Shown here: positions 1-64,000 of the stretch, in pieces | Position numbering within the stretch: the first letter of the stretch is position 1 | Layout of the letters: each line of letters opens with the position of its first letter | Assembly (NCBI GenBank): GCA_024278455.1 | Contig: JAJRTE010000091.1 | Coordinates: forward strand, 1-64,000 | From: Myxococcota bacterium | GTDB lineage: Bacteria; Myxococcota_A; UBA796; JAJRTE01 | Length of the DNA: 64,000 bases | Direction: 5' to 3' | Notes under the pieces: model-generated | Seen by the model: the letters and a program-made list of their open reading frames with translations, nothing else | Databases searched by the model: none | Told to the model about the DNA's origin: nothing | Program-made: the position numbers and the translations under genes

Positions 1-336
<336 letters not shown>

Positions 337-386
337 TGATGAAGGGTGCGGTTCGTGCGATTCGAGGTGCTTGCGGTCAGCAGTTC

Positions 387-700
387 CTAGTAGCGGGCGA
401 GTCCTCGAGCCGCTGACACGATATCGGCGACCGGGGGGGGGATGGCTTCCTCGAGGGTGGGGGAGTAGGCCACGGGGCAGTCCAGGGCGCCGACGCGCCG
501 GACGGGGGCGTCGAGCCATTCGAAGCAGTTTTCTCCGATCCAGGCGGCGAGTTCCGTGCCGAATCCTGCGGTCAGGGCGTCTTCGTGGACGACCAGTGCC
601 CGCCCGGTCCGCCGACGCTCCTGGCTATCGTCTCATGGTCCACCGGGCTCACCGTCCGGAGATCGATCACCTCGACGCTGGTGCCTTCCGGAGCGCGGTG
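387..700 (-). pseudogene. Remnant of pyruvate/2-oxoacid dehydrogenase E1 beta, C-terminal part
   Basis: Reading leftward from about 700, one frame gives EGTSVEVIDLRTVSPVDHET, the strand before the C-terminal lobe of transketolase-type E1 beta subunits. Near 605 the frame is lost. The next frame continues with GRALVVHEDALTAGFGTELA, then LDAPVRRVGALDCPVAYSPT and a TAG stop at 387-389. Both pieces match the end of E1-beta proteins (PdhB/BkdB type) in order, so this is a frameshifted 3' fragment of about 100 codons. The first two thirds of the gene are absent; the methyltransferase gene ends at 746, just upstream. No E1-alpha or E2 gene is in the window. A sequencing slip could explain the frameshift but not the missing 5' part. 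Confidence 0.7.
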
Positions 701-745
701 GGAGCCTCGGAAGATGGCGGTGTATGGGGACAGCGTCGGGCCCTG

Positions 746-2332
746 TCAATCCTCGACCGGGGACTTTCGAGCGAACGGGTCGGCCCGACTACGATTGCCG
801 CTCGAGCCCGGCGCGTATTGCGATCGCCGGGGCCGTTCCCGCTCCACGAAGTCCGCGCCCGGCCGAAGAGTCACGCCCCTGTCCAGATCGATCTGGTTGA
901 GCAACCGGGCGGTGATGGGCCGTTTCTCTCCCGGGAACATGCGGGAGCGGAGGAACAGGCGGACATCCTCGGTGTGGAGGAAGGCGGCGAGTGCCTCGGC
1001 CTCCTCCCGCGTCGCGCAGGGTACGAAGTAGCACGTATCGTCGAACAGGACGGGTTTGCCCTGCTCCGGCCCGACGATGCGAAACTCCGGGGTCCTGTGC
1101 AGGGCGGAAACGGCCACCTTCCACGGAGAAAACGAGTAGGGCCCGATGCCGAAGATCGAGAAGCGAGCCTTGCCATGGTAGATACGACTCGCACGCTGGT
1201 CCAGGAGGCTGGCATGGGCGACGAGGTAGGCCCAGGTCCGGGGCGCGTCCCGGGACAGCCGCGCCGTGTCCTCCCCGGGATGGGCTTGCGGGACCACCAG
1301 GTGGCGGTTCGAGGCCGTCAACCGCCCGGAAGCCAGATCGGCTCCCTTGACCAGCGGAAGACAGTGCGCATCCTCGATGTCCACCGATTCGCCCAATCCG
1401 TTCCAGTACCGCCCGTGCCTCCTGGTCAGCTCCATGACTCGAGCACAGTCGTGCTTGACGCCCGAACGCCAGCAGCGTGCGCCTGACCGGCGATGGTGGG
1501 AGACGGGAGCGGCGGGGGAACGGACAAGGTGCCGCGTCTTCGTGTACGCTTCCGCGTCTGCCACCAGCACCCCATCGACCATCCCGAACGTTCCGCCGGG
1601 ATCCGCCGCCTGCAGCGAAGGATAGATCGTGCACACCTCGCGTCCTCGCCGCCCGATGCAGACCTCGAGAAGACAGGCATCCACGCATGCCCCGAAATGG
1701 CGCCGCGCGTCGATGCGGTAGACTCGAGCATCCGCCACCGGCAGCGTGCGACGCCAGGCGTGCGCCAACGCCTTCCGGGCGACCGAGAACTTGCACAGCA
1801 TCGCCAGGGTTCCGTGCCGGTCCGCGAGCCACTCGAGGCACCTTTCGATCATCCACAGCGAGATATCGAAGTTCGCCCTTCCCGTGATCGCGTCGATCCC
1901 GTGGAGGCCTGTTCGGTTGTGCCTTGCCGGCCGGTTGGCGGATCGAAGCGCCCCGAGGTTCGAGGTGGTCACCCATGGCGGGTTCCCCAGGATCAGCAGC
2001 GGATCTGGCAGGCGGCCCAGGAGCACGGGCCAATCGAACGTGAAGAAGTCTCCGCGCACCACGGATACCAGGCCAGGATGGTGCCTCGAGGTACGCGCAG
2101 ACGCCTCGAGCAGATGTGCACGGTCGATCTCGACGCCGACCACGGTCTCCACGGACGGGAACGCGGCCATCGCTGCCAGCAGGAACGCGCCGCGGCCACA
2201 CGTCGGCTCGAGGATGGCGGCCGGGTGCACTCCCCGTTTCGCCAGGAACTTGCAGACGCTGGATGCCAACCCCACCGGTGTCTGGAAGTCCCCGCGGGCA
2301 ATCGTGGCAGGAGGTCGAGCCTGTTTCTTCAT
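746..2332 (-). CDS. N6-adenine DNA methyltransferase (Eco57I/type IIG-like), apparently orphan
   Basis: A 528-residue protein. The start ATG at 2332 (MKKQARPPA) is preferred over an upstream in-frame ATG because the extra 21 residues have no family character. The S-adenosylmethionine-binding motif I is LEPTCGRGAF (residues 41-50), followed by an acidic residue in VVGVEIDRAH. The catalytic motif IV is NPPW (residues 117-120), the form used by gamma-class and Eco57I-like adenine methylases. The C-terminal half probably recognises the target sequence. I see no nuclease domain and no restriction partner beside it, so it may be an orphan methylase or the modification part of a decayed system. The last 30 residues are Arg/Ser-rich and may be non-native, because the gene ends at the junction with the E1-beta remnant. 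Confidence 0.75.
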   Translation of the reverse strand: MKKQARPPATIARGDFQTPVGLASSVCKFLAKRGVHPAAILEPTCGRGAFLLAAMAAFPSVETVVGVEIDRAHLLEASARTSRHHPGLVSVVRGDFFTFDWPVLLGRLPDPLLILGNPPWVTTSNLGALRSANRPARHNRTGLHGIDAITGRANFDISLWMIERCLEWLADRHGTLAMLCKFSVARKALAHAWRRTLPVADARVYRIDARRHFGACVDACLLEVCIGRRGREVCTIYPSLQAADPGGTFGMVDGVLVADAEAYTKTRHLVRSPAAPVSHHRRSGARCWRSGVKHDCARVMELTRRHGRYWNGLGESVDIEDAHCLPLVKGADLASGRLTASNRHLVVPQAHPGEDTARLSRDAPRTWAYLVAHASLLDQRASRIYHGKARFSIFGIGPYSFSPWKVAVSALHRTPEFRIVGPEQGKPVLFDDTCYFVPCATREEAEALAAFLHTEDVRLFLRSRMFPGEKRPITARLLNQIDLDRGVTLRPGADFVERERPRRSQYAPGSSGNRSRADPFARKSPVED

Positions 2333-2607
2333 GAGGACCCCCGGGGGCTGGACGCGGCCCGCTCCGTCCGACGGCCATGCCCCGGCGGTGGCCATCGGCA
2401 GTCCGCCATGCGCCGGGCGCTCTCGCCGAATCCTGGCCGCCAGACCCTACGAGGATAGCCGTTCCGTCGCGGCCTTGAAAGAAGCTTTCCACCGTTCCGA
2501 ACCGGCCATGCAGAAACGACGGCGTTCAGTCGTGGTGTCATGCTACCGATATCCATGAACAGGGATGGTCCAGGTGGCACCCAATCTGTCCCCGGCGAGG
2601 TTCCCCG

Positions 2608-2636
2608 TTGCCGCCGGCAGGGGGGAGTGCTATCTT
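2608..2636 (+). promoter_or_regulatory. Putative sigma-70-type promoter for the WD40 gene
   Basis: TTGCCG (2608-2613) and TATCTT (2631-2636) are separated by 17 bases, with TGC directly before the -10 element (extended -10). The start codon is 42 bases beyond. The remaining divergent spacer between the methyltransferase and this gene (2333-2607) shows no other clear signal. Confidence 0.45.
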
Positions 2637-2678
2637 CTCAGGTGTAGCCGTGGCAGGAACATCATCGCGAGGCTGTCG

Positions 2679-3782
2679 ATGCACAAGTTCGTTTTGCTGA
2701 GCCTGTTGTCGATGATTGCCGCGCCGCGCGCGTCAGGTGGCGAACCGCAGCTCGATCCGACCCCGCTCACGTCACCGCCGACCCACTCCGAGTCTTTGCG
2801 GGGTCGCAAGCCGCCGATCCGGGTGACGGCAGCGCCATTTCGTGTCTACGGACATCCAGAGCCGGTTCTTTCGGTCGCGTTTCGTCCTGATGGGCTCTTC
2901 CTTGCTGCCGGGTGCGCCAAGGGGAAGGTCTGGTTGTGGCCCGTGGGAACGGGGGGCGGCTACGAATCGCTGGCGGCCCACCGGAAGGGCGTGACCGCGA
3001 TCGCGTTCAACCCCCAGGGCACCGAGATGGCAACCGGCGGCAAGGACGGCCTCGTCAGGATCTGGGACCTCGAGACCATGGAGGCGGAAACCTGGCTGGA
3101 CAAAAGCCACCGGGATACCGTGACGGCAGTGGCCTTTCTGGCCGGAGGCACACTGATCGCCAGCGCCAGCGAAGACGATTCGGTCTGGGTGCGCAACGTG
3201 ATCACCGGGAGGCGGCACGTGGCCTATTTCGGCCACAGTGCGGCGGTGACCGGGATCGTGGTCTCCCCGGAAGCCGCGTGCGTGATCAGCGGCGGGAAAG
3301 ACGAGTCGTTGCAGAGCTGGAGCCTGGAGACCGGGGAACAGGTGGACTTCTCGACCCAGAAAGCGAAGGTGACCGCCCTGGCACTGAACCGGGAAGGCCG
3401 CATGCTGGCATCGGGCACCTCGGATGGCGTGATCGAAATCCGCCGCACGGACGGGTGCGGCGTGCACACCGTCGCGTTGCGATTCGCATCCTCGCACCGG
3501 ACCGTTCGCACCATGGCGTTCTCCGGGAACGGCAAGTTCCTCTATTCCGCGGGCGACGACCATCGTATCGCGGTTTGGGATCTCGAGACCGGCTTCCAGG
3601 TGGAGGAAATCGTTGGTCACGAATCCCCCGTGACCGCCATCGCATTGAGCACCGGGGATCGATGGCTGGCCACTGCCAGCCTGGACAAGACCGTGCGACT
3701 GTGGAAGCGATCTGACGCCACGCCGGTATCTTCGCGGCAGGTTTCCTCGTCGATCCGGACCGTTGACGAGGTTCCGCAGTAA
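2679..3782 (+). CDS. Secreted WD40 beta-propeller protein
   Basis: A 367-residue protein. The ATG at 2679 has a GAGG ribosome site and opens a classical signal peptide (MHKFVLLSLLSMIAAPRASG). After a Pro/Thr-rich linker there are seven consecutive WD40-type repeats, each ending in a variant of the Trp-Asp strand (VRIWDLE, IAVWDLE, VRLWKR). That is enough for one closed seven-bladed propeller. Some blades lack the canonical GH or WD residues (SVWVRNV, VIEIRRT). Propellers of this kind are binding scaffolds; no enzyme domain is attached, so the partner is unknown. The signal sequence suggests export to the periplasm or beyond. It stands alone, divergent from the methyltransferase. Confidence 0.8.
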   Translation: MHKFVLLSLLSMIAAPRASGGEPQLDPTPLTSPPTHSESLRGRKPPIRVTAAPFRVYGHPEPVLSVAFRPDGLFLAAGCAKGKVWLWPVGTGGGYESLAAHRKGVTAIAFNPQGTEMATGGKDGLVRIWDLETMEAETWLDKSHRDTVTAVAFLAGGTLIASASEDDSVWVRNVITGRRHVAYFGHSAAVTGIVVSPEAACVISGGKDESLQSWSLETGEQVDFSTQKAKVTALALNREGRMLASGTSDGVIEIRRTDGCGVHTVALRFASSHRTVRTMAFSGNGKFLYSAGDDHRIAVWDLETGFQVEEIVGHESPVTAIALSTGDRWLATASLDKTVRLWKRSDATPVSSRQVSSSIRTVDEVPQ

Positions 3783-3902
3783 TCCTCTCGCCCCATCGAG
3801 CTGACCGTCGGATGATGAGGCGGGACGGTCGCTTGTGCCCGCGCTCCCCGGTGCCGATCTGCGTCTCACCCGCGTCCTCCGGCGGGTTCTCCCAGAAAAG
3901 CA

Positions 3903-3941
3903 GTAAGCGCTCCATAGACCCCACCTACCGCCCGGCTATCG
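3903..3941 (+). mobile_element. Solitary IS66-type terminal sequence
   Basis: The sequence begins GTAAGCGCTC, the usual start of IS66-family terminal repeats, and continues through CCCCACCTACCGCCCGGCTA. The same roughly 38-base stretch, with a few mismatches, lies at 34772-34810 directly ahead of an IS66 tnpA relic. No transposase follows here; the next gene belongs to the defence island. I read it as an IS66 end left after deletion or rearrangement. The rest of the 3783-3982 spacer holds nothing else recognised. Confidence 0.55.
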
Positions 3942-3982
3942 TCCATTCGTCTGAATAGAGTCTCGCTCATTCGTTCACGTCC

Positions 3983-4741
3983 TCATGCTATCGTTGCCAC
4001 GGGAAGGTGACCGGGGCGTTGCTCCTGGGCTCGTGGCCGCTCGGGCATCTCGTCCCAGACCTGCCCATCGAGAAGCCGCCCGGCCTTCTTCTTGTTCGTG
4101 CCACCCCATTGCTTGAAGAAGAACGGCACGGCGGCGACACGGCACTGGTCGCGGATCTCCAGCACCCAGGACTTGCGCATGGGACGGGCGCGAGGCCCCG
4201 ACTCGCCCCCGACGATCACCCAGTCGATGCCATCCAAATCGAGATGCGGAAGGGGGCCGAGCAACGGCTCCAGCGACAGGAACTTGATGGACGCGTCGGT
4301 TCTCCGGAGGTGGTCGATCCGGGACGCGTACCGCTGGCTCTCGACGCTCACGCCCATCCACACGTTCGGCGGCCACTCGATGTTCGGGCTGAGCCGTTCA
4401 AGCCGCGCAGCGCGCTTGGTGAGGACCTGGAAGCTGTGCCAGTGAGCCCGTCGCATCACGTCGAACACCCGCTGGATGAACAACTCGGGCGCCTGCTCGT
4501 GGAAGAGGTCGCTCATGGAGTTCACGAACACGACCCGTGGCTTTCTCCACCGGAGCGGCACCTCGAGGACGTGTTCGTGCATCGCGAGTTCGAAGCCGCG
4601 CACGTAGTTGGGCTGGCCCATGGCCTGGAGCCGCTTCGCCATGCGCTCGGCATAGCAGTGCTTGCAACCCGGGCTGATCTTCGTGCACCCGGTTAGCGGG
4701 TTCCAGGTCGACTCGGTCCATTCGATCGCAGACTTCGCCAT
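3983..4741 (-). CDS. Gp37/Gp68-family three-Cys protein (DUF5131)
   Basis: A 252-residue protein starting MAKSAIEWTESTWNPLTGCT. This opening and the three cysteines C19, C26 and C29 (CX6CX2C) identify the phage Gp37/Gp68-like family, which looks related to radical-SAM enzymes through a cysteine cluster of unusual spacing. Later family blocks include VWMGVSVESQ, FLSLEPLLGP, WVIVGGESGP and FFFKQWGG. The start ATG shares one base with the stop of the upstream TcmP gene (TGATG), so the two are translationally coupled. TcmP is the named partner of this family. Biochemical function is not established. It is the last gene of the leftward island operon. Confidence 0.85.
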   Translation of the reverse strand: MAKSAIEWTESTWNPLTGCTKISPGCKHCYAERMAKRLQAMGQPNYVRGFELAMHEHVLEVPLRWRKPRVVFVNSMSDLFHEQAPELFIQRVFDVMRRAHWHSFQVLTKRAARLERLSPNIEWPPNVWMGVSVESQRYASRIDHLRRTDASIKFLSLEPLLGPLPHLDLDGIDWVIVGGESGPRARPMRKSWVLEIRDQCRVAAVPFFFKQWGGTNKKKAGRLLDGQVWDEMPERPRAQEQRPGHLPVATIA

Positions 4742-5649
4742 CAACCGACCCCCTTGAGGATGTGGTTGGCGATGCTGAGAGCGATGCGTTGTCCGGCCTT
4801 GCTCTCGCTGCCGACGGCAAAGCACAGGAGGTAAAGCGGGCAGTTCGTGCTGTTGCGCAGCACGCCCGGCCGGGGGGCCACAGCGGGAAACACTGCACGA
4901 AGTCGATCCAGGAAGTAGTCACCGATCTTCCCGGTCGTGGCCTTGATGACCTTCTCCCGCTCATTCCCGAAGAGGTCGGTGGTCACCTGGACATCGTAGA
5001 AGGCGTCATACCAGTCGGTAGAACCGAGAAGGAGATCAAGCCTCTGGCGCCAGCTCTCCGGGATGTCGCCGCTCCGTGTGAGGAGCCGATTCACGCCGAT
5101 GCCGAGCGGAAAGAGGATCCACAGATCGATGGCCCTGGTAGCCGCTATGGCCTCTATGGTCACCCACTCGACCTGCATGCCGTAGGGGTCCAGAAACAGC
5201 ACGGCTCGATGCTTCGACCAGTCGGCACGACAGAGCGCTTGGATCACGTCGTTGGCGTCCCCTTGGCGGACGTCGATGTCTCCCGCGAAGTCTGGGAACT
5301 CCTGCTTCAACAACTCGAGCTGCTTGCACCGCTGAGTCTTGCTCTCGATGAAGATGTACTTGTCGAACCGTGGGTCAGTTCGCAGAGCCAGGCGTGCCGA
5401 TCCATCGAGTAGCTGTTGCGGTTCCGCCTCGGCGAGACCCGGGAGCGCGAGCTGATCTCGGTCGTCCTCATCCTTCCCGTTCCGTGCTGCCCTGTAGCCC
5501 GTGCCCGCAAAGGCATCGATGTAGCCCTTCCTGAACGACGTGTTCTTCAACGCGGTGGTGTACGCCGAGAGGTACCTGGAGATCACCTCGAGTTTCTTCG
5601 AGGTCCAGCTCCCCCCGAAACGATGAACACTGCGCGACGTCGTGGCCAT
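4741..5649 (-). CDS. tcmP: Three-Cys-motif partner protein TcmP
   Basis: A 302-residue protein. It carries the TcmP signature blocks: WTSKKLEVISRYL near the N-terminus, YIDAFAGTG (a methyltransferase-like nucleotide loop) near residue 45, FIESKTQRCKQLE, and LFLDPYGMQVEW. TcmP proteins occur next to Gp37/Gp68-type three-Cys proteins, and here the two genes overlap by one base. The fold looks like a Rossmann methyltransferase relative, but the substrate is unknown. It starts 10 bases after the stop of res, so it probably belongs to the restriction operon. Placement inside a restriction/toxin-antitoxin operon suggests a role in defence or nucleic-acid modification; that part is inference. Confidence 0.88.
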   Translation of the reverse strand: MATTSRSVHRFGGSWTSKKLEVISRYLSAYTTALKNTSFRKGYIDAFAGTGYRAARNGKDEDDRDQLALPGLAEAEPQQLLDGSARLALRTDPRFDKYIFIESKTQRCKQLELLKQEFPDFAGDIDVRQGDANDVIQALCRADWSKHRAVLFLDPYGMQVEWVTIEAIAATRAIDLWILFPLGIGVNRLLTRSGDIPESWRQRLDLLLGSTDWYDAFYDVQVTTDLFGNEREKVIKATTGKIGDYFLDRLRAVFPAVAPRPGVLRNSTNCPLYLLCFAVGSESKAGQRIALSIANHILKGVG

Positions 5650-5658
5650 GGATCCTCC

Positions 5659-8331
5659 CTACCTGATGTCGTCCGCCGACGTCGCGACGGCGAAGTCCAC
5701 GCCGAGATACTCGAAATGGACCATGCCGCACCGAATCTTGCCGGACTCATCGGGCCGTAGCTTGTCCAGGTCCCTCGTCCCCTTGGTCTCCCGGACCAGG
5801 TACACGGTCTCGTCGCGCTGGAGCACGATGGCCCAGTCGGGGTTGTAGTCGCCCACCGGGGTCGGGACCTTGAACCACCCGGGCAGCTTCACGAAGAGCC
5901 GGATGTCCGTCCGGGTGTCGAGCGATCTCGCGAACGCCCTCTCGATCTCCGAGTCGAACGCGATGGCCTCGTAGATCGACTTCTCGACCTCGATCAGCCG
6001 CTGCTCGTAGGTCTCGAACTCCCGCGGGAAATCCCCGACGGGGTACGCGGCGTCCTCGCCTTGCAGCAGTTCGTACTTGATGCCCTCGATCATCAGCTCC
6101 TGCAACGTTCGATGGATCGCCTTCACCGCCTCGTCCAGGAAGTGCTGCGGGTTCACGGCGACGTCTGCCAGCCGGCGGGACCTGACCAGGATCGAGGCGA
6201 GCGTCGTGCGCGTGAGGTTCGTCTCGCGCTGCAGGTAGGCCAGGAGGTCGGGCACCATGTTCGTGCCTCGCTCGAGGGCCGCCTCCCGGATCGCCAGCAC
6301 CGTGTGCGTGAGCCCATGCTCATCGACCCCGATGCCCGTCTTCTTCGTAAGGATCTTCGGAGCCTCGATGGCGGGCATCTTGCGGATCGCGTCCGTGGCC
6401 CGGTCGATGAGGGCCTCCGTCGAGTACTCGACCGCGTACCGGGTCTTGTGCTTGATCTTGTTCCACAGCGCGTGGAAGTCCTCGTCGAGCGGCTTGCGCT
6501 TGACGGTGCGGCGCTCGCGCTTGTTCTTGACGCGCCCCTCGAAGGACTCGCCGCAGTCCTCCTCGATCTCGGTCTGCAACCGGCGGGCGAAGTCCTCGTA
6601 GCTCTCGTTGGCGACCACGGTCAGCCGGTTGATCTGCTCGTCGTGGCTGCGGTCGCCGTTCGCCCTCACCGGGAGGCGTAGGCCGCGGCCGATCTCCTGG
6701 CGCTTCTTCACCTCCGACTTGGTTTCGTTCAGGGTGCAGATCTGGAAGACGTTGGGGTTGTCCCAGCCCTCGCGGAGCGCGGAGTGGCTGAAGATGAAAC
6801 GCAGCGGCTCCTCCGGCGACAGCAGCCGCTCCTTATCCCGCATGATCAGCGCGTAGGCCTCGTCGTCCGCCTTCGTATTGCCGCGCGTGTCCTTCGCATG
6901 TCCCTTTCGGTCCTGGGCGAAGTAGCCGTTGTGGACCTGGTCCACCGGCGGCAGCTTCAGATCGCGATACGCCGGCTCGGCAGCGAGCTTCTCGTACTCC
7001 TCGACGAACCACCTCCGGATCTTCCCGTCCCCCGTGGCGTAGTTCGCCACGCGATCGATGAAGAACAGCGACAGCACCTTCATGCGCCGCTCCTCGGGGA
7101 GCCGACGGATGGCGAGTTCCTTGTCGAGGTGCTCGGTGATGGTCTGGCGGATCTGCACGCGCATCACGTCGTCGGCGCGAGTCCCCTCAGCCTGCCCCTG
7201 GTAGACGCGATGGCCGTTGGCGAAGGCGACGTAGCCGTGCGCAGCGTTGATCTCGCTGACGATCCAGCCACGGTAGTTCGCTCGCTCCTTGCTCACGTCG
7301 AAGAGGTCCGTGCCGTTCTTGCGGATGGTGACCGCCTTGCGCCTCGGTCCGCCCTTGCCCTGGACGTCGATCTTGAGCCTGGCGACGGGTCCGGACGGGC
7401 GCGCATCGATGGAGAGCACCTCGAGGCAGGGCTTGTTGAAGTCCTCCTCGTCGAGCACCGAGTCCACCTCGATGTGCTTGACCAGCTTCATGTCGTAGGC
7501 CGCAACGGGGCCCAGCCGGTAGACCAGGTTGTACGCGTTGCGGTGCGTCGCGGAGTAGCGCAGCGTGCAGAGCGGGTTCAGGCTGGCGATCGCCGCCCGG
7601 GCCTTGTCGCTCTCCATGTTCTGCGGCTCGTCCACGATGACGACGGGGCACGTGGCCTGGATGAACTCGATGGGCCTCCTGCCCGAAAGGCGGTCCTGCT
7701 CCTGGTTGAGGACGTTGGTGTCCTTGTTGAACGCGTCGATGTTGATGACCAGCACCTGGACCTGGTTGCTCGACGCGAACTGGCGCAGCTTCGACACCTG
7801 CTTGGAATCGTAGACCCAGGCGTCGACCGGCACCTTGCCGTAGATCGCCTCGAAGTGCTCCCGCGTGACCTCGATGTTCTTCAGCACACCCTCGCGGATG
7901 GCCACGCTCGGCACGACGATGATGAACTTCGTGAAGCCGTACCGCTGGTTCAGCTCGTAGATGGTGCGCAGGTAGACGTAAGTCTTGCCGGTCCCGGTCT
8001 CCATCTCGATGGAGAAGTGCGGGATCCCTCGTCGTGGGTCGTCGTCTCCGTGAAGGCTCGGCGTGGTGAGAAGCGCCGGCGACCCCCTTTCACCAAGACG
8101 CGGCTCGTCGTCCTTCCGGATCCCGTTGCGCTCCTGGACACGCCGGAGGTTCTCCGTCAGCGCCTCGACGCTCAGGACAAGCCGGTTGCCATAGCCAAGC
8201 TCGGAGAACAGGGCGCCCGGGGTGCCGATCTCGAACTCGCCGTGGGCCAGGGGCTGCCCCTCGAAGAGATCGATGACGGCGTCGATGGCGTCGCGCTGGT
8301 ACTTGAGGTCGCTCTGAAACTTGAGCTTCAT
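5659..8331 (-). CDS. res: Type III restriction enzyme, Res subunit
   Basis: An 890-residue protein with superfamily 2 translocase motifs: Walker A METGTGKTY (around residues 110-118), DEPQ box (234-237), SATH, and motif VI EIGRGLRLPV. The C-terminal nuclease region has the PD-(D/E)XK pattern in NPDWAIVLQRDETVYLVRETKG. Length and order match type III Res, which with Mod translocates on DNA and cuts between head-to-head sites. The gene starts 8 bases after the end of mod on the same strand. Res appears intact, whereas mod carries a stop codon. Because type III cleavage needs a Mod-Res complex, loss of Mod would leave Res silent. Confidence 0.92.
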   Translation of the reverse strand: MKLKFQSDLKYQRDAIDAVIDLFEGQPLAHGEFEIGTPGALFSELGYGNRLVLSVEALTENLRRVQERNGIRKDDEPRLGERGSPALLTTPSLHGDDDPRRGIPHFSIEMETGTGKTYVYLRTIYELNQRYGFTKFIIVVPSVAIREGVLKNIEVTREHFEAIYGKVPVDAWVYDSKQVSKLRQFASSNQVQVLVINIDAFNKDTNVLNQEQDRLSGRRPIEFIQATCPVVIVDEPQNMESDKARAAIASLNPLCTLRYSATHRNAYNLVYRLGPVAAYDMKLVKHIEVDSVLDEEDFNKPCLEVLSIDARPSGPVARLKIDVQGKGGPRRKAVTIRKNGTDLFDVSKERANYRGWIVSEINAAHGYVAFANGHRVYQGQAEGTRADDVMRVQIRQTITEHLDKELAIRRLPEERRMKVLSLFFIDRVANYATGDGKIRRWFVEEYEKLAAEPAYRDLKLPPVDQVHNGYFAQDRKGHAKDTRGNTKADDEAYALIMRDKERLLSPEEPLRFIFSHSALREGWDNPNVFQICTLNETKSEVKKRQEIGRGLRLPVRANGDRSHDEQINRLTVVANESYEDFARRLQTEIEEDCGESFEGRVKNKRERRTVKRKPLDEDFHALWNKIKHKTRYAVEYSTEALIDRATDAIRKMPAIEAPKILTKKTGIGVDEHGLTHTVLAIREAALERGTNMVPDLLAYLQRETNLTRTTLASILVRSRRLADVAVNPQHFLDEAVKAIHRTLQELMIEGIKYELLQGEDAAYPVGDFPREFETYEQRLIEVEKSIYEAIAFDSEIERAFARSLDTRTDIRLFVKLPGWFKVPTPVGDYNPDWAIVLQRDETVYLVRETKGTRDLDKLRPDESGKIRCGMVHFEYLGVDFAVATSADDIR

Positions 8332-8339
8332 GGCCCCCC

Positions 8340-10193
8340 CTACACCGTCCGGAAGTGTTCGACGCCGTGCGACTTCATCTCCAGTACCGTGTTCGTCAGG
8401 AGATGGTCGTTGCCACGGAACGCGCGATCGAGGCAGATCACCACCTGCGGCCTCGATGCGATCATCGCGCGGATGCAGGCGCGGGTGATCGGGTCGGCCA
8501 GGCAGATGAAGAGCATCCCGTCGGCGATGGAGAACACCTCCTGGCCCCCGAGCGCGAGCTTGTCCACGCGGGCCGTGAGCGGGATGCCGGCCTTGAGCAT
8601 CAGCTCGTACAGGACAGCCTCGAGCTGCGCGCCGGGGACCAGGTTGTCCGCGTAGAACTCGAGCTGGCGGGCCACCTCTTCTTCTCCATCCCTGGGCGGC
8701 TCCCAGATCTTGAAGTCGCTGGCCGCCAGCTTGTACGTGCGGAAGCCGAGGTCGATGTCGTGGTCGCCGTTGAGGTTGAGCTTGCCGTTGCGCTCCTCCT
8801 TGATGGCTGCCGCCGCGTGTCGGAGGCGAGCTTTCGTAACGTCTGCAATCGTCGGGTGACTATCGTTCTCGGTCGGCTCCGGAAGCTGCACCAGGATGAA
8901 GCGGCGGTTGCCGCCATCGTCGGCGTTGAGACGCATAACCGCCTCTCCTGTCGTGCCGGAGCCCGCGAAGAAGTCCAGGACAATCCCCTGATCATCGCTT
9001 CCCTGCTCGATCAGCTGTCTTACGAGATCCACGGGTTTGGGGAAGTCCATGACTCGAGCACCAAACAGGCGTTCAACCTCCGCTGTGCCGTGCTTGGTGA
9101 AGATTCCTTCACCGATGATGGAAGAGAACCCTGTGTAGTCGGACCTCAGCTCCGACAGGAATGCTTTTCTGCGCGGACGACCATCTGGAGATTGTGGCCA
9201 GAGCACTCTCTTCTCTTAGACGAGCCTGGCCATCGTGTTCTTGTCATATCTCCACCCAAGGCGCGGTCTGCCGTAGTTGATCCCTGTCGCTGGATCGATG
9301 AGATCGTAGTGAAGATTCGGGCGCCGATCCGCTGTGGCCAGGCCAACCATGTTTGCGCTGGTCCAAGGGCCGCGCGGATCGTTGTCCGGATTGGAATACT
9401 GCGACGTATCTCGCTGCTCGCCGCGGACCCTCCGGCCGTAGCAGAGGACATACTCGTGATCGATCGATGCTCCGGTGATGTTCCTGTTGTCCTTCTGTTG
9501 CCGGCTCTTCCACACAAACTGTGCGATGAACTGCTCTTCCCCAAACACCTCATCCATGAGATGCCGCAGGTTGTGAACCTCGTGGTCATCGATCGACACG
9601 AAGATGACGCCATCCTCCCTCAGTAGGTTCCGGGCAAGGAAGAGCCTGGGATACATCATGCTCAGCCACTTCGAATGGTAACGGCCCGAGGTCTCGCTGT
9701 TGCTCGTGAGCTTGAGCCCCTCGCCGTCCACCTGGCCGGAGTAGCGCAGGTAGTCCTGGAGGCCTTCGCGGAAGTTGTCCGGGTAGATGAACTCCTTGCC
9801 CGTGTTGTACGGCGGGTCGATGTAGATCATCTTGATCTTGCCGTGGTAGGCCTTCTGGAGGAGCTTGAGGACCTCGAGGTTGTCGCCCTCGATCATCAGG
9901 TTCTCGGTAGCGTCGAAGTTCACCGACTCCTCGCGGGCGGGCATGAGGGTCCCGGTGCCCGGCACCTGGATCGCCCGGATCGCGTCGGCCTTGCCGGCCC
10001 AGGTCAAGCCGTAGCGCTCGCGGCCCTCGTCGATCTCCTCCCCGAGGACGAGCTTGAGCTTCTCGAAGTCGATCTTGCCCTCGGCGAACACCTCGGGAAA
10101 GAGCCGGCGCAGCGCGTCGGTGCGCTCGGCGGTGACGTCCCCGGAGGTGAGGGGCATCTTGGTCTCGTTGCCGGGCGTCTTCTTGTTGGCCAT
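8340..10193 (-). pseudogene. mod: Type III DNA methyltransferase Mod, interrupted by one in-frame TAA
   Basis: A 618-codon frame with both catalytic motifs: DPPYN (residues 126-130) and, near 409-415, FAGSGTT. This is the beta-class order expected for type III Mod. The frame is continuous except for a single TAA at 9216-9218 (codon 326): ATGGCCAGGCTCGTC, then TAA, then GAGAAGAGAGTGCTCTGG. Residues on either side (NTMARLV and EKRVLWPQSPDGRPRRKAF) join as in intact relatives, so a GAA or similar codon was probably changed to TAA. A GTG at 9206 could in principle reinitiate, but neither half would carry both motifs. The gene starts 2 bases after the HigA-like gene. It may be a recent nonsense mutation, a suppressible stop, or an assembly error. 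Confidence 0.85.
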
Positions 10194-10195
10194 GG

Positions 10196-11299
10196 TTATT
10201 CCTTCGTCTCATTCATCCATTTATAGCGCACCTTCAGGCCGTTCAGGTGGCTGTAAGGAATTACGCCGTCATGTTGGAGGCGACCGACGACGAGTCCCGG
10301 GGCGATATCGAGCTTTGCGGCCACTGACCGCACCTGTGCTTCGGAAACCGCCCCCTTGACGAAGTCCCGCAGCAAGCCGGGTTCGGGGATGAGAACCTTG
10401 CTCGCAAAAACGTCCGCCTCCCTCTCCTTGTCCTCATCCAGTCCGTCGAGACCGTTGCCCTCGATGAAACGGAGCTTCTTGCCGTGCTTGAGGATATGCC
10501 CAAGCTCGTGAAAGAAGGAGAACCACAAGTGGTCATTGGTCTTGTAGCGAAGGCTGAGAGCCAACACGGCACGCTCCGGGGCCGCCCACCAGGTCGCGCC
10601 CGACACTGGGCAGCCCCTTGGAGCCGGAACGAAGACCACGGCCACGCCGCAACGTCCGCAGATCTCCTGCATGCGGAGAGTGAACGCACTCGGTTCGACC
10701 TCGTTCGTCAACCCTCGCAGATCCGTGATGGCGCGAGACAGGGCATCGCGATCGAAGGGTTCGAGCCGCAGTGCCTGCGCTTCCACCTCCGCCCGGCGCA
10801 GCCAGGCCGATACAGCACCGCGTTGTCTGGCGAACTTCTCTGACGCCCGAAAGGCGGGGGACAGCTTTGCGAAGCGGGTTGCCCAGGCGTCCACACTGGC
10901 GACACCGAAGAAACGGAGCAGCTCAATCACCTGAAACGCCTTGTTGCGGTGCCGGCGAATCCAGCCGAACCTGACCATCTCCGCAAGAGGGAACTCCTTC
11001 AGCCATTCCTTGTTCGCCGCGGCTTCGTCGAGCGCCTTCGTCCGGGCCAGGTCCTCCCGGTACTCCATCTCGCGCCGCAGCCAAAACGCGGCCGGCGCGC
11101 CCAGGACTGCCTCCAGCTTGAGCGCGGTCTCCGCCGTGATCGCCACGCTGCCCTTGATGAGCCCGTTGACATGCTTCTTGCTGAATCCTGTCCGCTCGGC
11201 GAACTCCACCTGGGTCATGCCCAGCTCTTTGAGCGCATCTTCGATCGTGTCGCCCGGCGGCGATATCCAGTCGCACGCGAACCGTGGTGCTTCAGGCAT
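10196..11299 (-). CDS. higA: HigA-type antitoxin fused to ImmA/IrrE metallopeptidase domain
   Basis: A 367-residue protein. The N-terminal XRE helix-turn-helix (about residues 18-75: MTQVEFAERTGFSKKHVNGL) is of the HigA type, with the typical SVAITAETALKLEAVLG helix pair. The C-terminal half carries a zinc-peptidase HELGH motif (264-268) of the ImmA/IrrE (COG2856) family, with a downstream EADVFASKVLIP block. Such fusions act as repressor/antitoxin proteins and may cleave regulators. The start ATG lies inside the last codons of the HigB gene (8-base overlap), the usual toxin-first order of HigBA. Its stop is 2 bases before mod, so the pair is embedded in the restriction operon and might control it. 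Confidence 0.85.
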   Translation of the reverse strand: MPEAPRFACDWISPPGDTIEDALKELGMTQVEFAERTGFSKKHVNGLIKGSVAITAETALKLEAVLGAPAAFWLRREMEYREDLARTKALDEAAANKEWLKEFPLAEMVRFGWIRRHRNKAFQVIELLRFFGVASVDAWATRFAKLSPAFRASEKFARQRGAVSAWLRRAEVEAQALRLEPFDRDALSRAITDLRGLTNEVEPSAFTLRMQEICGRCGVAVVFVPAPRGCPVSGATWWAAPERAVLALSLRYKTNDHLWFSFFHELGHILKHGKKLRFIEGNGLDGLDEDKEREADVFASKVLIPEPGLLRDFVKGAVSEAQVRSVAAKLDIAPGLVVGRLQHDGVIPYSHLNGLKVRYKWMNETKE

Positions 11300-11621
11300 G
11301 GTAGTCTCCGATGAAGACGACTCGAACACGGGTCACCGCTCCCCAGTCGATGGTCCCATCCGCGAGACTCGGGGCGGGATCGTGAGCCGCTGCGAGTACG
11401 AGCCGCCTTCCGCCGTCGAGTTCCAATGCGATGCAGCCATCAAAGTCCTGGTGTAGCAGATGAGGACGGCCGACCCTGATCTCTCCCATGTTGGCCGCCG
11501 CGGACAGATCCTTGAGCCGGGCCCGTAGCTTTCTCGCGCCGTCGCGGCCCAGCAGCTTGAGCATCCGCCTCTCCTCGCGACAGATTCGCTCCAGCTTCTT
11601 GCCCTTGAACAGGATATCCAT
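11292..11621 (-). CDS. higB: HigB-type toxin (RelE/ParE superfamily)
   Basis: A 109-residue protein starting MDILFKGKKLERICREERR, the standard opening of the HigB-like 'killer suppression/plasmid maintenance' family. It continues with ARKLRARLKDLSAAANMGEI and ends in a beta-rich VRVVFIGDYHA tail. Family members are ribosome-dependent mRNA endonucleases. The start at 11621 was preferred over a TTG 18 bases upstream because family proteins begin at MDIL. It overlaps the antitoxin start by 8 bases. The helicase remnant ends about 20 bases before it, so the toxin-antitoxin pair seems to have landed in, or replaced, a larger defence locus. Confidence 0.82.
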   Translation of the reverse strand: MDILFKGKKLERICREERRMLKLLGRDGARKLRARLKDLSAAANMGEIRVGRPHLLHQDFDGCIALELDGGRRLVLAAAHDPAPSLADGTIDWGAVTRVRVVFIGDYHA

Positions 11622-11642
11622 TCCATGATCTCTTGTCAAGAA

Positions 11643-12115
11643 TCATTCACCTTTGAGGTGAATACAAACGCCCCATGCCGCCCGGGCCTCGCGGCGGACC
11701 TCCTTGATCTTCTTGTCGAGATCCCTGATCTCGCGCTCCAGCCCGAGCTTGAGGTCGTCGGCCCACCGGTCGAGCTTCTGGACCTCCTCGTCGAAGTTGT
11801 CGGGTAGGCCTGATGGTTCTTCCCCAGGCGGCTCTGGATCTGCTCGTTCGGCTCGGCCTGGATGGCGTCGAAGGCCGCCGCGATCTCCTCCTCGTTGCGG
11901 CAGGTCTGGTACACTTCAGCGATCCGTCGTTCGATGTCCATGCCGGACTCGAGAGCACCGAGGACCTCGTCGCTCGCGCCGAACACGCCGTCGAAGAGCC
12001 TGAGCTTCTCCGACAGCAGCTCGGTGACCCGTTGATCCGCGGCGTTCCTCTTGTTGAGGAAGTTCACGACGCCCACGTCGTGCTTCTGGCCGTAGCGGAG
12101 GCAACGCCCGGGGAG
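11643..12115 (-). pseudogene. C-terminal fragment of SNF2-family helicase, frameshifted
   Basis: Reading leftward, the fragment starts in helicase motif VI (GRCLRYGQKHDV, normally GRCHRxGQ) and runs through VVNFLNKRNAADQRVTELLS, FGASDEVLGALESGMDIERR and YQTCRNEEEIAAAFDAIQAE. After RLGKNHQ the frame shifts and DNFDEEVQKLDRWADDLKLG and KKIKEVRREARAAW follow, to a TGA at 11643-11645. These blocks match the tail of SNF2-type helicases that accompany mod/res operons. The ATPase core is missing upstream and the last ~100 residues are missing downstream, so the gene is dead. It is evidence that the operon was once longer. Confidence 0.75.
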
Positions 12116-12316
12116 AGCCATCGATCATCCATCGGTCCGCACCCTGATCTTGGGGCCGCAAGAGCCAGTTCGTCGGGCCCCTCGTTGTGTAGCAGAGGTC
12201 GGCCGCGGGTTCAAGAGGCCCTTTGCGGGTCTCTGCGGGTCTGGGCCGCGGGTTGGCCGACCATTTCTGGTCTCTGGGGCCTGGAGACACCCGGATCCGG
12301 CACAAGAAAACAAAAG

Positions 12317-12386
12317 ACCTCGTTGGCCCTGAGAGATCAGGGGGTTGAAGTAAGCGTAGAAAGAAACGCCCTTCACCAACGAGGTG
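12317..12386 (+). promoter_or_regulatory. Nested inverted repeats of unknown role
   Basis: ACCTCGTTGG (12317-12326) is perfectly complementary to CCAACGAGGT (12377-12386). Directly inside the left arm is a perfect 6-base hairpin CCCTGA-GAGA-TCAGGG (12327-12342) with a GNRA-type loop. The pair lies just ahead of a possible transposase start at 12393. It could be an RNA structure limiting transposase expression or an attenuator-like element. The surrounding gap between the helicase remnant and grpE (12116-12623) shows no intact gene. Confidence 0.35.
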
Positions 12387-12392
12387 ACGCCA

Positions 12393-12540
12393 TGATGGCA
12401 CAGGGCATCCTTCCCCCCGTACGCTGTCGAGACGACATCCAGAGGGCCGACTGGCCTTGGAGGTCTGCAGGCCTGCCTCGAGCGTGCGCGTGTGGCAGAG
12501 GTGGCGGATTGGGGTGGAGACGACCATCTTGACTTCCCGC
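12393..12540 (+). mobile_element. Possible IS1380-like transposase N-terminal relic
   Basis: ATG at 12393 reads MMAQGILPP. If one base is skipped in the C run, it then reads TGLGGLQACLERARVAEVAD. The combination 'MxQGxLPF ... TGLAGLPxYL' is typical of the start of IS1380-type transposases. Only about 45 codons remain before grpE. The similarity is short and needs a frameshift, so this is a weak call. It would fit as the right-hand scar of the defence island. Confidence 0.3.
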
Positions 12541-12623
12541 AGCCCATGCTTATAAAAGGGGCGGCAAGACATGACGCGACTCAATCACTTTTCCATATTG
12601 CAGGTACGGGGAGACTGTGCGTG

Positions 12624-13370
12624 ATGGACAACAGGGAAGACCGAGTGGACGGCGGCACGAGCCGGCAGGCGGAGAGTACCACGCCGGATGAGCGCCGTGC
12701 GACCGCGCCGTCCGGATCCCGGTTGCGGGCGGAGGACGATGGTGCACAGCCTGCCGGCGAGTCCGTTGCCGAGGCGTCCGCCGACAACGTGATCGAAAGT
12801 GGCGGCCAGGAAGAAACGGCCGCTGGCGGGGACGATGCGGATTCTGCGCCGGAGGGCGAGGAGGTTCCCCCGGCGCAGAGCCAGCCCACCTACGTGGAGA
12901 CCCTGGAACGGCGGTTGCTGGAGACGCAGGATCAGCTCCGGGAGTACATCCAGGCGTACAAGAAGCTCAAGGAAGATAACTCAGAGTTCAGATCGCGTCT
13001 CGAGCGCGAGGCCGAGAAGGACCTGGCCTTGCTGAGGGGAAAGGTCGTATCCGAGCTGTTCGAGGTGGCGGACAACCTGGACCGTTCGATTGCCGGGGCC
13101 GAGGCCCACTGGGATGCCGAAGCTTTTCTGGCCGGTATCAAGATGGTGCGGGCACAATTCCTGGAGAAGCTCGAAGCGCTTGGGCTGGAGATCATCGCGC
13201 CGGTGGGCGAGAAGTTCGACCCGAACGAGGCCGAGGCCGTGGCCCTGGTTTCCACCTCGGACCCCCAACAGGACGACATGGTCGTGGATGTGTTCGCTCG
13301 AGGCTATCGCATGGATGGCCGCGTGATCCGGCCGGCGAAGGTCAGCGTGGCGAAGCTTTCCGAGGAATGA
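12624..13370 (+). CDS. grpE: Nucleotide exchange factor GrpE
   Basis: A 248-residue protein. The first ~90 residues are an acidic, low-complexity region rich in Gly, Ala, Glu and Asp. A coiled coil follows (YVETLERRLLETQDQLREYI), then the conserved GrpE core with VVSELFEVADNLDRSIAGAE and the C-terminal beta wing VFARGYRMDGRVIRPAKVSV. GrpE releases ADP from DnaK in the Hsp70 cycle in the cytoplasm. The start ATG at 12624 follows GGGGAG. An upstream in-frame ATG at 12492 lies in the presumed transposase relic and was not used. DnaK and DnaJ are not adjacent; trmL follows after 4 bases. Confidence 0.95.
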   Translation: MDNREDRVDGGTSRQAESTTPDERRATAPSGSRLRAEDDGAQPAGESVAEASADNVIESGGQEETAAGGDDADSAPEGEEVPPAQSQPTYVETLERRLLETQDQLREYIQAYKKLKEDNSEFRSRLEREAEKDLALLRGKVVSELFEVADNLDRSIAGAEAHWDAEAFLAGIKMVRAQFLEKLEALGLEIIAPVGEKFDPNEAEAVALVSTSDPQQDDMVVDVFARGYRMDGRVIRPAKVSVAKLSEE

Positions 13371-13374
13371 TGAC

Positions 13375-13953
13375 GTGACGGTGGGGGACACCACGGCGGC
13401 GATCGGCGAGTCCGGCTGTCCAGGAAAGGGCGCGGACCGGCCGGAGGCCAGCGGTGAAAGTGACCCCGCCGCATGTCGCTCGAGCGATCCCCTTTTTCAC
13501 ATCGTGCTCGTGGAGCCCGAGATACCGCAGAACGCGGGAACCATCGGGCGACTGTGCCTGGGAGTCGGGTGTCGCCTTCACCTTGTTGAACCACTGGGTT
13601 TTCGGATCGATGAGAAGGCGGTCCGGAGGGCGGGGCTGGACTACTGGAAGCATGTCGATCTCGAGGTCCACGAAAGTTTCGCCGCGGTTCGGGCGGCGCT
13701 TGGCGCCACGCCACTGACGCTCACGAGTGCGCGCGAAGGCCGGCTCTTCACGGCGCATCGGTTCACGAAGGGCGAGGTTCTCGTTTTCGGGCCGGAGTCG
13801 GTGGGGTTGCGTGCCGCATGGCGTGCCGCCCATCCCGGGCGTGTGATTCGCGTCCCGACGCTCGACACGATACGTTCGTTGAACCTGTCCCAGGCCGTGG
13901 CGGTGGTGGTGTACGAGGGTATCAAGCAGCTTCGGCCGGATTTCTTCAGGTAG
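13375..13953 (+). CDS. trmL: tRNA (cytidine/uridine-34-2'-O)-methyltransferase TrmL
   Basis: A 192-residue protein with a GTG start 4 bases after the grpE stop. The SPOUT-family core begins near residue 40 (FHIVLVEPEIPQNAGTIGRL). The knotted S-adenosylmethionine site is formed by LVFGPESVGL and RVPTLDTIRSLNLSQAVAVV, whose conserved Ser-Leu-Asn-Leu-Ser is diagnostic of TrmL/CspR. Family members methylate the wobble base of tRNA-Leu isoacceptors. The first ~38 residues (Gly/Glu/Asp-rich) are an extra extension compared with the usual ~155-residue enzyme, so a later start is possible, though no clear one is visible. Confidence 0.9.
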   Translation: MTVGDTTAAIGESGCPGKGADRPEASGESDPAACRSSDPLFHIVLVEPEIPQNAGTIGRLCLGVGCRLHLVEPLGFRIDEKAVRRAGLDYWKHVDLEVHESFAAVRAALGATPLTLTSAREGRLFTAHRFTKGEVLVFGPESVGLRAAWRAAHPGRVIRVPTLDTIRSLNLSQAVAVVVYEGIKQLRPDFFR

Positions 13954-13977
13954 GGCGGTCTCGAGCGGCGCGCGGTA

Positions 13978-14556
13978 TCAGGGGGGAGGGGGAGTGGCGC
14001 GAAGGTCCACTTGGTCCAACACGTCCTCCCGGCCGTCGCCATCCGTATCCCGCCCGATCCGGGTCACTTCGTCGTTTTCGTAGTATTCGAAGTAGTCGGG
14101 GCGGCCGTCGTTGTCCGTGTCCCGCTCCTTGCGGATGATCTTGCCGTCGTGGAAGTATTTCCACACGTTGACCTTCCCGTCGAAGTCGGTATCCACTTCC
14201 TGGCGAACACGTTTTCCGTCCTCGCCGTAGAAGTCGGTCCAGTCGATCTTGCCGTCGAAGTCCGAATCGACTTCCTCGGTGACGAGTTTCCCATCTTCGT
14301 AGTGCGAAATGATGTCTCGCTTGCCATCGAAGTTGAGGTCGGTCTCTTTCAGGACAAGGGTCCGTCGTCCTTCCGTCGCGTAGTAGTTCCAGATGTCGGC
14401 CACGTTGTCGTTGTTCAGGTCAATGGCCTCCTTGCGCAGGTTGCCCACCGTCTGGGTCTCCACGATGGCGGGTTTTTCTTCCTGCACGACTTCTTTCGGC
14501 GTGCAACCGGGCAGCAGCAGGGTGCCAAGGACCATGGCTGGAAACGCGCTTTTCAT
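13978..14556 (-). CDS. Lipoprotein with Asp-rich (DxDxDG) repeats
   Basis: A 192-residue protein. The ATG at 14556 begins a short signal ending in the lipobox LLPGC. The mature part contains about seven repeats of roughly 20 residues in which an Asp-rich loop (DLNNDNVAD, DLNFDGKRD, DSDFDGKID, DTDFDGKVN, DTDNDGRPD, DTDGDGRED) alternates with a Tyr/Phe-rich strand. The loops resemble thrombospondin type-3 or EF-hand-like calcium sites. Such short repeat lipoproteins are common in deltaproteobacteria and their function is not known. It converges on trmL with only 24 bases between stops. Confidence 0.75.
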   Translation of the reverse strand: MKSAFPAMVLGTLLLPGCTPKEVVQEEKPAIVETQTVGNLRKEAIDLNNDNVADIWNYYATEGRRTLVLKETDLNFDGKRDIISHYEDGKLVTEEVDSDFDGKIDWTDFYGEDGKRVRQEVDTDFDGKVNVWKYFHDGKIIRKERDTDNDGRPDYFEYYENDEVTRIGRDTDGDGREDVLDQVDLRATPPPP

Positions 14557-14744
14557 ATTCGTTTCGTTCTCCAACTCGGGACCGCGGATGGTCCAGCAGG
14601 GTTTGGGCATCGCAACGTGCTTTCGCATTCTACGGTTTCACCGCCGTGGAATCAACGGTAAACTTCATGAAGATCCACGGGCGTATCGGACGCGCCGGCA
14701 CGACCGGGCCCTGGGCGCGGCGGTCCGGAACGGTGCCAATTCCC

Positions 14745-14773
14745 TTGAATCCGGTAGGCTCGCGTGCTATTCT
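14745..14773 (+). promoter_or_regulatory. Putative sigma-70-type promoter for the two-kinase operon
   Basis: TTGAAT (14745-14750) and TATTCT (14768-14773) are separated by exactly 17 bases, with TGC immediately before the -10 element. The GTG start of the first kinase gene lies 53 bases beyond the -10 element. This is one of the best promoter matches in the window. Confidence 0.5.
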
Positions 14774-14826
14774 CGGTTCTTCCCGCTGGTGCATGACAAC
14801 AGCTCTCCAGGAGTGGTCTTCGTCCC

Positions 14827-15993
14827 GTGGAAAACTCCGAACTCAAGCACATTCTCGTCGTCGATGATGAAGACGTCATCCTCGAACTCTTCCGCACCTT
14901 GTTCCACGAGGATGGGTACCGGATGACCTTCTTGCGCGAAGGGCGCGATGCCGTGGACTTCCTGCGAAGGTCCCACGTGGACCTCGTCATCGCCGACAAG
15001 AACCTGCAGGACATGAGCGGTATCGAGGTCGCCAAGGTCGCCAAGAAGGTGGACCCCCTGACCGAGGTCATCATCATCACGGCGTTCGCGTCTCTGGACA
15101 CGGTCCTCGCAGCCATGGAGCTGGATGTCTACGACTACATGTTGAAGCCGCTCAGGAACATCTTCGACATCAAGAAAAAGGTCCGGCAGGCGCTCGCAAA
15201 GCAGGACATGACCCTGGAGAACCAGCGGCTTCTCCGACATCTCCAGGAACATGCACGCAAGCTCGAGGCTGCGCTGGAAGAGCGCAAGCGGGTCGAGTCG
15301 GAGCTGATCCAGAGCGAGAAGCTGGCCGGTATCGGAACCTTGGCTGCCGGAATCGCTCACGAGATTTCCAGCCCCCTGTTCGGAATTCTCGGGCTCGCCG
15401 AAGCCATTCTGGACGAGGACGACACCGAACTCGCGCGCCGTTATGCCCGCGAGATTGTCGACTACTCCAAGCAGATCAAGGATATCGTCCAGGAACTCTC
15501 CGTCTATTCCCGTACTGCCAAGCACGAGACCCCCTCGAGGATCGACCTGGTTCGCGTGGTGGAAGACGCCGTGCGCATGGTGGTGCGTTCCAAGAAAACG
15601 GATCCCGCGTGGATCCGGGTCGACTTGGAGGCGGGGCTCTCTCTGGTCGCGCGACCGAGCGAGATCCAGCAGACGATCGTCAACCTGGTAAAGAACGCCG
15701 TGGAAGCCGTGGAAGCAGGCTCGCAGAGCGAACCGCTCGTCCGTGTCACAGGACGGCACGAGAACGATGAGGTCGTTTTGCAGGTCGCCGACACCGGCCA
15801 TGGCATCTCGCCACAGCAGGTGGAGCAGGTATTCGACCCGTTCTTTACGACCAAAGACGTCGGAAAGGGGACAGGACTCGGCCTTCATATCGTGTATCGT
15901 ATCGTTACCAAGTATGGTGGCACGATACACGTCGATAGCGTGGAGCAGCAGGGTACGACCTTCACGCTACGGTTCCCTGCCGGAGATGGCTGA
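14827..15993 (+). CDS. Receiver-domain / histidine kinase hybrid (cytoplasmic)
   Basis: A 388-residue protein with a GTG start. Residues about 8-120 form a receiver domain: acidic pair VVDDED, phospho-acceptor Asp in LVIADKNL, and the conserved Lys in MLKPL. A coiled-coil linker leads to a HisKA domain (GIAHEISSPLFGI) and a complete HATPase domain with N box NLVKNAVEA, G1 VADTGHGIS, F box FDPFFTTK and G2 GTGLGLHI. There is no membrane segment. It probably receives phosphate from another kinase or modulates its own kinase activity. Its stop overlaps the start of the next kinase by one base (TGATG). No DNA-binding response regulator lies nearby. Confidence 0.9.
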   Translation: MENSELKHILVVDDEDVILELFRTLFHEDGYRMTFLREGRDAVDFLRRSHVDLVIADKNLQDMSGIEVAKVAKKVDPLTEVIIITAFASLDTVLAAMELDVYDYMLKPLRNIFDIKKKVRQALAKQDMTLENQRLLRHLQEHARKLEAALEERKRVESELIQSEKLAGIGTLAAGIAHEISSPLFGILGLAEAILDEDDTELARRYAREIVDYSKQIKDIVQELSVYSRTAKHETPSRIDLVRVVEDAVRMVVRSKKTDPAWIRVDLEAGLSLVARPSEIQQTIVNLVKNAVEAVEAGSQSEPLVRVTGRHENDEVVLQVADTGHGISPQQVEQVFDPFFTTKDVGKGTGLGLHIVYRIVTKYGGTIHVDSVEQQGTTFTLRFPAGDG

Positions 15994-17960
15994 TGCGCAT
16001 CAAGGCGAGGCTCATTCTGGCTTTCCTCTTTCTCGCTGCCGTGCCCCTGGCGAGTTCCTACTGGCGCTTGACCAGCGATGTCTACGAGACCGTCACCGTG
16101 CAGCGAGACATGTTCCGAGCCGAGCAGCTCGAGTCGCTCGCCAGGCAACTCGACTGGAACATGATGCAAGCCGCACAGAGCCTGCGACTGGGCCTGGAGG
16201 CCCTCGACCTGGCAAAGCTCGACGCGCGCGAGCGCCTCGGCGTGTTGAGGATTCTCTACAAGCAGCGGCCCTACATGACCGCGTTGAGACTGTTGGACAG
16301 TCGAGGCAAGCCGGTGAGCCAGGTGGTGCGGCTGCGAAGTCCGGACGAAGCGGTGGGCCAGTTCAAGGGCCGGCTCCCTGTGGCCAACGACGAAACCGCC
16401 GCACTCGACGACCCGGAACTCATCGCAGCCGCCCGGGAGCGGGGCATTGCCTGGGGAACTCCTATCGAGATCAGAGCGTCCCAGGATGACCGCCAGGTCC
16501 CGCTCGTCATGACCGTCGGCGGCGAACGTTTTCGATTCATGGCAGCGGCCCTGTTTTCCGTGGCCGACACATCGGGCGCTCGAGAAGCGATCCGAAGCTT
16601 CGCCCAAAGCCGTGCCCAGGGTCGTCCCATCGTCTACCTGACCGACAGCAACGGCACCATTCTCATGCGGGCCGCGGCCGAGGGCGCATTGGGTGGTGAC
16701 ATCGAACTCCCCGCCCCTTTGAACAAGTGGCTCGAAGGCGGCAACAGTGGACAAATAGAAACAGAGATCGGCGGCGTGCCGGAAAGCGTGGCATGGCATC
16801 GCCTCGACAACCTGGAGTGGCGCGTCGTAACGGCTCAGCCGAAATACGTTGTGGACGAAGTCGTGCGCAAGCCCATGCGGTTCGTCATCTACTGGGCCGT
16901 CATCAGCGTGTTGATCGCCGTCGTCCTTGGCCTCTATTTCTCGAAAACCCTGTCGAACCCCATTCGCGACCTCGCCGCAGGCGTCCTCGAGGTGGCTCGG
17001 GGCAACCTCGACGCCAGGGTGGAAGTACAGACTCGAGACGAAGTCGGCGAACTGGCCGAGACATTCAACTACATGGCTGGCGAACTGGCCAGCCAGAAGG
17101 CGGAGATCGAGCGTCAAAGCGAAGAGATCCGAAGCTGGAACAGGGAACTGCAGGCTCGTGTCGATGCGCGGACCCGGGAACTCAAGGAGGCCCAGGGCTA
17201 CCTCATCCACACCCAGAAGCTCGCCGCGGTCGCGGAGTTGGGCAGCGGGGTGGCTCATGAGCTGAACAATCCCCTTGCCGCGATTCTCGGATTCGTCCAG
17301 ATCTTGATCGCCCAGATCGAGCAGGAATCGGACAAGGGTCGTGCGGTTCCGGAGCAGGCGTTGACCATTCTCAGGCGGATCGAGGATCAGACGCAGCGAT
17401 GCCGTGAAATCGTGCATCATCTCTTGCGTTTTTCCCAGGAACAGGTGGATCGTGGGAGCTACGACATCGTCGACGTCGGCATGGTGGTGGGCACGGTATT
17501 GAAACTGTTCGGGGGGGCATTCGCGTCCCAGAAGATCTCGGTCCAGAACGACCTGGAATCCATTCGCCTGACGAGTTGGGGAAACCGGGCGCAACTGCTC
17601 CAGGCCTTCCTGCAGCTCTTCTCCGCTGTCAGGTCGGTGGCCCCGCCCGGCGCGCGCATACACGTCACCGGGGAGCGCGACGATGGCGTGGCCACGGTCA
17701 CGATCTCCGGGCCGCTCCGCGGACTCGAGAACAGCGGCGGAGACCTGTTCCGGCAGCAAATCACACAGGACCAGGCCATGGCCCAGGGGCTTGGCCTGTG
17801 GGTGGCTCGAGAAATATTCCAGGAACACCAGGGCGGATTGGAAATTGAAATCCTCGACGAGAGTAACCAGTCCGACGAAGCGCGGTTGGTGGTGACATTG
17901 CCTTTTCGGATGAAAGCGGGAGAACGCGAGCAGTCCGGCGAAGCCAGCGCCGGTTCGTGA
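15993..17960 (+). CDS. Membrane sensor histidine kinase with HAMP and degenerate ATPase domain
   Basis: A 655-residue protein: N-terminal membrane segment, a ~270-residue extracytoplasmic sensor region (dCache-like), a second membrane segment near residue 300 (VIYWAVISVLIAVVLGLYFS), HAMP, coiled coil, then HisKA with GVAHELNNPLAAILGF. The C-terminal catalytic domain is unusual. The N box position reads LLQAFLQLFSAVRS, lacking the key Asn; the DxGxG (G1) box is replaced by TISGPLRGLEN; only GLGLWVAREI recalls G2. ATP binding is therefore doubtful. It may be a sensor that is phosphorylated by, or heterodimerises with, the preceding kinase, to which it is translationally coupled. Confidence 0.85.
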   Translation: MRIKARLILAFLFLAAVPLASSYWRLTSDVYETVTVQRDMFRAEQLESLARQLDWNMMQAAQSLRLGLEALDLAKLDARERLGVLRILYKQRPYMTALRLLDSRGKPVSQVVRLRSPDEAVGQFKGRLPVANDETAALDDPELIAAARERGIAWGTPIEIRASQDDRQVPLVMTVGGERFRFMAAALFSVADTSGAREAIRSFAQSRAQGRPIVYLTDSNGTILMRAAAEGALGGDIELPAPLNKWLEGGNSGQIETEIGGVPESVAWHRLDNLEWRVVTAQPKYVVDEVVRKPMRFVIYWAVISVLIAVVLGLYFSKTLSNPIRDLAAGVLEVARGNLDARVEVQTRDEVGELAETFNYMAGELASQKAEIERQSEEIRSWNRELQARVDARTRELKEAQGYLIHTQKLAAVAELGSGVAHELNNPLAAILGFVQILIAQIEQESDKGRAVPEQALTILRRIEDQTQRCREIVHHLLRFSQEQVDRGSYDIVDVGMVVGTVLKLFGGAFASQKISVQNDLESIRLTSWGNRAQLLQAFLQLFSAVRSVAPPGARIHVTGERDDGVATVTISGPLRGLENSGGDLFRQQITQDQAMAQGLGLWVAREIFQEHQGGLEIEILDESNQSDEARLVVTLPFRMKAGEREQSGEASAGS

Positions 17961-18018
17961 TGCGGGGCCAGTCGTGCTGGCCAGCGTTTCCACGCCATCC
18001 TGTGGACCGGAGGTCTCC

Positions 18019-18897
18019 ATGAAGCAGCTCTTGACCGTGGTGCTGCTGCTCCTCGTCATTCTAGTCCCGGCTTACTGGTACTACGCCCGGCATGTCGTCA
18101 GCAGCGGTACGGTCCAAGAGATCATGGTCGAGCAGGTGGAGGGAGAAGTGGTGCGGGGCGACGGCAACGGCGCCGACACCGTTGTCTCCCCGGGTGAGGC
18201 TCTCCCCGCGGGGAGTGTAGTGCGCACCGGTGAAGCCAGCCGGGTCTCCCTTTCGATTCCCGAAGGCGGCAAGGTGGAGTTGTCGGAACAATCGGAACTC
18301 GCGATCAAGCAGGTTTTCGACGACGCTGTGAGCTTCGAGCTGCGAAGCGGCCAGATCGAAGCCACCGTGACGCACTTCAACAGGCGCCGAATCGATGTCG
18401 TCTTTTCCGGCAACCCCAATACGGTCAAGATCGCCGACGGTAATGCCGTCGTGGTCGCAGACGGCAGCGGCGCCTTCGATGTCGGGGTGAAGTCCGGGAG
18501 TGATGTCGCCATCGTCGCCGCGGACGGAAGCGAAGAACCTGTCGCGGCCGGAGAGCACAAGGCGGTGCAGCGAGATGGCACGGTGGCGGCCGCCGGCGCG
18601 ATACCCAGGTCCGTGTTGCTGAAAGTGGACTGGCCCGACCAGGCCGTGCACCGGGACCGTGCGGTCGAAGTGCGCGGTGCCGTGTCTCCCGGCTCCACCG
18701 TGTCTGTGGACGGCCAGCCGGTCCCGACCGAGGTGGACGGGACTTTCCGTTCCCGGGTAACTCTCGAGGAGGGAACGAACAAGATAACCGTGAAGGCCAG
18801 GGGACTCGGCGGTGTCGTCGTGAAGGAGTCCCCGGAAATCAAGGTCGATACGCGGCCTCCTCGAGTCGAGGCTGCGACCGACGACATCTGGAAGTGA
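18019..18897 (+). CDS. FecR-domain protein, membrane-anchored
   Basis: A 292-residue protein. The ATG at 18019 follows GGAGG. One N-terminal membrane segment (LLTVVLLLLVILVPAYWYY) is followed by a FecR-type beta-helical domain (VEGEVVRGDG, PAGSVVRTGEASRVSLSIPE, SFELRSGQIEATV), then an Ig-like tail (VDWPDQAVHRDRAVEVRGAV and an EGTNKITVKA strand). FecR domains normally regulate ECF sigma factors or act as periplasmic structural or carbohydrate-binding modules. No sigma gene is adjacent here; neighbours are sensor kinases and giant Ig-like proteins. I infer a periplasmic structural or signalling role in that set. One base separates it from the next gene. Confidence 0.75.
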   Translation: MKQLLTVVLLLLVILVPAYWYYARHVVSSGTVQEIMVEQVEGEVVRGDGNGADTVVSPGEALPAGSVVRTGEASRVSLSIPEGGKVELSEQSELAIKQVFDDAVSFELRSGQIEATVTHFNRRRIDVVFSGNPNTVKIADGNAVVVADGSGAFDVGVKSGSDVAIVAADGSEEPVAAGEHKAVQRDGTVAAAGAIPRSVLLKVDWPDQAVHRDRAVEVRGAVSPGSTVSVDGQPVPTEVDGTFRSRVTLEEGTNKITVKARGLGGVVVKESPEIKVDTRPPRVEAATDDIWK

Positions 18898-18898
18898 C

Positions 18899-21676
18899 GT
18901 GGCAAGCAAGGGCTGCCGGACCATTCTCCTCGAAACCTGCCTGCTGCTTTCCGCTCTCCTCGCGTGGGGGGTCACATCGCCGTCGCACGTGCGGGCCCAG
19001 ACGGACAACCCCCCGGAAGAACGCGAACTGGTCTCGCTCGATCACCCCGTGTTCGCGTTGCTGCCAGGGAGCGGGCCGCTCGAGGCCGGCTCACCCGCGA
19101 CCCTGTGGGCGTTGCTCGTGGACACTGACGGCCTGCCGGTGGACAAGGACGTGTCCATCAGCGTCAAGGTCGACCGCGGCCACATCGAACGGTTCGAGCA
19201 GCGCAAGCCCGGGTTGTACGAAGTCCGGCTCATACCGCCTCCGGATAGCGATAACCGTCCTGTCGCGATCGAGTTTCGGGCCGTGGTCGACGGTGTCCCG
19301 GTGAACCAGACGTTCGCCCTGCCCATCCGGGTCCCCGCGAAAGCGTCGCTCGAGCTGTCCCTGGCTGTCCGCCAGTTGAAGCTCGGGAGGAGGCACGAGG
19401 TGCCGTTCGTCGTTCGGGGCGTGCGCCCGGACGGGTTGCCGATCGAAGCCGGGGATCTGGTTATCCGGACCAACGTTGGCGAGGTCCATAGGTTGCGCAC
19501 CATCCGGCCGGGCCGCGTCGAAGGCGTGTTCGTACCCACGGGGATCAAGACGCCGCTGTGCGTCATTCTTGCCGCGTTCGTTGGGCAGGGGGAAGACCAG
19601 GTCGTGGCCTGGCGGTCGATTCGTATCATCGGGACCCCTCGAATACCAGTCACGACGGAGCCTGGATCACAGGCCTGGGTGGAAGTCGGATCGAGGCGGT
19701 TCGGACCAGTGAAGGTCGGGTCGAGCGGGAAGGTGTTGATACCGGTGGCCGTTCCTCCCGGGATCTCCTCGGTCGTGGTCAACGCCAGGGACGCCGCCGG
19801 GAATACCACCCGCTACAGCGTCAACCTGAGCATTCCTCCTTTTCCTCGAGCCCTCCTTCACATCGACAGGGAAGTCTACCGTGTCGACGAAACCAGGCCT
19901 CTCGTGCTGACCCTGATCCTGGTCGAGGAGGACGGTTCGCCGTCTCCCTTGATTCAGACAGCCATCTCCGCGACAGGCGGACGTCTCGGCGGGCTCGTGG
20001 AAGTGGCACCGGGAACATTCAGGACCGTCTACTCCCCCCCGCCGGAGGCTGGCCGACACGAAGTCCGGGTGACCGTCCCGCTACCCGGTGGCACGGAACA
20101 AGCTTACGCCGCCCCCGTAGAGGTCCAGGTCGGAATACCGGCTCGAGTCGCGCTATCGGTCACGCCTTCCAGCATGCGAGCTGACGACCCACCTGCAGAG
20201 GTGTCGCTGAAGGTTTTCGACACGGCCGGCAATCCGGCTCCCGGGGTCAGTCCCCGGGCGGAAGTCGATTTCGGCACGATCGGGGCTTTTCGTTCCATCG
20301 GTCCCGGGGAGTACGTCGCCGCCTACCGGGCACGGCAGATCCTGGACGCCGTTGAGCGAGACGCGAGCGGCATGGTGAGAGCGAAGATACGAGCTTGGGT
20401 GGACCGCTTGGCCAGCGACGGCCCGGCCGTGGCCCTTTCCATCGTGCCAGACCGGATGATCGTGGACGGTGGGGGGGAGCCGGTCACCCTGACGGTCACG
20501 GCACTGGACCCCTGGGGCGCGCCGGTTCGAGGCGTTCCCCTGACCGCAACCGTGGAGCACGGCGATGGGGATATATCCCGGCCACAGGTGACCGACGTTC
20601 GGGGCCGGGCGGATTTCCTCTATCGTCCGGGCAGATCCCTTGGACCCGTGACCGTCCGTGTCCAGTCTGACAAGGGTGGCCTGGAAGCACGTACCTTGTT
20701 GCTCCAGGCCGGTCCCGGGCCGGTGGACCCCGAATTCATCGATTTGCTGTCGGAGCTGCAAGGGAACCCCAACCTCGTGCTGTCGGCCGAGACAGAGATC
20801 GTCGTGAGGGCGGGATTTGTCAAGAAACTCCAGATTTCGGCGATGCCCAGCTTCGTCTACACCGGCCGCGGCCAATCGAGCCGGCTGCGCATTCGCCTCG
20901 AGGACTATTCAGGCAACGCGGTCGTCGACCCATCCATCCAGGTGACGGCCGACATGGGCAGCGTGTCGGATGTCCGCTTCACCTCGGACGGTGTCTACAC
21001 CGCCCGCTACACCCCTCCGGTGATCGCTCGAGCCGCGGCCGTCGATATCGTTCACGTGACGAATCCCGATGGCGAATACTCGGGCTCCACGGAAATCCAG
21101 GTGTTTCGCCGCGAAGGAAAGGTCCTCGCCGCAGTCCGGCTGGGGTATGTCTCCAATTTCGGGGCAATCGGCTCACCGGTTGTCGACCTGCAGGGATTGC
21201 TGAGGGTGCCGCGTACGAAGCCGGACCTCTACGCCGGTATCTCGGCTTCGTACTACAGCTTCTCCGCCGAAGGCACGACGACCATCCGGTACGACCTCTT
21301 TCCGCTTCACCTGTTCGCCTGCCTTCGCAGCCAGACCGGCCGGTTCACACCCTACGGCGGGGCAGGGCCCATCCTTGGACTGGCCCTGGTCGGCACACCC
21401 CTCCCCACATCCTACCTGCCTGGGTCGAGCGCGGAGACGATTGGCGAAACCGACGTGCAATCCATTGCCAGCCAGTGGCAGATGGTGCGTGCGTTGGGCG
21501 TATTCCCGGGCTTCGGTGCCCTGTTGGGGCTCGAAGTCGGATTGGGACCGGGCGGCATGAGTATCGAAGCAGCCATCTCGTGGATAAAGGGCCGGAACGT
21601 CCTCGACGACCTGGTCGGAGGTACCGACAACCTCGGAGGACTCGTGCTACGTGCCGGCTACGTCGCACATTTCTGA
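18899..21676 (+). CDS. Secreted multi-Ig-like protein with C-terminal beta-barrel-like domain
   Basis: A 925-residue protein with a GTG start directly after the FecR-like gene. The N-terminus is a signal peptide ending VRAQT. Several Ig-like (invasin/Big_1 or filamin-type) modules follow, recognisable from repeated strands such as ARVALSVTPSSMRADDPPAE, AVALSIVPDRMIVDGGGEPV and SVSDVRFTSDGVYTARYTPP. The last ~190 residues alternate short beta strands rich in Gly and aromatics (VRLGYVSNFGAIG, LYAGISASYYSFSAEG) and end in a terminal Phe (LRAGYVAHF), as outer-membrane beta-barrels do. I infer an outer-membrane anchor with an Ig-like stalk, resembling an inverse-autotransporter idea but with the barrel at the C-terminus. 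Ligand unknown. Confidence 0.7.
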   Translation: MASKGCRTILLETCLLLSALLAWGVTSPSHVRAQTDNPPEERELVSLDHPVFALLPGSGPLEAGSPATLWALLVDTDGLPVDKDVSISVKVDRGHIERFEQRKPGLYEVRLIPPPDSDNRPVAIEFRAVVDGVPVNQTFALPIRVPAKASLELSLAVRQLKLGRRHEVPFVVRGVRPDGLPIEAGDLVIRTNVGEVHRLRTIRPGRVEGVFVPTGIKTPLCVILAAFVGQGEDQVVAWRSIRIIGTPRIPVTTEPGSQAWVEVGSRRFGPVKVGSSGKVLIPVAVPPGISSVVVNARDAAGNTTRYSVNLSIPPFPRALLHIDREVYRVDETRPLVLTLILVEEDGSPSPLIQTAISATGGRLGGLVEVAPGTFRTVYSPPPEAGRHEVRVTVPLPGGTEQAYAAPVEVQVGIPARVALSVTPSSMRADDPPAEVSLKVFDTAGNPAPGVSPRAEVDFGTIGAFRSIGPGEYVAAYRARQILDAVERDASGMVRAKIRAWVDRLASDGPAVALSIVPDRMIVDGGGEPVTLTVTALDPWGAPVRGVPLTATVEHGDGDISRPQVTDVRGRADFLYRPGRSLGPVTVRVQSDKGGLEARTLLLQAGPGPVDPEFIDLLSELQGNPNLVLSAETEIVVRAGFVKKLQISAMPSFVYTGRGQSSRLRIRLEDYSGNAVVDPSIQVTADMGSVSDVRFTSDGVYTARYTPPVIARAAAVDIVHVTNPDGEYSGSTEIQVFRREGKVLAAVRLGYVSNFGAIGSPVVDLQGLLRVPRTKPDLYAGISASYYSFSAEGTTTIRYDLFPLHLFACLRSQTGRFTPYGGAGPILGLALVGTPLPTSYLPGSSAETIGETDVQSIASQWQMVRALGVFPGFGALLGLEVGLGPGGMSIEAAISWIKGRNVLDDLVGGTDNLGGLVLRAGYVAHF

Positions 21677-21724
21677 ACGACACCCCGTGGTCCGCGGGCG
21701 TTATCGCCCCTGTCGTGACCATGC

Positions 21725-21730
21725 TATAAT
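21725..21730 (+). promoter_or_regulatory. Putative -10 element (TATAAT) for the giant lipoprotein gene
   Basis: A perfect TATAAT preceded by TGC (extended -10), 52 bases before the start codon at 21782. No strong -35 box is visible. A small hairpin, GGGCG-TTAT-CGCCC, sits about 20 bases upstream. Confidence 0.45.
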
Positions 21731-21781
21731 GAATGACGGATGTGGTACCCATTGACGACGAACCAACCGTCGAGCCTGGCC

Positions 21782-24700
21782 ATGAAAGCAGCGAACCGCA
21801 TATTATCGATGCTCTCCTGCCGTGAGCGAGCCGTGGGCATCCTCGGCCGGCGGCTCCTGGGCCTTTTCTCGATGACCGTCTGCCTCGGGGCCGCCGCGGC
21901 GTGCGGCATCGAGCCTCTGCAATCTCGAGTCTATGACGTGTTCCCGAGAACCATCCCATCGTTCGGCCGGACCGAACTCACGTTCGACGGCGTGTTCATC
22001 GGCCAGTGGAGCGCGTCGTCCAAGACCGGCACGGTGGTTCAGAACGTGGATTTCTCGGTCTGGCTGCAGCGGCTTTCGGACGGCGGAGATACCCCCTCCG
22101 GCGAAGCGCTCGTACCGCTCGAGGATGTAACCTATGTCGACGACTATTTGCTCACAGCATGGACGCCGGAGGGGCTGGCGGGGGGCACCTATGGCGTACT
22201 CATGCAGGATCCTCGAGGCCATTCCGCCCTGGTGGACCCCGGCGTGCAGATCGAGGTCAATCCCGGCCGGCCGTCCCATGTCGTCTTTCTGCCCGACGAA
22301 AAACAGTGGCTGTCCGCCAACAGCACACTCACGTTGAACATGGTGGCCCTGGACGACAAGAACCTCACCTATCCGATCGCCGGTTTCGTCACCGTGAACG
22401 TGCAGTCCCCTGGCATCGTGGTGGAGGAAACCTCCTTGAATGTCGCCGGTGGCGTGTCCTACACCGACGGGCAGGCCAGCTTCTCCGGCTACCTCGACAG
22501 CAGCGGCAAGGGCACGGTCACGATCGCCTGCGAGGACCCATCCACCTGTACCGCCCTGCCGCCGTTCGTCGTCGAGGTGCTTTCACCTCCCGAGTGGCCC
22601 GGTTCGAGCACTGTGGGATCGGTGGCAATCGAGGTGGTCGAATCCTACAGCGCGCTTTCCGTCACCCTGCTCGATGCCCCATCCAACGAACATGTGCCCT
22701 ATTCCGTACCCGCGGGCGAGCCGTTCCGGGTGGAAATCAAGGCTCGAGGCGTGAACTACAGCGCGACGGACGACGATGGGGAGCCGCCGGAGGTGAGCGG
22801 CGAAGTCCTCCTGTTCGACGCAAGCGGTACCGTCGAGTACATGGACGTCCTGCCCGAAAGCCCGCAAGGCTGCTTCGCCTCGAAGCCCTTGTTGCTGCAA
22901 GGCGGCGTCTGGTCCGGTGCCGTGACGTGCTATTCGGCCGTGGAGGAGGAAAAGTTGTTTGCGGTCGGTCCGCTTCAGAAGTACGGCGAGAGCCGCCCGT
23001 TCGCGGTGGTTGCGGCCGATGCCGCGAGGCTCGAGGTCGAGCCGGAATTCATGCAATCGGTGCCGGTCGTCCCCGTACCTCGGATCGTGGCTGGAACGCT
23101 GTTCTGGATTGGCATCACCCCGGTGGACGCCTTCGGCAATCCGACAGGGAACGCGGTTGTCGGAACGCCTGTTGCCGGGGACGTCACTGGCAGCTTGAAA
23201 TGTAGCGGAGGGTTCGACGTTTCCAGCATGCGGTTCCTGGATTGTCGCATCACGCGCACCGGCGAGGGAGATGTCATCCAGGTGACCGCGGGCGCCCTCG
23301 AGGGGTCGAGCCCGGCGTTCGATGTGGTGGCCGGAGACCTGGCCGAGATTGCGTTTGTGGACCTGGCATCCGCCGTCACGGCGGGGGAGACGTTCACGGT
23401 CACCTTGAAGGCCTTGGACGCCTACGAGAACCTGGTCGAATCCGTGGGAGGCACCGTCGTGGTGTCCGACGACCCGGAGGATCCAGAGATCGAACCCGAG
23501 TTGGAGGGCGGGGTGAGCGCCTGGTTGAAGAATGGCACGGGGAGCGCGGAGATGCAGCTCGAGCGAGCCGTGGAACAGACGAAGCTCGTGGCTCGGTACG
23601 GGGACTACGGTGGGGAGAGTCAAGCGTTCACGGTCCTTCCGGCGTCCGCCGGAATGTTTCGGGTCGACATTCCCGAGTTGACTGTGGTCGCCGGGGACCC
23701 GCAGGTAGCCACGGTTACGGCCGAAGACATCTACGGCAACCGCGTCGTCGGCTACGACGGTGTCGAGCAGCTCACGTTGACCCCGATAGATACGCGCCTG
23801 GAAGGCGACACGGAGGTCGCCGTGCCGTTCGACGAGGGTCGCGGGGAGGTGGTCTTTTCGCCCATCGAGGCCACGGACACAGCGAGGCTTCGCGTGGACG
23901 ACTCCCGTGGGGTGTCCGGGACGAGTGTCGAGTTCCAGGTGCTGGCCCGACCCGACGTCGCCGGATTCGCCTTTGTCGGCTTTCCCGGCGTGCTCTGGCT
24001 GGACATTCCTTTCACACTGACCCTTTGGACCGTGGACATCTACGGAAACCATGTCACGGATTATGAAGGTCTCGTGCAACTGGACGACTGGACAGGAACG
24101 CTCGCGCCCACCGGTGACACGAATGTGCTGCCGGGAAACCTGGTCAGACTCGAGGCTGGGGAGTTCGAAGGGACCTTCACGATCTCCCGGACTGCGACCA
24201 GCGACGCGCTGGTCGCGACCGACGATCGGTCCGGCCTCCAATCAGCGAGCGTCGTCTTTCCCGTGTACGACTTGCAGTGCGACGACCCGCCCGAGACCAC
24301 GTTGAGCGTGGGGGGCAAGGGGGACCAGGCCGTCGCGTGCGAACAGGATTCCGTGGACTTCAGTGCAACCGGACACTCGGACTACGGCGTCATGGACGTC
24401 GTCTGGACTTTCGGCGACGGCACCGTCGCTCGAGGCGCACGCACCTGGGAGACGCAGCATGCATACACGGCGGCCGGCGAGTATCGACCGGCTGTTTCTG
24501 CCGTGGACAGGCGACTCTGCGCATCCTGGGTCGAGGCGCACCTTTTCGTGGGTATCCACGACTACTCGCCCACCGGGCCCATGTCCATGCGCATCGTGCA
24601 GGGATCTCCGCCGTTGGTCGCCGGCGCGGACGACGGGAGCCAGATCGCCACCATCGAAGTCCAGGCCACAGATTGTCGCGAGGACAGCGCATCATACAAC

Positions 24701-25801
24701 AAGTCCGGACAAGACGGTGATGGATTCGTCATTACCGTCCTGCCCTCCCTTGGCAACGTGGAAGCGGGCGACGTCTCCGACCTTCCGGGAATCCAGTACC
24801 TGTTGGGCCCCTACAGCGGTGCCGTCCAGTTCAACTTCAGCGCCGGCAACTCCCTGTATGGCGGCCTGGCCAGGATCATCACGGTATTCGAGGTGCAGGA
24901 CGGTCAGGGGGGCAACCTGGTCCTGGCCACCGGCGAACTCGATATCGACGTCGAAAACGACCGTGTTCCGCCCTACGTGGTGGAATTCGCCCCGGCCGGT
25001 GCTTTCCTCACGACCGCAAGCGTGGTCGTGGCATCGTTCAGCGAGCCTATCCGTGGGGACAACCTGACCGATCCTGCCGTGGTGGCATCGTTGAACACGG
25101 ATGAGCATCCCATCGTGGAAGTCCGTGTCGCAGCGCCGGGGTCCGACGGCTCCTGGTCGCGCTGGCCTCTTTCCGGCCTCGCACTGGACGAATCCGGAAG
25201 GGAACTGTCGATATCCCTGGCCCAGTCGTTGGACCTGGAACACAACGCATACCAGGTGGAGGTCGTTCTGTCCTCCGGGGAAGGGGTGCCCAGCATCACC
25301 GACCTCGATGGCAACGCACTGGACGGGAATTGGGACGGAACCGTGACCGAAGACCAGGAAACGGGCCTCCGGTGGGACCCGTTCACCTGGCGGTTCGGCC
25401 GCGTCGAAGCCGGTCTCCCGCAACCACTCCAGGCCGACTGCCAGGTATCGGAACCCGTGTTCTCCCCCGATGGACAAGACGGTGAGGGGCAGGCTTCCGA
25501 CACCACCGTGTTCGAGGGGAGTGTCACCCTGCGGTCGGGCATACGCGCGTTCAACGTGGCCGTGTATCCACCGCAAGGTGACGCACCGGCAATTTCCCTT
25601 TTCTCACCCGTGGCGGACGGAGCGAGCGCGGCGGTCTTTCAACTCGAGTGGGGCGGCACCGGCTCGGACGGCCAGAGGCTCCCCAACGGCACCTACACCT
25701 ACCACGTCAACGTCATCGACGTTGCCGACAACTGGATGTTGGACGCATGTACGGGAGATGTCGAAATCCGGAACCCGGTCGACCTGGGGGCATTCTTGTG
25801 A
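21782..25801 (+). CDS. Giant Ig-like/PKD surface lipoprotein
   Basis: A 1339-residue protein starting MKAANRILSM. The signal region ends in LGAAAACG, a lipobox-like sequence with Cys41. The mature protein opens with an IPT/TIG-like module (TIPSFGRTELTFDGVFI). Repeated Ig-like modules follow, marked by the motif D-x-YGN-x-V-x-x-Y-x-G (EDIYGNRVVGYDG, VDIYGNHVTDYEG), then a PKD domain (VVWTFGDGTVARGART), a Big_5-like block (VASFSEPIRGDNLTD) and a FlgD-type end (LPNGTYTYHVNVIDVADNW). No enzyme domain is seen. It is likely a surface adhesion or structural lipoprotein. Its stop overlaps the next kinase start by 4 bases (GTGA), tying it to signalling. Confidence 0.78.
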   Translation: MKAANRILSMLSCRERAVGILGRRLLGLFSMTVCLGAAAACGIEPLQSRVYDVFPRTIPSFGRTELTFDGVFIGQWSASSKTGTVVQNVDFSVWLQRLSDGGDTPSGEALVPLEDVTYVDDYLLTAWTPEGLAGGTYGVLMQDPRGHSALVDPGVQIEVNPGRPSHVVFLPDEKQWLSANSTLTLNMVALDDKNLTYPIAGFVTVNVQSPGIVVEETSLNVAGGVSYTDGQASFSGYLDSSGKGTVTIACEDPSTCTALPPFVVEVLSPPEWPGSSTVGSVAIEVVESYSALSVTLLDAPSNEHVPYSVPAGEPFRVEIKARGVNYSATDDDGEPPEVSGEVLLFDASGTVEYMDVLPESPQGCFASKPLLLQGGVWSGAVTCYSAVEEEKLFAVGPLQKYGESRPFAVVAADAARLEVEPEFMQSVPVVPVPRIVAGTLFWIGITPVDAFGNPTGNAVVGTPVAGDVTGSLKCSGGFDVSSMRFLDCRITRTGEGDVIQVTAGALEGSSPAFDVVAGDLAEIAFVDLASAVTAGETFTVTLKALDAYENLVESVGGTVVVSDDPEDPEIEPELEGGVSAWLKNGTGSAEMQLERAVEQTKLVARYGDYGGESQAFTVLPASAGMFRVDIPELTVVAGDPQVATVTAEDIYGNRVVGYDGVEQLTLTPIDTRLEGDTEVAVPFDEGRGEVVFSPIEATDTARLRVDDSRGVSGTSVEFQVLARPDVAGFAFVGFPGVLWLDIPFTLTLWTVDIYGNHVTDYEGLVQLDDWTGTLAPTGDTNVLPGNLVRLEAGEFEGTFTISRTATSDALVATDDRSGLQSASVVFPVYDLQCDDPPETTLSVGGKGDQAVACEQDSVDFSATGHSDYGVMDVVWTFGDGTVARGARTWETQHAYTAAGEYRPAVSAVDRRLCASWVEAHLFVGIHDYSPTGPMSMRIVQGSPPLVAGADDGSQIATIEVQATDCREDSASYNKSGQDGDGFVITVLPSLGNVEAGDVSDLPGIQYLLGPYSGAVQFNFSAGNSLYGGLARIITVFEVQDGQGGNLVLATGELDIDVENDRVPPYVVEFAPAGAFLTTASVVVASFSEPIRGDNLTDPAVVASLNTDEHPIVEVRVAAPGSDGSWSRWPLSGLALDESGRELSISLAQSLDLEHNAYQVEVVLSSGEGVPSITDLDGNALDGNWDGTVTEDQETGLRWDPFTWRFGRVEAGLPQPLQADCQVSEPVFSPDGQDGEGQASDTTVFEGSVTLRSGIRAFNVAVYPPQGDAPAISLFSPVADGASAAVFQLEWGGTGSDGQRLPNGTYTYHVNVIDVADNWMLDACTGDVEIRNPVDLGAFL

Positions 25802-26616
25802 ACGAAAGGTCAGATGATACACGATTGGCGCAGGGATCGGCTGCGCACAGCCGGGGTGCGGAGAGGCTGCTGGAGGACCGGGGCAGGCTGCGGCAGGTCT
25901 TTCGGATGGCGGAGATGGGCGTCATGGCCTCGAGCATTCTCCACGAAATCCGCCAACCGCTCTTTTCCATCAAGGGCTACGTGCAGATGCTGCTGCTCGA
26001 GGCCCACAAGAGCGGGAAGGTGGACGAGCGTCTGGTCAAGGTCCATGAACTCGTCGAAGACCTCGAGCGCCGGGCCTCGTCCTATCTCGATTTCTCGCGC
26101 GACCCGGACGACCAGATGATCCCGCTGGACATCAACGATCCGATCCGGGGTGCTGTCAGGATGTTTCAGCACCGAGTGGACAAGTTGCGCGTCCAGGTGC
26201 ACCTGGAGCTGGCGAGCGGGCTGCCGCCGGTCAGGGGGAGTTTTTCGCTGCTCCAGCAAGTCCTGGTCAACTTGTTGCAAAACGCCGTCCACGCGCTGCA
26301 GGACAGGGACTTCTCCGAGCCGAGGCACATCTGGATCCGTTCGCGCCTGGGCGATTCCGGGAAGCAGGTGGAAGTCCTCTTCGCGGACAACGGCGCCGGG
26401 ATACGTGCCGAGCACGCGGGCAAGGTGTTCGAGTTCTTCTTCACGACCAAGGCGGTCGGCGAGGGGACCGGGCTCGGCCTGGCCATTTCGCAAGAGATCG
26501 TGCAGGCACATCAGGGTGAGCTGCGGCTATGGGACGCCGCGGAGTGGGATTGTTCTGCCGCCCCGAGGCCCACGACCGTGTTTCGTATGGCATTGCCCGT
26601 ACTCGAGAGGGGTTGA
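25798..26616 (+). CDS. Soluble sensor histidine kinase (HisKA-HATPase)
   Basis: A 272-residue protein. The GTG start at 25798 overlaps the lipoprotein stop (GTGA). A short N-terminal coiled region precedes the HisKA domain with MASSILHEIRQPLFSIKGYV and a complete HATPase domain: N box NLLQNAVHALQD, G1 FADNGAGIR, F box FEFFFTTK, G2 GEGTGLGLAISQEI. There is no membrane segment, receiver or PAS domain, so input probably comes from a partner protein. It is the third kinase in a 12-kb stretch without any DNA-binding response regulator. Two bases separate it from the TPR protein. Confidence 0.88.
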   Translation: MNERSDDTRLAQGSAAHSRGAERLLEDRGRLRQVFRMAEMGVMASSILHEIRQPLFSIKGYVQMLLLEAHKSGKVDERLVKVHELVEDLERRASSYLDFSRDPDDQMIPLDINDPIRGAVRMFQHRVDKLRVQVHLELASGLPPVRGSFSLLQQVLVNLLQNAVHALQDRDFSEPRHIWIRSRLGDSGKQVEVLFADNGAGIRAEHAGKVFEFFFTTKAVGEGTGLGLAISQEIVQAHQGELRLWDAAEWDCSAAPRPTTVFRMALPVLERG

Positions 26617-26618
26617 GC

Positions 26619-27101
26619 ATGCAGGAAGTCGGCGCGGACCACCGGACCCTGGAGAGGACGTTTGCTCGAGCCGTTGCGGCCCACAACGAAGGGCTGGACG
26701 AGGAGGCCCTGAAGCTGTTCAAACAGGTCCTCGCGCTGGAGCCCAGGCTCCCTGAACCGCGCCTCGAGGTCGCGCTGATATTGTTGCGGTGTGGCGAACT
26801 GGAGGAAGCAGATGCCCAGGCCCGGGAGGCCCTGGCGCACCTGGAAAAGGGGTGGCGTGCGCTGGACACGTTGAGCGACGACCAGTTGATGGCTCACGGC
26901 TGCAACCTCCTCGCGGAGATCATCAAGGAGAGGATCGCGACCGGGGAGATTCTGCACGCGGACCCTGGAATCCTCCGGAAGCTGTGGCGTGAGGCGGAGC
27001 AACTCGTGGAGCGTGCCGCACGGTTGGATCCCGACAACCAGGATATCATGCACAACTACTTCGGGTTCCGCGGATCTCGGGATCGCGGCCCGGCTGGCTG
27101 A
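26619..27101 (+). CDS. Small TPR-like protein
   Basis: A 160-residue protein starting MQEVGADHRTLERTF. Two or three helix-turn-helix repeats of TPR type are visible (AHNEGLDEEALKLFKQVLAL, then LLRCGELEEADAQAREALAH). A less regular helical tail ends RLDPDNQDIMHNYFGFRG. It probably mediates protein contacts, perhaps for the upstream kinase. Its last 46 bases overlap the 3' end of mazG on the opposite strand, so the final 15 residues are poorly constrained. Confidence 0.65.
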   Translation: MQEVGADHRTLERTFARAVAAHNEGLDEEALKLFKQVLALEPRLPEPRLEVALILLRCGELEEADAQAREALAHLEKGWRALDTLSDDQLMAHGCNLLAEIIKERIATGEILHADPGILRKLWREAEQLVERAARLDPDNQDIMHNYFGFRGSRDRGPAG

Positions 27102-27940
27102 GCCTCGCGAACGTGTTCTGGCGGGGTTGCACCCACTCCCGGCTCGCCGGACCTGGCTGTCTCCTTCGCCTTCTCCCATAGCCGATCCAGTTCCTCCAGT
27201 CCGACATCTTCCGGCCTCAGTCCAATGGCACCGAGTTCCTGCTCCATCTGGCGAAACCGCGTTGCAAAACGCCTGTTCGCCGCTCGAAGCGCGTCTTCCG
27301 GGTCGACACCGAGGAACCGGGCGAGGTTGACGAGGGTAAACATGACGTCCCCGAATTCGTGCCGGATTCGGACCTTGTCGCCATCCCGCCTGGCTTCTCG
27401 AAGCTCCTCTAGTTCTTCGCCGAGCTTGTCCTGGACACCCTCGATGGAAGGCCAGTCGAAGCCCGATCGAGACGCCCGTTCCGTCAACCTGGCAGCGAAC
27501 AGGAGTGCTGGCATGGCGCGGGGAATGCCGTCGAGCAACGAAGCGTCCGGATTGCGCAGCCTGCGCGCGTCGCGTTTGCGCCGTTCCCAGTCGGTGGCGA
27601 TTTGTTCGGTCGAGCCGGCATGTTTTCTGTCGAAGACGTGGGGATGGCGGCGGATCATTTTGCCGAGGATCCCTTTGATGACGTCCTGGATGTCGAACAG
27701 GTGGGCTTCCGCGGCGATCTGGGCCTGGAACACGATATGGAGGAGGAGGTCGCCTAGTTCCTCACACAGGTGGGCCGCGTTGCCTTCCTCGATCGCGTCC
27801 AGCACTTCGAAAGCCTCCTCGAGGAGGTATGGCTTGAGGGACTGGGGCGTCTGGGCGCGGTCCCACTGGCATCCACCGGGAGCGCGCAGGCGCTCCACGA
27901 CGGCGATGAGTCGGCGAAACGTGCTGTCCTGGTCTGTCAT
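27056..27940 (-). CDS. mazG: Nucleoside triphosphate pyrophosphohydrolase MazG
   Basis: A 294-residue protein with an AGGAG site 7 bases before the ATG. It has the two tandem MazG domains of the full-length enzyme. The first contains LRAPGGCQWDRAQTPQSLKP and the metal-binding EEAFEVLDAI...LCEELGDLLLH. The second contains KLGEELEELREARRDGD and HEFGDVMFTLVNLARFLGVD. MazG hydrolyses NTPs to NMP and pyrophosphate and limits non-canonical nucleotides. The last ~35 residues are Pro/Arg-rich and extra, overlapping the convergent TPR gene. Divergent from the large kinase gene. Confidence 0.93.
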   Translation of the reverse strand: MTDQDSTFRRLIAVVERLRAPGGCQWDRAQTPQSLKPYLLEEAFEVLDAIEEGNAAHLCEELGDLLLHIVFQAQIAAEAHLFDIQDVIKGILGKMIRRHPHVFDRKHAGSTEQIATDWERRKRDARRLRNPDASLLDGIPRAMPALLFAARLTERASRSGFDWPSIEGVQDKLGEELEELREARRDGDKVRIRHEFGDVMFTLVNLARFLGVDPEDALRAANRRFATRFRQMEQELGAIGLRPEDVGLEELDRLWEKAKETARSGEPGVGATPPEHVREAQPAGPRSRDPRNPK

Positions 27941-27992
27941 GGCGTTCTCCTGAACAGGTATCGAGGAATAGCCAGCCGGCGTTTCCCAATCG

Positions 27993-28023
27993 TTGTGGTC
28001 CGATAGCCGAACCGTGCTACAAT
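27993..28023 (+). promoter_or_regulatory. Putative promoter for the large kinase gene
   Basis: TTGTGG (27993-27998) and TACAAT (28018-28023), with TGC before the -10 element. The spacer is 19 bases, longer than ideal, so the -10 half is the more convincing part. The start codon at 28130 is about 107 bases beyond. Confidence 0.35.
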
Positions 28024-28129
28024 ATCGCGATCGGTCGCCGGGTATCGCTGTTTCGAGCCCCGGCGGCCGGCACGAACCACCTGGGTCGCCAGCAGGGATC
28101 CGTTACCAGCAAAAGGTCCGAGAGGCAAC

Positions 28130-31100
28130 GTGGCCAACCCGATACTCTTCGGCAAGTATCACCTTATCGAGAAGATCTCCGCCGGCGGAATGGCCGAGGT
28201 GTACAAGGCCAAGTCTTACGGGGTGGCGGGATTCGAGAAGATTCTCGTCATCAAGAAGATCCTTCCCCACTTGACGTCCGACAGCGATTTCGTGCGCATG
28301 TTCCTGGACGAGGCGCGCATCACGGTGTCGTTGTCTCACGGCAACATCGTGCAGGTGATCGAACTCGCCAAGGAGGGAGAAACATACTTCATGGCCATGG
28401 AGTATGTCCACGGCTACGATCTCGCCCGGACCCTGGTCCGCAGTCGGCAGACCGAGCCGTTTGCCAGGCCGTTGTGCCTGTATGTTCTTTGCGAAGTCCT
28501 CAAGGCGCTGGACTACGCGCACCGGCGAAAGGACCGGGAGCAGCGCGATCTCAACATCGTTCACTGCGACGTTTCCCCCCAGAACGTCCTGCTGTCGTTC
28601 GAGGGAGAAGTCAAGTTGACGGACTTCGGGATCTCCCGGGCGGCATTCCAGTCTGCGTCTTCGCAGGGGGTGGTTCGCGGAAAATACGCCTACATGTCGC
28701 CGGAGCAGGTGGAAGGGCGGACGCTGGACCGCCGTTCCGACATCTTTTCCGTCGGCATCATACTTTGGGAGATACTGACCGGAAAGCGGCTGTTCAAGAC
28801 CGACAATGTCGAGAAGACGCTGCGCAAGGTACTGACCGCCCCGATTCCGCGTCCTTCGGAAATCGTGCCGGACGTACCCGAGGAGTTGGACCGGATCACG
28901 CTCAAGGCGCTCGCGCGCAGTCTCAAGACGCGTTACCAGGAAGACCAGGAGATGCTCGAGGACCTTTCGGCGTTCATGTTTGCCCAGGGCATGCACGTTT
29001 CGTCGGCGGATCTCGCCGAGTATCTCCGGAAAGTGTTCGCGGAGGAGCTTCAGCGCAGCCGCGGTGAGGACCTGGGATTCGGCATCGTTTCCGGAGACGG
29101 AGCCCGCGAAGGGCGACCCGGCCGCCGCAGCACCATGTTCATTCCGGTCGGGTCCAGTCGCACGATTCCGTCGTATCAACCAACACCCGATCTCGCCAAG
29201 GCCGTTCTCCTGTCTCGCACCGGCGTTGTCGTGCTGTGTGCCGAATGGAACCGCGGTGCTCCTGGCGGCTCGCATGTTGGAGAGCGCGACAAGGCGCTGC
29301 GCGCGTTCGTGAACAAGTTCGAGAGTCGAGTGGAACGCCTGGGGGGTGATCTGTGGGAGATCAACCACAACAGCTTTGTCGCGTGCTGGCGGACCGGCGA
29401 CGACCCGGCCGGGGCGAACGTGCTGGCCCTCGAGTGCGCTTCAAGCCTCGTGGACGAGTTCGCATCGACCGCCGGAAAAGGTGACAACGCCTGGAGCCTC
29501 GACGTCGGTTGTCACCTCGGGTCGGTGCTCGTCGAGCGCAGGAGTGGGAATCCCCTGTTCGGCTGGCAGGTCACGGAGACATTCGTCATCCCCAGGTTGC
29601 TCGTCAACCTGGGCAGCGGCAAGAATCGTATCCTGGTGTCCAAGCAGGCGAAAACGCTCGCCCCGCGGCGCTTTTCGTTCAAGAGCGTCCGGCTGGGCAA
29701 GGGTGCGCCGCCCAGGCTGTCCCGTGTCTACGAGTTGGTGGAGCCGGAGCAACGCGCGGGCGAACGACTGAAGTATGCCCTCTACACCAGGTACCTGGGG
29801 CGAGAGCCCATGCTGGCCAACCTCGTCGACCGTCTTCGGGAGGCGGAAGAGGGCAAGCCGTCTGTCGTGCTTCTCCTTGGCGAGGAGGGCATGGGCAAGA
29901 GTCGGCTGCGCGAGGAGTATCGCCAGTCCTACCGCAAGCTCGGCGCCGCCTTCTTCGCCGGGACATCTTTCGAGGGGAGGCGCCACTTCGCCTATTTCAC
30001 GCTCCTGGACGCGCTGCGGAAGATCTGCGGCATCATCCCGCCGGAGAGTCCCGAGACCGAGAAGGAAAAGCTGGCCCGGCTGACCCAGTTGGGGTTGTCT
30101 CCGGAAGACTTGGAGACGGTACAATCGTTGTTCGAGGAGCCAGCGGTCACGTTCCCTCAATCGCAGGATTCGAGCCGGAAGTACGGCCTGTTCGTGTTGT
30201 TCGACAAGTTGCTGGCCGGCCTGTCCAAGGACGCCCCGCTGGTCCTCGCTTTCGAGGACTTCCAACACGCCGACACCTTGACCGAGGAGTACCTGGCGCA
30301 CCTCGTCACGCGGTTGAAGAACCTGAAGCTCGTGCTCCTGCTGGAAGTGCCGCCGGACTTCTCGAGGCCCTGGCTGTCCGCGGCCCCCATTTCACCCATC
30401 AAGTTCGAGGGAATGCCCAGTCCCATGGCGGAGGCCATGGTCAAGGACATGCTCGGCACCAGCGAAGTGGCCTTCGAACTCCTCCAGACCATTCTCGCGT
30501 CCACGGGAGGCGTCCCCCGGTACATCAAGGACTACGTCGCACTGTTGGTCGAGGAGGGGTTCATCGAAATCAAGGACGGTGTGGCGTGCCTGGACGCCCA
30601 GGCCGAAGATGCGTCGCTGCCCGGGTCTCCCAAGGCCCTGATGGCCCGCCGATTCGCCATGCTGCCAGAAGCGGTGCGCGCCACCCTCAAGGCTGGGGCT
30701 GCCCTGGGCATGCTGTTCCCCGTCTCCGTGCTCAAGCGGTTGATTCGGACCAGGGCCGATGTCCGGGCGTTGCTCCAGCACGCCGTCGCCATGGGTATCC
30801 TGAAGGAGAGGCAGGTGGGCCACGTCTGTTCCTTCAGATTCCGGCATTCCTACTACCGCTGGCTTGCCGCGCACCAGCCACTCGGTTCGACCACACGCGA
30901 ACTCCACCGGCGCATCGCCGGAAACATCCGCGCATGGGCACCGTTGGGACGTGGAAACTTCACCGAGCAAACGGCCGTGAGCGCCAGGCTCGGAAAGCTC
31001 GAGGACGCCAGCGAACGATTGGAGAAGGCTGGCGACAAGCTGGCCTACGAGCAGGGTGTGGCTTCTGCGCTCGTCTACTATCGTTGGGCACTCGAGGCAG

Positions 31101-32191
31101 TTCGCGCCGCCGACGATTCCGGGGGAGACCGCCGCAGGCGCCTCCGGTGGAAAATCGCCGGCACGGTCCTCTACCAGGGCTCGTTGACCGATTCCGACGA
31201 CCTGCTTCACGAGTGGCTCGCATCGGCCAGGCGTTCCGGACTCGAGCACCAGGCGATTGGACTCATGTCCGACCTGGGTCAGCAGTACGCCGTTCGAGGC
31301 GACATGGACAAGGCGGTCAAGGTGCTCCGCGAGGCCCTCGCCATTGCTGGAAAGCATGGGCGTTCCGCCGTGGTCGGGCGCCTCGAGGCCGAACTGGGCA
31401 CCACGCTCATGCGGCGCGGAGACCTCGAGGAGGCCATGCACCACCTCTACGGTGCCTACCAGCGTGCCAAGCGCGATGGGGACCGGGCCGCGGTGTTGCG
31501 ATACGCCCTGCGTGTGGGCGCCTTCTATCACCACGCGGGCCACTACGCCAGGGCGCTGGACAGCTTTCGCAAGGTCATCGTCGCCGCCCGGGAGATGGAC
31601 GACTCGAGGCTCTTGCTGGACGTGCTCATGGCCCTGGGCGATCTGCACCGGGACCTTCACCGGGACAGCCTGTCTCTCAGGTGCTACAAGGAGGCCCTGG
31701 GCATCGCGAGGGAACTCGGGGACCAGGCGGCCCAATCCCGGATCCTGGGAGATATCGGACGCCTGTGCCTCGAGCAAGACGTACCACAACGCGCTCACCC
31801 CTACCTCAAGGCAGCGCTCGAGCTGTCCACGGCAGTGCACCGGCCCGAACTCGAGACGGACCAGAAGCTATCGCTCGCCTACCTGAAGGCGCTCGTCGGC
31901 GAACCCAAGGCAGCGCTGAAGGAGATCCACCTCGTCATGTCCCGGCCGGAAACCGGACGACTCAGGTACGTGGTCGCGCGTGCCCACCTGCTGTCCGGCA
32001 AGTGCCAGGTGCTCATGCGGGAGAACCGCCGGGCGCGAGAAGCCTTCGAGCGTTGCCTCAACGTGGCGAAGGACCTCAAGAATGCTCCTCTGGCTCGCAT
32101 CGCCACGATGGCCCTGGGCTCGATACCTTCGCATCGTGTCAACATGCCCGCCAACCTGCCGGGCAACGGCCCCCTCGAGGGAACACCTTGA
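28130..32191 (+). CDS. Ser/Thr protein kinase / cyclase-like / AAA ATPase / TPR fusion
   Basis: A 1353-residue protein with a GTG start after AGAGG. Residues ~8-270 form a Hanks-type kinase: Gly loop SAGGMAEV, Lys in ILVIKKIL, catalytic loop IVHCDVSPQN (HCD instead of HRD, Asp retained), DFG in LTDFGIS, and MSPEQ. Residues ~360-530 resemble a class III cyclase homology domain without obvious metal-binding Asp residues. An NTPase follows with Walker A LLGEEGMGKSRL near residue 580. The last ~400 residues are TPR-like repeats. Such kinase-ATPase-TPR giants are abundant in myxobacteria and are thought to integrate signals. No transmembrane segment is evident. Substrates unknown. Confidence 0.85.
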   Translation: MANPILFGKYHLIEKISAGGMAEVYKAKSYGVAGFEKILVIKKILPHLTSDSDFVRMFLDEARITVSLSHGNIVQVIELAKEGETYFMAMEYVHGYDLARTLVRSRQTEPFARPLCLYVLCEVLKALDYAHRRKDREQRDLNIVHCDVSPQNVLLSFEGEVKLTDFGISRAAFQSASSQGVVRGKYAYMSPEQVEGRTLDRRSDIFSVGIILWEILTGKRLFKTDNVEKTLRKVLTAPIPRPSEIVPDVPEELDRITLKALARSLKTRYQEDQEMLEDLSAFMFAQGMHVSSADLAEYLRKVFAEELQRSRGEDLGFGIVSGDGAREGRPGRRSTMFIPVGSSRTIPSYQPTPDLAKAVLLSRTGVVVLCAEWNRGAPGGSHVGERDKALRAFVNKFESRVERLGGDLWEINHNSFVACWRTGDDPAGANVLALECASSLVDEFASTAGKGDNAWSLDVGCHLGSVLVERRSGNPLFGWQVTETFVIPRLLVNLGSGKNRILVSKQAKTLAPRRFSFKSVRLGKGAPPRLSRVYELVEPEQRAGERLKYALYTRYLGREPMLANLVDRLREAEEGKPSVVLLLGEEGMGKSRLREEYRQSYRKLGAAFFAGTSFEGRRHFAYFTLLDALRKICGIIPPESPETEKEKLARLTQLGLSPEDLETVQSLFEEPAVTFPQSQDSSRKYGLFVLFDKLLAGLSKDAPLVLAFEDFQHADTLTEEYLAHLVTRLKNLKLVLLLEVPPDFSRPWLSAAPISPIKFEGMPSPMAEAMVKDMLGTSEVAFELLQTILASTGGVPRYIKDYVALLVEEGFIEIKDGVACLDAQAEDASLPGSPKALMARRFAMLPEAVRATLKAGAALGMLFPVSVLKRLIRTRADVRALLQHAVAMGILKERQVGHVCSFRFRHSYYRWLAAHQPLGSTTRELHRRIAGNIRAWAPLGRGNFTEQTAVSARLGKLEDASERLEKAGDKLAYEQGVASALVYYRWALEAVRAADDSGGDRRRRLRWKIAGTVLYQGSLTDSDDLLHEWLASARRSGLEHQAIGLMSDLGQQYAVRGDMDKAVKVLREALAIAGKHGRSAVVGRLEAELGTTLMRRGDLEEAMHHLYGAYQRAKRDGDRAAVLRYALRVGAFYHHAGHYARALDSFRKVIVAAREMDDSRLLLDVLMALGDLHRDLHRDSLSLRCYKEALGIARELGDQAAQSRILGDIGRLCLEQDVPQRAHPYLKAALELSTAVHRPELETDQKLSLAYLKALVGEPKAALKEIHLVMSRPETGRLRYVVARAHLLSGKCQVLMRENRRAREAFERCLNVAKDLKNAPLARIATMALGSIPSHRVNMPANLPGNGPLEGTP

Positions 32192-32240
32192 CGCCTCCGC
32201 GGGGAAGGGGCGCCCGGCACCATCCCGGCACCCGTCATGG

Positions 32241-32258
32241 CAGCCCCGTTCGGGGCTG
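32241..32258 (+). terminator. Possible terminator hairpin after the large kinase gene
   Basis: CAGCCCCG-TT-CGGGGCTG is a perfect 8-base inverted repeat 50 bases after the stop codon. No T-tract follows, so intrinsic termination is uncertain. Confidence 0.35.
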
Positions 32259-32305
32259 AGCGGCACGGCGCATCACCCTGGCCCAAGACGGCCATCCGTC
32301 TCTGC

Positions 32306-32333
32306 TTGCGGGGGCGGCGGATTCGAGTACAAT
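32306..32333 (+). promoter_or_regulatory. Putative promoter for arcC-thrC
   Basis: TTGCGG (32306-32311) and TACAAT (32328-32333) are separated by 16 bases. The carbamate kinase start codon is 79 bases beyond. This one lacks the TGC extension seen in the other candidate promoters. Confidence 0.4.
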
Positions 32334-32412
32334 AGGGCGATTCCGAGTACAACGTTCACTGCCCGGCCGTTGCCGCCGCGCGCGGCAGGCCAATCGATAC
32401 CGTGAGGGAGTC

Positions 32413-33354
32413 ATGGAAAAGCTGGTTGTCATCGCGGTTGGCGGAAACTCCTTGATCAAGGATTCGAGCCACATGTCGGTTCTGGACCAATACCTGGCCG
32501 CTGGAGAGACGAGCACGCACATCGCCGGCATCGTCCAGGAAGGGTACCGTGTCGTCATCACCCACGGGAACGGGCCTCAAGTGGGCTTCATCCTGCTCCG
32601 ATCGGAGTTGGCGAAGGACATTTTGCACCAGGTGCCGCTCGATTCCTGCGTGGCAGACACGCAGGGCGCCATCGGCTACCAGGTCGCGCAGACGCTCGCC
32701 AACGAGTTCAAGCGCCGCAAGATGTCGAGAGCGGTGGCCACGGTGGTCACCCAGGTCGTGGTCGACCGGGACGACCCGGCTTTCGAGAACCCGGCGAAGC
32801 CTATCGGCCCGTTCTACAGCGAAGAAGACGCAAAGCACCACGCGCAGGCCGAAGGGTGGGTCGTGCGGGAAGATGCTGGCAGGGGCTGGCGGCGCGTCGT
32901 CGCATCGCCCGAACCCAGGCGCATCGTCGAGACCGACGCCATCGCGGCCCTGCTCGAAAAGGACATCATCGTGGTCGCCGTGGGCGGTGGGGGGATCCCG
33001 GTCATCGAAACCGAGGACGGATCGCTCCGGGGCGTTCCCGCCGTGATAGACAAGGACAAGGCCTCCTGTCTGCTCGCCACCAACCTCGAGGCTGAACTGT
33101 TCATCATTTCCACCGCCGTCGACAAGGTGGCACTCGATTTCGGCAAGCCCGGCGAGCGGCACATCGACACCATGACCGTCGCCGAAGCCAGGGCGTTCAT
33201 GGCCCAGGGCCATTTCGCACCCGGCAGCATGAAGCCCAAGATCCAGGCGGCCATCGACTTTCTCGACAACGGTGGCAAGCGGGTCATCATCACGCAGCCC
33301 CACCTGCTGGAGCAGGCCCTGGCCGGGGAGACCGGGACCCACATCGTGCCCTGA
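32413..33354 (+). CDS. arcC: Carbamate kinase
   Basis: A 313-residue protein of normal family length with a GAGGGAG site. Amino-acid-kinase motifs are present: VVIAVGGNSLI at the N-terminus, VITHGNGPQVGFI, VVAVGGGGIPVI, the lysine-bearing VIDKDKASCLLA loop, and FAPGSMKPKIQAAIDF near the end. Carbamate kinase interconverts carbamoyl phosphate plus ADP with ATP plus carbamate, usually generating ATP in arginine, purine or allantoin fermentation. No arginine deiminase or carbamoyltransferase is adjacent; a threonine-synthase-like gene follows after 84 bases, which is an uncommon partner. Confidence 0.93.
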   Translation: MEKLVVIAVGGNSLIKDSSHMSVLDQYLAAGETSTHIAGIVQEGYRVVITHGNGPQVGFILLRSELAKDILHQVPLDSCVADTQGAIGYQVAQTLANEFKRRKMSRAVATVVTQVVVDRDDPAFENPAKPIGPFYSEEDAKHHAQAEGWVVREDAGRGWRRVVASPEPRRIVETDAIAALLEKDIIVVAVGGGGIPVIETEDGSLRGVPAVIDKDKASCLLATNLEAELFIISTAVDKVALDFGKPGERHIDTMTVAEARAFMAQGHFAPGSMKPKIQAAIDFLDNGGKRVIITQPHLLEQALAGETGTHIVP

Positions 33355-33438
33355 GCCCGAAGGCCTCGAGGCCCGGCGACCCCACTTCCGCCGGCACCCT
33401 GTTCGTCCCGGCGCCAACCCCCACGAGGAGACACGACC

Positions 33439-34722
33439 ATGTTCGTCACCGGTTTTCGTTGCGTGGCATGCGGAGCGACACGGCCCGCCGCGTTCGAAGG
33501 GTTCGTTTGCCCGGCGTGCCACGGCAACCTGGACGTGACCTACGACTATGATGCTGTCCGAGCGTCCATGGACATGGATGCGCCGTTCCAGTCGCCCCGA
33601 AACGACATTTTCAAGTACGCACCGCTCCTGCCTGTCGAGAACATCGACTCCGCGCCCAGGCTGCGCGTCGGCGCGACGCCGTTGTACCGTGCCGAGAGGC
33701 TCGGCCGTTCCGAGGGGCTGCGCGCACTCTACCTCAAGGACGACGGACTCAACCCGTCGGCCTCCTACAAGGACCGGGCGAGCGCGGTGGCGCTGGCTCG
33801 AGCACGCGACATCGGCGCGCCCATCGTGGCCGGGGCGAGCACGGGCAATGCCGGCAGTTCCATGGCATGCCTGTCGGCGAGCGCGGGCATGCCTTGTGTC
33901 ATCTTCGTGCCCGAGAAGGCCCCGGCTGCCAAGATCGCCCAGTTGCTGATCTTCGGCGCCCACGTCATGGCCGTGCGTGGCACCTATGACGACGCCTTCG
34001 ACCTGTGCCTCGAGTTCTGCACGAAGCATGGCTGGTTCAACCGGAACACCGGGTACAACCCGTATACTCGAGAAGGCAAGAAGACCTGCAGCTTCGAAAT
34101 CTGCGAGGCATTCAGGTGGCAGGCCCCGGACTGGATAGTCGTTCCGGTCGGCGACGGGAACATCATCAGCGGGATCTGGAAAGGTCTCAAGGACCTCCAC
34201 GCCCTCGGCCTCATCGAGCGCCTGCCCAGGCTCGCCTGCGCCCAGTCCAGCGACAGCGACGCCATCAGCAAGGCAGTCTGGACGCTCCAGAGGCAGACGC
34301 GGGAACGCCCGGGGCCGATCGACTGGGCCACGGTCGCCATCCCCACCGTGCAGGCCACCACCTGCGCCGACTCCATTTCGGTGGACGTGCCTCGTGACGG
34401 GATCGCCGCGGTGCGCGCGGTCATCGAGTCCGGCGGAAGTGCCATCACCGTGCCGGACCTGGACATCCTCGCCGCTATCCGGGAGTTGGCGCTGCTCGAG
34501 GGGGTATTCGCCGAGCCTGCCGCGGCCACCACGTGGGCCTGTCTCAAGAAGATGGTCCGGGAGCAGAAGGTAGATCCGGACCAGCGCATCGTCTGTCTCA
34601 TCACCGGGAACGGGCTGAAGGACATCGCCAACGCCCGCAAGGTGGCCGGGGAGCCCATGGTGATCGAGCCCACCCTCGAAGCCGCCGAGGCGGGTTTGCG
34701 CCCGCTGCTCGAGACGGGCTGA
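33439..34722 (+). CDS. thrC: Threonine synthase (PLP-dependent, zinc-ribbon type)
   Basis: A 427-residue protein with GAGGAG before the ATG. The N-terminus holds a rubredoxin-like CX2C...CX2C knuckle (CVACG and CPACH). The fold-type II PLP core follows: PLP lysine in NPSASYKDRAS, phosphate loop AGASTGNAGSS, and LITGNGLKD near the end. Threonine synthase converts O-phosphohomoserine to threonine. The zinc-ribbon subclass also includes relatives with other substrates, such as cysteate synthase. Given the carbamate kinase neighbour and no thrA or thrB nearby, an alternative substrate cannot be excluded. The two genes probably form one operon. Confidence 0.82.
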   Translation: MFVTGFRCVACGATRPAAFEGFVCPACHGNLDVTYDYDAVRASMDMDAPFQSPRNDIFKYAPLLPVENIDSAPRLRVGATPLYRAERLGRSEGLRALYLKDDGLNPSASYKDRASAVALARARDIGAPIVAGASTGNAGSSMACLSASAGMPCVIFVPEKAPAAKIAQLLIFGAHVMAVRGTYDDAFDLCLEFCTKHGWFNRNTGYNPYTREGKKTCSFEICEAFRWQAPDWIVVPVGDGNIISGIWKGLKDLHALGLIERLPRLACAQSSDSDAISKAVWTLQRQTRERPGPIDWATVAIPTVQATTCADSISVDVPRDGIAAVRAVIESGGSAITVPDLDILAAIRELALLEGVFAEPAAATTWACLKKMVREQKVDPDQRIVCLITGNGLKDIANARKVAGEPMVIEPTLEAAEAGLRPLLETG

Positions 34723-34770
34723 TCGGCGGGCGGTTCGTGCCCTTCCAGAGAAGCTCCGGAGAGAAAATAG

Positions 34771-35207
34771 CGCAAGCGCTCAACAAACCCCACCTACCGC
34801 CCGGCTATCGCCAACGGAATGATGCGGGACAACCGGAACAGCATACGATAAGGAGGTTGTCATGAAGCAGAATCGAAGTCTTCCGACACCTTCCGGGGCC
34901 ATGTCATGGCAGGTCCAGCGTGGACCGGTGGCGAGCCAGCGGCCTTGGCCGGGCTGAGTACTGCCGTCAGCATGAACTCTCGTATTGGGCCATGAGTTAC
35001 TGGTACAAGAAGCTCGTCCATCAGCGAAAAAGCGAGATGGGCGTGGTTCGGCAAGCTGCTGGGGCTGGTCGCGATGTCCGGGACAGGGCGAGTAGCCGGG
35101 TGGTCGAAGTGGGCGTCGTGGTGCGCCCCGAGGAGCAGGAGCGGCGAGCGGGTGTGCGTGTGTTCGTGTCCCCGAAACCCGGCCTTCGGTCACACATCTC
35201 CCCATAA
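34771..35207 (+). mobile_element. IS66-family relic: terminal sequence plus broken tnpA
   Basis: The left end (34772-34810) matches the solitary sequence at 3903. A Shine-Dalgarno AAGGAGG precedes an ATG at 34861. The first ~20 codons run in one frame; a one-base slip near 34920 leads into RWRASGLGRAEYCRQHELSY and WAMSYWYKKL, the helix-turn-helix signature of the IS66 accessory protein TnpA, ending at a stop at 35205-35207. TnpB, the large transposase and the right end are missing, so the element is dead. The stretch 34723-34770 holds nothing else recognised. Confidence 0.7.
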
Positions 35208-35248
35208 CCCCCCTGATGTATTCCAAGAGGCACGTGTCTCATGCGTGA

Positions 35249-35267
35249 CCGGGCCAGTCTGGCCCGG
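35249..35267 (+). terminator. Perfect GC-rich inverted repeat, possible terminator
   Basis: CCGGGCCAG-T-CTGGCCCGG is a 9-base perfect inverted repeat lying between the IS66 relic and the sigma-factor gene. No T-run follows. The remaining spacer to 35551 carries no recognised gene or clear promoter. Confidence 0.3.
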
Positions 35268-35551
35268 CCGCCGACAACAGCCCATCCACCTGGTCGCGCG
35301 GAAGGGGCGACCGACCTTCGTGGAGGAGGGCTGGCCGCCCCCCCCCGACGACATCACATCCACCCGCTTACTTGCCCACTGCCAAACTCCGCGAAAAAGC
35401 AAGGGTGCGGTTGTTTGCACGCTTACGTCCTTCTGTCGTTCCCGGGCGAAAGATCTTAGGTGCGACCACCTTGACGACATAGGTTTTCTTCGGTAACCTG
35501 CCCTCGGGTTCACCCAGAAAGCCCAACCTCGATCCTGCAATACCGGCGGAC

Positions 35552-36301
35552 ATGAAAAAGCAACGTGGCCAACGCCCAGACGATTCGAGCCCGGCCGACC
35601 CGGAACGAAAAAAGCAGAACGAGGAGGAGCGCGCGTGGGTCGAACGGGCTCGCGCCGGCGATGCGGAGGCACAACGCCACGTCCACGCGATCGCCCTGCC
35701 CGCCATTTCAACCACCGTGACCATCACGCTGGGACGGGATGGCGCTTCGCGGGAGGACATCGAGGAGACCATCGCCGTTGCCCATCTCGAGTTCGAGAAG
35801 TCGCTGGAAAGATGGGAAGGCAAGGGGACCCTGGTCAGCTTTGCGCGGGGCATAGCGCGCAACTGCTGCAAAAGGCGCCTGTCCAACAAGATGAAAGGAG
35901 AGGTTCTGCCACGCGTCCCCATCGGTGAACCGGGGGGGGCGCAGCTAGTGGAAGCTCGGCCCAACCCGGAGATCCGCGTCGCCGACGCCGAGCTGGTCCG
36001 CCTCCTTCTGGAAGAATTCGATAAGACGAGCGAGGAGGAACGCGCCTGCTTTCGCATGCATTTCGTCGAGGGGCGGAGCGCCCGGCAGATCGCTGACGAA
36101 CTGGGCAAGGAAGTGAATACGGTTTACCAGACCGTCTACAGGATCAGGGGGAGAGCCAGGCGAATCCGGGACAGACTGCAGGAGACCGGGCTTGAGTCCT
36201 CACCTCCAAGAGAAACCGAAAACGGAGAGGAAAACGGGCCAGAAAAGCGTCCCCTTGCCCGATCGCGAGCTAAGAAAGAGCGCGCCAGGAAGACTGGCTA
36301 A
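35552..36301 (+). CDS. ECF-type RNA polymerase sigma factor
   Basis: A 249-residue protein. A charged N-terminal tail leads into sigma region 2 (WVERARAGDAEAQRHVHAIA and FEKSLERWEGKGTLVSFARG, with IARNCCKRRLSNK as the DNA-contact helix). Region 4 follows (TSEEERACFRMHFVEGRSAR and QIADELGKEVNTVYQTVYRI). Region 3 is absent, which defines the ECF class. The C-terminal ~45 residues are very basic and unusual. It is the first gene of a set with a zinc-finger protein and a CHAT protease, whose coding starts soon after. That context suggests its activity is held by the second gene and released by proteolysis; this part is inference. Confidence 0.85.
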   Translation: MKKQRGQRPDDSSPADPERKKQNEEERAWVERARAGDAEAQRHVHAIALPAISTTVTITLGRDGASREDIEETIAVAHLEFEKSLERWEGKGTLVSFARGIARNCCKRRLSNKMKGEVLPRVPIGEPGGAQLVEARPNPEIRVADAELVRLLLEEFDKTSEEERACFRMHFVEGRSARQIADELGKEVNTVYQTVYRIRGRARRIRDRLQETGLESSPPRETENGEENGPEKRPLARSRAKKERARKTG

Positions 36302-36368
36302 CCAGGGGGACGGTCCGCGCTGCCCGGAGCCCCGAATGGGCACACTGGCCAGCGGGAGTGCACGTAGC

Positions 36369-37064
36369 ATGAGTGGAGCACGAGGCAACGAAGACATGAA
36401 CGCCCTTCTCAGGGAAGCCGGTGCCTACCAGCGGTTCCGGGAGGGCGGTTGCGCCCCCGAGTCCGTGTTCGACGCCTACCGGCGCGGCACCCTGCCCGAA
36501 GAGGACTGTTCCAAGCTCGAAGCGCACCTCCTGAGCTGCAACCGTTGCGTCCGGGCACTTGCGGGCCCGGGCTCCCCGTTCGACACCCTCCCGGCGATGT
36601 CTGCCGACCGGGCCTGGGGCAGCGCACTCTGTGTAGCAGCGATCGCCTTGGGCAACGTCGACTACTGGACCGTCCAGAAGCTCGTCCCGGCCCTCGATGC
36701 GCAGGGTTTCCTCGTCCGGGAGGAGGAAAACAGGGGCTTCCTGGCATGCTGCGAGGTGGGAACCGGTTCGGTCGGAGGCGACCCGGTGGATGCAGGCCGC
36801 CTTGCTGGAGCGGTACGCGCGATCGAGGCCGTGCTCTCCCTGGAACCCGGGTTCGGCGCGGCCGTCTTCGTGTCGCGCGGGCTCATTTCCAACGCCGGGC
36901 GTCCCATCGGCGACGCTCTTGAACAAGCTCGCTCTGGCTTTGCCGACGTGCAGCGGGGCGCGGTGCTGCTCAGTCCTCCGGTCGCAGAACGGGTTGTGCC
37001 TCTCGGTCTGCCGGCCCGGGCGCGTCCAGAGACCGCACCCTACAGCACGCTGTCGAGAAGGTAA
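36369..37064 (+). CDS. Zinc-finger anti-sigma-like protein with degenerate cyclase-homology domain
   Basis: A 231-residue protein. The ATG at 36369 follows GGGAG; a later ATG at 36396 is possible. Residues ~40-64 form a zf-HC2-like finger (TLPEEDCSKLEAHLLSCNRC, with H53, C57 and C60), typical of anti-sigma factors. The C-terminal ~140 residues resemble a class III nucleotidyl-cyclase homology fold without its metal-binding Asp residues (GAAVFVSRGLISNAGRPIGD and QRGAVLLSPPVAERV). Unlike most anti-sigma factors it has no membrane segment, so it would act in the cytoplasm. Position between a sigma factor and a protease makes it a good candidate for the proteolytic switch. Confidence 0.55.
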   Translation: MSGARGNEDMNALLREAGAYQRFREGGCAPESVFDAYRRGTLPEEDCSKLEAHLLSCNRCVRALAGPGSPFDTLPAMSADRAWGSALCVAAIALGNVDYWTVQKLVPALDAQGFLVREEENRGFLACCEVGTGSVGGDPVDAGRLAGAVRAIEAVLSLEPGFGAAVFVSRGLISNAGRPIGDALEQARSGFADVQRGAVLLSPPVAERVVPLGLPARARPETAPYSTLSRR

Positions 37065-37154
37065 GCAACCGCGAGGGAGCCCGGGGCCGCGGGCGTCTGC
37101 GTACTGGGACGCCTGTCCAGGCTCGGCGGCCGCGTTCGGGCCTTCTTCAACTGG

Positions 37155-40100
37155 ATGGACGCAAGGCTCGAGGACTTCGCCGGCTTCGACATGGTGGTAA
37201 CACCCTGCCCGGTGCGAAGCCGGGTCCGGCACCATCGGCCATCCGGGCCGGAACGCGCGCATAGTCCTGCCCGGCTCGCCAGGAGAGATCGCATCGAGAT
37301 TCGATATCGCCGCCCCACGTCCGCCGTCGTCTACCTGGTGCTGGTGAGCGACGACCGCCTGACCGCCTGCTTCGACGGCGAACCACTTCCTCCCCCGGGG
37401 CGGGGAGAGGACGTGCAGGAGGTCGAGATCGTTCTTGGCCCCCAACCGGCCATCGAAAGACCGGTGCTCGTCGCGGCGTTCGAGCCCATCGAAGGGTTCG
37501 CTGACCGGCTCGAGGAGGTCAACGCCGCCACGGTCGCCGGCCCGGACGAGCGGCTCGAGCGGCTGGTCTCGGTCCTGAACGAGCAGTGCTCGAGCGGGGT
37601 AGTGGTCCTGGAGGGAGGCGGCTTCCGGCACGACGAAGCGCAGGAGCCGGCTGTTCCGCCGGAACTCCAGCCGGTCTACACGGCCCTGGAAGCGGCCGAG
37701 TGGGAGAAAGCCGAGGCCCTGCTTCGCGCGCTCGATCTGGCCGGCAGTCCCGACCGCGCCCTGGCCGCGGAGTCCGCTTTCCTGCTGGGGAGGGCACTAC
37801 GGCGCCAGGGGCGGCTCCAGGAAGCACTCGAGGCCCTGGAGCGGGCGGAGCAGGTGGCGAACGAGGCCGACACCGGCGAGATCGCGGCCATGGCGGCCCG
37901 GGAGGCGGGGCGTGCACTGCTGGACGCGGGGTCCCACGACCGCGCCCTGGCCTGTTTTTCCCGTGCGCTGGCGTTTCACGAGAAGAGCGGGGATCGTGTC
38001 GAAGCAGCCCGGGAGCACCTCTCGATCGGGTGGGGGCTCTACCGGCAGGAGCGTTACACCGAAGCCCGGGAGGCCTACTCGAAGGTGCTTCACCCCGCCC
38101 GTCAGGCCGGCGAGAAGGTCCTGCTGGCCGCTGCGCTCGAGGCCATCGGTCAGCTTGAGCACGAACTGGGCCGCTTCGAGAACGCTCGCGCGCGATTCGG
38201 CGAAGCCCTGGAAGCCTATCGTGAACTAGCGGACGAGCGGGGTCAGATGAAGGTGTTCGGCGACCTGGGCCTCCTGGAACTGGAGTTGGGGAGGTACGAG
38301 AAAGCGGTTCCCTACTTCCGGCAGCAGCGCGAACGCGTGCGTCGCGTCGGAAGTCCACAGGAGGTGGGCATCAGCGCACTCAGCCTCGGGGCGGCCCTGG
38401 CCGGCGGCCGGCAATACGATGAAGCCCGCGACCTGCTGGACCGGGCGCTGGAGACCCTGCCCGCGGAGCCGCCGGCCTATCGAGACCAGGCCCGGGTGGT
38501 GGCTGGCGAACTCGAGTTGAACCGGGGAAACCTGGAGGAAGCCGCCAGGTTGCTGCAGCTCGACGCGCCGCTCTCGCGGGACCTTGCCCTGGAGACGCTG
38601 CGGAGGGCGGCGCTTGCGCGAGGACGGCTCCGGGAGGCGCTCGAGCTGCCTGGCGCGGAGGCCGAGTACCGCACCGGGGTGGAGGCGGTGGAGAGGGTGC
38701 GGACCGGGCTCCCCCGGCTCCTGCGGACCGAGTTCTCCCGGTTCAGCCTCGCCCTCTACGAGCGGTGGATCACCCAAATGGTGCAACGGGCCGCACCCGG
38801 GCTCGAACTCCTCGACGCGATGGAGCGCGCCCGGGCTCGAGCGTTTCTCGAGGCCCTCGTGGCATCGGATCCCGCCGCGGATCCTGCCGGGATGGACGAT
38901 GCCCCGCCCTCCTCGACGGACCCAGCCACAGATCCCGTGCTCGACGCTGAAGCGCTGTGCAACCGGCTCCCGGCAGACACCTGCTTTCTCGTGACCCACA
39001 CCTTGCCCGACCACCTCGTTCTCCTGAAAGTCCACGACGCCAACGTCGATTGGCGGGCACTGCCTGTCGCCCGGGCCACGTTGATCGAGAAGATTCAGGC
39101 CGCTCGAGCCTGCCTGCGAACGCCCCCCGGCGAGGACACGGCCGATTCCCGTTCGTTCGACCACCTCCGGCCGCTCGTCGACCTCTCCGACCTCCTCTTG
39201 GACCCGATCCAGGACTGGCTCGAGGTCCTGTCTCCCGGCACACCCCTCGGATGGGTGCTCCAGGGCCCGCTCCATGGCCTCCCGATCCACGCGCTGCCAC
39301 GGCCGGACGCGCGCCATCTCCCCGGTGACGCGCTGATCGGCACGCACCCGATCTTCTACTTGCCCTCACTCCAGGCAGGCGTCCGGTGGGTCTCGAGACC
39401 ATCTTCGACCCAGGCGCTCGTGGCCGCCCTGGCCAATCCCCACGGGGACCTGCCCCATGCCGAGGCCGAAGCGCGGGAGATGGTCGCGCTGCTGAAGGGG
39501 ACCGAGCTGAGAATCGGTGCCGGCGCGACCGTCCGGGTCCTGGAGACACTCGCGCCCCGGGCCAGGTACTTGCACCTGGGCGTGCACGGTTCTCGAGGCG
39601 CGCCCGGACGTCCGGCCACGCTCACGCTCGCTCCCACGCCGCCCCGGAGAAAGGAGGAGCAGGCCCAGGACGGACCCCGCGAGGACGCCCGGAACGTGCG
39701 CTACGCCACCGGGGAGGCGACAATCGACGCCTACCGGATCATGCGGCTCCGGCTTTCCGCCGAGCTGGTCACCCTGTCGGCCTGCGAGTCGGGCGGCGGC
39801 CCGCTCGCCGACACCGGCGAGGGTCCGCACATCCTCTCGTGGGCGTTTCTCGCCGCCGGCGCTCGAGCAGTGGTGGCCACCGGCTGGCGCGTGGACGATG
39901 CCGCGAGTGCGCGGTTGATGTCCTGGTTCTACCGAGAGCTGTCCCAGGGGCGCCCTCGAGCACTCGCCCTGGCGATGGCGCAGCGGAAGATGTTCGCCGG
40001 CGACGAGCCGACCCCGGCGTCGCCTCGGGAGACCCGGACGGTGGGCGTACCATCTTCCCCGAGTGGGGAAGCCGAACGAGATCACCACCAAGGGGAGCCG

Positions 40101-40193
40101 TGCCCGGATGAGGGAGCAGCGCCCTCTCGTCGAGCCAGGCACACGCACCCCTACTACTGGGCCGGTTTCTTTCTCAGCGGTGACTGGCGATGA
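37155..40193 (+). CDS. TPR-CHAT caspase-family protease
   Basis: A 1012-residue protein. The N-terminal ~130 residues resemble a DUF4384-like beta domain (RIEIRYRRPTSAVVYLVLVS). About eight TPR repeats follow (residues ~170-500; for example LGRALRRQGRLQEALEALER and GWGLYRQERYTEAREAYSKV). A CHAT domain fills the C-terminus. The catalytic His is His811 in YLHLGVHG and the nucleophile is Cys877 in LVTLSACESGGGP. The protein ends in HPYYWAGFFLSGDWR, the standard CHAT closing strand. CHAT proteases are separase/caspase relatives activated by attached sensor modules. No ribosome site precedes the ATG at 37155 and the frame is open upstream, so the start may lie nearer the previous gene. The stop overlaps the next gene by 4 bases (ATGA). 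Confidence 0.88.
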   Translation: MDARLEDFAGFDMVVTPCPVRSRVRHHRPSGPERAHSPARLARRDRIEIRYRRPTSAVVYLVLVSDDRLTACFDGEPLPPPGRGEDVQEVEIVLGPQPAIERPVLVAAFEPIEGFADRLEEVNAATVAGPDERLERLVSVLNEQCSSGVVVLEGGGFRHDEAQEPAVPPELQPVYTALEAAEWEKAEALLRALDLAGSPDRALAAESAFLLGRALRRQGRLQEALEALERAEQVANEADTGEIAAMAAREAGRALLDAGSHDRALACFSRALAFHEKSGDRVEAAREHLSIGWGLYRQERYTEAREAYSKVLHPARQAGEKVLLAAALEAIGQLEHELGRFENARARFGEALEAYRELADERGQMKVFGDLGLLELELGRYEKAVPYFRQQRERVRRVGSPQEVGISALSLGAALAGGRQYDEARDLLDRALETLPAEPPAYRDQARVVAGELELNRGNLEEAARLLQLDAPLSRDLALETLRRAALARGRLREALELPGAEAEYRTGVEAVERVRTGLPRLLRTEFSRFSLALYERWITQMVQRAAPGLELLDAMERARARAFLEALVASDPAADPAGMDDAPPSSTDPATDPVLDAEALCNRLPADTCFLVTHTLPDHLVLLKVHDANVDWRALPVARATLIEKIQAARACLRTPPGEDTADSRSFDHLRPLVDLSDLLLDPIQDWLEVLSPGTPLGWVLQGPLHGLPIHALPRPDARHLPGDALIGTHPIFYLPSLQAGVRWVSRPSSTQALVAALANPHGDLPHAEAEAREMVALLKGTELRIGAGATVRVLETLAPRARYLHLGVHGSRGAPGRPATLTLAPTPPRRKEEQAQDGPREDARNVRYATGEATIDAYRIMRLRLSAELVTLSACESGGGPLADTGEGPHILSWAFLAAGARAVVATGWRVDDAASARLMSWFYRELSQGRPRALALAMAQRKMFAGDEPTPASPRETRTVGVPSSPSGEAERDHHQGEPCPDEGAAPSRRARHTHPYYWAGFFLSGDWR

Positions 40194-41092
40194 TGGAGGA
40201 AAAGATGGCGGAGAAAACCCGTGAGACCGAACCCCGGGCAGCGGAGGCCTGGGTGACCCGCGTGGAGCCTTCCGAGCACCGGGATCTGGCCATCGTCGCC
40301 CGATTCCCCGCCCCCGTCGCGGCGACCCTGGCGCTGGTCGTCGTGGAGGGTGCCGGTACCGGAGCGGCACGGCTGCTGGGAAGCGTGGACAGCGGGCCGG
40401 ACGACGCACAGGCACTGCGCCTCGAGGTACCCGCGGACGTGGCATTCGGGACCGATGGCGGTCCCGACCTGCGAGTGATGCTCGAGGGCGCTGCAGCATG
40501 GCGCCCGCTCCATGCCATCGTGGCCCCTGGCCGGCCACCTCCCGAGTGGCTGGAAGCCGCGGTTCTCGAGCGATCGAGCACGCTGGGAGCGGGTGGCGTC
40601 GCGCCCGGGACCACGCTCGAGCTGGTCAGTGCCGGCAAGCTCTCGAGTCGGCCTGGCAAGGGGTGGCCGGTGTGCAGCATGCAGCCGGAGGGCTACACGC
40701 ACACGACCTGGGAAGTCGAGCAAATGCGGACGCTCTTCGCGCTGGGGGGGAGCACCCGGCGCGTATGTGAATGGACACGAAACGTGACTGCCCGGCGCGG
40801 CGCGCGGGCGGTGGTCGTGTCCCCCCGCTGGGTCATCACGGAGGAGAGCCACTCTGTGTGCGTCATCGAGATGCCCGAACTGTTCGGACTGCCCGATCCC
40901 TACGTGGAGATCTCCGCGTTCTGCGATACCTCGACGACAGACTGGACACGGTTCGCCGGGACCGAGTTGGAAGTCCGCTCCGCGGGCGTGGGTGACGAGG
41001 TCGAGGCGATCCTGGCCACCGAGCCGGAACTGAAAGTGCGGTTCACCATCGACGAAGCAGGAACGCCCATCGTGAGCGACGTGGCCCGCTGA
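40190..41092 (+). CDS. Unrecognised protein coupled to the CHAT protease
   Basis: A 300-residue protein that I do not recognise. Its ATG overlaps the CHAT stop (ATGA), so the two are translationally coupled. Residues 1-110 look beta-rich (IVARFPAPVAATLALVVVEG, AQALRLEVPADVAFG). The middle has a Ser/Gly/Pro-rich, probably exposed segment (RSSTLGAGGVAPGTTLELVS). The last ~90 residues look like another compact beta domain with several cysteines. There is no signal peptide or membrane segment. Coupling to a protease suggests a substrate, inhibitor or effector; none of this is shown by the sequence. Confidence 0.6.
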   Translation: MMEEKMAEKTRETEPRAAEAWVTRVEPSEHRDLAIVARFPAPVAATLALVVVEGAGTGAARLLGSVDSGPDDAQALRLEVPADVAFGTDGGPDLRVMLEGAAAWRPLHAIVAPGRPPPEWLEAAVLERSSTLGAGGVAPGTTLELVSAGKLSSRPGKGWPVCSMQPEGYTHTTWEVEQMRTLFALGGSTRRVCEWTRNVTARRGARAVVVSPRWVITEESHSVCVIEMPELFGLPDPYVEISAFCDTSTTDWTRFAGTELEVRSAGVGDEVEAILATEPELKVRFTIDEAGTPIVSDVAR

Positions 41093-41164
41093 CACCGGCT
41101 ACCCGTTCACGCCAGCCCTGGGCTCGTGCCCCGAGCGACAGCCTGCCGAACGGTCGCGCCCAGG

Positions 41165-42640
41165 TCAACGTGAACGATTTCCGAAGGGCAGGCCACGGAA
41201 TACCGCACGCGAAGGCTGGGCAGCCATCACGCGCCGTCCGGCCGGCACGCCCCCCGCGGTGACCATGGGGTCGCCCAGGACAATCCACCCCCTGGCGTCG
41301 TGCCACTGGAACCAGTCGAAGATGGTTCGGTCCGAAACGGTGCCGGACGTCCCCCGGCGGTTGAACGTGCGCCGCGCCAACCGGTCCGCACACCGGTTCG
41401 CCGCACTGACGAAGCTCCTCGCCGCAGGACCCACGGGCAATCCGTTGCACAGACCTGCGGTCATGGAGAACAGCGGCTCCACACCGCTGCTTCCCGCGCT
41501 GTGCGGTTTTCTCCCGAAGTAGTCCAGGAGCCCCCAGACAAAGAGGATGTCCACGTGGGCAACGATCGCCAGGGGTCCAGATGGTTGGGCGAGAAGCCAC
41601 GACGGCAGGTCGGACACGCGGTCGGCTTCCGGAAGAGCGACCTGCCAACCCGGCAAGAGGTCGGCCCAACCGCGGTCTCGAGGCGTGCCACCGGAGTTGC
41701 AGGCGTGAAGGATCACGACCCCTCCTCCCGGCTGGGTCTGGTTACCACACGTGCTCCGGAGCCAGCTCGAGTCGATGGGGTTGCCCTCCTGATCGGTTGG
41801 AGCCCCCTGGCGCGGGTGCGCAGGCTCCTTGCTTTCCACCCCGTGGGTTCCGGCGAGCAGAACCATGGCATCGCCCGATCCGGTCGCACGCACCTCGTCG
41901 ATCAGGCGATCCCTGGTGGCGTCGCTGCCCAGGAGCCGCCGGACGGTCGTGCCGCCCCGGCGTCCCGTGGCATGTCTGCTCCCTCCCCGGCTGGCAGATA
42001 CCTCATCGGCGATGGAGCCAATCACCCGGCGGCTGAGCCGCGTCGCATCGTCCACGCTCGTTGCAACGGCAAGCAGGGAGGTCCGCGCCGGCACCGTGGG
42101 CTGCGTCTCGAGCGCGACCACCTTCTGGGCGTACTGGTGATAGCCGTCGAGATCGGCAAAGCTCAGCCGGCCAACCGGGTGGTCGATGGCAAGGTGGTGT
42201 TGCAATTCGAAAGGGAGATCTTCCGGGCCGCCCGCCAGGAGGAAGTAGTCGGTCCGGGCGATCTGGCTCGTGTTGTTTCCCTTGTTTCGCCAGTTCTGAA
42301 TGTCCTCTTCGGACAGGCCCCCCGCGGGCGGGTGCTGGAACCGCAAGGGCTCCAGCACCACGTCGTTTCGGTGGCGGATGAGGGGCTCGAGGGCTTCCAG
42401 GATCCGAGTTCCGCCCTGTCCGTGCGGGTCGTCATGGGCCGGGACGACCAGTCGCCACGTGGGCTTCGAGAGAGCACGAAAGTGTACCGAGCGCACCGGG
42501 ATCGGTACCATGCCGAGCCGGTTCGCCACAGCGGAGCGCAAGGTATCCGCGTCGACACCATCGAAGGCAGGGCTGCGCCCGTCGGGCTTGACGGCGGGGA
42601 TAGTGACGTGCTCGGGCAGGTGGAGGAAGTCATCGCTCAC
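41165..42640 (-). CDS. Caspase-fold cysteine protease, C25/gingipain-like
   Basis: A 491-residue protein. The GTG at 42640 has an excellent GGGAGG site 5 bases upstream and was preferred over ATGs further upstream. The caspase-type dyad is visible: His266 in LLAGTHGVES and Cys314 in VVILHACNSGGTP, each after a hydrophobic strand as in clan CD. An upstream block, DYFLLAGGPEDLPFELQHHL followed by GRLSFADLDGYHQYAQKVVA, resembles the 'GRL' region of peptidase C25. There is no signal peptide, so it is probably cytoplasmic, unlike gingipains. It converges on the CHAT cluster with 72 bases between stops, giving two different caspase-fold proteases side by side. Confidence 0.65.
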   Translation of the reverse strand: MSDDFLHLPEHVTIPAVKPDGRSPAFDGVDADTLRSAVANRLGMVPIPVRSVHFRALSKPTWRLVVPAHDDPHGQGGTRILEALEPLIRHRNDVVLEPLRFQHPPAGGLSEEDIQNWRNKGNNTSQIARTDYFLLAGGPEDLPFELQHHLAIDHPVGRLSFADLDGYHQYAQKVVALETQPTVPARTSLLAVATSVDDATRLSRRVIGSIADEVSASRGGSRHATGRRGGTTVRRLLGSDATRDRLIDEVRATGSGDAMVLLAGTHGVESKEPAHPRQGAPTDQEGNPIDSSWLRSTCGNQTQPGGGVVILHACNSGGTPRDRGWADLLPGWQVALPEADRVSDLPSWLLAQPSGPLAIVAHVDILFVWGLLDYFGRKPHSAGSSGVEPLFSMTAGLCNGLPVGPAARSFVSAANRCADRLARRTFNRRGTSGTVSDRTIFDWFQWHDARGWIVLGDPMVTAGGVPAGRRVMAAQPSRAVFRGLPFGNRSR

Positions 42641-42789
42641 GGGAACCTCCCTGGTGGGCCGGCGCGCCATCGGTGCGCCAGCGGGGTCATCCCACCTGGA
42701 TTGCACCAGTACCTCGCGCGGCTGCTCTCCTGCCAGGCACCCTGCTGCCGGGATCGTCTCCCGTGGTCGGATACCTGGCACTCGGTCGC

Positions 42790-42795
42790 ATCATA
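42790..42795 (-). promoter_or_regulatory. Putative extended -10 for the C25-like protease gene
   Basis: On the minus strand TATGAT is preceded by TGC. No good -35 box is visible. Start codon about 150 bases downstream. The rest of the 42641-42984 gap carries no gene I can support. Confidence 0.3.
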
Positions 42796-42984
42796 GCATC
42801 GTCGAGCACTCCAGCCCCGCCCCATGGCCTGAACCCCGCGACACGCCACAACGAAAAACTGGCCATTCCTGGCCCCGCGCCGCTCGAGTTCGCTCCCAAG
42901 ATCGAGGACGCCCTGCTCGCTCAAACGGGCCTGTTCGGCGAGGAGGACCCCGAAAGCCCGGGCCGTCCTGTTTCATTCGTGCGT

Positions 42985-44610
42985 CTACTCGAGGGTGACG
43001 TATTCGGGATCGTTTCCCGGGGTCGCGAACGTACCACTCACCAGGTCGTAGAAGTCCAGTTGACCCGAAACGCCCTCTTCGCGGATGTCGGTGGCAAAAA
43101 CCGTGGTGTCGTCCACGACGAAGTTGGTCCCGTCGTACGCGATCAGTTCATCCACGCTCAGCATGCGGGTCAGCCAGGCCTGATGGATCATGACCACGTC
43201 GGCCTCGGTGTAGAGGTCTCCCTCGAGCTTGTCGGGAGCGACCGCCTGACCACCGAAATAGAGCGGGTTCGTGTTGCTCGAGTCGTCGACGACGCTGGAG
43301 AGAGCGACTTCCGCTCGCTTGACACCGTTGACCCAGAATGCCAGCATGTTGGTGTCCGCGTCGAATTGAACACAAAAAGTGAGGGTCGTGTCCGGTCTCA
43401 GCACGGACGAAGAGGAGTCATCCCATCGGAAACTGTTCCAACCTCCCAAGTAGACCCACCCCAGGGCGAAAGGCGGATTTTCGTCGAGGCTGACTTGCAA
43501 TGCCACGTCGCCGGTCTTGTCCTCCCAGGCCTTGCCCCGGAAGAAATGCCAGCCGGGCCTCGCGCCTGCCGGGAATCGCACGGCCTCGAGGATGGACCAG
43601 GACCCCCCAGACATGAACCCGGCCATGTCGGAAAAGGCGAAATAGTCCTCGTCGGTGGCGGATAGCCGGAAGGCGCCCGGCGGTTGCTGTGCCCCGCACA
43701 CGTAGACAGTATCGTCGATTTCATCGTCATCCAGGACACCGTTGCCTGCATGGCCCTCGGCACTCCCGTCGTCCTCGCCCACGTCGACGCGGACCCCACC
43801 GAACGGGCAGTTCTCTCCTTCCGGCTCAGTTGCCACGTCCACCAGGCTGGACACCCCGCTGCACACGTAGCTCGATGCCGCGATCTCGTCGCTGTCGAGC
43901 GTTCCGTTGGCGTTGAGATCCGTTCCGGATTGCACGAGGACGCCGCCTGCAGGACAGTTGTCCCCCGGCGGTTCCTCGATCTGCTGGATCAGGCTCGACG
44001 GGCCTTCGCCGCTCTCGGGGGCGCAGACATAGGTGGTATCGGTGACCTCGCCGGCTTGAAGGACCCCATCTCCGTTGGTGTCCGGACCAGTCGAGATGGC
44101 CTGGCCGCCCGCAGGGCAACTGTCTCCCGCCGGTTCCGGGGAGATCGAGACGAGGGAGCCGGGCGCCCCGTCCTGTCCATCGGCTCCATCGGCCCCATCG
44201 GCTCCATCGGCCCCATCGGCTCCATCGGTCCCGTTGCACACGTAGGTCTGGTCCTGGATTTCGGCGTCGTCGAGCTGGCCGTTTCCATCGGCGTCCAGTC
44301 CCCACGTGATCCGCACACCACCAGCGGGGCAGTTGTCTCCTGGCGGTTCTTCCGATGTTTGAATGAGTGTGGTGGCGCCTTCAGATGTGGTGTTGCACAA
44401 ATAGACGGTGTTTTCAACTTCGTCCGGGTCCAGGCTCCCATTTCGGTTCGTGTCCACCCCGGTGAGGACGGCCTCACCTCCGCCATCGCAGTTTTCTCCG
44501 GGTGGTTCTTCCCGGGTTTCTATGAGACTCGTGTATCCATCTTCGGGCGGAGTTCTTCCGCAGCTTCCTAGAAAGATCGCAAGGCTGGCCAACAACAACT
44601 TTTTTCTCAT
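42985..44610 (-). CDS. Lipoprotein with Cys-containing EF-like repeats, collagen-like spacer and LamG-like domain
   Basis: A 541-residue protein. The signal MRKKLLLASLAIFLGSC ends in a lipobox with Cys17. Five repeats of ~45-50 residues follow (DUF7151-type): 'EEPPGxNCPxGG ... GxDxNxNGxLDxxEI ... YVC', each with two cysteines and a calcium-loop-like Asp/Asn-rich core. Between repeats two and three is a short collagen-like GADGADGADGADGADG tract. The C-terminal ~220 residues form a LamG/concanavalin-like sandwich (FSDMAGFMSGGSWSILEAVR, FCVQFDADTNMLAFWVNGVK). The architecture is characteristic of myxobacterial surface lipoproteins. Its role is unknown, perhaps carbohydrate binding. Confidence 0.75.
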   Translation of the reverse strand: MRKKLLLASLAIFLGSCGRTPPEDGYTSLIETREEPPGENCDGGGEAVLTGVDTNRNGSLDPDEVENTVYLCNTTSEGATTLIQTSEEPPGDNCPAGGVRITWGLDADGNGQLDDAEIQDQTYVCNGTDGADGADGADGADGADGQDGAPGSLVSISPEPAGDSCPAGGQAISTGPDTNGDGVLQAGEVTDTTYVCAPESGEGPSSLIQQIEEPPGDNCPAGGVLVQSGTDLNANGTLDSDEIAASSYVCSGVSSLVDVATEPEGENCPFGGVRVDVGEDDGSAEGHAGNGVLDDDEIDDTVYVCGAQQPPGAFRLSATDEDYFAFSDMAGFMSGGSWSILEAVRFPAGARPGWHFFRGKAWEDKTGDVALQVSLDENPPFALGWVYLGGWNSFRWDDSSSSVLRPDTTLTFCVQFDADTNMLAFWVNGVKRAEVALSSVVDDSSNTNPLYFGGQAVAPDKLEGDLYTEADVVMIHQAWLTRMLSVDELIAYDGTNFVVDDTTVFATDIREEGVSGQLDFYDLVSGTFATPGNDPEYVTLE

Positions 44611-44772
44611 CAGTGGGTCCTCAGCGTGTTGGGGGTTGGTGGGTTGCGTGTCCCCCCTGTAGGCATCGTGGCGATTTGATGTCTTATGTCAACTTCGGCA
44701 TGCTCCGCCGCAATACGGAGCGTCTGTGAAGAAGTCCAGGTGGGCCAATCAGCGACCAGGATCCCGGAGCGG

Positions 44773-47142
44773 CTACACGCCGTCCTTCTCCCGGATAGCG
44801 GCCAACACGCGCTCGGGAGTGAACGGCGCCCTGCGCATGCGGACGCCCACGGCATGGTAGATGGCGTTGGAGATCGCGGGCAGCGGGCCGTTGATGTTGA
44901 TCTCGCTCACCGATTTCGCTCCGTAGGGCCCTGTCGGTTCATAACTCGGCACCAGGATGGTCTGGATGTCCAGCCGGTCTCGAGTCGAGTAGATCTTGTA
45001 ATGCCTGAAGCTGTCGTTGAGCATCCGGCCCTTGTCGTTGAACAGGTACTCCTCGGTGAGGGCGTAGCTGATCCCGTTCAGGACCGCGCCTTCGACCTGC
45101 CCCTCGGCCAGTTTCGGGTGGAGCGCGGTTCCGCAGTCCACGGCTGCGACGTACTTCAACACCTTGACGAACCCGGTCTCCATGTCCACCTCCACCTCGG
45201 CGAAATGGGCGGCAAAGGGCGGCGGGCTTTTCTCGGTGACGCACGACGCGGTGGCGCAGATCTGCTCCTGTTCCGAGACGTAGAGCGATTCGGTGCCCAC
45301 GTCGGCCAGGGAGACCGATCGGCCGTCGTCGCTGTGCACCCGGCCTCCCCGCAGGGAAAGCGTGTCCTTGGGCCTATCGAGCATTCGTGCTGCGAAGTCC
45401 CGTATCCGGTCCGCCACCTGGGCCGCGGCTCGACGCACCGCCTCGCCCGAGAGGTAGGTGGTGGACGACGCATACGCTCCCACGTCGAACGGTGTCACAT
45501 CCGTATCGCTCGACAGCACGATGATCTGTTCCGAGGAGACGCCCAGGGTCTCCGCGGCGACCTGGGCGAGCACGGTATCACTTCCGGTCCCAATGTCCGT
45601 GGCGCCCACCAGGAGGTTGAACGAGCCGTCCTCGTTCATCTTGATCGTCGCCGCCCCCATGTCGATGTGCGGGATGCTGCTGCCCTGCATGAGCGCCGCC
45701 ATGCCCACGCCGCGCCGGAACGGGCCTGTCTCACGCCGTGCGCGTTTTTCTTTCCACCCTATCGCCCTGGCACCGACCTCGAGGCACCGGTCGAGTTCAC
45801 ACGACCCGATGGTGAACGGGACCCCTGGCTTGCCCTCGCCGAGCTTCTCGAAGATGGGCGAACTCTCTCCGGCCCGGATGTGGTGGTTCCTGCGCCATTC
45901 GACCGGGTCGGAACCCAGCTTTTCGCACAGTTCATCGATGGTGCATTCCAGGGCGAAGGCGCCCTGGGTGACGCCGTAGCCGCGGTAGGCTCCGCCCACG
46001 GGGAGGTTGGTATAGACGACACTGGCGTCGAACCGGACGTCCTTCCAGGTGTACAGGGGGAGATTCTTGCTTCCGGTGTTGGACGCCACGGTCAGCGCGT
46101 GGGAACCGTATGCGCCCGTGTTCATCAGCACGGTGAAATCGATGGCTCGAGGTGTGCCGTCGGGGTCCACCGCGGCCTTGATCCGGATGACCTGGGGGTG
46201 GCGGGTGCGCGCGGCGACGAATTCCTCCTTCCGGGTGTAGGTCATGCGCACCGGGCGGTTGGCGGCAAGCGCCAGTGCCGCGCAGAGCTGCTCGAGCAGC
46301 ACCTCCTGCTTGGCGCCGAACCCCCCGCCGATACGTGGCTTGATGACCCGGATCCTGCGGACCGGCAACTCGAGGGCCTGGGCGACGAGCCGGCGCACAT
46401 GGAAGGGCACCTGGGTGCTTGTCACGATAACCAGGCGGGCCTGGTCATCCGGGTAGGCCAGGACCACGTGCGGCTCGATCGGGCAGTGCTGGGCATACTG
46501 GGTCTCGAACTCGTGTTCGACCACTATCGCATCCGGGTCGGCGAAGGCTGTGGCGGGGTCGCCGACGGCTGCGTGGACGTGGGCGGCCAGGTTGCGCTCG
46601 GGTTCGTACCGGACCGGGATGACGACATGGGCTTCCGGTTCGTCGTGTATGACCGGCGCCCCGGCAGCCAGCGCCTTGCGGGCGTCGAGCACCGGCTCGA
46701 GGACCTCGTAGTCGACCCGGATCCTGTGCAGGGCTTCGTCGGCCGCCTCGGCCGTCTCGGCGGCGACGGCGGCGACCCTGTCCCCCACGAACCTGACCTT
46801 GTTGTCGAGGACGAAGGTGTCGTAGGGCGACGGCTCGGGGTATCCCTGTCCGGCGGTGGTGTGGGGAACCCGCGGGAGGTCCTTCCAGGTCAGGACAGCG
46901 TGCACGCCCGGAACGGTTCTTGCCTCGGTCACGTCGATGCGACGAATCCGCGCGTGCGCGTAAGGACTGGGCAGGATCTTGCCCACGAGCGTGCCGCGGA
47001 TCTCGAAATCACCGGCGTACATGGCTCGCCCGGTGGCGAGCGCTATCCCGTCGACCTTCTCCACGTTGCGCCCCACGACGTCGAATGCGACGGGATCCGG
47101 GGCACTACGATCTCGAGCGGTGTCGTCGTACCGTGTCGTCAT
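44773..47142 (-). CDS. Xanthine dehydrogenase-family molybdenum subunit
   Basis: A 789-residue protein of normal large-subunit length. The ATG at 47142 overlaps the stop of the 2Fe-2S subunit (ATGA). Family landmarks include RMTYTRKEEFVAARTRHP, IGGGFGAKQEVLLEQ, the active-site loop GGAYRGYGVTQGAFALE, GATDIGTGSDTVLAQ, and the cofactor-binding end PTGPYGAKSVSEININGPLP with the catalytic-type Glu. YRGYG argues for the xanthine dehydrogenase/4-hydroxybenzoyl-CoA reductase branch rather than true CO dehydrogenase, which has a Cys-containing loop. Substrate cannot be fixed from sequence alone. It is the last gene of a four-gene leftward operon. Confidence 0.88.
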   Translation of the reverse strand: MTTRYDDTARDRSAPDPVAFDVVGRNVEKVDGIALATGRAMYAGDFEIRGTLVGKILPSPYAHARIRRIDVTEARTVPGVHAVLTWKDLPRVPHTTAGQGYPEPSPYDTFVLDNKVRFVGDRVAAVAAETAEAADEALHRIRVDYEVLEPVLDARKALAAGAPVIHDEPEAHVVIPVRYEPERNLAAHVHAAVGDPATAFADPDAIVVEHEFETQYAQHCPIEPHVVLAYPDDQARLVIVTSTQVPFHVRRLVAQALELPVRRIRVIKPRIGGGFGAKQEVLLEQLCAALALAANRPVRMTYTRKEEFVAARTRHPQVIRIKAAVDPDGTPRAIDFTVLMNTGAYGSHALTVASNTGSKNLPLYTWKDVRFDASVVYTNLPVGGAYRGYGVTQGAFALECTIDELCEKLGSDPVEWRRNHHIRAGESSPIFEKLGEGKPGVPFTIGSCELDRCLEVGARAIGWKEKRARRETGPFRRGVGMAALMQGSSIPHIDMGAATIKMNEDGSFNLLVGATDIGTGSDTVLAQVAAETLGVSSEQIIVLSSDTDVTPFDVGAYASSTTYLSGEAVRRAAAQVADRIRDFAARMLDRPKDTLSLRGGRVHSDDGRSVSLADVGTESLYVSEQEQICATASCVTEKSPPPFAAHFAEVEVDMETGFVKVLKYVAAVDCGTALHPKLAEGQVEGAVLNGISYALTEEYLFNDKGRMLNDSFRHYKIYSTRDRLDIQTILVPSYEPTGPYGAKSVSEININGPLPAISNAIYHAVGVRMRRAPFTPERVLAAIREKDGV

Positions 47143-47615
47143 GTCGTCTCCTCCCCGGCGGCGAGGGCTGCGGCGGCCCGTTGCACGGCGTCGTACACCT
47201 TGACATAGCCGGTGCAGCGGCACAGGTTGCCATCGAGTGCGTCCTGGATGGCCTCGAGGTTTGGGGTGGGCGTCTCATCCAGGAGGACCTTGGTCGAAAG
47301 GATCATGCCGGGCATGCAAAACCCGCACTGCACCGCCCCTGCGTCCACGAAAGCCCTCTGGATAGGGTGCGGATTGGCCGGGTCGCCGAGCCCCTCGATG
47401 GTGGTCACTGAACGCCCCTCCACCTGGGCCGCGAACGTGGCGCAGGCCAACACGGTCTTCCCGTCCACGATCACCGTGCAGGCCCCGCAGTTGTTGTCCT
47501 CGCACCCCCGCCGGGCACCAAGCCATCCCTCCCGGCGGAGCACCTCGAGCAACATTTCATCCGGCCGGGCGTCGTAAGATACCGCACGGCCATTCAGCAT
47601 AAACGTCACCTTCAT
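47139..47615 (-). CDS. 2Fe-2S subunit of molybdenum hydroxylase
   Basis: A 158-residue protein starting MKVTFMLNGRAVSYDARPDE. The plant-ferredoxin-type cluster ligands are C38, C43, C46 and C58 (GCEDNNCGACTV, VLAC). The second cluster is held by C97, C100, C132 and C134 (VQCGFCMPGM, GNLCRCTGY). Length and ligands are standard for the small subunit (CoxS/XdhC type), which passes electrons from the Mo site to FAD. The gene overlaps both neighbours by 4 bases (ATGA). A much longer in-frame upstream extension is antisense noise in the FAD gene and was rejected. Confidence 0.93.
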   Translation of the reverse strand: MKVTFMLNGRAVSYDARPDEMLLEVLRREGWLGARRGCEDNNCGACTVIVDGKTVLACATFAAQVEGRSVTTIEGLGDPANPHPIQRAFVDAGAVQCGFCMPGMILSTKVLLDETPTPNLEAIQDALDGNLCRCTGYVKVYDAVQRAAAALAAGEETT

Positions 47616-48508
47616 GCGCCTTCTCCTCGCTCGATCGCTGCGACACCGACCACCTGGTCGAAACACTCGAGCAACGCGCGCTTCACCAGGACCGAGCAGA
47701 GTTCTGCACGATAGGCAGCGCTCGCCCGGAAATCGCCCAGCGGCCTGATGTGCGTCCCGACCCGGGACCCCACCTCGGCCGCCAACCCCGGCGATGGATC
47801 CTGTCCCGTCACCATGGCCTCGAGAGCCTCGAGACGTACCGGACGGGGCACGGCACACCCGACCACGATCCGACAATCCGAAACCACACCGTCGCCATCC
47901 AGGTCGACCCGCGCGGCAACCGTGGCGAAGGCATAATCGGTCTCGGTCCTGGCGAACTTGACGAACGTGCCGCCCGAACGGGCGGGAAGAGCGGGTATCT
48001 CCACCTGGGTCAACATCTCGTGGAACAGGAGTTCCTTGGCCGGGTGCACGGTCGTAAGCTTGCGAATGGGCAACCGCCTGGTCCCATTCTTCGCCGATTG
48101 CAGCACACACACCGCGTCCAGGGCGAGCAACGCGACCGGCAGGTCCGACCAGGCGTAGAGCTGCACGATGTTGCCGCCAAGTGTAATCACGTTGCGATGC
48201 ATCCGGTGGCTGATGGTTCCGGCCGCCTTGCAGAGCGTGCGGGCAACGACGGGAGGGGCGTTCAACCACTCCGCCAGGTGGTGCGCCGTCAGGACCGCGC
48301 CGAGCGTGCACCGCCCGTCCCCTTCGACCGTCGCGTGCTGCAGGGCATCGATCCGCGTGATGTCCACCAGGGCGACGATATCCGGCGAACGGCTCTCGGC
48401 GAGCGCCGTGCCGCCTCCGATCACCTTCACTTTCCCCCCCCCTTCGGCCAACAGCTCGAGGGCCTCGGGGATGGACTTCGGGTAGTACCATCGTTCAAGG
48501 TTTTTCAT
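47612..48508 (-). CDS. FAD-binding subunit of molybdenum hydroxylase
   Basis: A 298-residue protein starting MKNLERWYYPKSIPEALELL. FAD-binding motifs of the CoxM/XdhB family are present: KVIGGGTALAESR (usually AGGTDL), the second block RNVITLGGNIVQLYAWSDLP (usually 'ATIGGN'), and TDYAFATVAARVDLD. The C-terminal CO-dehydrogenase flavoprotein domain ends VVGVAAIERGEGA. Transcription order FAD, Fe-S, Mo matches coxMSL-type operons. The MoaD-like gene lies 90 bases upstream. Confidence 0.9.
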   Translation of the reverse strand: MKNLERWYYPKSIPEALELLAEGGGKVKVIGGGTALAESRSPDIVALVDITRIDALQHATVEGDGRCTLGAVLTAHHLAEWLNAPPVVARTLCKAAGTISHRMHRNVITLGGNIVQLYAWSDLPVALLALDAVCVLQSAKNGTRRLPIRKLTTVHPAKELLFHEMLTQVEIPALPARSGGTFVKFARTETDYAFATVAARVDLDGDGVVSDCRIVVGCAVPRPVRLEALEAMVTGQDPSPGLAAEVGSRVGTHIRPLGDFRASAAYRAELCSVLVKRALLECFDQVVGVAAIERGEGA

Positions 48509-48598
48509 GGGAATCCTTCTCGCTGGACAACTGGAAGCAACAACAGGGCCTTGAGAGCGATGGGCGAGCCGCGGCCAGGCACACACCTCGAACGCCCA

Positions 48599-48832
48599 TC
48601 AGCCGCCGCCGATGGGAACCATCAACGTCACCTCGTCACCTTCCTTCAACGGCGCATGGAGCCCAGCCACGTCCCCTCCTACGGCGACCCGAAAGAACCG
48701 TGCTTGCACCGCCGGGTACCCGAGCGCCTCGAGAAGGACGCGCACCGTGGCCCCGTCCTCGAGGTCCACCCACTCCCGGGTCTTGCCGGTGGGCAATACC
48801 ACCGGCCCCGTAACGCGAACCGATACCTTCAC
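48599..48832 (-). CDS. MoaD/ThiS-family ubiquitin-like sulfur carrier
   Basis: A 77-residue protein. The GTG at 48832 follows GGAG and begins the family's first strand (VKVSVRVTGPVVLPTG). The frame is open 30 codons further upstream without a good site. The fold elements VDLEDGATVRVLLEALGYPA and GLHAPLKEGDEVTLMVPIGGG end in the Gly-Gly tail needed for adenylation and thiocarboxylation. MoaD supplies sulfur for molybdopterin. A dedicated copy at the head of a molybdenum-hydroxylase operon suggests specialised cofactor maturation or sulfuration for this enzyme; no moaE or moeB is adjacent. Confidence 0.75.
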   Translation of the reverse strand: MKVSVRVTGPVVLPTGKTREWVDLEDGATVRVLLEALGYPAVQARFFRVAVGGDVAGLHAPLKEGDEVTLMVPIGGG

Positions 48833-49108
48833 CCCGCTCTCCGTCGAACGGCGAACACCTGCTTTCTCGAGCGGCGCCGCCACGCCGTCCTGGCCGCCGC
48901 TCGCCACGGTCTTGCCGGCCAAGTCGTGCCATGATACCGCATGATGGCCGCTTTGTCAGCCTCGAGCTGCCACTTCAGCAGGACATCGCCGGGTGCTCCG
49001 CACCGGGACAGGCCCCTCCCTGGAATCCTCGCATCGAATCGTCTCTCGTGGCACAATGCCTCGAGACGCCGCGCTGAACGTCTCGAGGAGGGGGGAAGGA
49101 CAGGACAG

Positions 49109-49696
49109 ATGACACGGTTTTCGGGCGTGGTGTACCTGGACCGCGACGGAACGTTGATAGAACACCACCCCTACCTGTCGGACCCGGCTCTCGTCGCCCT
49201 GGTCGATGGCGCAGGGGAGGCGGTGGCCCGTCTCAATCGGGCGATGGTGGCGGTGGTCCTGGTCACCAACCAGTCGGGGCTGGCTCGAGGCCTCGTTACG
49301 GACGGGCAGCTTGCCGCCATTCACGCGCGCCTGGTGTCCCTCCTGGCCGCCCACGGCGCGCGGCTGGACGCGCTCTACCACTGCCCGCACCTGCCGGACG
49401 GCGCCGTGGCGAGGTACCGCCGGTCATGCCGGTGCCGAAAGCCTGCGCCGGGCATGGTGGAGCGCGCGGTACGCGACCTCGAGCTACGCGGCCTCCCGGC
49501 CTGGGTCGTCGGGGACGACGAGCGGGACGTGGGTCTGGCTGCGGCCGCCGGTGCCACATCGATCCTGGTCCGCACCGGCCACGGCGCCGCGACGGCGCGA
49601 CGCATACCGAATGGCCTACTCCGCCCGAATCACGTGACCGCCGACGTGGGCAAGGCCGTGGCCCTGGTGTTGCAGCAGTTGCGACAACGGGATTGA
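49109..49696 (+). CDS. gmhB: D-glycero-D-manno-heptose-1,7-bisphosphate 7-phosphatase (HAD, GmhB-type)
   Basis: A 195-residue protein starting MTRFSGVVYLDRDGTLIEHH after a purine-rich ribosome site. The HAD nucleophile motif is YLDRDGTL, motif II is VLVTNQSGL, motif III lies in CRKPAPGM, and motif IV is VVGDDERDVGLAAAAG. The GmhB/HisB zinc loop is visible in YHCPHLPDG and SCRCRKP. GmhB removes the 7-phosphate in ADP-heptose synthesis for LPS core; histidinol phosphatase (HisB-N) is the alternative. No other heptose or histidine genes are adjacent. Confidence 0.8.
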   Translation: MTRFSGVVYLDRDGTLIEHHPYLSDPALVALVDGAGEAVARLNRAMVAVVLVTNQSGLARGLVTDGQLAAIHARLVSLLAAHGARLDALYHCPHLPDGAVARYRRSCRCRKPAPGMVERAVRDLELRGLPAWVVGDDERDVGLAAAAGATSILVRTGHGAATARRIPNGLLRPNHVTADVGKAVALVLQQLRQRD

Positions 49697-49734
49697 TCCA
49701 TCCAGACGCTGGAACGGCCGCCTTCCTGGCGGTG

Positions 49735-50973
49735 CTACTCGAAAACCTTCTCTTCCTCGGCGTCGGCGTGCTCGGCGTCACGCTCGAAATCCCGCTCCGG
49801 CGAAACGTCTCGAGCCTGGCGCTTGTACCACTCGTGGGCGATTATCTGGCTCATGATCTCGTTCGTGCCGGTCCAGATGCTGGCCAGGCCGAGGTCTCTC
49901 ACGATACGCTCCACGGGGTAGATGTTGGTGTAGCCGATACCCCCCATCACCTGCATGCTGAGCCGCGCGACCTTCTGGCAGGATTCGGTGACGAATTTCT
50001 TGGTTTCACTGACCAGTCTCCGGACCTCGCTCGCGGGACCCCCGCTGTCGACCGCCCTGGCCGTGGTGTACACCATGCTCGAGCAGGCGTCGAGCAGCAT
50101 GGCGGCCTCCGCGACCTGGAAGCTGACGCCCTGGAAGTCCCGGATCGGGCGCCCGAATGCCTTGCGTTTCGAGGAATACCGCGTGGCGATGTCCAGGGCG
50201 GGACGTGCGGCCCCGATGGTCATGGCAGCGGTCCCCAGGCGCTCGGGTATCATCATGGGATAGAACACCTCGATGGCTCCGTCGACCCGGCCGAGGACGT
50301 TGGTATCGGGCACGACCACGTCCTTGAAGGAGACTCGAGCCGCGCCCCCACCCCTGCATCCCATGAGCCCGTACAGGTAATCCGTGGTCACCCCGGGCCC
50401 GCGGTCGACCAGGAAGCAGGTCAGCCCCTTGTGCGGGGGGGCGTCCGGATTGGTCCGGGCGTACACGAGGAAGAAGTCGGCGGCGTCCCCCCCGACGATG
50501 AAGCGTTTCTGCCCGTTCAGGATCCAGTTGTCTCCTTCTCGAACAGCCTTCGAGGTGGTACCGAAGAAGTCGGAACCGCCTCGAGGCTCGGTCAGGCATT
50601 CGGCGGCGAATATCTTCCCGGCCAGGGTGGGCCGGACATACCGCTCCTTCTGTTCGTCCGTGCCGAGGTGGACGATGGCGTCGCAGACGAGTTCCGCACC
50701 GACGCCGAACACGCAGCCGAACATGTAGCCGAGGGTGGCGACCTCTTCCATGACGAGGCACGTGTCGACCCAGGTGAGCCCCCTTCCCCCCCACTCTCGC
50801 GGGTACCGCACGCCGAGCAGGTTGCGCCGGCCGGCCTCGCCCAGGAACTCGGCGGGAAACGTGACCTCGTCGCGGTCCATGGCCAGCACCAGGTCTCGAG
50901 GTATCGATCGAACGAGATCTCGAGCCTCCTCGACGAGCGCTCGTTGCGTCGTGGTCAGCAGGTGTGTGAGCAT
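49735..50973 (-). CDS. Acyl-CoA dehydrogenase
   Basis: A 412-residue protein starting MLTHLLTTTQRALVEEARDL after GGAGAG. Family signatures: FAAECLTEPRGGSDFFGTTS (FAD/substrate loop), WILNGQKRFIVGG, ERLGTAAMTIGAARPALDIA, the C-terminal QVMGGIGYTNIYPVERIVRD and IWTGTNEIMSQIIAHEW. Acyl-CoA dehydrogenases oxidise acyl-CoA to trans-2-enoyl-CoA with FAD. Length is a little over normal because of an acidic tail. It is divergent from an SDR gene, with a 221-base spacer that includes a promoter candidate, suggesting a shared lipid-metabolic role. Confidence 0.92.
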   Translation of the reverse strand: MLTHLLTTTQRALVEEARDLVRSIPRDLVLAMDRDEVTFPAEFLGEAGRRNLLGVRYPREWGGRGLTWVDTCLVMEEVATLGYMFGCVFGVGAELVCDAIVHLGTDEQKERYVRPTLAGKIFAAECLTEPRGGSDFFGTTSKAVREGDNWILNGQKRFIVGGDAADFFLVYARTNPDAPPHKGLTCFLVDRGPGVTTDYLYGLMGCRGGGAARVSFKDVVVPDTNVLGRVDGAIEVFYPMMIPERLGTAAMTIGAARPALDIATRYSSKRKAFGRPIRDFQGVSFQVAEAAMLLDACSSMVYTTARAVDSGGPASEVRRLVSETKKFVTESCQKVARLSMQVMGGIGYTNIYPVERIVRDLGLASIWTGTNEIMSQIIAHEWYKRQARDVSPERDFERDAEHADAEEEKVFE

Positions 50974-51120
50974 GTCTCTCCTCTCCCCGTATCGGTGGCA
51001 AGCCTTTCCGGCCATTGCCGGTCAGTGACGAAGCCGGGCCCCGGTGGCCGCGAACCATCGGGCGTCGAGTGCGCACATCGCACCTTCGACGGTCCCACAA
51101 CGGGTTCTACCAGAATGCAC

Positions 51121-51149
51121 TTCATTCCTCAACGGGAACTTGCTATGAT
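51121..51149 (+). promoter_or_regulatory. Putative promoter for the SDR gene
   Basis: TTCATT (51121-51126) and TATGAT (51144-51149) are separated by 17 bases, with TGC before the -10 element. The start codon at 51195 follows an AGGAGG site. Confidence 0.4.
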
Positions 51150-51194
51150 GGCCTCGTCCGGACTCGCGCTTGGAAAACGAAGGAGGACGCCTAC

Positions 51195-52004
51195 ATGAAA
51201 GACGTGAAAGACAAAAACGTGATCATCACCGGGGCAGCGATGGGGATGGGCAAGATCTTTGCCAGGAAGTTCGCCCTGGACGGCGCCCGGCTCGTCCTCG
51301 TGGACGTAAACGAGGAGGCATTGAAGCACACCGGTGACGAGATCCGGGGGTTGGGGGCCGAGGTGGCGACCTACGTCTGCGACCTGTCGAAACGCAGCAA
51401 CGTGGAGGAGCTGGCGGACAAGGTCCACGCGGAAGTCGGCAAGATGGACGTGGTGGTCAACAACGCCGGAGTCGTGTTCGGCGGCCCGTTCCTCGAGATC
51501 GACCAGGACAGGCACGATCTCACCCTGAACGTGAACGCGATGGCGGTCATCTGGATGACTCGAGCCTTCCTGCCGGACATGATCGAGAAGGGGGCGGGGC
51601 ATTTCCTGAACATGGCTTCCGCCTCCGGCCTCCTGGGGCTGCCGAAGGGGGCGAGCTACGCGGCCAGCAAGTGGGCGGTGATCGGATTCGGCGAGTCCAT
51701 CCGCCTCGAGATGGCCGAAATGGGACACAAGAACATCAAGGTGACCACCGTGGCGCCGAGCTACATCCGGACCGGGATGTTCGACGGGGTCAACGCCCCC
51801 CTCATGACACCCATCCTGGACCCGGAAGACGTGGTGGAGAAGGCCTACCGGGCGTTCAAGAACGACCGGATCATCATGCTCGAGCCGTTCATGGTCAAGG
51901 TCACACCGTTCCTCAAGGGCGTTCTGCCGCCGCCGATCTTCGACGCGGTCGGGAAGCTCTTCGGCGTCACGCGCAGCATGGACGCCTGGAAGGGGCACGG
52001 CTGA
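51195..52004 (+). CDS. Short-chain dehydrogenase/reductase
   Basis: A 269-residue classical SDR. The cofactor loop is ITGAAMGMGKIFARKF, with Asp in LVLVDVNEEAL suggesting NAD(H) preference. NNAG motif VVNNAGVVFGGP, catalytic Ser in NMASASGLLG, and YAASK with the Tyr-Lys pair follow. The C-terminal ~30 residues contain a hydrophobic stretch (VKVTPFLKGVLPPPIFDAVG) often seen in lipid-acting SDRs that touch membranes. It lies between acyl-CoA dehydrogenase and alkyl-DHAP synthase genes, so an acyl-chain or alkyl-glycerol substrate is plausible. That assignment is inference. Confidence 0.88.
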   Translation: MKDVKDKNVIITGAAMGMGKIFARKFALDGARLVLVDVNEEALKHTGDEIRGLGAEVATYVCDLSKRSNVEELADKVHAEVGKMDVVVNNAGVVFGGPFLEIDQDRHDLTLNVNAMAVIWMTRAFLPDMIEKGAGHFLNMASASGLLGLPKGASYAASKWAVIGFGESIRLEMAEMGHKNIKVTTVAPSYIRTGMFDGVNAPLMTPILDPEDVVEKAYRAFKNDRIIMLEPFMVKVTPFLKGVLPPPIFDAVGKLFGVTRSMDAWKGHG

Positions 52005-52030
52005 GCGCGTCCGCGCTGCCGGTCCCTCAA

Positions 52031-53572
52031 TCACCCGGCGGATGCAACCGGTGCCTCGCCGTACAGTTTTCCAGGGTTGAGAATGCCGTCCGGGTCGAGC
52101 CGAGCCTTCAACGTGTGGTAGAAGGGCAGGAATCCAGCCTGTTCTCGAGCAACGAAAGCGGCCTTCATTCGGCCGACGCCGTGGTGATGACTCACCGTGC
52201 ACCGGTGCGCCATCACGACCCGCATGGCACCATTCCAGGCGTCGAAGTAACGGCGCTCCGCCGCCTCCTCGCCCGCCGCGCTTCCTGCGATCGAGAAGTA
52301 GATCGAGACCCCTTCCGGGTAGGCATGGGAAAAGTGGGCCATGACCAGCACGTGGCGGTTGATCTCGCGACGCACCGCGTGATAGAGGCCCGGAATCCGG
52401 TCCCAGGGTCCCGCCACTTCGATGGTATCGACGAACGCACCCGCCTGGAACAACTGCGGCATGTTGTACGACACGTCGTAGCGTTTGCGCAGCCACCGCA
52501 GGCCGGGTTCCGGGCCGAGGAGCCGGCCGCCGCACCGCTGGCTCAACGTCCGGGCTTCCGGTACCGACGCTGCGACCTCCTCCGGCTCGCCCTCGAATCC
52601 AAAGACCAGCAGCACTTCGCCGGGTAGTATCCGGTCCAGCACCGCCTGAATCCGTTCCGGGCGGGCCAAGGCCACGCGCAAGGCACCACGAACGGCTCGA
52701 GGAAACCGATCGAGTAGACCAGGCCCGTGCCGTGCACGGCGTTCCTTCCCTTCCCCCTTGTCCTGGAGCGCAATGTAGGTGTCGATCTCGTCGTACAGCC
52801 GTAGGACCGTGGGCCGAAGCCCCGCCTGCATGATCCGGCGCATGGCGGAAAGCCCGGCTTCGACCGTGCCGAAGCTCACGCCCTCGTAGGCAGAGGCCGC
52901 TGGCACGGGATGAATCTTCAGGGTGGCGCGGGTCACGACCCCCAATGTCCCCTCCGACCCGAGCAAGATCTGGTTGTAGTCCGGCGTCCCGGCCGACAGG
53001 CTGTCCTCCTCCGTATCCAGAACCTCGCCGGTTCCCGCCACCAGGCGCAACGACACGACCATGTCTTCGATCTTCCCAAACCTCGAGGAGAACTGGCCGG
53101 CCGAACGGGTGGCAACGTAGCCGCCCACGGTGGCAGTCATGAGCGAACTCGGAAAGTGCCCGAGAGTCCAGCCCCGCTCGTTCAGCCGCGCTTCCAGGTG
53201 GGCACCCAGGATACCCGGCTCCACCACGCACGTCCCGCACAGGGGGTCGATGCCTACAAGACGACTCATCCGCTTGAGGTCCATGATGATTCCACCGGCA
53301 GACGCCATCGCGCCACCAAGAACCCCCGACCCTCCCCCGTAGGGCGTGACAGGAACCTTCCGTCGGCGGGCAACCTCGAGGATCGCCACGACATCCTGCT
53401 CGTTCTCCGGCCACACGATGACTCCAGGCAAGGGAGGAAGCACGCCTCGGCGCAGCCGGAGCGTGTGAAGCGGCCAAAGGTCTCGAGAGTACACGATCCG
53501 CTCGGTCGGACCCACCGATACCTGGTCTCCCCTCAGCCGCTGCACCAGTTCATTCACGATGCTTTCGATCAT
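52031..53572 (-). CDS. Alkyldihydroxyacetonephosphate synthase-like FAD enzyme
   Basis: A 513-residue protein with AGGAGG before the ATG. An N-terminal FAD-binding (PCMH/VAO) domain contains VPVTPYGGGSGVLGGAMASA and LLGSEGTLGVVT. The C-terminal half has the features that separate AGPS from lactate/glycolate oxidases: a histidine loop CTVSHHHGVGRMK and the active-site strand YPEGVSIYFSIAG. AGPS swaps the acyl chain of acyl-DHAP for a fatty alcohol, the step that makes the ether bond of ether lipids and plasmalogens. Myxobacteria are among the bacteria that make such lipids. Convergent with the SDR gene (26-base gap). Confidence 0.82.
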   Translation of the reverse strand: MIESIVNELVQRLRGDQVSVGPTERIVYSRDLWPLHTLRLRRGVLPPLPGVIVWPENEQDVVAILEVARRRKVPVTPYGGGSGVLGGAMASAGGIIMDLKRMSRLVGIDPLCGTCVVEPGILGAHLEARLNERGWTLGHFPSSLMTATVGGYVATRSAGQFSSRFGKIEDMVVSLRLVAGTGEVLDTEEDSLSAGTPDYNQILLGSEGTLGVVTRATLKIHPVPAASAYEGVSFGTVEAGLSAMRRIMQAGLRPTVLRLYDEIDTYIALQDKGEGKERRARHGPGLLDRFPRAVRGALRVALARPERIQAVLDRILPGEVLLVFGFEGEPEEVAASVPEARTLSQRCGGRLLGPEPGLRWLRKRYDVSYNMPQLFQAGAFVDTIEVAGPWDRIPGLYHAVRREINRHVLVMAHFSHAYPEGVSIYFSIAGSAAGEEAAERRYFDAWNGAMRVVMAHRCTVSHHHGVGRMKAAFVAREQAGFLPFYHTLKARLDPDGILNPGKLYGEAPVASAG

Positions 53573-53738
53573 GACGCCTCCTGTTCGACCGGTCCCCTCC
53601 GAGCAGGGCCATCGTCGGCACCTCGAGCGCAGTGTACCGCGGGACGACCGGGCGGGGCAAGGTCTGAGCGACGCTTCGATTCCGCCCCCCTCGCGGGCAG
53701 AGCCTCCGGTCCTCGGCCTGTTGCTACTGTCGGGAGGA

Positions 53739-53801
53739 GTGAGGAGTGAGGAGTGAGGAGGGAGGAGTGAGGAGTGAGGAGTGAGTAGGGAGGAGTGAAA
53801 A
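53739..53801. repeat. Heptanucleotide tandem repeat (GAGTGAG)n
   Basis: About nine consecutive 7-base units: mostly GAGTGAG with GAGGGAG, TAGGGAG and GAGTGAA variants. It lies in the 582-base gap 53573-54154 between the divergent AGPS and lipid-kinase genes. No gene is supported in that gap, although a lower-GC segment near 53980-54090 stands out. Confidence 0.85.
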
Positions 53802-53833
53802 AGGAGGGGCGTACCCCTCCGCCCCCCTGAGGT

Positions 53834-53867
53834 GCAAGCCCCCCCACGAACGACGTGGGGGGCTTGC
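53834..53867. terminator. Strong GC-rich hairpin, possible terminator or structured RNA
   Basis: The arms GCAAGCCCCCCCACG and CGTGGGGGGCTTGC pair over 14 bases with a single bulged C, and enclose an AACGA loop. No T-tract follows on either strand. It sits between two divergent genes where a terminator is not needed, so a repeat-element or structured-RNA origin is as likely. Confidence 0.45.
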
Positions 53868-54154
53868 GTTCGCCATGAAGCCACTTGGCAACGGCATGAA
53901 CCGCGAAGTGCACTACGCAGCGGAACCTGAAGTGCGCACCCTTTTCCTCGCAGGCGGGGGAAGACACGCCACCCATGGCGCTGGAAAAGACTATGGCTAT
54001 AAACAAGCTGTGCGTGGTACGGGGGGTGAGCCTTCGTGTGGCATGGCGCTGGCTCGAAAATTGCATAGAACGTATCGATTGAACGATAGCGTCAAAGCCG
54101 GTCTGTGTACCGAGCCGGGGTGGCCCGGCCGAAACCAACGTGGAGCGCAGCAGC

Positions 54155-55306
54155 ATGGACGACACGATCTACGCCAACAAGGTGGCCATCCTCCTCAACG
54201 CGAACGCCAAGCGGGTCACGCCCAGGGTCATGGATAAGATAGAGCGGCTCGATGCCAAGGCGGACATCTTCCTGTCACGGTCCATCGAGGAAGCCGACGA
54301 GATACTGGATACGATCCTGGATCGAGGGTACGGGACGCTTCTGACCGGCGGAGGGGATGGGACGATCGTCCAGACGGTCAGGAGCCTGTTCCACAAGACG
54401 GGCCGCGTGGCGACCCGGGGGCAGTTCAAGCGTGACCTGCGGTGGTTGCAGCCTGTCCCGCAGCACCGGCGGGCGCTTCCGCCCATCGGGGTCCTCAAGC
54501 TGGGTACCGGGAACGCCCTGGCGTCGGTGGTCGGCGCGGGCAAGTATGGCCAGGACATCACCAGGTTGTGTCGCTCCGTGGAGGAGGGGGAGGAACCGCT
54601 CACCCTGTCGCTCCCGTTCATGGAAAGCGACGGAGACGTATTTCCGTTCGGCGGTCTCGGCTGGGACGCGGCGATCCTCAACGACTACAGCTTTCTCAAG
54701 AACCACACCAGCTCCCCGTTCCTCAAGCATCTCACCAACACCGTCGTGGGATACCTCGTGGCTGCGGTAGGTATCACGGCGCCCCAAATGCTGGTACGGC
54801 GCCCCCCGGAGGTCGAGCTGCGCACCCTGGGCGACGCGGTGCTCCTGGGTCCCAAGGGAGAAGTCGCCCGGCGGTTCGGTCGCGGCGCCGTCCTCTACCG
54901 CGGCCCCGCCAACGTACTGGCATTCTCCACCGTCCCGTACTACGGGTACGACCTCCAGGTCTTCCCATTCGCCCACAACCTGACCAACCGGTTCCAGGTG
55001 CGCCTGTCCATGATGAGCGTACCCGAGGTCCTGGCCCACCTGCCGTCCATCTGGCGAGGCACCTACCGCAGCCCGAGGCTTTTCGATTTCCACTGCGAGC
55101 GGATCACGATGAGCTTCAGCAGGCCCGTGCCCTACCAGGTAGGGGGAGACGCCAAGGGAGAACGGGAGACCCTCACCGTGGGCCTCGCCGAGTCTCCGGT
55201 GTCCTTCGTGGACTTCCGCACCGCACTGCAGCCGGCCGCCGTGCCGTCCCGCGAAAAAGAAACTCGGCCCGCGTTCTCGAGCCAGACGGCTGTCATCGGA
55301 CAGTGA
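54155..55306 (+). CDS. Diacylglycerol kinase-like lipid kinase
   Basis: A 383-residue protein starting MDDTIYANKVAILLNANAKR. DAGK-catalytic (YegS-like) motifs: GTLLTGGGDGTIVQTV (nucleotide-binding GGGDGT) and GVLKLGTGNALAS. The C-terminal half is longer than in DgkB/YegS and contains RGPANVLAFSTVPYYGYDLQ. Family enzymes phosphorylate diacylglycerol, sphingoid bases or similar lipids at the inner membrane. Position next to an alkyl-DHAP synthase suggests it may phosphorylate an alkyl- or diradylglycerol; this is inference. Convergent with the outer-membrane protein gene. Confidence 0.82.
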   Translation: MDDTIYANKVAILLNANAKRVTPRVMDKIERLDAKADIFLSRSIEEADEILDTILDRGYGTLLTGGGDGTIVQTVRSLFHKTGRVATRGQFKRDLRWLQPVPQHRRALPPIGVLKLGTGNALASVVGAGKYGQDITRLCRSVEEGEEPLTLSLPFMESDGDVFPFGGLGWDAAILNDYSFLKNHTSSPFLKHLTNTVVGYLVAAVGITAPQMLVRRPPEVELRTLGDAVLLGPKGEVARRFGRGAVLYRGPANVLAFSTVPYYGYDLQVFPFAHNLTNRFQVRLSMMSVPEVLAHLPSIWRGTYRSPRLFDFHCERITMSFSRPVPYQVGGDAKGERETLTVGLAESPVSFVDFRTALQPAAVPSREKETRPAFSSQTAVIGQ

Positions 55307-55324
55307 TTCGCCGGCCCTGGCAGA

Positions 55325-56464
55325 TCAGATCTTCAATCCTAGCGTGAGATACAGCAAGTGGCCCGGGGAGGAGCCGGGAATGATACCGGTGCCGGAGTCG
55401 TCGTAGTCGCCCTCCAGGTTGGGATAGGGCGGCACCCACGCGAACGTGTACCCAGCCTCGAAATCGACGACAGCGAATTTCCTCTCCAGGCTGACCCCCG
55501 CTTCGGGGTACACGGGCCGGTACCAGCGCACGATGTACCTGTCCGGCGCGTGGACCGGGAGGAAACGGCCGCTGATCCCCAGCCGGACGTTGCCGGGCAG
55601 GCGCGCCAGCAGGGTCCCTTCCAGCACCAGGTCCAGGTACCGGGTCTGCTCCGGCGTCGCCAGGAAGGCGGCCTCGTACCGCTCGACACGCACCTGCCGC
55701 AGGTCGACCCCCATGTCCACCCGCACGACCAGTTTTCGCTTCAGGGGCGTCACCGTTTGGCCGATGCGCAACCGCGCCAGGTTCTGGAACGGGTCCGCCT
55801 GCCCCCACCAGGTGATCGCCAGCGAGGCCGTGGTGAGGGATTGCCGGGAGGGGCTCAGCATCACGAACGTGCCAAGCGTCATGCCGCCCACCGGGTCGTC
55901 CACCGGCCGAATCTCCGGCCCGGCGAACAGGCCCGCGAACACCGGCGTCACGCCGGCGAATCCTTGGTGCGTTGCTGTCAGCCGTCCGTGGAACTCGGCA
56001 GGAATGTCGTTCTTGACCAGGTGGAGCCGGGTCGCCATGTCCACCGAAATCTCCCAGTCCTCGCTCGGACGCTGCCAGTAGTAGGCCTCGAGACGAAAGG
56101 CCGCGTCAGGCTGCTCCACCAGGTTCTCCTGGAGCATCCCCAACGGAATGGGCTCCGACGGCATGCCGCTGGGATAGACGCCCTCGAGCAAGAAGTCCGC
56201 GAAGAACCGGCGGTTGACCCGGGCTTCCCCGTAGGTCACCATCAACGCTCTCGCCACGTACTCCGCGCTCCAGATCCTGTCCTGCTGGGGGGCAAGGAAC
56301 CCGAACCCCTGGCCGACGAGGTTCGGCGCATAGTATTCCTTGTCGTTTCTGGGCGGGTACTCAGGCTGCGCATGCACCACCCCGGCCGCCATCGCAACAG
56401 CGAACGAGAGCGCGAACAGGGTCGCGCGTGAAGCCGGGCCGCGAACCGGGTGCGTGTTGTTCAT
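55325..56464 (-). CDS. Predicted outer-membrane beta-barrel protein
   Basis: A 379-residue protein. The ATG at 56464 opens a signal peptide ending VVHAQPEYP. The mature protein is a string of amphipathic beta strands (AAFRLEAYYWQRPSEDWEIS, FVMLSPSRQSLTTASLAITW, KLVVRVDMGVDLRQVRVERY, LVLEGTLLARLPGNVRLGIS) and closes with LLYLTLGLKI, a typical barrel end. I do not recognise a specific family. Being at the downstream end of the exopolysaccharide locus, it may be a porin or export-related barrel. Confidence 0.6.
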   Translation of the reverse strand: MNNTHPVRGPASRATLFALSFAVAMAAGVVHAQPEYPPRNDKEYYAPNLVGQGFGFLAPQQDRIWSAEYVARALMVTYGEARVNRRFFADFLLEGVYPSGMPSEPIPLGMLQENLVEQPDAAFRLEAYYWQRPSEDWEISVDMATRLHLVKNDIPAEFHGRLTATHQGFAGVTPVFAGLFAGPEIRPVDDPVGGMTLGTFVMLSPSRQSLTTASLAITWWGQADPFQNLARLRIGQTVTPLKRKLVVRVDMGVDLRQVRVERYEAAFLATPEQTRYLDLVLEGTLLARLPGNVRLGISGRFLPVHAPDRYIVRWYRPVYPEAGVSLERKFAVVDFEAGYTFAWVPPYPNLEGDYDDSGTGIIPGSSPGHLLYLTLGLKI

Positions 56465-56549
56465 GATTGTCGGCGTCCTCCCAATCGATGCCCCTCCTGC
56501 ACGTCCGGGCAGGCACTGGTTTCCCCTTCGTGGCTGCTCGAGGTCTCTG

Positions 56550-57533
56550 TCACCGTTCGTACCCGTATCTGGCGGCGAGGGCGCCCGCCAGCGCCCAGAC
56601 GCGATCTCGTCCTTCGGCGGGAAGACGTTCCCGCCAGGTCTCATCCAGCCTGGGGCGTGGTCTCGGATCCGCGGACAAGCGCATTTCGTTGCCAATGATG
56701 TGATGACTTCCCCGGCGAGAGGGATCATCCGATGTGTACGGGGCCACTCCGGCAAAACCGGTGATCCGGGCCAGTACCGCGTCGGGATCCCGGCACAGGT
56801 CCTCGTACCGGATACGTATCCAGCGATGCGGGTCCAGACCTGCCAGGGCGTGTTCCACCGCCAGGTTGCTCCTCGTCCAGTTGCGTGCCGCCCGGTCCCA
56901 CGTCAGCCCCTCGTGCCGGCCGGCGGACCAGGCGTAGCCTCGAGGATCCCGCACGAGGTGCAGGACGAGGAGCCGCCGCCCGCAGATACGCCTCAGGACA
57001 GGTATGCGCGTGGACAACTTCGTGGCATCGAAGAACAACCGCTTCCCCGAGACCCGAAGCACCGAGCGGATGAATGCCTCGTTGCGCCGTGCGTACCAAT
57101 TGATACCCTTGCGCCACGCCGGAACCCACTCCCGAACGGTATCACGGACGTGAACGACCAGGGCCGGATAGGTGTAGACCGTCGCCAGATGGTCGAGATA
57201 GCGATTCGCCGTCGCCCGATGAAGCAGCTTCCAGTAGACCGGGTCCATCGACACGCCGAATCGTCGCGCCATCACGGTTCGCACGCTGGCGAATAAGGTG
57301 CACGAAGCCAGCTTCGCCCCGCAGGAACAGAGGTAGTCGGGCCCCTCGGCCCTGGCGGTCGGGCTGATCTCGCCCACGCTCACCACTTCGGGGTGCGTAT
57401 TCATGATGAACGACAACAGCGTGGACCCACAGAACGATACTCCCGCGAGGTACAGCACGGAGAGCGGCTCGAGGGGCTCCAGGGGGACGTAGTCCTGACG
57501 CTCCGCGAGCATGGCGTTCCATCTTTCGGTCAT
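56550..57533 (-). CDS. Sulfotransferase-family protein
   Basis: A 327-residue protein starting MTERWNAMLAERQDYVPLEP after GGAGG. The 5'-phosphosulfate loop is VSFCGSTLLSFIMNTHPEVV (GSTLL in place of the usual GTT/GSSLL). The 3'-phosphate element is VLHLVRDPRGYAWSA, with a later IRIRYEDLCRDPD block typical of the fold. These enzymes transfer sulfate from PAPS to carbohydrates, lipids or peptides. In this locus an exopolysaccharide sulfation role is likely. No PAPS synthesis genes are in the window. Confidence 0.8.
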   Translation of the reverse strand: MTERWNAMLAERQDYVPLEPLEPLSVLYLAGVSFCGSTLLSFIMNTHPEVVSVGEISPTARAEGPDYLCSCGAKLASCTLFASVRTVMARRFGVSMDPVYWKLLHRATANRYLDHLATVYTYPALVVHVRDTVREWVPAWRKGINWYARRNEAFIRSVLRVSGKRLFFDATKLSTRIPVLRRICGRRLLVLHLVRDPRGYAWSAGRHEGLTWDRAARNWTRSNLAVEHALAGLDPHRWIRIRYEDLCRDPDAVLARITGFAGVAPYTSDDPSRRGSHHIIGNEMRLSADPRPRPRLDETWRERLPAEGRDRVWALAGALAARYGYER

Positions 57534-57602
57534 CCGGCCTCCTGTGGCTGTCCTGCCTGGGCAAATGGTCGTTTTCACCGGATCGCACGCCGCGACATCG
57601 AT

Positions 57603-58682
57603 TCACGCCAGCCACGCACCGGCGACACGCTCCACGGCGAACGCCTCCACCCGGGCTCGACCGCTCTCGGCCAGCCGCAAGCGTAGAGCGTCGTCCTCGA
57701 GCACCCGTTCCAGTGCCCGGGCCAGTGCGGCAACATCCCCCGGCGGGACGAGCAATCCACCCTTCTCGTGTTCCAGGATTTCCCCCGGTCCGAAGTCACA
57801 ATCGAATGCCACGATCGGACACGCGCACGCCATGGCCTCGATCAGCACGTTGGGCCATCCCTCATGCCGCGAAGACAGGACGAAGCAGCGAGCATGAGCC
57901 AGGTAAGGATAGACGTTGTCCACAGCACCCGGCAACAGGACTCGGCCCGAAAGCCCCTTCTCGCGAACCTGTGCCTCGAGCGCGCCACGTTCCGGGCCTT
58001 CGCCCAGGATGACCATCGACGGCGCCGCGGCCGGAAGACGGCTGTATGCCTCGATCGCCAAGTCGAACCCTTTTTGGCGCACAAGGCGCCCGACCGCAAC
58101 AAGATACGGATCGGCGGGCGGGACGAATCGGTCTCGGGAGGTGTCGAGCATCGCCTTGATTCTCTCCAAGTCGATTGGATTCGGTATTGTCACACAGAGC
58201 TGGTCGGCGAACCCGAAATCCCGAACCAGCCGCTCCCTCAGAGCATTCGAACCCACGACCACCCTTGCAGCCCTGGGATAGAGTACCCGCATGAGGCTCC
58301 TGTATACCTCGGGGAACGCCGCCGGGTTGTCTCGCACGCTCACGGTGACCCGGTCCAGCCTGTTCACCAACAGCGCCGACAGCACGGAGGGAAAGTTGGC
58401 ACTCTCCATGAACGACAGGACGAGGTCGGGCTCGATGCGAGTGAAAAGGCGAGCCAGGGCTCGAACCCTTCCGGCACCGTTGACGGGCTTCATCCAAGGC
58501 ACGTTGCTGGGAGGATAGCCCAGATCCACCACCTCCCCCCCGCAGGGGAAGGCCGGCTCCACCAACTGGAAAACGGCCACCACGACATCGTGAGACCGGG
58601 CCAGGTGCTGACTCAACACCGACACCACCCGCTCAGCACCACCTCGAGCCGACAGTGTCGGGACCACCATGACGATTCTCAT
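57603..58682 (-). CDS. Glycosyltransferase family 4
   Basis: A 359-residue protein. The ATG at 58682 (MRIVMVVPTLSARGGAERVV) has GGAGG 9 bases upstream; an ATG 9 bases earlier sits directly on the ribosome site and was rejected. GT-B fold signatures: acceptor loop ARGGAERV, donor-side VAVGRLVRQKGFDLAIEAYS, and the EX7E region SSRHEGWPNVLIEAMACACP. The enzyme adds a sugar from a nucleotide donor to a growing glycan at the cytoplasmic membrane. A heptamer repeat lies 29 bases upstream of the start. Confidence 0.9.
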   Translation of the reverse strand: MRIVMVVPTLSARGGAERVVSVLSQHLARSHDVVVAVFQLVEPAFPCGGEVVDLGYPPSNVPWMKPVNGAGRVRALARLFTRIEPDLVLSFMESANFPSVLSALLVNRLDRVTVSVRDNPAAFPEVYRSLMRVLYPRAARVVVGSNALRERLVRDFGFADQLCVTIPNPIDLERIKAMLDTSRDRFVPPADPYLVAVGRLVRQKGFDLAIEAYSRLPAAAPSMVILGEGPERGALEAQVREKGLSGRVLLPGAVDNVYPYLAHARCFVLSSRHEGWPNVLIEAMACACPIVAFDCDFGPGEILEHEKGGLLVPPGDVAALARALERVLEDDALRLRLAESGRARVEAFAVERVAGAWLA

Positions 58683-58710
58683 CGACGACATCCTCCCACG
58701 AGCGACGGGC

Positions 58711-58745
58711 GCCACTCGCCACTCGCCACTCGCCACTCGCCACTC
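58711..58745. repeat. Heptanucleotide tandem repeat (GCCACTC)5
   Basis: Five perfect 7-base units between the WecA-type gene stop (58749) and the downstream glycosyltransferase start (58682). On the coding strand it reads GAGTGGC, close to the GAGTGAG heptamer at 53739. Copy-number change would alter the spacing ahead of the glycosyltransferase ribosome site. Confidence 0.85.
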
Positions 58746-58748
58746 GCT

Positions 58749-60293
58749 TCATGAACAGTGCCTTCCACTGGGCTCCTGTCGAACCCAGGACTGGATGACA
58801 TGGGGCCGGAGCACACACTCGAGTTCCCGTTTGATGACCTCGAAATAGAGACGATAGAGTTCCGGGTGGCACTCGCCACCATTCTGCCACCACCAGACCG
58901 ACAAGGACCCCCAGGAGGCGTCCGCCGGGCCCAACCTGGCTTCGAGGCGCGCCGCGTTGCGATCGATGTCCACCGCGCCCGACGGGGACAGGGATCTGAC
59001 GAACGGCTCTCCGCCATCGCGAGTCGGCGGCGAGATCTCGAGCCGGAGTCCGTGGAATCCGAACTGGTCCTCGAGTCCTCGCAAGGCGTTCCACACATTC
59101 TCCAGGGTATCGACTTGCGCCAGGGTGGCGCGAAACGCGAGCAGAGCATCCGTCCTGGCGGCAATGCCGGCGAAGAGATCGTGAAGGAAGAGGTTCTTCC
59201 GCTCTTCCTTGATGTGTTGAACATACCCCACGTAGCGCATGGTCACGAGCAGGATGCCGACCAGGGCGATGTACATGATGGTGAGGAACACCCTGTGGCC
59301 ATGCAGAAAGCTCGTCGCCAGGGCAACGATGGCCAGAAAGGCGCTGAGGCCGTAGAGTGCGAGGACCACCTGGCGCTGGGACAGCCCCCGGCGAAGAAGC
59401 CGGTGATGGAGGTGGTCCTGGTCCGCGCCCATCAAGGGTCTTCCGGTCAACATCCGCCTCACGACCGCCATCGACGTATCCAGCAACGGGAGCCCCAGGG
59501 CCATGGCGGATACCAGGATGGAGAAGGCTGTCGCCCCCTTCGTGGAGCCGCGAATAGACACTGCCGCCAGCATGAAACCCAGCAAAAGCGAGCCACTGTC
59601 TCCCAGGAATACCATCGCGGGATTGGAGTTGAAGAACAAGAACCCCAGGATGGCACCGGCGAGTGCGGCAAGGGTGAACGCGCTCACCAGGTCGTTGGCG
59701 TTGTACGACAGGATGAACATGGTCACACACGCGAAGAAGCTCGCCCCGGAGGCCAGTCCATCGATACCATCGATCAGGTTGACCGCATTGATGATCACGA
59801 CCATCCAGAGAACGGTGAAGGGAAGGCTCAACACCCCGAGTCGAAATGGCTCGTCGCTCCAAGGTAGACCAATCACCTGCACCCTGAACCCGAGCTGGAA
59901 ACACAGGAGCGCAACCCCGAGCTGCACGACCAGCTTGATGGCCGGATGGACACCCTTCACGTCGTCGTAGATGCCCAACCCCAGGATCAGCACTGCACCG
60001 ACGCTCAACCCAACCGCCGTGTCGATGTTGTGCGTCAGGGCTTCAGCGAAAACGCTGGGCCCCTTGAGCAGAAGGTGCTCCCGCACCAGGGAGTAGACGA
60101 AAATGCTCACCGTGGTAACCGCCAGGGCAACTGCGATGGCCACGCCGCCCAGCCTGGGTATCGGCACGTCGTGAATACGACGACCGCCGGGACGATCGAC
60201 AACGCCCCACCTGAGCGCATGGTGCCGCACCACGGGCGTCATCAACAACGCCACCACCAGCGAGAGCAGGAAGGTGCTCAAGTAGGTCCACAT
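58749..60293 (-). CDS. WecA/MraY-family undecaprenyl-phosphate sugar-phosphate transferase with C-terminal extension
   Basis: A 514-residue protein starting MWTYLSTFLLSLVVALLMTP, GGGAGG 7 bases upstream. About ten membrane helices carry the family motifs: DRPGGRRIHDVPIPRLGG, GIYDDVKG, VNLIDGIDGLASG, VFLGDSGS and the cytoplasmic loop DQDHLHHRLL. Such enzymes start glycan assembly by moving a sugar-1-phosphate from UDP-sugar to undecaprenyl phosphate. The ~150-residue cytoplasmic tail after the last helix is longer than in WecA and has no family I recognise. Its start overlaps the upstream glycosyltransferase by 16 bases. Confidence 0.9.
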   Translation of the reverse strand: MWTYLSTFLLSLVVALLMTPVVRHHALRWGVVDRPGGRRIHDVPIPRLGGVAIAVALAVTTVSIFVYSLVREHLLLKGPSVFAEALTHNIDTAVGLSVGAVLILGLGIYDDVKGVHPAIKLVVQLGVALLCFQLGFRVQVIGLPWSDEPFRLGVLSLPFTVLWMVVIINAVNLIDGIDGLASGASFFACVTMFILSYNANDLVSAFTLAALAGAILGFLFFNSNPAMVFLGDSGSLLLGFMLAAVSIRGSTKGATAFSILVSAMALGLPLLDTSMAVVRRMLTGRPLMGADQDHLHHRLLRRGLSQRQVVLALYGLSAFLAIVALATSFLHGHRVFLTIMYIALVGILLVTMRYVGYVQHIKEERKNLFLHDLFAGIAARTDALLAFRATLAQVDTLENVWNALRGLEDQFGFHGLRLEISPPTRDGGEPFVRSLSPSGAVDIDRNAARLEARLGPADASWGSLSVWWWQNGGECHPELYRLYFEVIKRELECVLRPHVIQSWVRQEPSGRHCS

Positions 60294-61477
60294 GATCCAT
60301 CCTCCCGTACACCTCCCCGAGCCAACATCTCCTCGTAGACTCCAGCGACTCGGGACACGACCAAATCAGTGCTCCATCGAACATCTACGTGCCTCTGTCC
60401 CAAAGCCCCCATGCGCCGCGCCATCTCCGGTGCCTCCAGCAGAAACACCACGCGCCGCGCCATCGCCGAAATGTCTTTCGATGGCACGACATGGCCACTT
60501 TCGCCATCCCGAATCGCTTCTCGAGCGCCACCCACGTCGAACGTGACCACCGGGACGCCGGCTGCGGAGGCCTGGACAAGGACTCGAGGCAACCCCTCCC
60601 AGAGGGAGGTCAACACCACGACGTCCAGGCAGGCCAGCACCTCGGCGATGTCCTTCCGGAAACCCGCCGCAATGACCCTGCCCTCGAGGCCTCGACGACA
60701 CACTTCGTCTTGGAACCAGTCCAGCAGTTCGCCGTCGCCGAGCGCCACGAAACGAACCTCGGGATGATGGCGCAAGACCTGCTCCGCCAGGTCCAGGAAA
60801 TAGTTGTAGCCCTTCCCCTCCGTGTGCCGGGCCACCTTGCCCACGAGGGGCACCCCCGCCGGTACCCCCAGAGATGCTCTGATCCTGGGTTCGAGTCGAT
60901 CGCGGTTCCGAGCCGCAGCGTGGAAGTCTTCCAAATGCATTCCGGAATGTATCAAATGGTATTGGGCGGGCGTACCGACACCCGCCCGCTGATACCAATC
61001 GCGCAATTCCTCGCCCACAACGATGAACGCATCCGTGAACGTCGCTGCAACCCGTTCCATGTTCTTGAACATGGGAAACCTCCAGGGATCGAGATGGGGA
61101 TGAAACGACTGTCCATCTATGGTGTGGATGATGACAGGGACCCGCGCCAGGCGTGCTGCCAGGCGGCCGAGCATCCCTCCCTTGGCCATGTGCGTGTGCA
61201 CGATGTGATACCGCTGCAGGGCGATCAAACGACGCAACCGAATCAGGGTGGCGATATCATGCTTCGGAGAAATGCGACGGACCAGTTCGGGAATCAGGAT
61301 AACCCGTACATGAGGGGCCACCCGGCTGAGCATCTCCTGGTCGCTTTCGCGGCCCACAGCCAGGTCCAGACGATAACGGTCAGGATCAAGTCCGTTGACG
61401 GTGAACAGGGTGTTCTCGTCGCCGCCTCCATGAATGAAGCGCGCTTGAACGTGCAGCACCTTGATGGGATCCATCAT
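60278..61477 (-). CDS. Glycosyltransferase family 4
   Basis: A 399-residue protein starting MMDPIKVLHVQARFIHGGGD with GGAGG upstream. GT-B signatures: N-terminal GGGDENTLF loop, HTHMAKGGMLGRLAARLARV, HSGMHLEDF, GKVARHTEGKGYNYFLDLAE and the EX7E-type LTSLWEGLPRVLVQASAAGV. The start codon overlaps the stop of the truncated asparagine-synthase frame (ATGA), and its 3' end overlaps the WecA-type gene by 16 bases, so it is tightly built into the leftward operon. Confidence 0.92.
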   Translation of the reverse strand: MMDPIKVLHVQARFIHGGGDENTLFTVNGLDPDRYRLDLAVGRESDQEMLSRVAPHVRVILIPELVRRISPKHDIATLIRLRRLIALQRYHIVHTHMAKGGMLGRLAARLARVPVIIHTIDGQSFHPHLDPWRFPMFKNMERVAATFTDAFIVVGEELRDWYQRAGVGTPAQYHLIHSGMHLEDFHAAARNRDRLEPRIRASLGVPAGVPLVGKVARHTEGKGYNYFLDLAEQVLRHHPEVRFVALGDGELLDWFQDEVCRRGLEGRVIAAGFRKDIAEVLACLDVVVLTSLWEGLPRVLVQASAAGVPVVTFDVGGAREAIRDGESGHVVPSKDISAMARRVVFLLEAPEMARRMGALGQRHVDVRWSTDLVVSRVAGVYEEMLARGGVREDGSCGPT

Positions 61478-61776
61478 CCGTCCCTCCTACTCTTCCGGAG
61501 CCACCACAGGGATATCATCCCGAGAATTTCGCGGTGGAACACCGAGTCCGTACCCGCATGGTCGCAAAATGGCCCGGGGGGCCTCGGCGACGATTCGGAA
61601 ATCGCCAACTGGCTGTACCCCAGACTGACCAAAACTCCCGGGTGCGCGTGGGGAGGAAACACCACCTGACCCTCCGCGCCGGGACCGCGGTAGGCCAGGA
61701 CCTCGCGTACGCGCTCGAGCCAGGCAGCACCCGGCCGGCGAGCATTCTTGATGAGAATGGCAACGATACCGCACAT
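61474..61776 (-). pseudogene. asnB: Truncated asparagine synthase: N-terminal glutaminase stub
   Basis: A 100-codon frame starting MCGIVAILIKNARRPGAAWL. The nucleophile Cys2 and the RGP element (EVLAYRGPGAEGQ) of class II glutamine amidotransferases are present, then VSLGYSQLAISES matches the next strand. After about residue 62 the similarity stops, and a short unrelated tail ends at 61474. A whole glutaminase domain is ~200 residues and a full AsnB ~600, so this cannot be a working synthase. Its stop overlaps the next start by 4 bases, so translation of the stub may feed the glycosyltransferase. It lies 22 bases after the ligase-like gene. Confidence 0.65.
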
Positions 61777-61798
61777 CAGTCATCCACCAATCCGGGTC

Positions 61799-63196
61799 TC
61801 ATCTGTTGCCCGGGCCTTGAGCCGGCACGCGCGGTGTCCCCAAGTACGGCTGGGGTGGGCGCGGCACGTGGGCAGCGGTATCCCGTTCCTGCCCGCGCGC
61901 AGGGAATACTTCGGTGGCAGCGCACAACAACGCGAGCATGATAAGGTAGGATTTCGTGTTCAGCGCGTTGTGCGTGAACATCAGGTAGGACACCGCATAG
62001 GCATAAGCTGCCAGCAGGACCTGGCGCTCCTCCCGGGGCGCGATCTGCCGGAGCCTGACGAACAGCAGACCCAGGAAAATGGCGTAGAAAACGGCAGGGA
62101 GGACACCCAACTCGGCCATCAGGAGCAGGAATTCGTTGTGCGGGCTGTCCACCACCGATGCCGATCCCAGGCCTCCGCCAATCAACGGGTGTTCCGCGAA
62201 CCGCTCGAGGTTGACGAAGACGACCCGGACCCGCTGGAGACTCGAGGCATCGTCGAAACGTCCCTCCCGGATCTGGACGATTCGACCATAGGCCTTCTGG
62301 ACCTGGGCGCTGCTGTAGTCCTCGACCAGGATGGCGGAATAGGCGGTCAACGTGATGACACCACCGACGACGGCGGCGGCAACCGCTAGTTGTTTGCCCG
62401 TCAGCTTCCTGGATCGCAACTCCAGGTAGGCCACGAGCGGCCAGAACACGATGAGCGCAAACCTGGAGAACGTGGTGTAGATCCCTGCGAACATCACGAT
62501 TCTCATGACGACCGCCAATCGGGTCGAGTAGAGGTAGCAAAGCACCAGGCTCGAGAGAATGGCCGCGGCGGATACGTTCGGGTTGAGCAACAACCCAGCA
62601 GAGCGTCCTGGCAGCGACGAGAAATCGATGATGCTCCTGTCCAGGAATTCGATCACGTTGAGGATCGCCAGGACGACACCCGTCCACGACAGGAGCACGA
62701 CGATTCTCCTGAAATGCCTTTTGTTCGATGCCGTAACATAGGCCACGATGAACGTGGCGATCCCGTAGGCGGATCGCTTCGACCAGTTGGCGAAGGTGAA
62801 TTCCCTCGTGTAGGGCGATATGGCGATGATGATCAAGACAACAAAGAAGAAGAGGAAGAATGCCCGAATCGCCGTTCCAAACTGCGGGCGTTGGGAGCGG
62901 GAGAAGAACATGAGGGCGACATAGCCGGTCGAGACGGCGAACAGCACGTCCCCGAAAGGCACACTGAGAAGCAGGCTCAAGAGGGACTCGAGATTGGAAA
63001 AGAAGCAGAGGACGAGGAAGATGCCGAGGTATTCTGGATGACGTGCCACGAGGAGCGCGATGCCCACCAATATCGGCGACAGTCCAAGCAACAGGGCGTA
63101 GGTTGTGCCCTTCACCAAGAGAACGAGTCCTGCTACCAGTCCGAGAGACGCTGCCATGAAAACCAGCGCCCGCCTGCCAAACCATTCAGGCGTCAT
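61799..63196 (-). CDS. O-antigen ligase/polymerase-like membrane protein
   Basis: A 465-residue protein with GGAGAGG before the ATG. About eleven to twelve hydrophobic segments are seen, with a large periplasmic loop between them. That loop contains GRIVQIREGRFDDASSLQRV and ends HPLIGGGLGSASVVDSPHNE. The 'HPLxGxGxG ... HNxxL' signature is that of the Wzy_C/WaaL (O-antigen ligase) domain. It probably polymerises or ligates the polysaccharide on the periplasmic side. The tail is Pro/Arg-rich. It is co-directional with all genes from 63964 down to 55325. Confidence 0.88.
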   Translation of the reverse strand: MTPEWFGRRALVFMAASLGLVAGLVLLVKGTTYALLLGLSPILVGIALLVARHPEYLGIFLVLCFFSNLESLLSLLLSVPFGDVLFAVSTGYVALMFFSRSQRPQFGTAIRAFFLFFFVVLIIIAISPYTREFTFANWSKRSAYGIATFIVAYVTASNKRHFRRIVVLLSWTGVVLAILNVIEFLDRSIIDFSSLPGRSAGLLLNPNVSAAAILSSLVLCYLYSTRLAVVMRIVMFAGIYTTFSRFALIVFWPLVAYLELRSRKLTGKQLAVAAAVVGGVITLTAYSAILVEDYSSAQVQKAYGRIVQIREGRFDDASSLQRVRVVFVNLERFAEHPLIGGGLGSASVVDSPHNEFLLLMAELGVLPAVFYAIFLGLLFVRLRQIAPREERQVLLAAYAYAVSYLMFTHNALNTKSYLIMLALLCAATEVFPARGQERDTAAHVPRPPQPYLGTPRVPAQGPGNR

Positions 63197-63328
63197 GGTA
63201 TTCTCGCCTCTCCTGGGGGTGTCCGCCGGCCGTCGCGCGGGAAGGCAATCCGCCCTGGCAATCGGACGACGCGTCCGGTATGCACGAGGTTCTCGAGTCC
63301 TGGTGCCTCACCGTGCAGGTTTTCGGCT

Positions 63329-64000
63329 TCATCCCCGGTTCGCCCCCTGCTCTTCGCCGTAGTATTGGTAGTAGTAGTAGCGATAGTAGTAGCGATAGCC
63401 ATAGTTGTCGTGATCGATATCGATGTTGTTCATGATGCAACCGATCAGGTTGTCGCTCACTTCCGAAAGCCTGCGCAAAGCTTCCTGGGCCGCGTCCCTG
63501 GTCGTGGATTCCTGCTTGATGACGAGGAGCACCCCGTCCATGTGCTCGGACAGCACCACGGCGTCAGTAACGGCGATGCAGGGTGGCGAATCGAAGATGA
63601 TGACGTCGAACCGGGCTTCCAGGTCACGAATGATGTCTTGCGTTTGCCGGCTGCCAAGCAGTTCGGAAGGGTTCTCCGGGATCGGTCCGGCGGGAAGAAT
63701 GAAAAGATTGGGGATCTCGGTGGGTCGTATCGACTCTTCATAGGCGCTGGAGCCCTCGAACAAGGTCGACACCCCCTGGTCCGCGTCTATGTTGAAGACC
63801 TTGTGCAACCTGGGTCTTCGAAGGTCGGTGTCCGCGAGCAAGGTGCGCTTGTTCGCCAGGGCCATGGCTATTCCGAGATTGGCGACGAGGGTCGACTTCC
63901 CCTCCCTCGGTGACGCACTGGTGACCAGGATGGTTCGCCTCTTCTTGCCGGCGTTGCCCAGCATGATGTTCGTCCTGATGGCGCGGGAGCATTCGGCGAC
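63329..64000 (-). CDS. Polysaccharide tyrosine autokinase, CpsD/Wzc C-terminal domain (cut by window edge)
   Basis: The last 223 residues of a BY-kinase; the 5' end lies beyond the right edge, so the visible part begins VAECSRAIRTNIMLG, the region just before the nucleotide domain. Walker A is VTSASPREGKSTLVANLGIA, Walker A' is LLADTDLRRPRL and Walker B is VIIFDSPP. The C-terminus ends in a tyrosine cluster (YGYRYYYRYYYYQYY), the autophosphorylation tail. In such loci the kinase controls chain length and export of the polysaccharide with a Wzz-like membrane part, which may be fused upstream. The 132-base gap to the ligase gene shows nothing notable. Confidence 0.93.
   Translation of the reverse strand, partial: VAECSRAIRTNIMLGNAGKKRRTILVTSASPREGKSTLVANLGIAMALANKRTLLADTDLRRPRLHKVFNIDADQGVSTLFEGSSAYEESIRPTEIPNLFILPAGPIPENPSELLGSRQTQDIIRDLEARFDVIIFDSPPCIAVTDAVVLSEHMDGVLLVIKQESTTRDAAQEALRRLSEVSDNLIGCIMNNIDIDHDNYGYRYYYRYYYYQYYGEEQGANRG

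Follow-up and report, generated by a model that had tools for sequence, protein, structure and literature searches.

In the type III-E CRISPR system Craspase, Csx30 inhibits the sigma factor CASP-sigma and is itself cut by Csx29 (PMC10028731). Cleavage of CalpT by CalpL likewise frees CalpS (PMC11417357). Proteolytic control has also been proposed for ECF54 sigma factors, the genomic context of which contains CHAT, subtilase and carboxypeptidase-type genes (PMC8999054), and operons of Myxococcus, Haliangium, Sorangium and other organisms combine a sigma-70 gene with the gene for a caspase homologue (PMC3501461). Caspase-containing EACC2 systems, moreover, include ECF sigma genes (PMC8195603). 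The idea of a protease-sigma arrangement is therefore already in print (PMC8999054, PMC3501461), and the locus described here is a CRISPR-free, cytoplasmic variant of it. A search of the literature outside the subscription journals returned no description of the operon family formed by a sigma factor, a ZAS-type inhibitor and a TPR-CHAT protease, or of the two topologies that this family adopts.

The locus lies in a 64,000-nucleotide stretch of a Myxococcota genome (hereafter, the window). A hexamer-based gene caller, trained on this very genome, picked all five open reading frames between positions 35552 and 42640, confirming the gene order and coordinates of the initial annotation. They include a recurrent module consisting of a sigma factor, a ZAS zinc-finger protein and a TPR-CHAT protease. 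With a probability of roughly 0.5, we propose that the region from 35552 to about 41092 encodes a CRISPR-independent, protease-controlled sigma-factor switch—a cytoplasmic member of a broader family of operons. In this scheme, a soluble ZAS anti-sigma protein would hold the ECF-type sigma factor, and a cytoplasmic TPR-CHAT cysteine protease from the same operon would use its N-terminal and TPR regions to sense a trigger. The activated protease would then cut the inhibitor, or the inhibitor complex, and the sigma factor would be freed. Gene order, the domain families, the matching compartments and precedent lead us to infer binding, cutting and release, with cleavage presumed to release the sigma factor rather than to shut it off.

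The resemblance to the type III-E Craspase is twofold: the genes for a TPR-CHAT protein, an inhibitor and a sigma factor of the ECF type lie together, and the CHAT domains are homologous, with the window CHAT profile matching Csx29-type CHAT structures at about 3e-12. However, neither Cas7-11/gRAMP nor a CRISPR array was seen near the window locus, its inhibitor is a zf-HC2/ZAS protein whereas that of Craspase is Csx30, and its protease is not Csx29 (15.6 bits against NF041237, with a cut-off of 300). No CRISPR-type direct repeats were found in the region 25000-50000 around the locus, and none of the five proteins matched a Cas family above cut-off in Pfam, NCBIfam or PADLOC. The suggestion that a sigma-CHAT logic exists here without CRISPR gained further ground from the recurrence of such operons independently of CRISPR. 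The CalpL/CalpT/CalpS system of type III CRISPR offers a second parallel to our proposal, in that a cytoplasmic protease cuts an anti-sigma factor and frees an ECF sigma factor (PMC11417357), but CalpL is a Lon-family protease with a SAVED domain and is activated by cA4, whereas the window enzyme combines CHAT with TPR and has no SAVED domain. Compared by gene context alone, ECF54 (described without an anti-sigma factor, with an actinobacterial example) differs from the window operon, which has an anti-sigma candidate and a CHAT gene; no subtilase gene was seen adjoining it. Parts of the ECF54 context occur in two related loci, with CHAT and subtilase genes in both L009 and L011 and a CarboxypepD_reg protein in L009. 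The sigma-70/caspase operons of Myxococcus, in turn, encode metacaspase (C14-type) homologues where the window operon encodes a TPR-CHAT protein along with an explicit inhibitor gene.

The first gene (35552-36301, forward strand) encodes a protein of 249 amino acids that matched TIGR02937 with an E-value of 7.6e-17 (61.4 bits, cut-off 42.9) and Sigma70_r4_2 with an E-value of 2.4e-9, while the score for sigma region 2 fell slightly below its own Pfam cut-off. With regions 2 and 4 and no region 3, the protein is an ECF-type sigma factor, as had been annotated. Its best relatives within our set of loci are those of L096 and L122.

The second gene (36369-37064, forward strand) encodes the candidate inhibitor, a protein of 231 amino acids that matched zf-HC2 above the Pfam cut-off (E-value of 1.4e-5). 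The ZAS spacing is complete, with ligands C28-x24-H53-x3-C57-x2-C60 encoded at 36450-36548, and the H-x3-C-x2-C part appeared by chance in 0.11% of shuffled inhibitor sequences. A single-sequence structure model placed four helices at the N-terminus (mean pLDDT of 71-77 for residues 1-50), which is what an anti-sigma domain predicts; the rest of the model is unreliable, with a mean pLDDT of 49 for the whole protein modeled without relatives, and Foldseek returned no significant match for it. The spacing and the modeled helices together are consistent with a ZAS protein, and the same signature is found in the anti-sigma factors RsrA, ChrR and RshA. The best 17-residue hydropathy is 1.5, indicating no membrane helix, so that the view of this product as a soluble, zinc-finger anti-sigma-like protein without a membrane segment was upheld. 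No NCBIfam model was matched above cut-off. The C-terminal domain is possibly a degenerate cyclase-like domain, and the inhibitor also gave a TPR-like match, possibly compositional, against a TPR lipoprotein.

The ZAS signature shared with RsrA, ChrR and RshA also gives rise to the main rival explanation, redox sensing by the ZAS domain itself. On this account, the inhibitor would lose its zinc upon thiol oxidation and free the sigma factor alone, and the CHAT protein would be an effector made under control of that sigma factor instead of its activator. The full C-x24-H-x3-C-x2-C ligand set of the window inhibitor and its weak match to the RsrA model TIGR03988 (E-value of 0.013) speak for such a switch, and the characterized soluble ZAS proteins answer oxidative signals (PMC8999054). 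We nevertheless consider it unlikely in view of the related operons, in which the protease gene adjoins the inhibitor gene even where the ZAS ligands are absent (L090, L093, L094, L009 and L122, all with membrane inhibitors), with the two genes overlapping in several of these ZAS-less lineages.

In the switch that we favor, the protease would be the product of the third gene (37155-40193, forward strand; 1012 amino acids). Several TPR models (TPR_12, TPR_2 and TPR_1) matched about residues 205-447 (37767-38495), and a CHAT domain was identified at 39171-40184 with an E-value of 8.2e-48 (163.7 bits, Pfam cut-off 24). Its His811 (39585-39587) and Cys877 (39783-39785) did not vary across eight aligned CHAT proteins. 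Domain and dyad thus mark the product as a predicted CHAT cysteine protease, in agreement with the TPR-CHAT assignment and the His811/Cys877 dyad proposed at the outset. In a topology check, this protein showed neither a signal peptide nor a lipobox nor a membrane anchor, and a cytoplasmic inhibitor-protease pair is consistent with this result and with the lack of a membrane segment in the inhibitor.

To gain a broader view of the conservation of this arrangement, we took about 64 CHAT genes found in 71 genomes of the class, called the genes around each of them and applied sigma and CHAT profiles to the products. These genomes are of the same class as the window genome at closest. Slots were defined as the genes within two places of any CHAT gene encoding 500 residues or more, and the density of sigma genes in ten of the 71 genomes set the expected count. 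A sigma factor occupied 19 of 226 slots, in 15 cases with sigma and CHAT genes on one strand, where 1.3 were expected; the count includes L047 (with a truncated CHAT) as well as L101 and L104 (with the sigma gene on the opposite strand), none of which we claim as operons of this kind. The binomial probability is about 1e-16, or about 2e-8 if the background is taken to be three times higher—values to be read in light of a sigma profile trained on these very loci, of mostly draft assemblies and of non-independent lineages. Three or more genes away from CHAT, the same loci had a sigma gene in only 1 of 371 positions. The genome to which the window belongs has seven CHAT genes, of which four (window, L011, L066 and L009) lie within two genes of a sigma gene; across the class, most CHAT genes have no sigma neighbor. 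The sigma-linked members belong to several deep lineages in a tree of 68 CHAT domains, the well supported branches of which force at least eight changes of sigma linkage. The nearest CHAT relative found, L122, belongs to another class of the phylum (Myxococcota isolate KLAP118), and its genes follow the window's order of sigma factor, inhibitor (here a membrane protein) and TPR-CHAT. The expectation that all five genes would stay together in relatives was thus borne out in part: operons of sigma factor, ZAS-type inhibitor and TPR-CHAT recur across the class and in one other class of the phylum, and the fourth and fifth genes do not accompany them. When genome contigs were searched with the CHAT protein, the matches were mostly cyanobacterial TPR-CHATs; neither these, nor the TPR-CHATs of Geobacter, nor a CHAT match on a Paraburkholderia plasmid had sigma neighbors.

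In these sister operons, the usual order is sigma factor, inhibitor with one membrane helix and TPR-CHAT, with permutations in L009, L011, L065 and L066. The ZAS ligands are present in the membrane inhibitors of L058, L060, L062, L064, L065, L011 and L066. In L058, L060, L090, L093, L094 and L122, inhibitor and protease genes overlap at an ATGA, which suggests that the two products are made together as partners and that the protease gene is not simply one of the regulon. All 12 membrane inhibitors are paired with a protease that bears a lipobox, a signal peptide or a membrane anchor (C-terminal where present), and all three soluble inhibitors (window, L095 and L096) are paired with a protease free of export signals and anchors; the best 17-residue hydropathy is 1.98-2.91 in the former inhibitors and 1.24-1.50 in the latter. 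The exact probability of so perfect a match would be 1/455 for 15 independent loci, which these are not, and the match rests on few independent lineages. L095 and L096 are also divergently arranged, and their divergent CHAT gene carries kinase or AAA domains and is not a TPR-CHAT. In our reading, the matching compartments favor a physical link of the protease with its inhibitor and are, at the level of predicted topology, the best indirect evidence that the protease may act on the inhibitor. A protease that was a mere target gene, as in the redox explanation, would not predict them.

The compartment match also suggests how the wider family could work. There, an exported TPR-CHAT protease, often a lipoprotein, would make a site-1-like cut in the outer part of a single-pass membrane inhibitor, such that the site of action would be the envelope in most of the family and the cytoplasm in the window. 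The sister operons in this respect resemble the envelope site-1 systems of the RseA/DegS type, except that a cysteine CHAT protease replaces DegS; the window pair, in contrast to RseA/DegS, has no membrane component at all.

CHAT and caspase homologues are often effectors in stress or conflict responses, and the sigma factor could accordingly drive a protease directed against other proteins, with the inhibitor placed under an unlinked signal or a protease such as ClpXP. Such an effector operon finds support in the window's own genome, where a SAVED-CHAT protein adjoins a sigma factor (L009:12911-15016), and in the CASP-sigma sites of the type III-E locus, which suggest autoregulation of defense genes (PMC10028731). 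We hold it to be distinctly unlikely for the window, however: the five proteins gave no defense family match in PADLOC beyond generic TPR, and the tight, often overlapping inhibitor and protease genes favor a regulatory partner.

Considered as a protease acting on its linked inhibitor, the enzyme has implications beyond this locus. For most CHAT proteases, which are widespread, no substrate is known, and if the linked inhibitor is the substrate, the sister operons would provide a set of naturally paired proteases and substrates from outside CRISPR systems. The compartment match predicts one substrate per protease, a prediction that can easily be tested. A cysteine-protease route would then join the short list of ECF sigma release modes. 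We further entertain, tentatively and as a possibility short of even odds, that Myxococcota hold a CRISPR-free family of CHAT-controlled sigma factors in two compartment-matched forms, the cytoplasmic one being a possible source module of Craspase signaling; this would hint at how Craspase-type signaling could arise.

The junction between inhibitor and protease genes shows features of its own. Both genes are in one frame and are separated by a spacer (37062-37154, forward strand) made of a single TAA (37062-37064) and 30 further in-frame codons, none of which is a start codon. The coding score of these codons is weak, and no clear ribosome-binding site was seen at the likely protease start. 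The sensor domain of the window inhibitor may have moved to the protease, as a DUF4384-like N-terminus. Such a sensor transfer would have come about as both proteins left the membrane, possibly via a fused gene. Compared by eye, residues 43-160 of the window CHAT protein resemble the outer, DUF4384-like domain of the inhibitor in L122 (itself a weak match to PF14326, at 0.0029), and residues 80-215 of the window inhibitor resemble the N-terminal part of the same L122 protein; neither resemblance was significant in HHalign and shuffle tests.

The fifth gene (41165-42640) lies convergently on the reverse strand and encodes a candidate C25-like cysteine protease. Its product scored only weakly against Pfam C25 (E = 0.0092, 15.7 bits), below the cut-off of 23, and a profile search found no relative in the PDB. 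The proposed His266/Cys314 dyad stood, with four of five aligned relatives retaining both residues, and the placement in peptidase family C25 did not. A two-protease cascade that unites all five genes has this convergent neighbor with its conserved dyad in its favor. We find it highly improbable, given that the gene is on the opposite strand, that its relatives in four genomes (L117-L120) have no CHAT or sigma neighbors, and that a look through the sister-operon genes brought up no relative of it. The initial idea of two caspase-fold proteases in one circuit found no support, and the C25-like protease is probably a mere neighbor outside the circuit.

The fourth gene (40190-41092, forward strand) encodes an orphan protein of 300 amino acids that matched no Pfam, NCBIfam or PADLOC family. 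No relatives were found in the 71 genomes of the class or in 379 genomes of the phylum, and a search of genome contigs returned no match. A structure model built without relatives had a mean pLDDT of 41 and no significant match in Foldseek. To call the orphan a substrate of the protease would be a mere guess. Its membership in the circuit, as listed in the initial annotation, found no backing in the 379 genomes; the coupling to the protease gene did hold, as the start of the orphan gene overlaps the CHAT stop codon in an ATGA. The ATG at 40205 is the likelier start, since it is preceded by GGAGGA.

Within the window, the inhibitor and TPR-CHAT protease genes (36369-40193) share the same reading frame and are separated by a lone TAA at 37062 followed by 30 codons devoid of a start. 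This junction possibly represents a split gene, a formerly fused gene or a sequence error. Immediately 5' of the sigma-factor gene lies a possible IS66 TnpA-like remnant of a transposase-accessory gene (34920-35207); a comparison of this segment with Pfam returned no match. Further upstream, 3.4 kb 5' of the operon, a PknK-like protein (28130-32191) combines Ser/Thr kinase, AAA and TPR domains, the TPR region sharing 28% identity with that of the CHAT protein. We also observed a lipoprotein-like protein (42985-44610) in which the DUF7151 repeat occurs five times, along with a brief collagen-like stretch, GADGADG.

Sigma-linked CHAT genes were also found elsewhere. In the window's own genome, a SAVED-CHAT gene (L009:12911-15016) overlaps a sigma-factor gene (12108-12914), and this pair adjoins two genes, one for a TPR-CHAT lipoprotein and the other for a CarboxypepD_reg protein. 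Downstream and convergent is a gene for a subtilisin-like protein (L009:15059-17806) that carries seven tandem copies of GFISSSLG close to its C-terminus. At two other CHAT loci, L095 and L096, a sigma factor adjoins divergent CHAT genes with fused kinase or AAA domains, and a soluble protein of 205-207 aa is encoded beside them—with a weak zf-HC2 match (E 0.005) at L095.

A CsgG/FlgO-like exported protein of ~220-260 residues is a second recurrent TPR-CHAT partner in the class; encoded immediately 5' of TPR-CHAT at L048, L050, L053 and other class loci, it occurs there without a sigma factor.

Finally, the window harbors a defence island (3983-11621) comprising a PDC-M41 A/B pair, a PD-Lambda-2-like gene (10196-11299) and a type III restriction gene (5659-8331) whose partner methyltransferase is divided between two ORFs (8340-9206 and 9216-10193).
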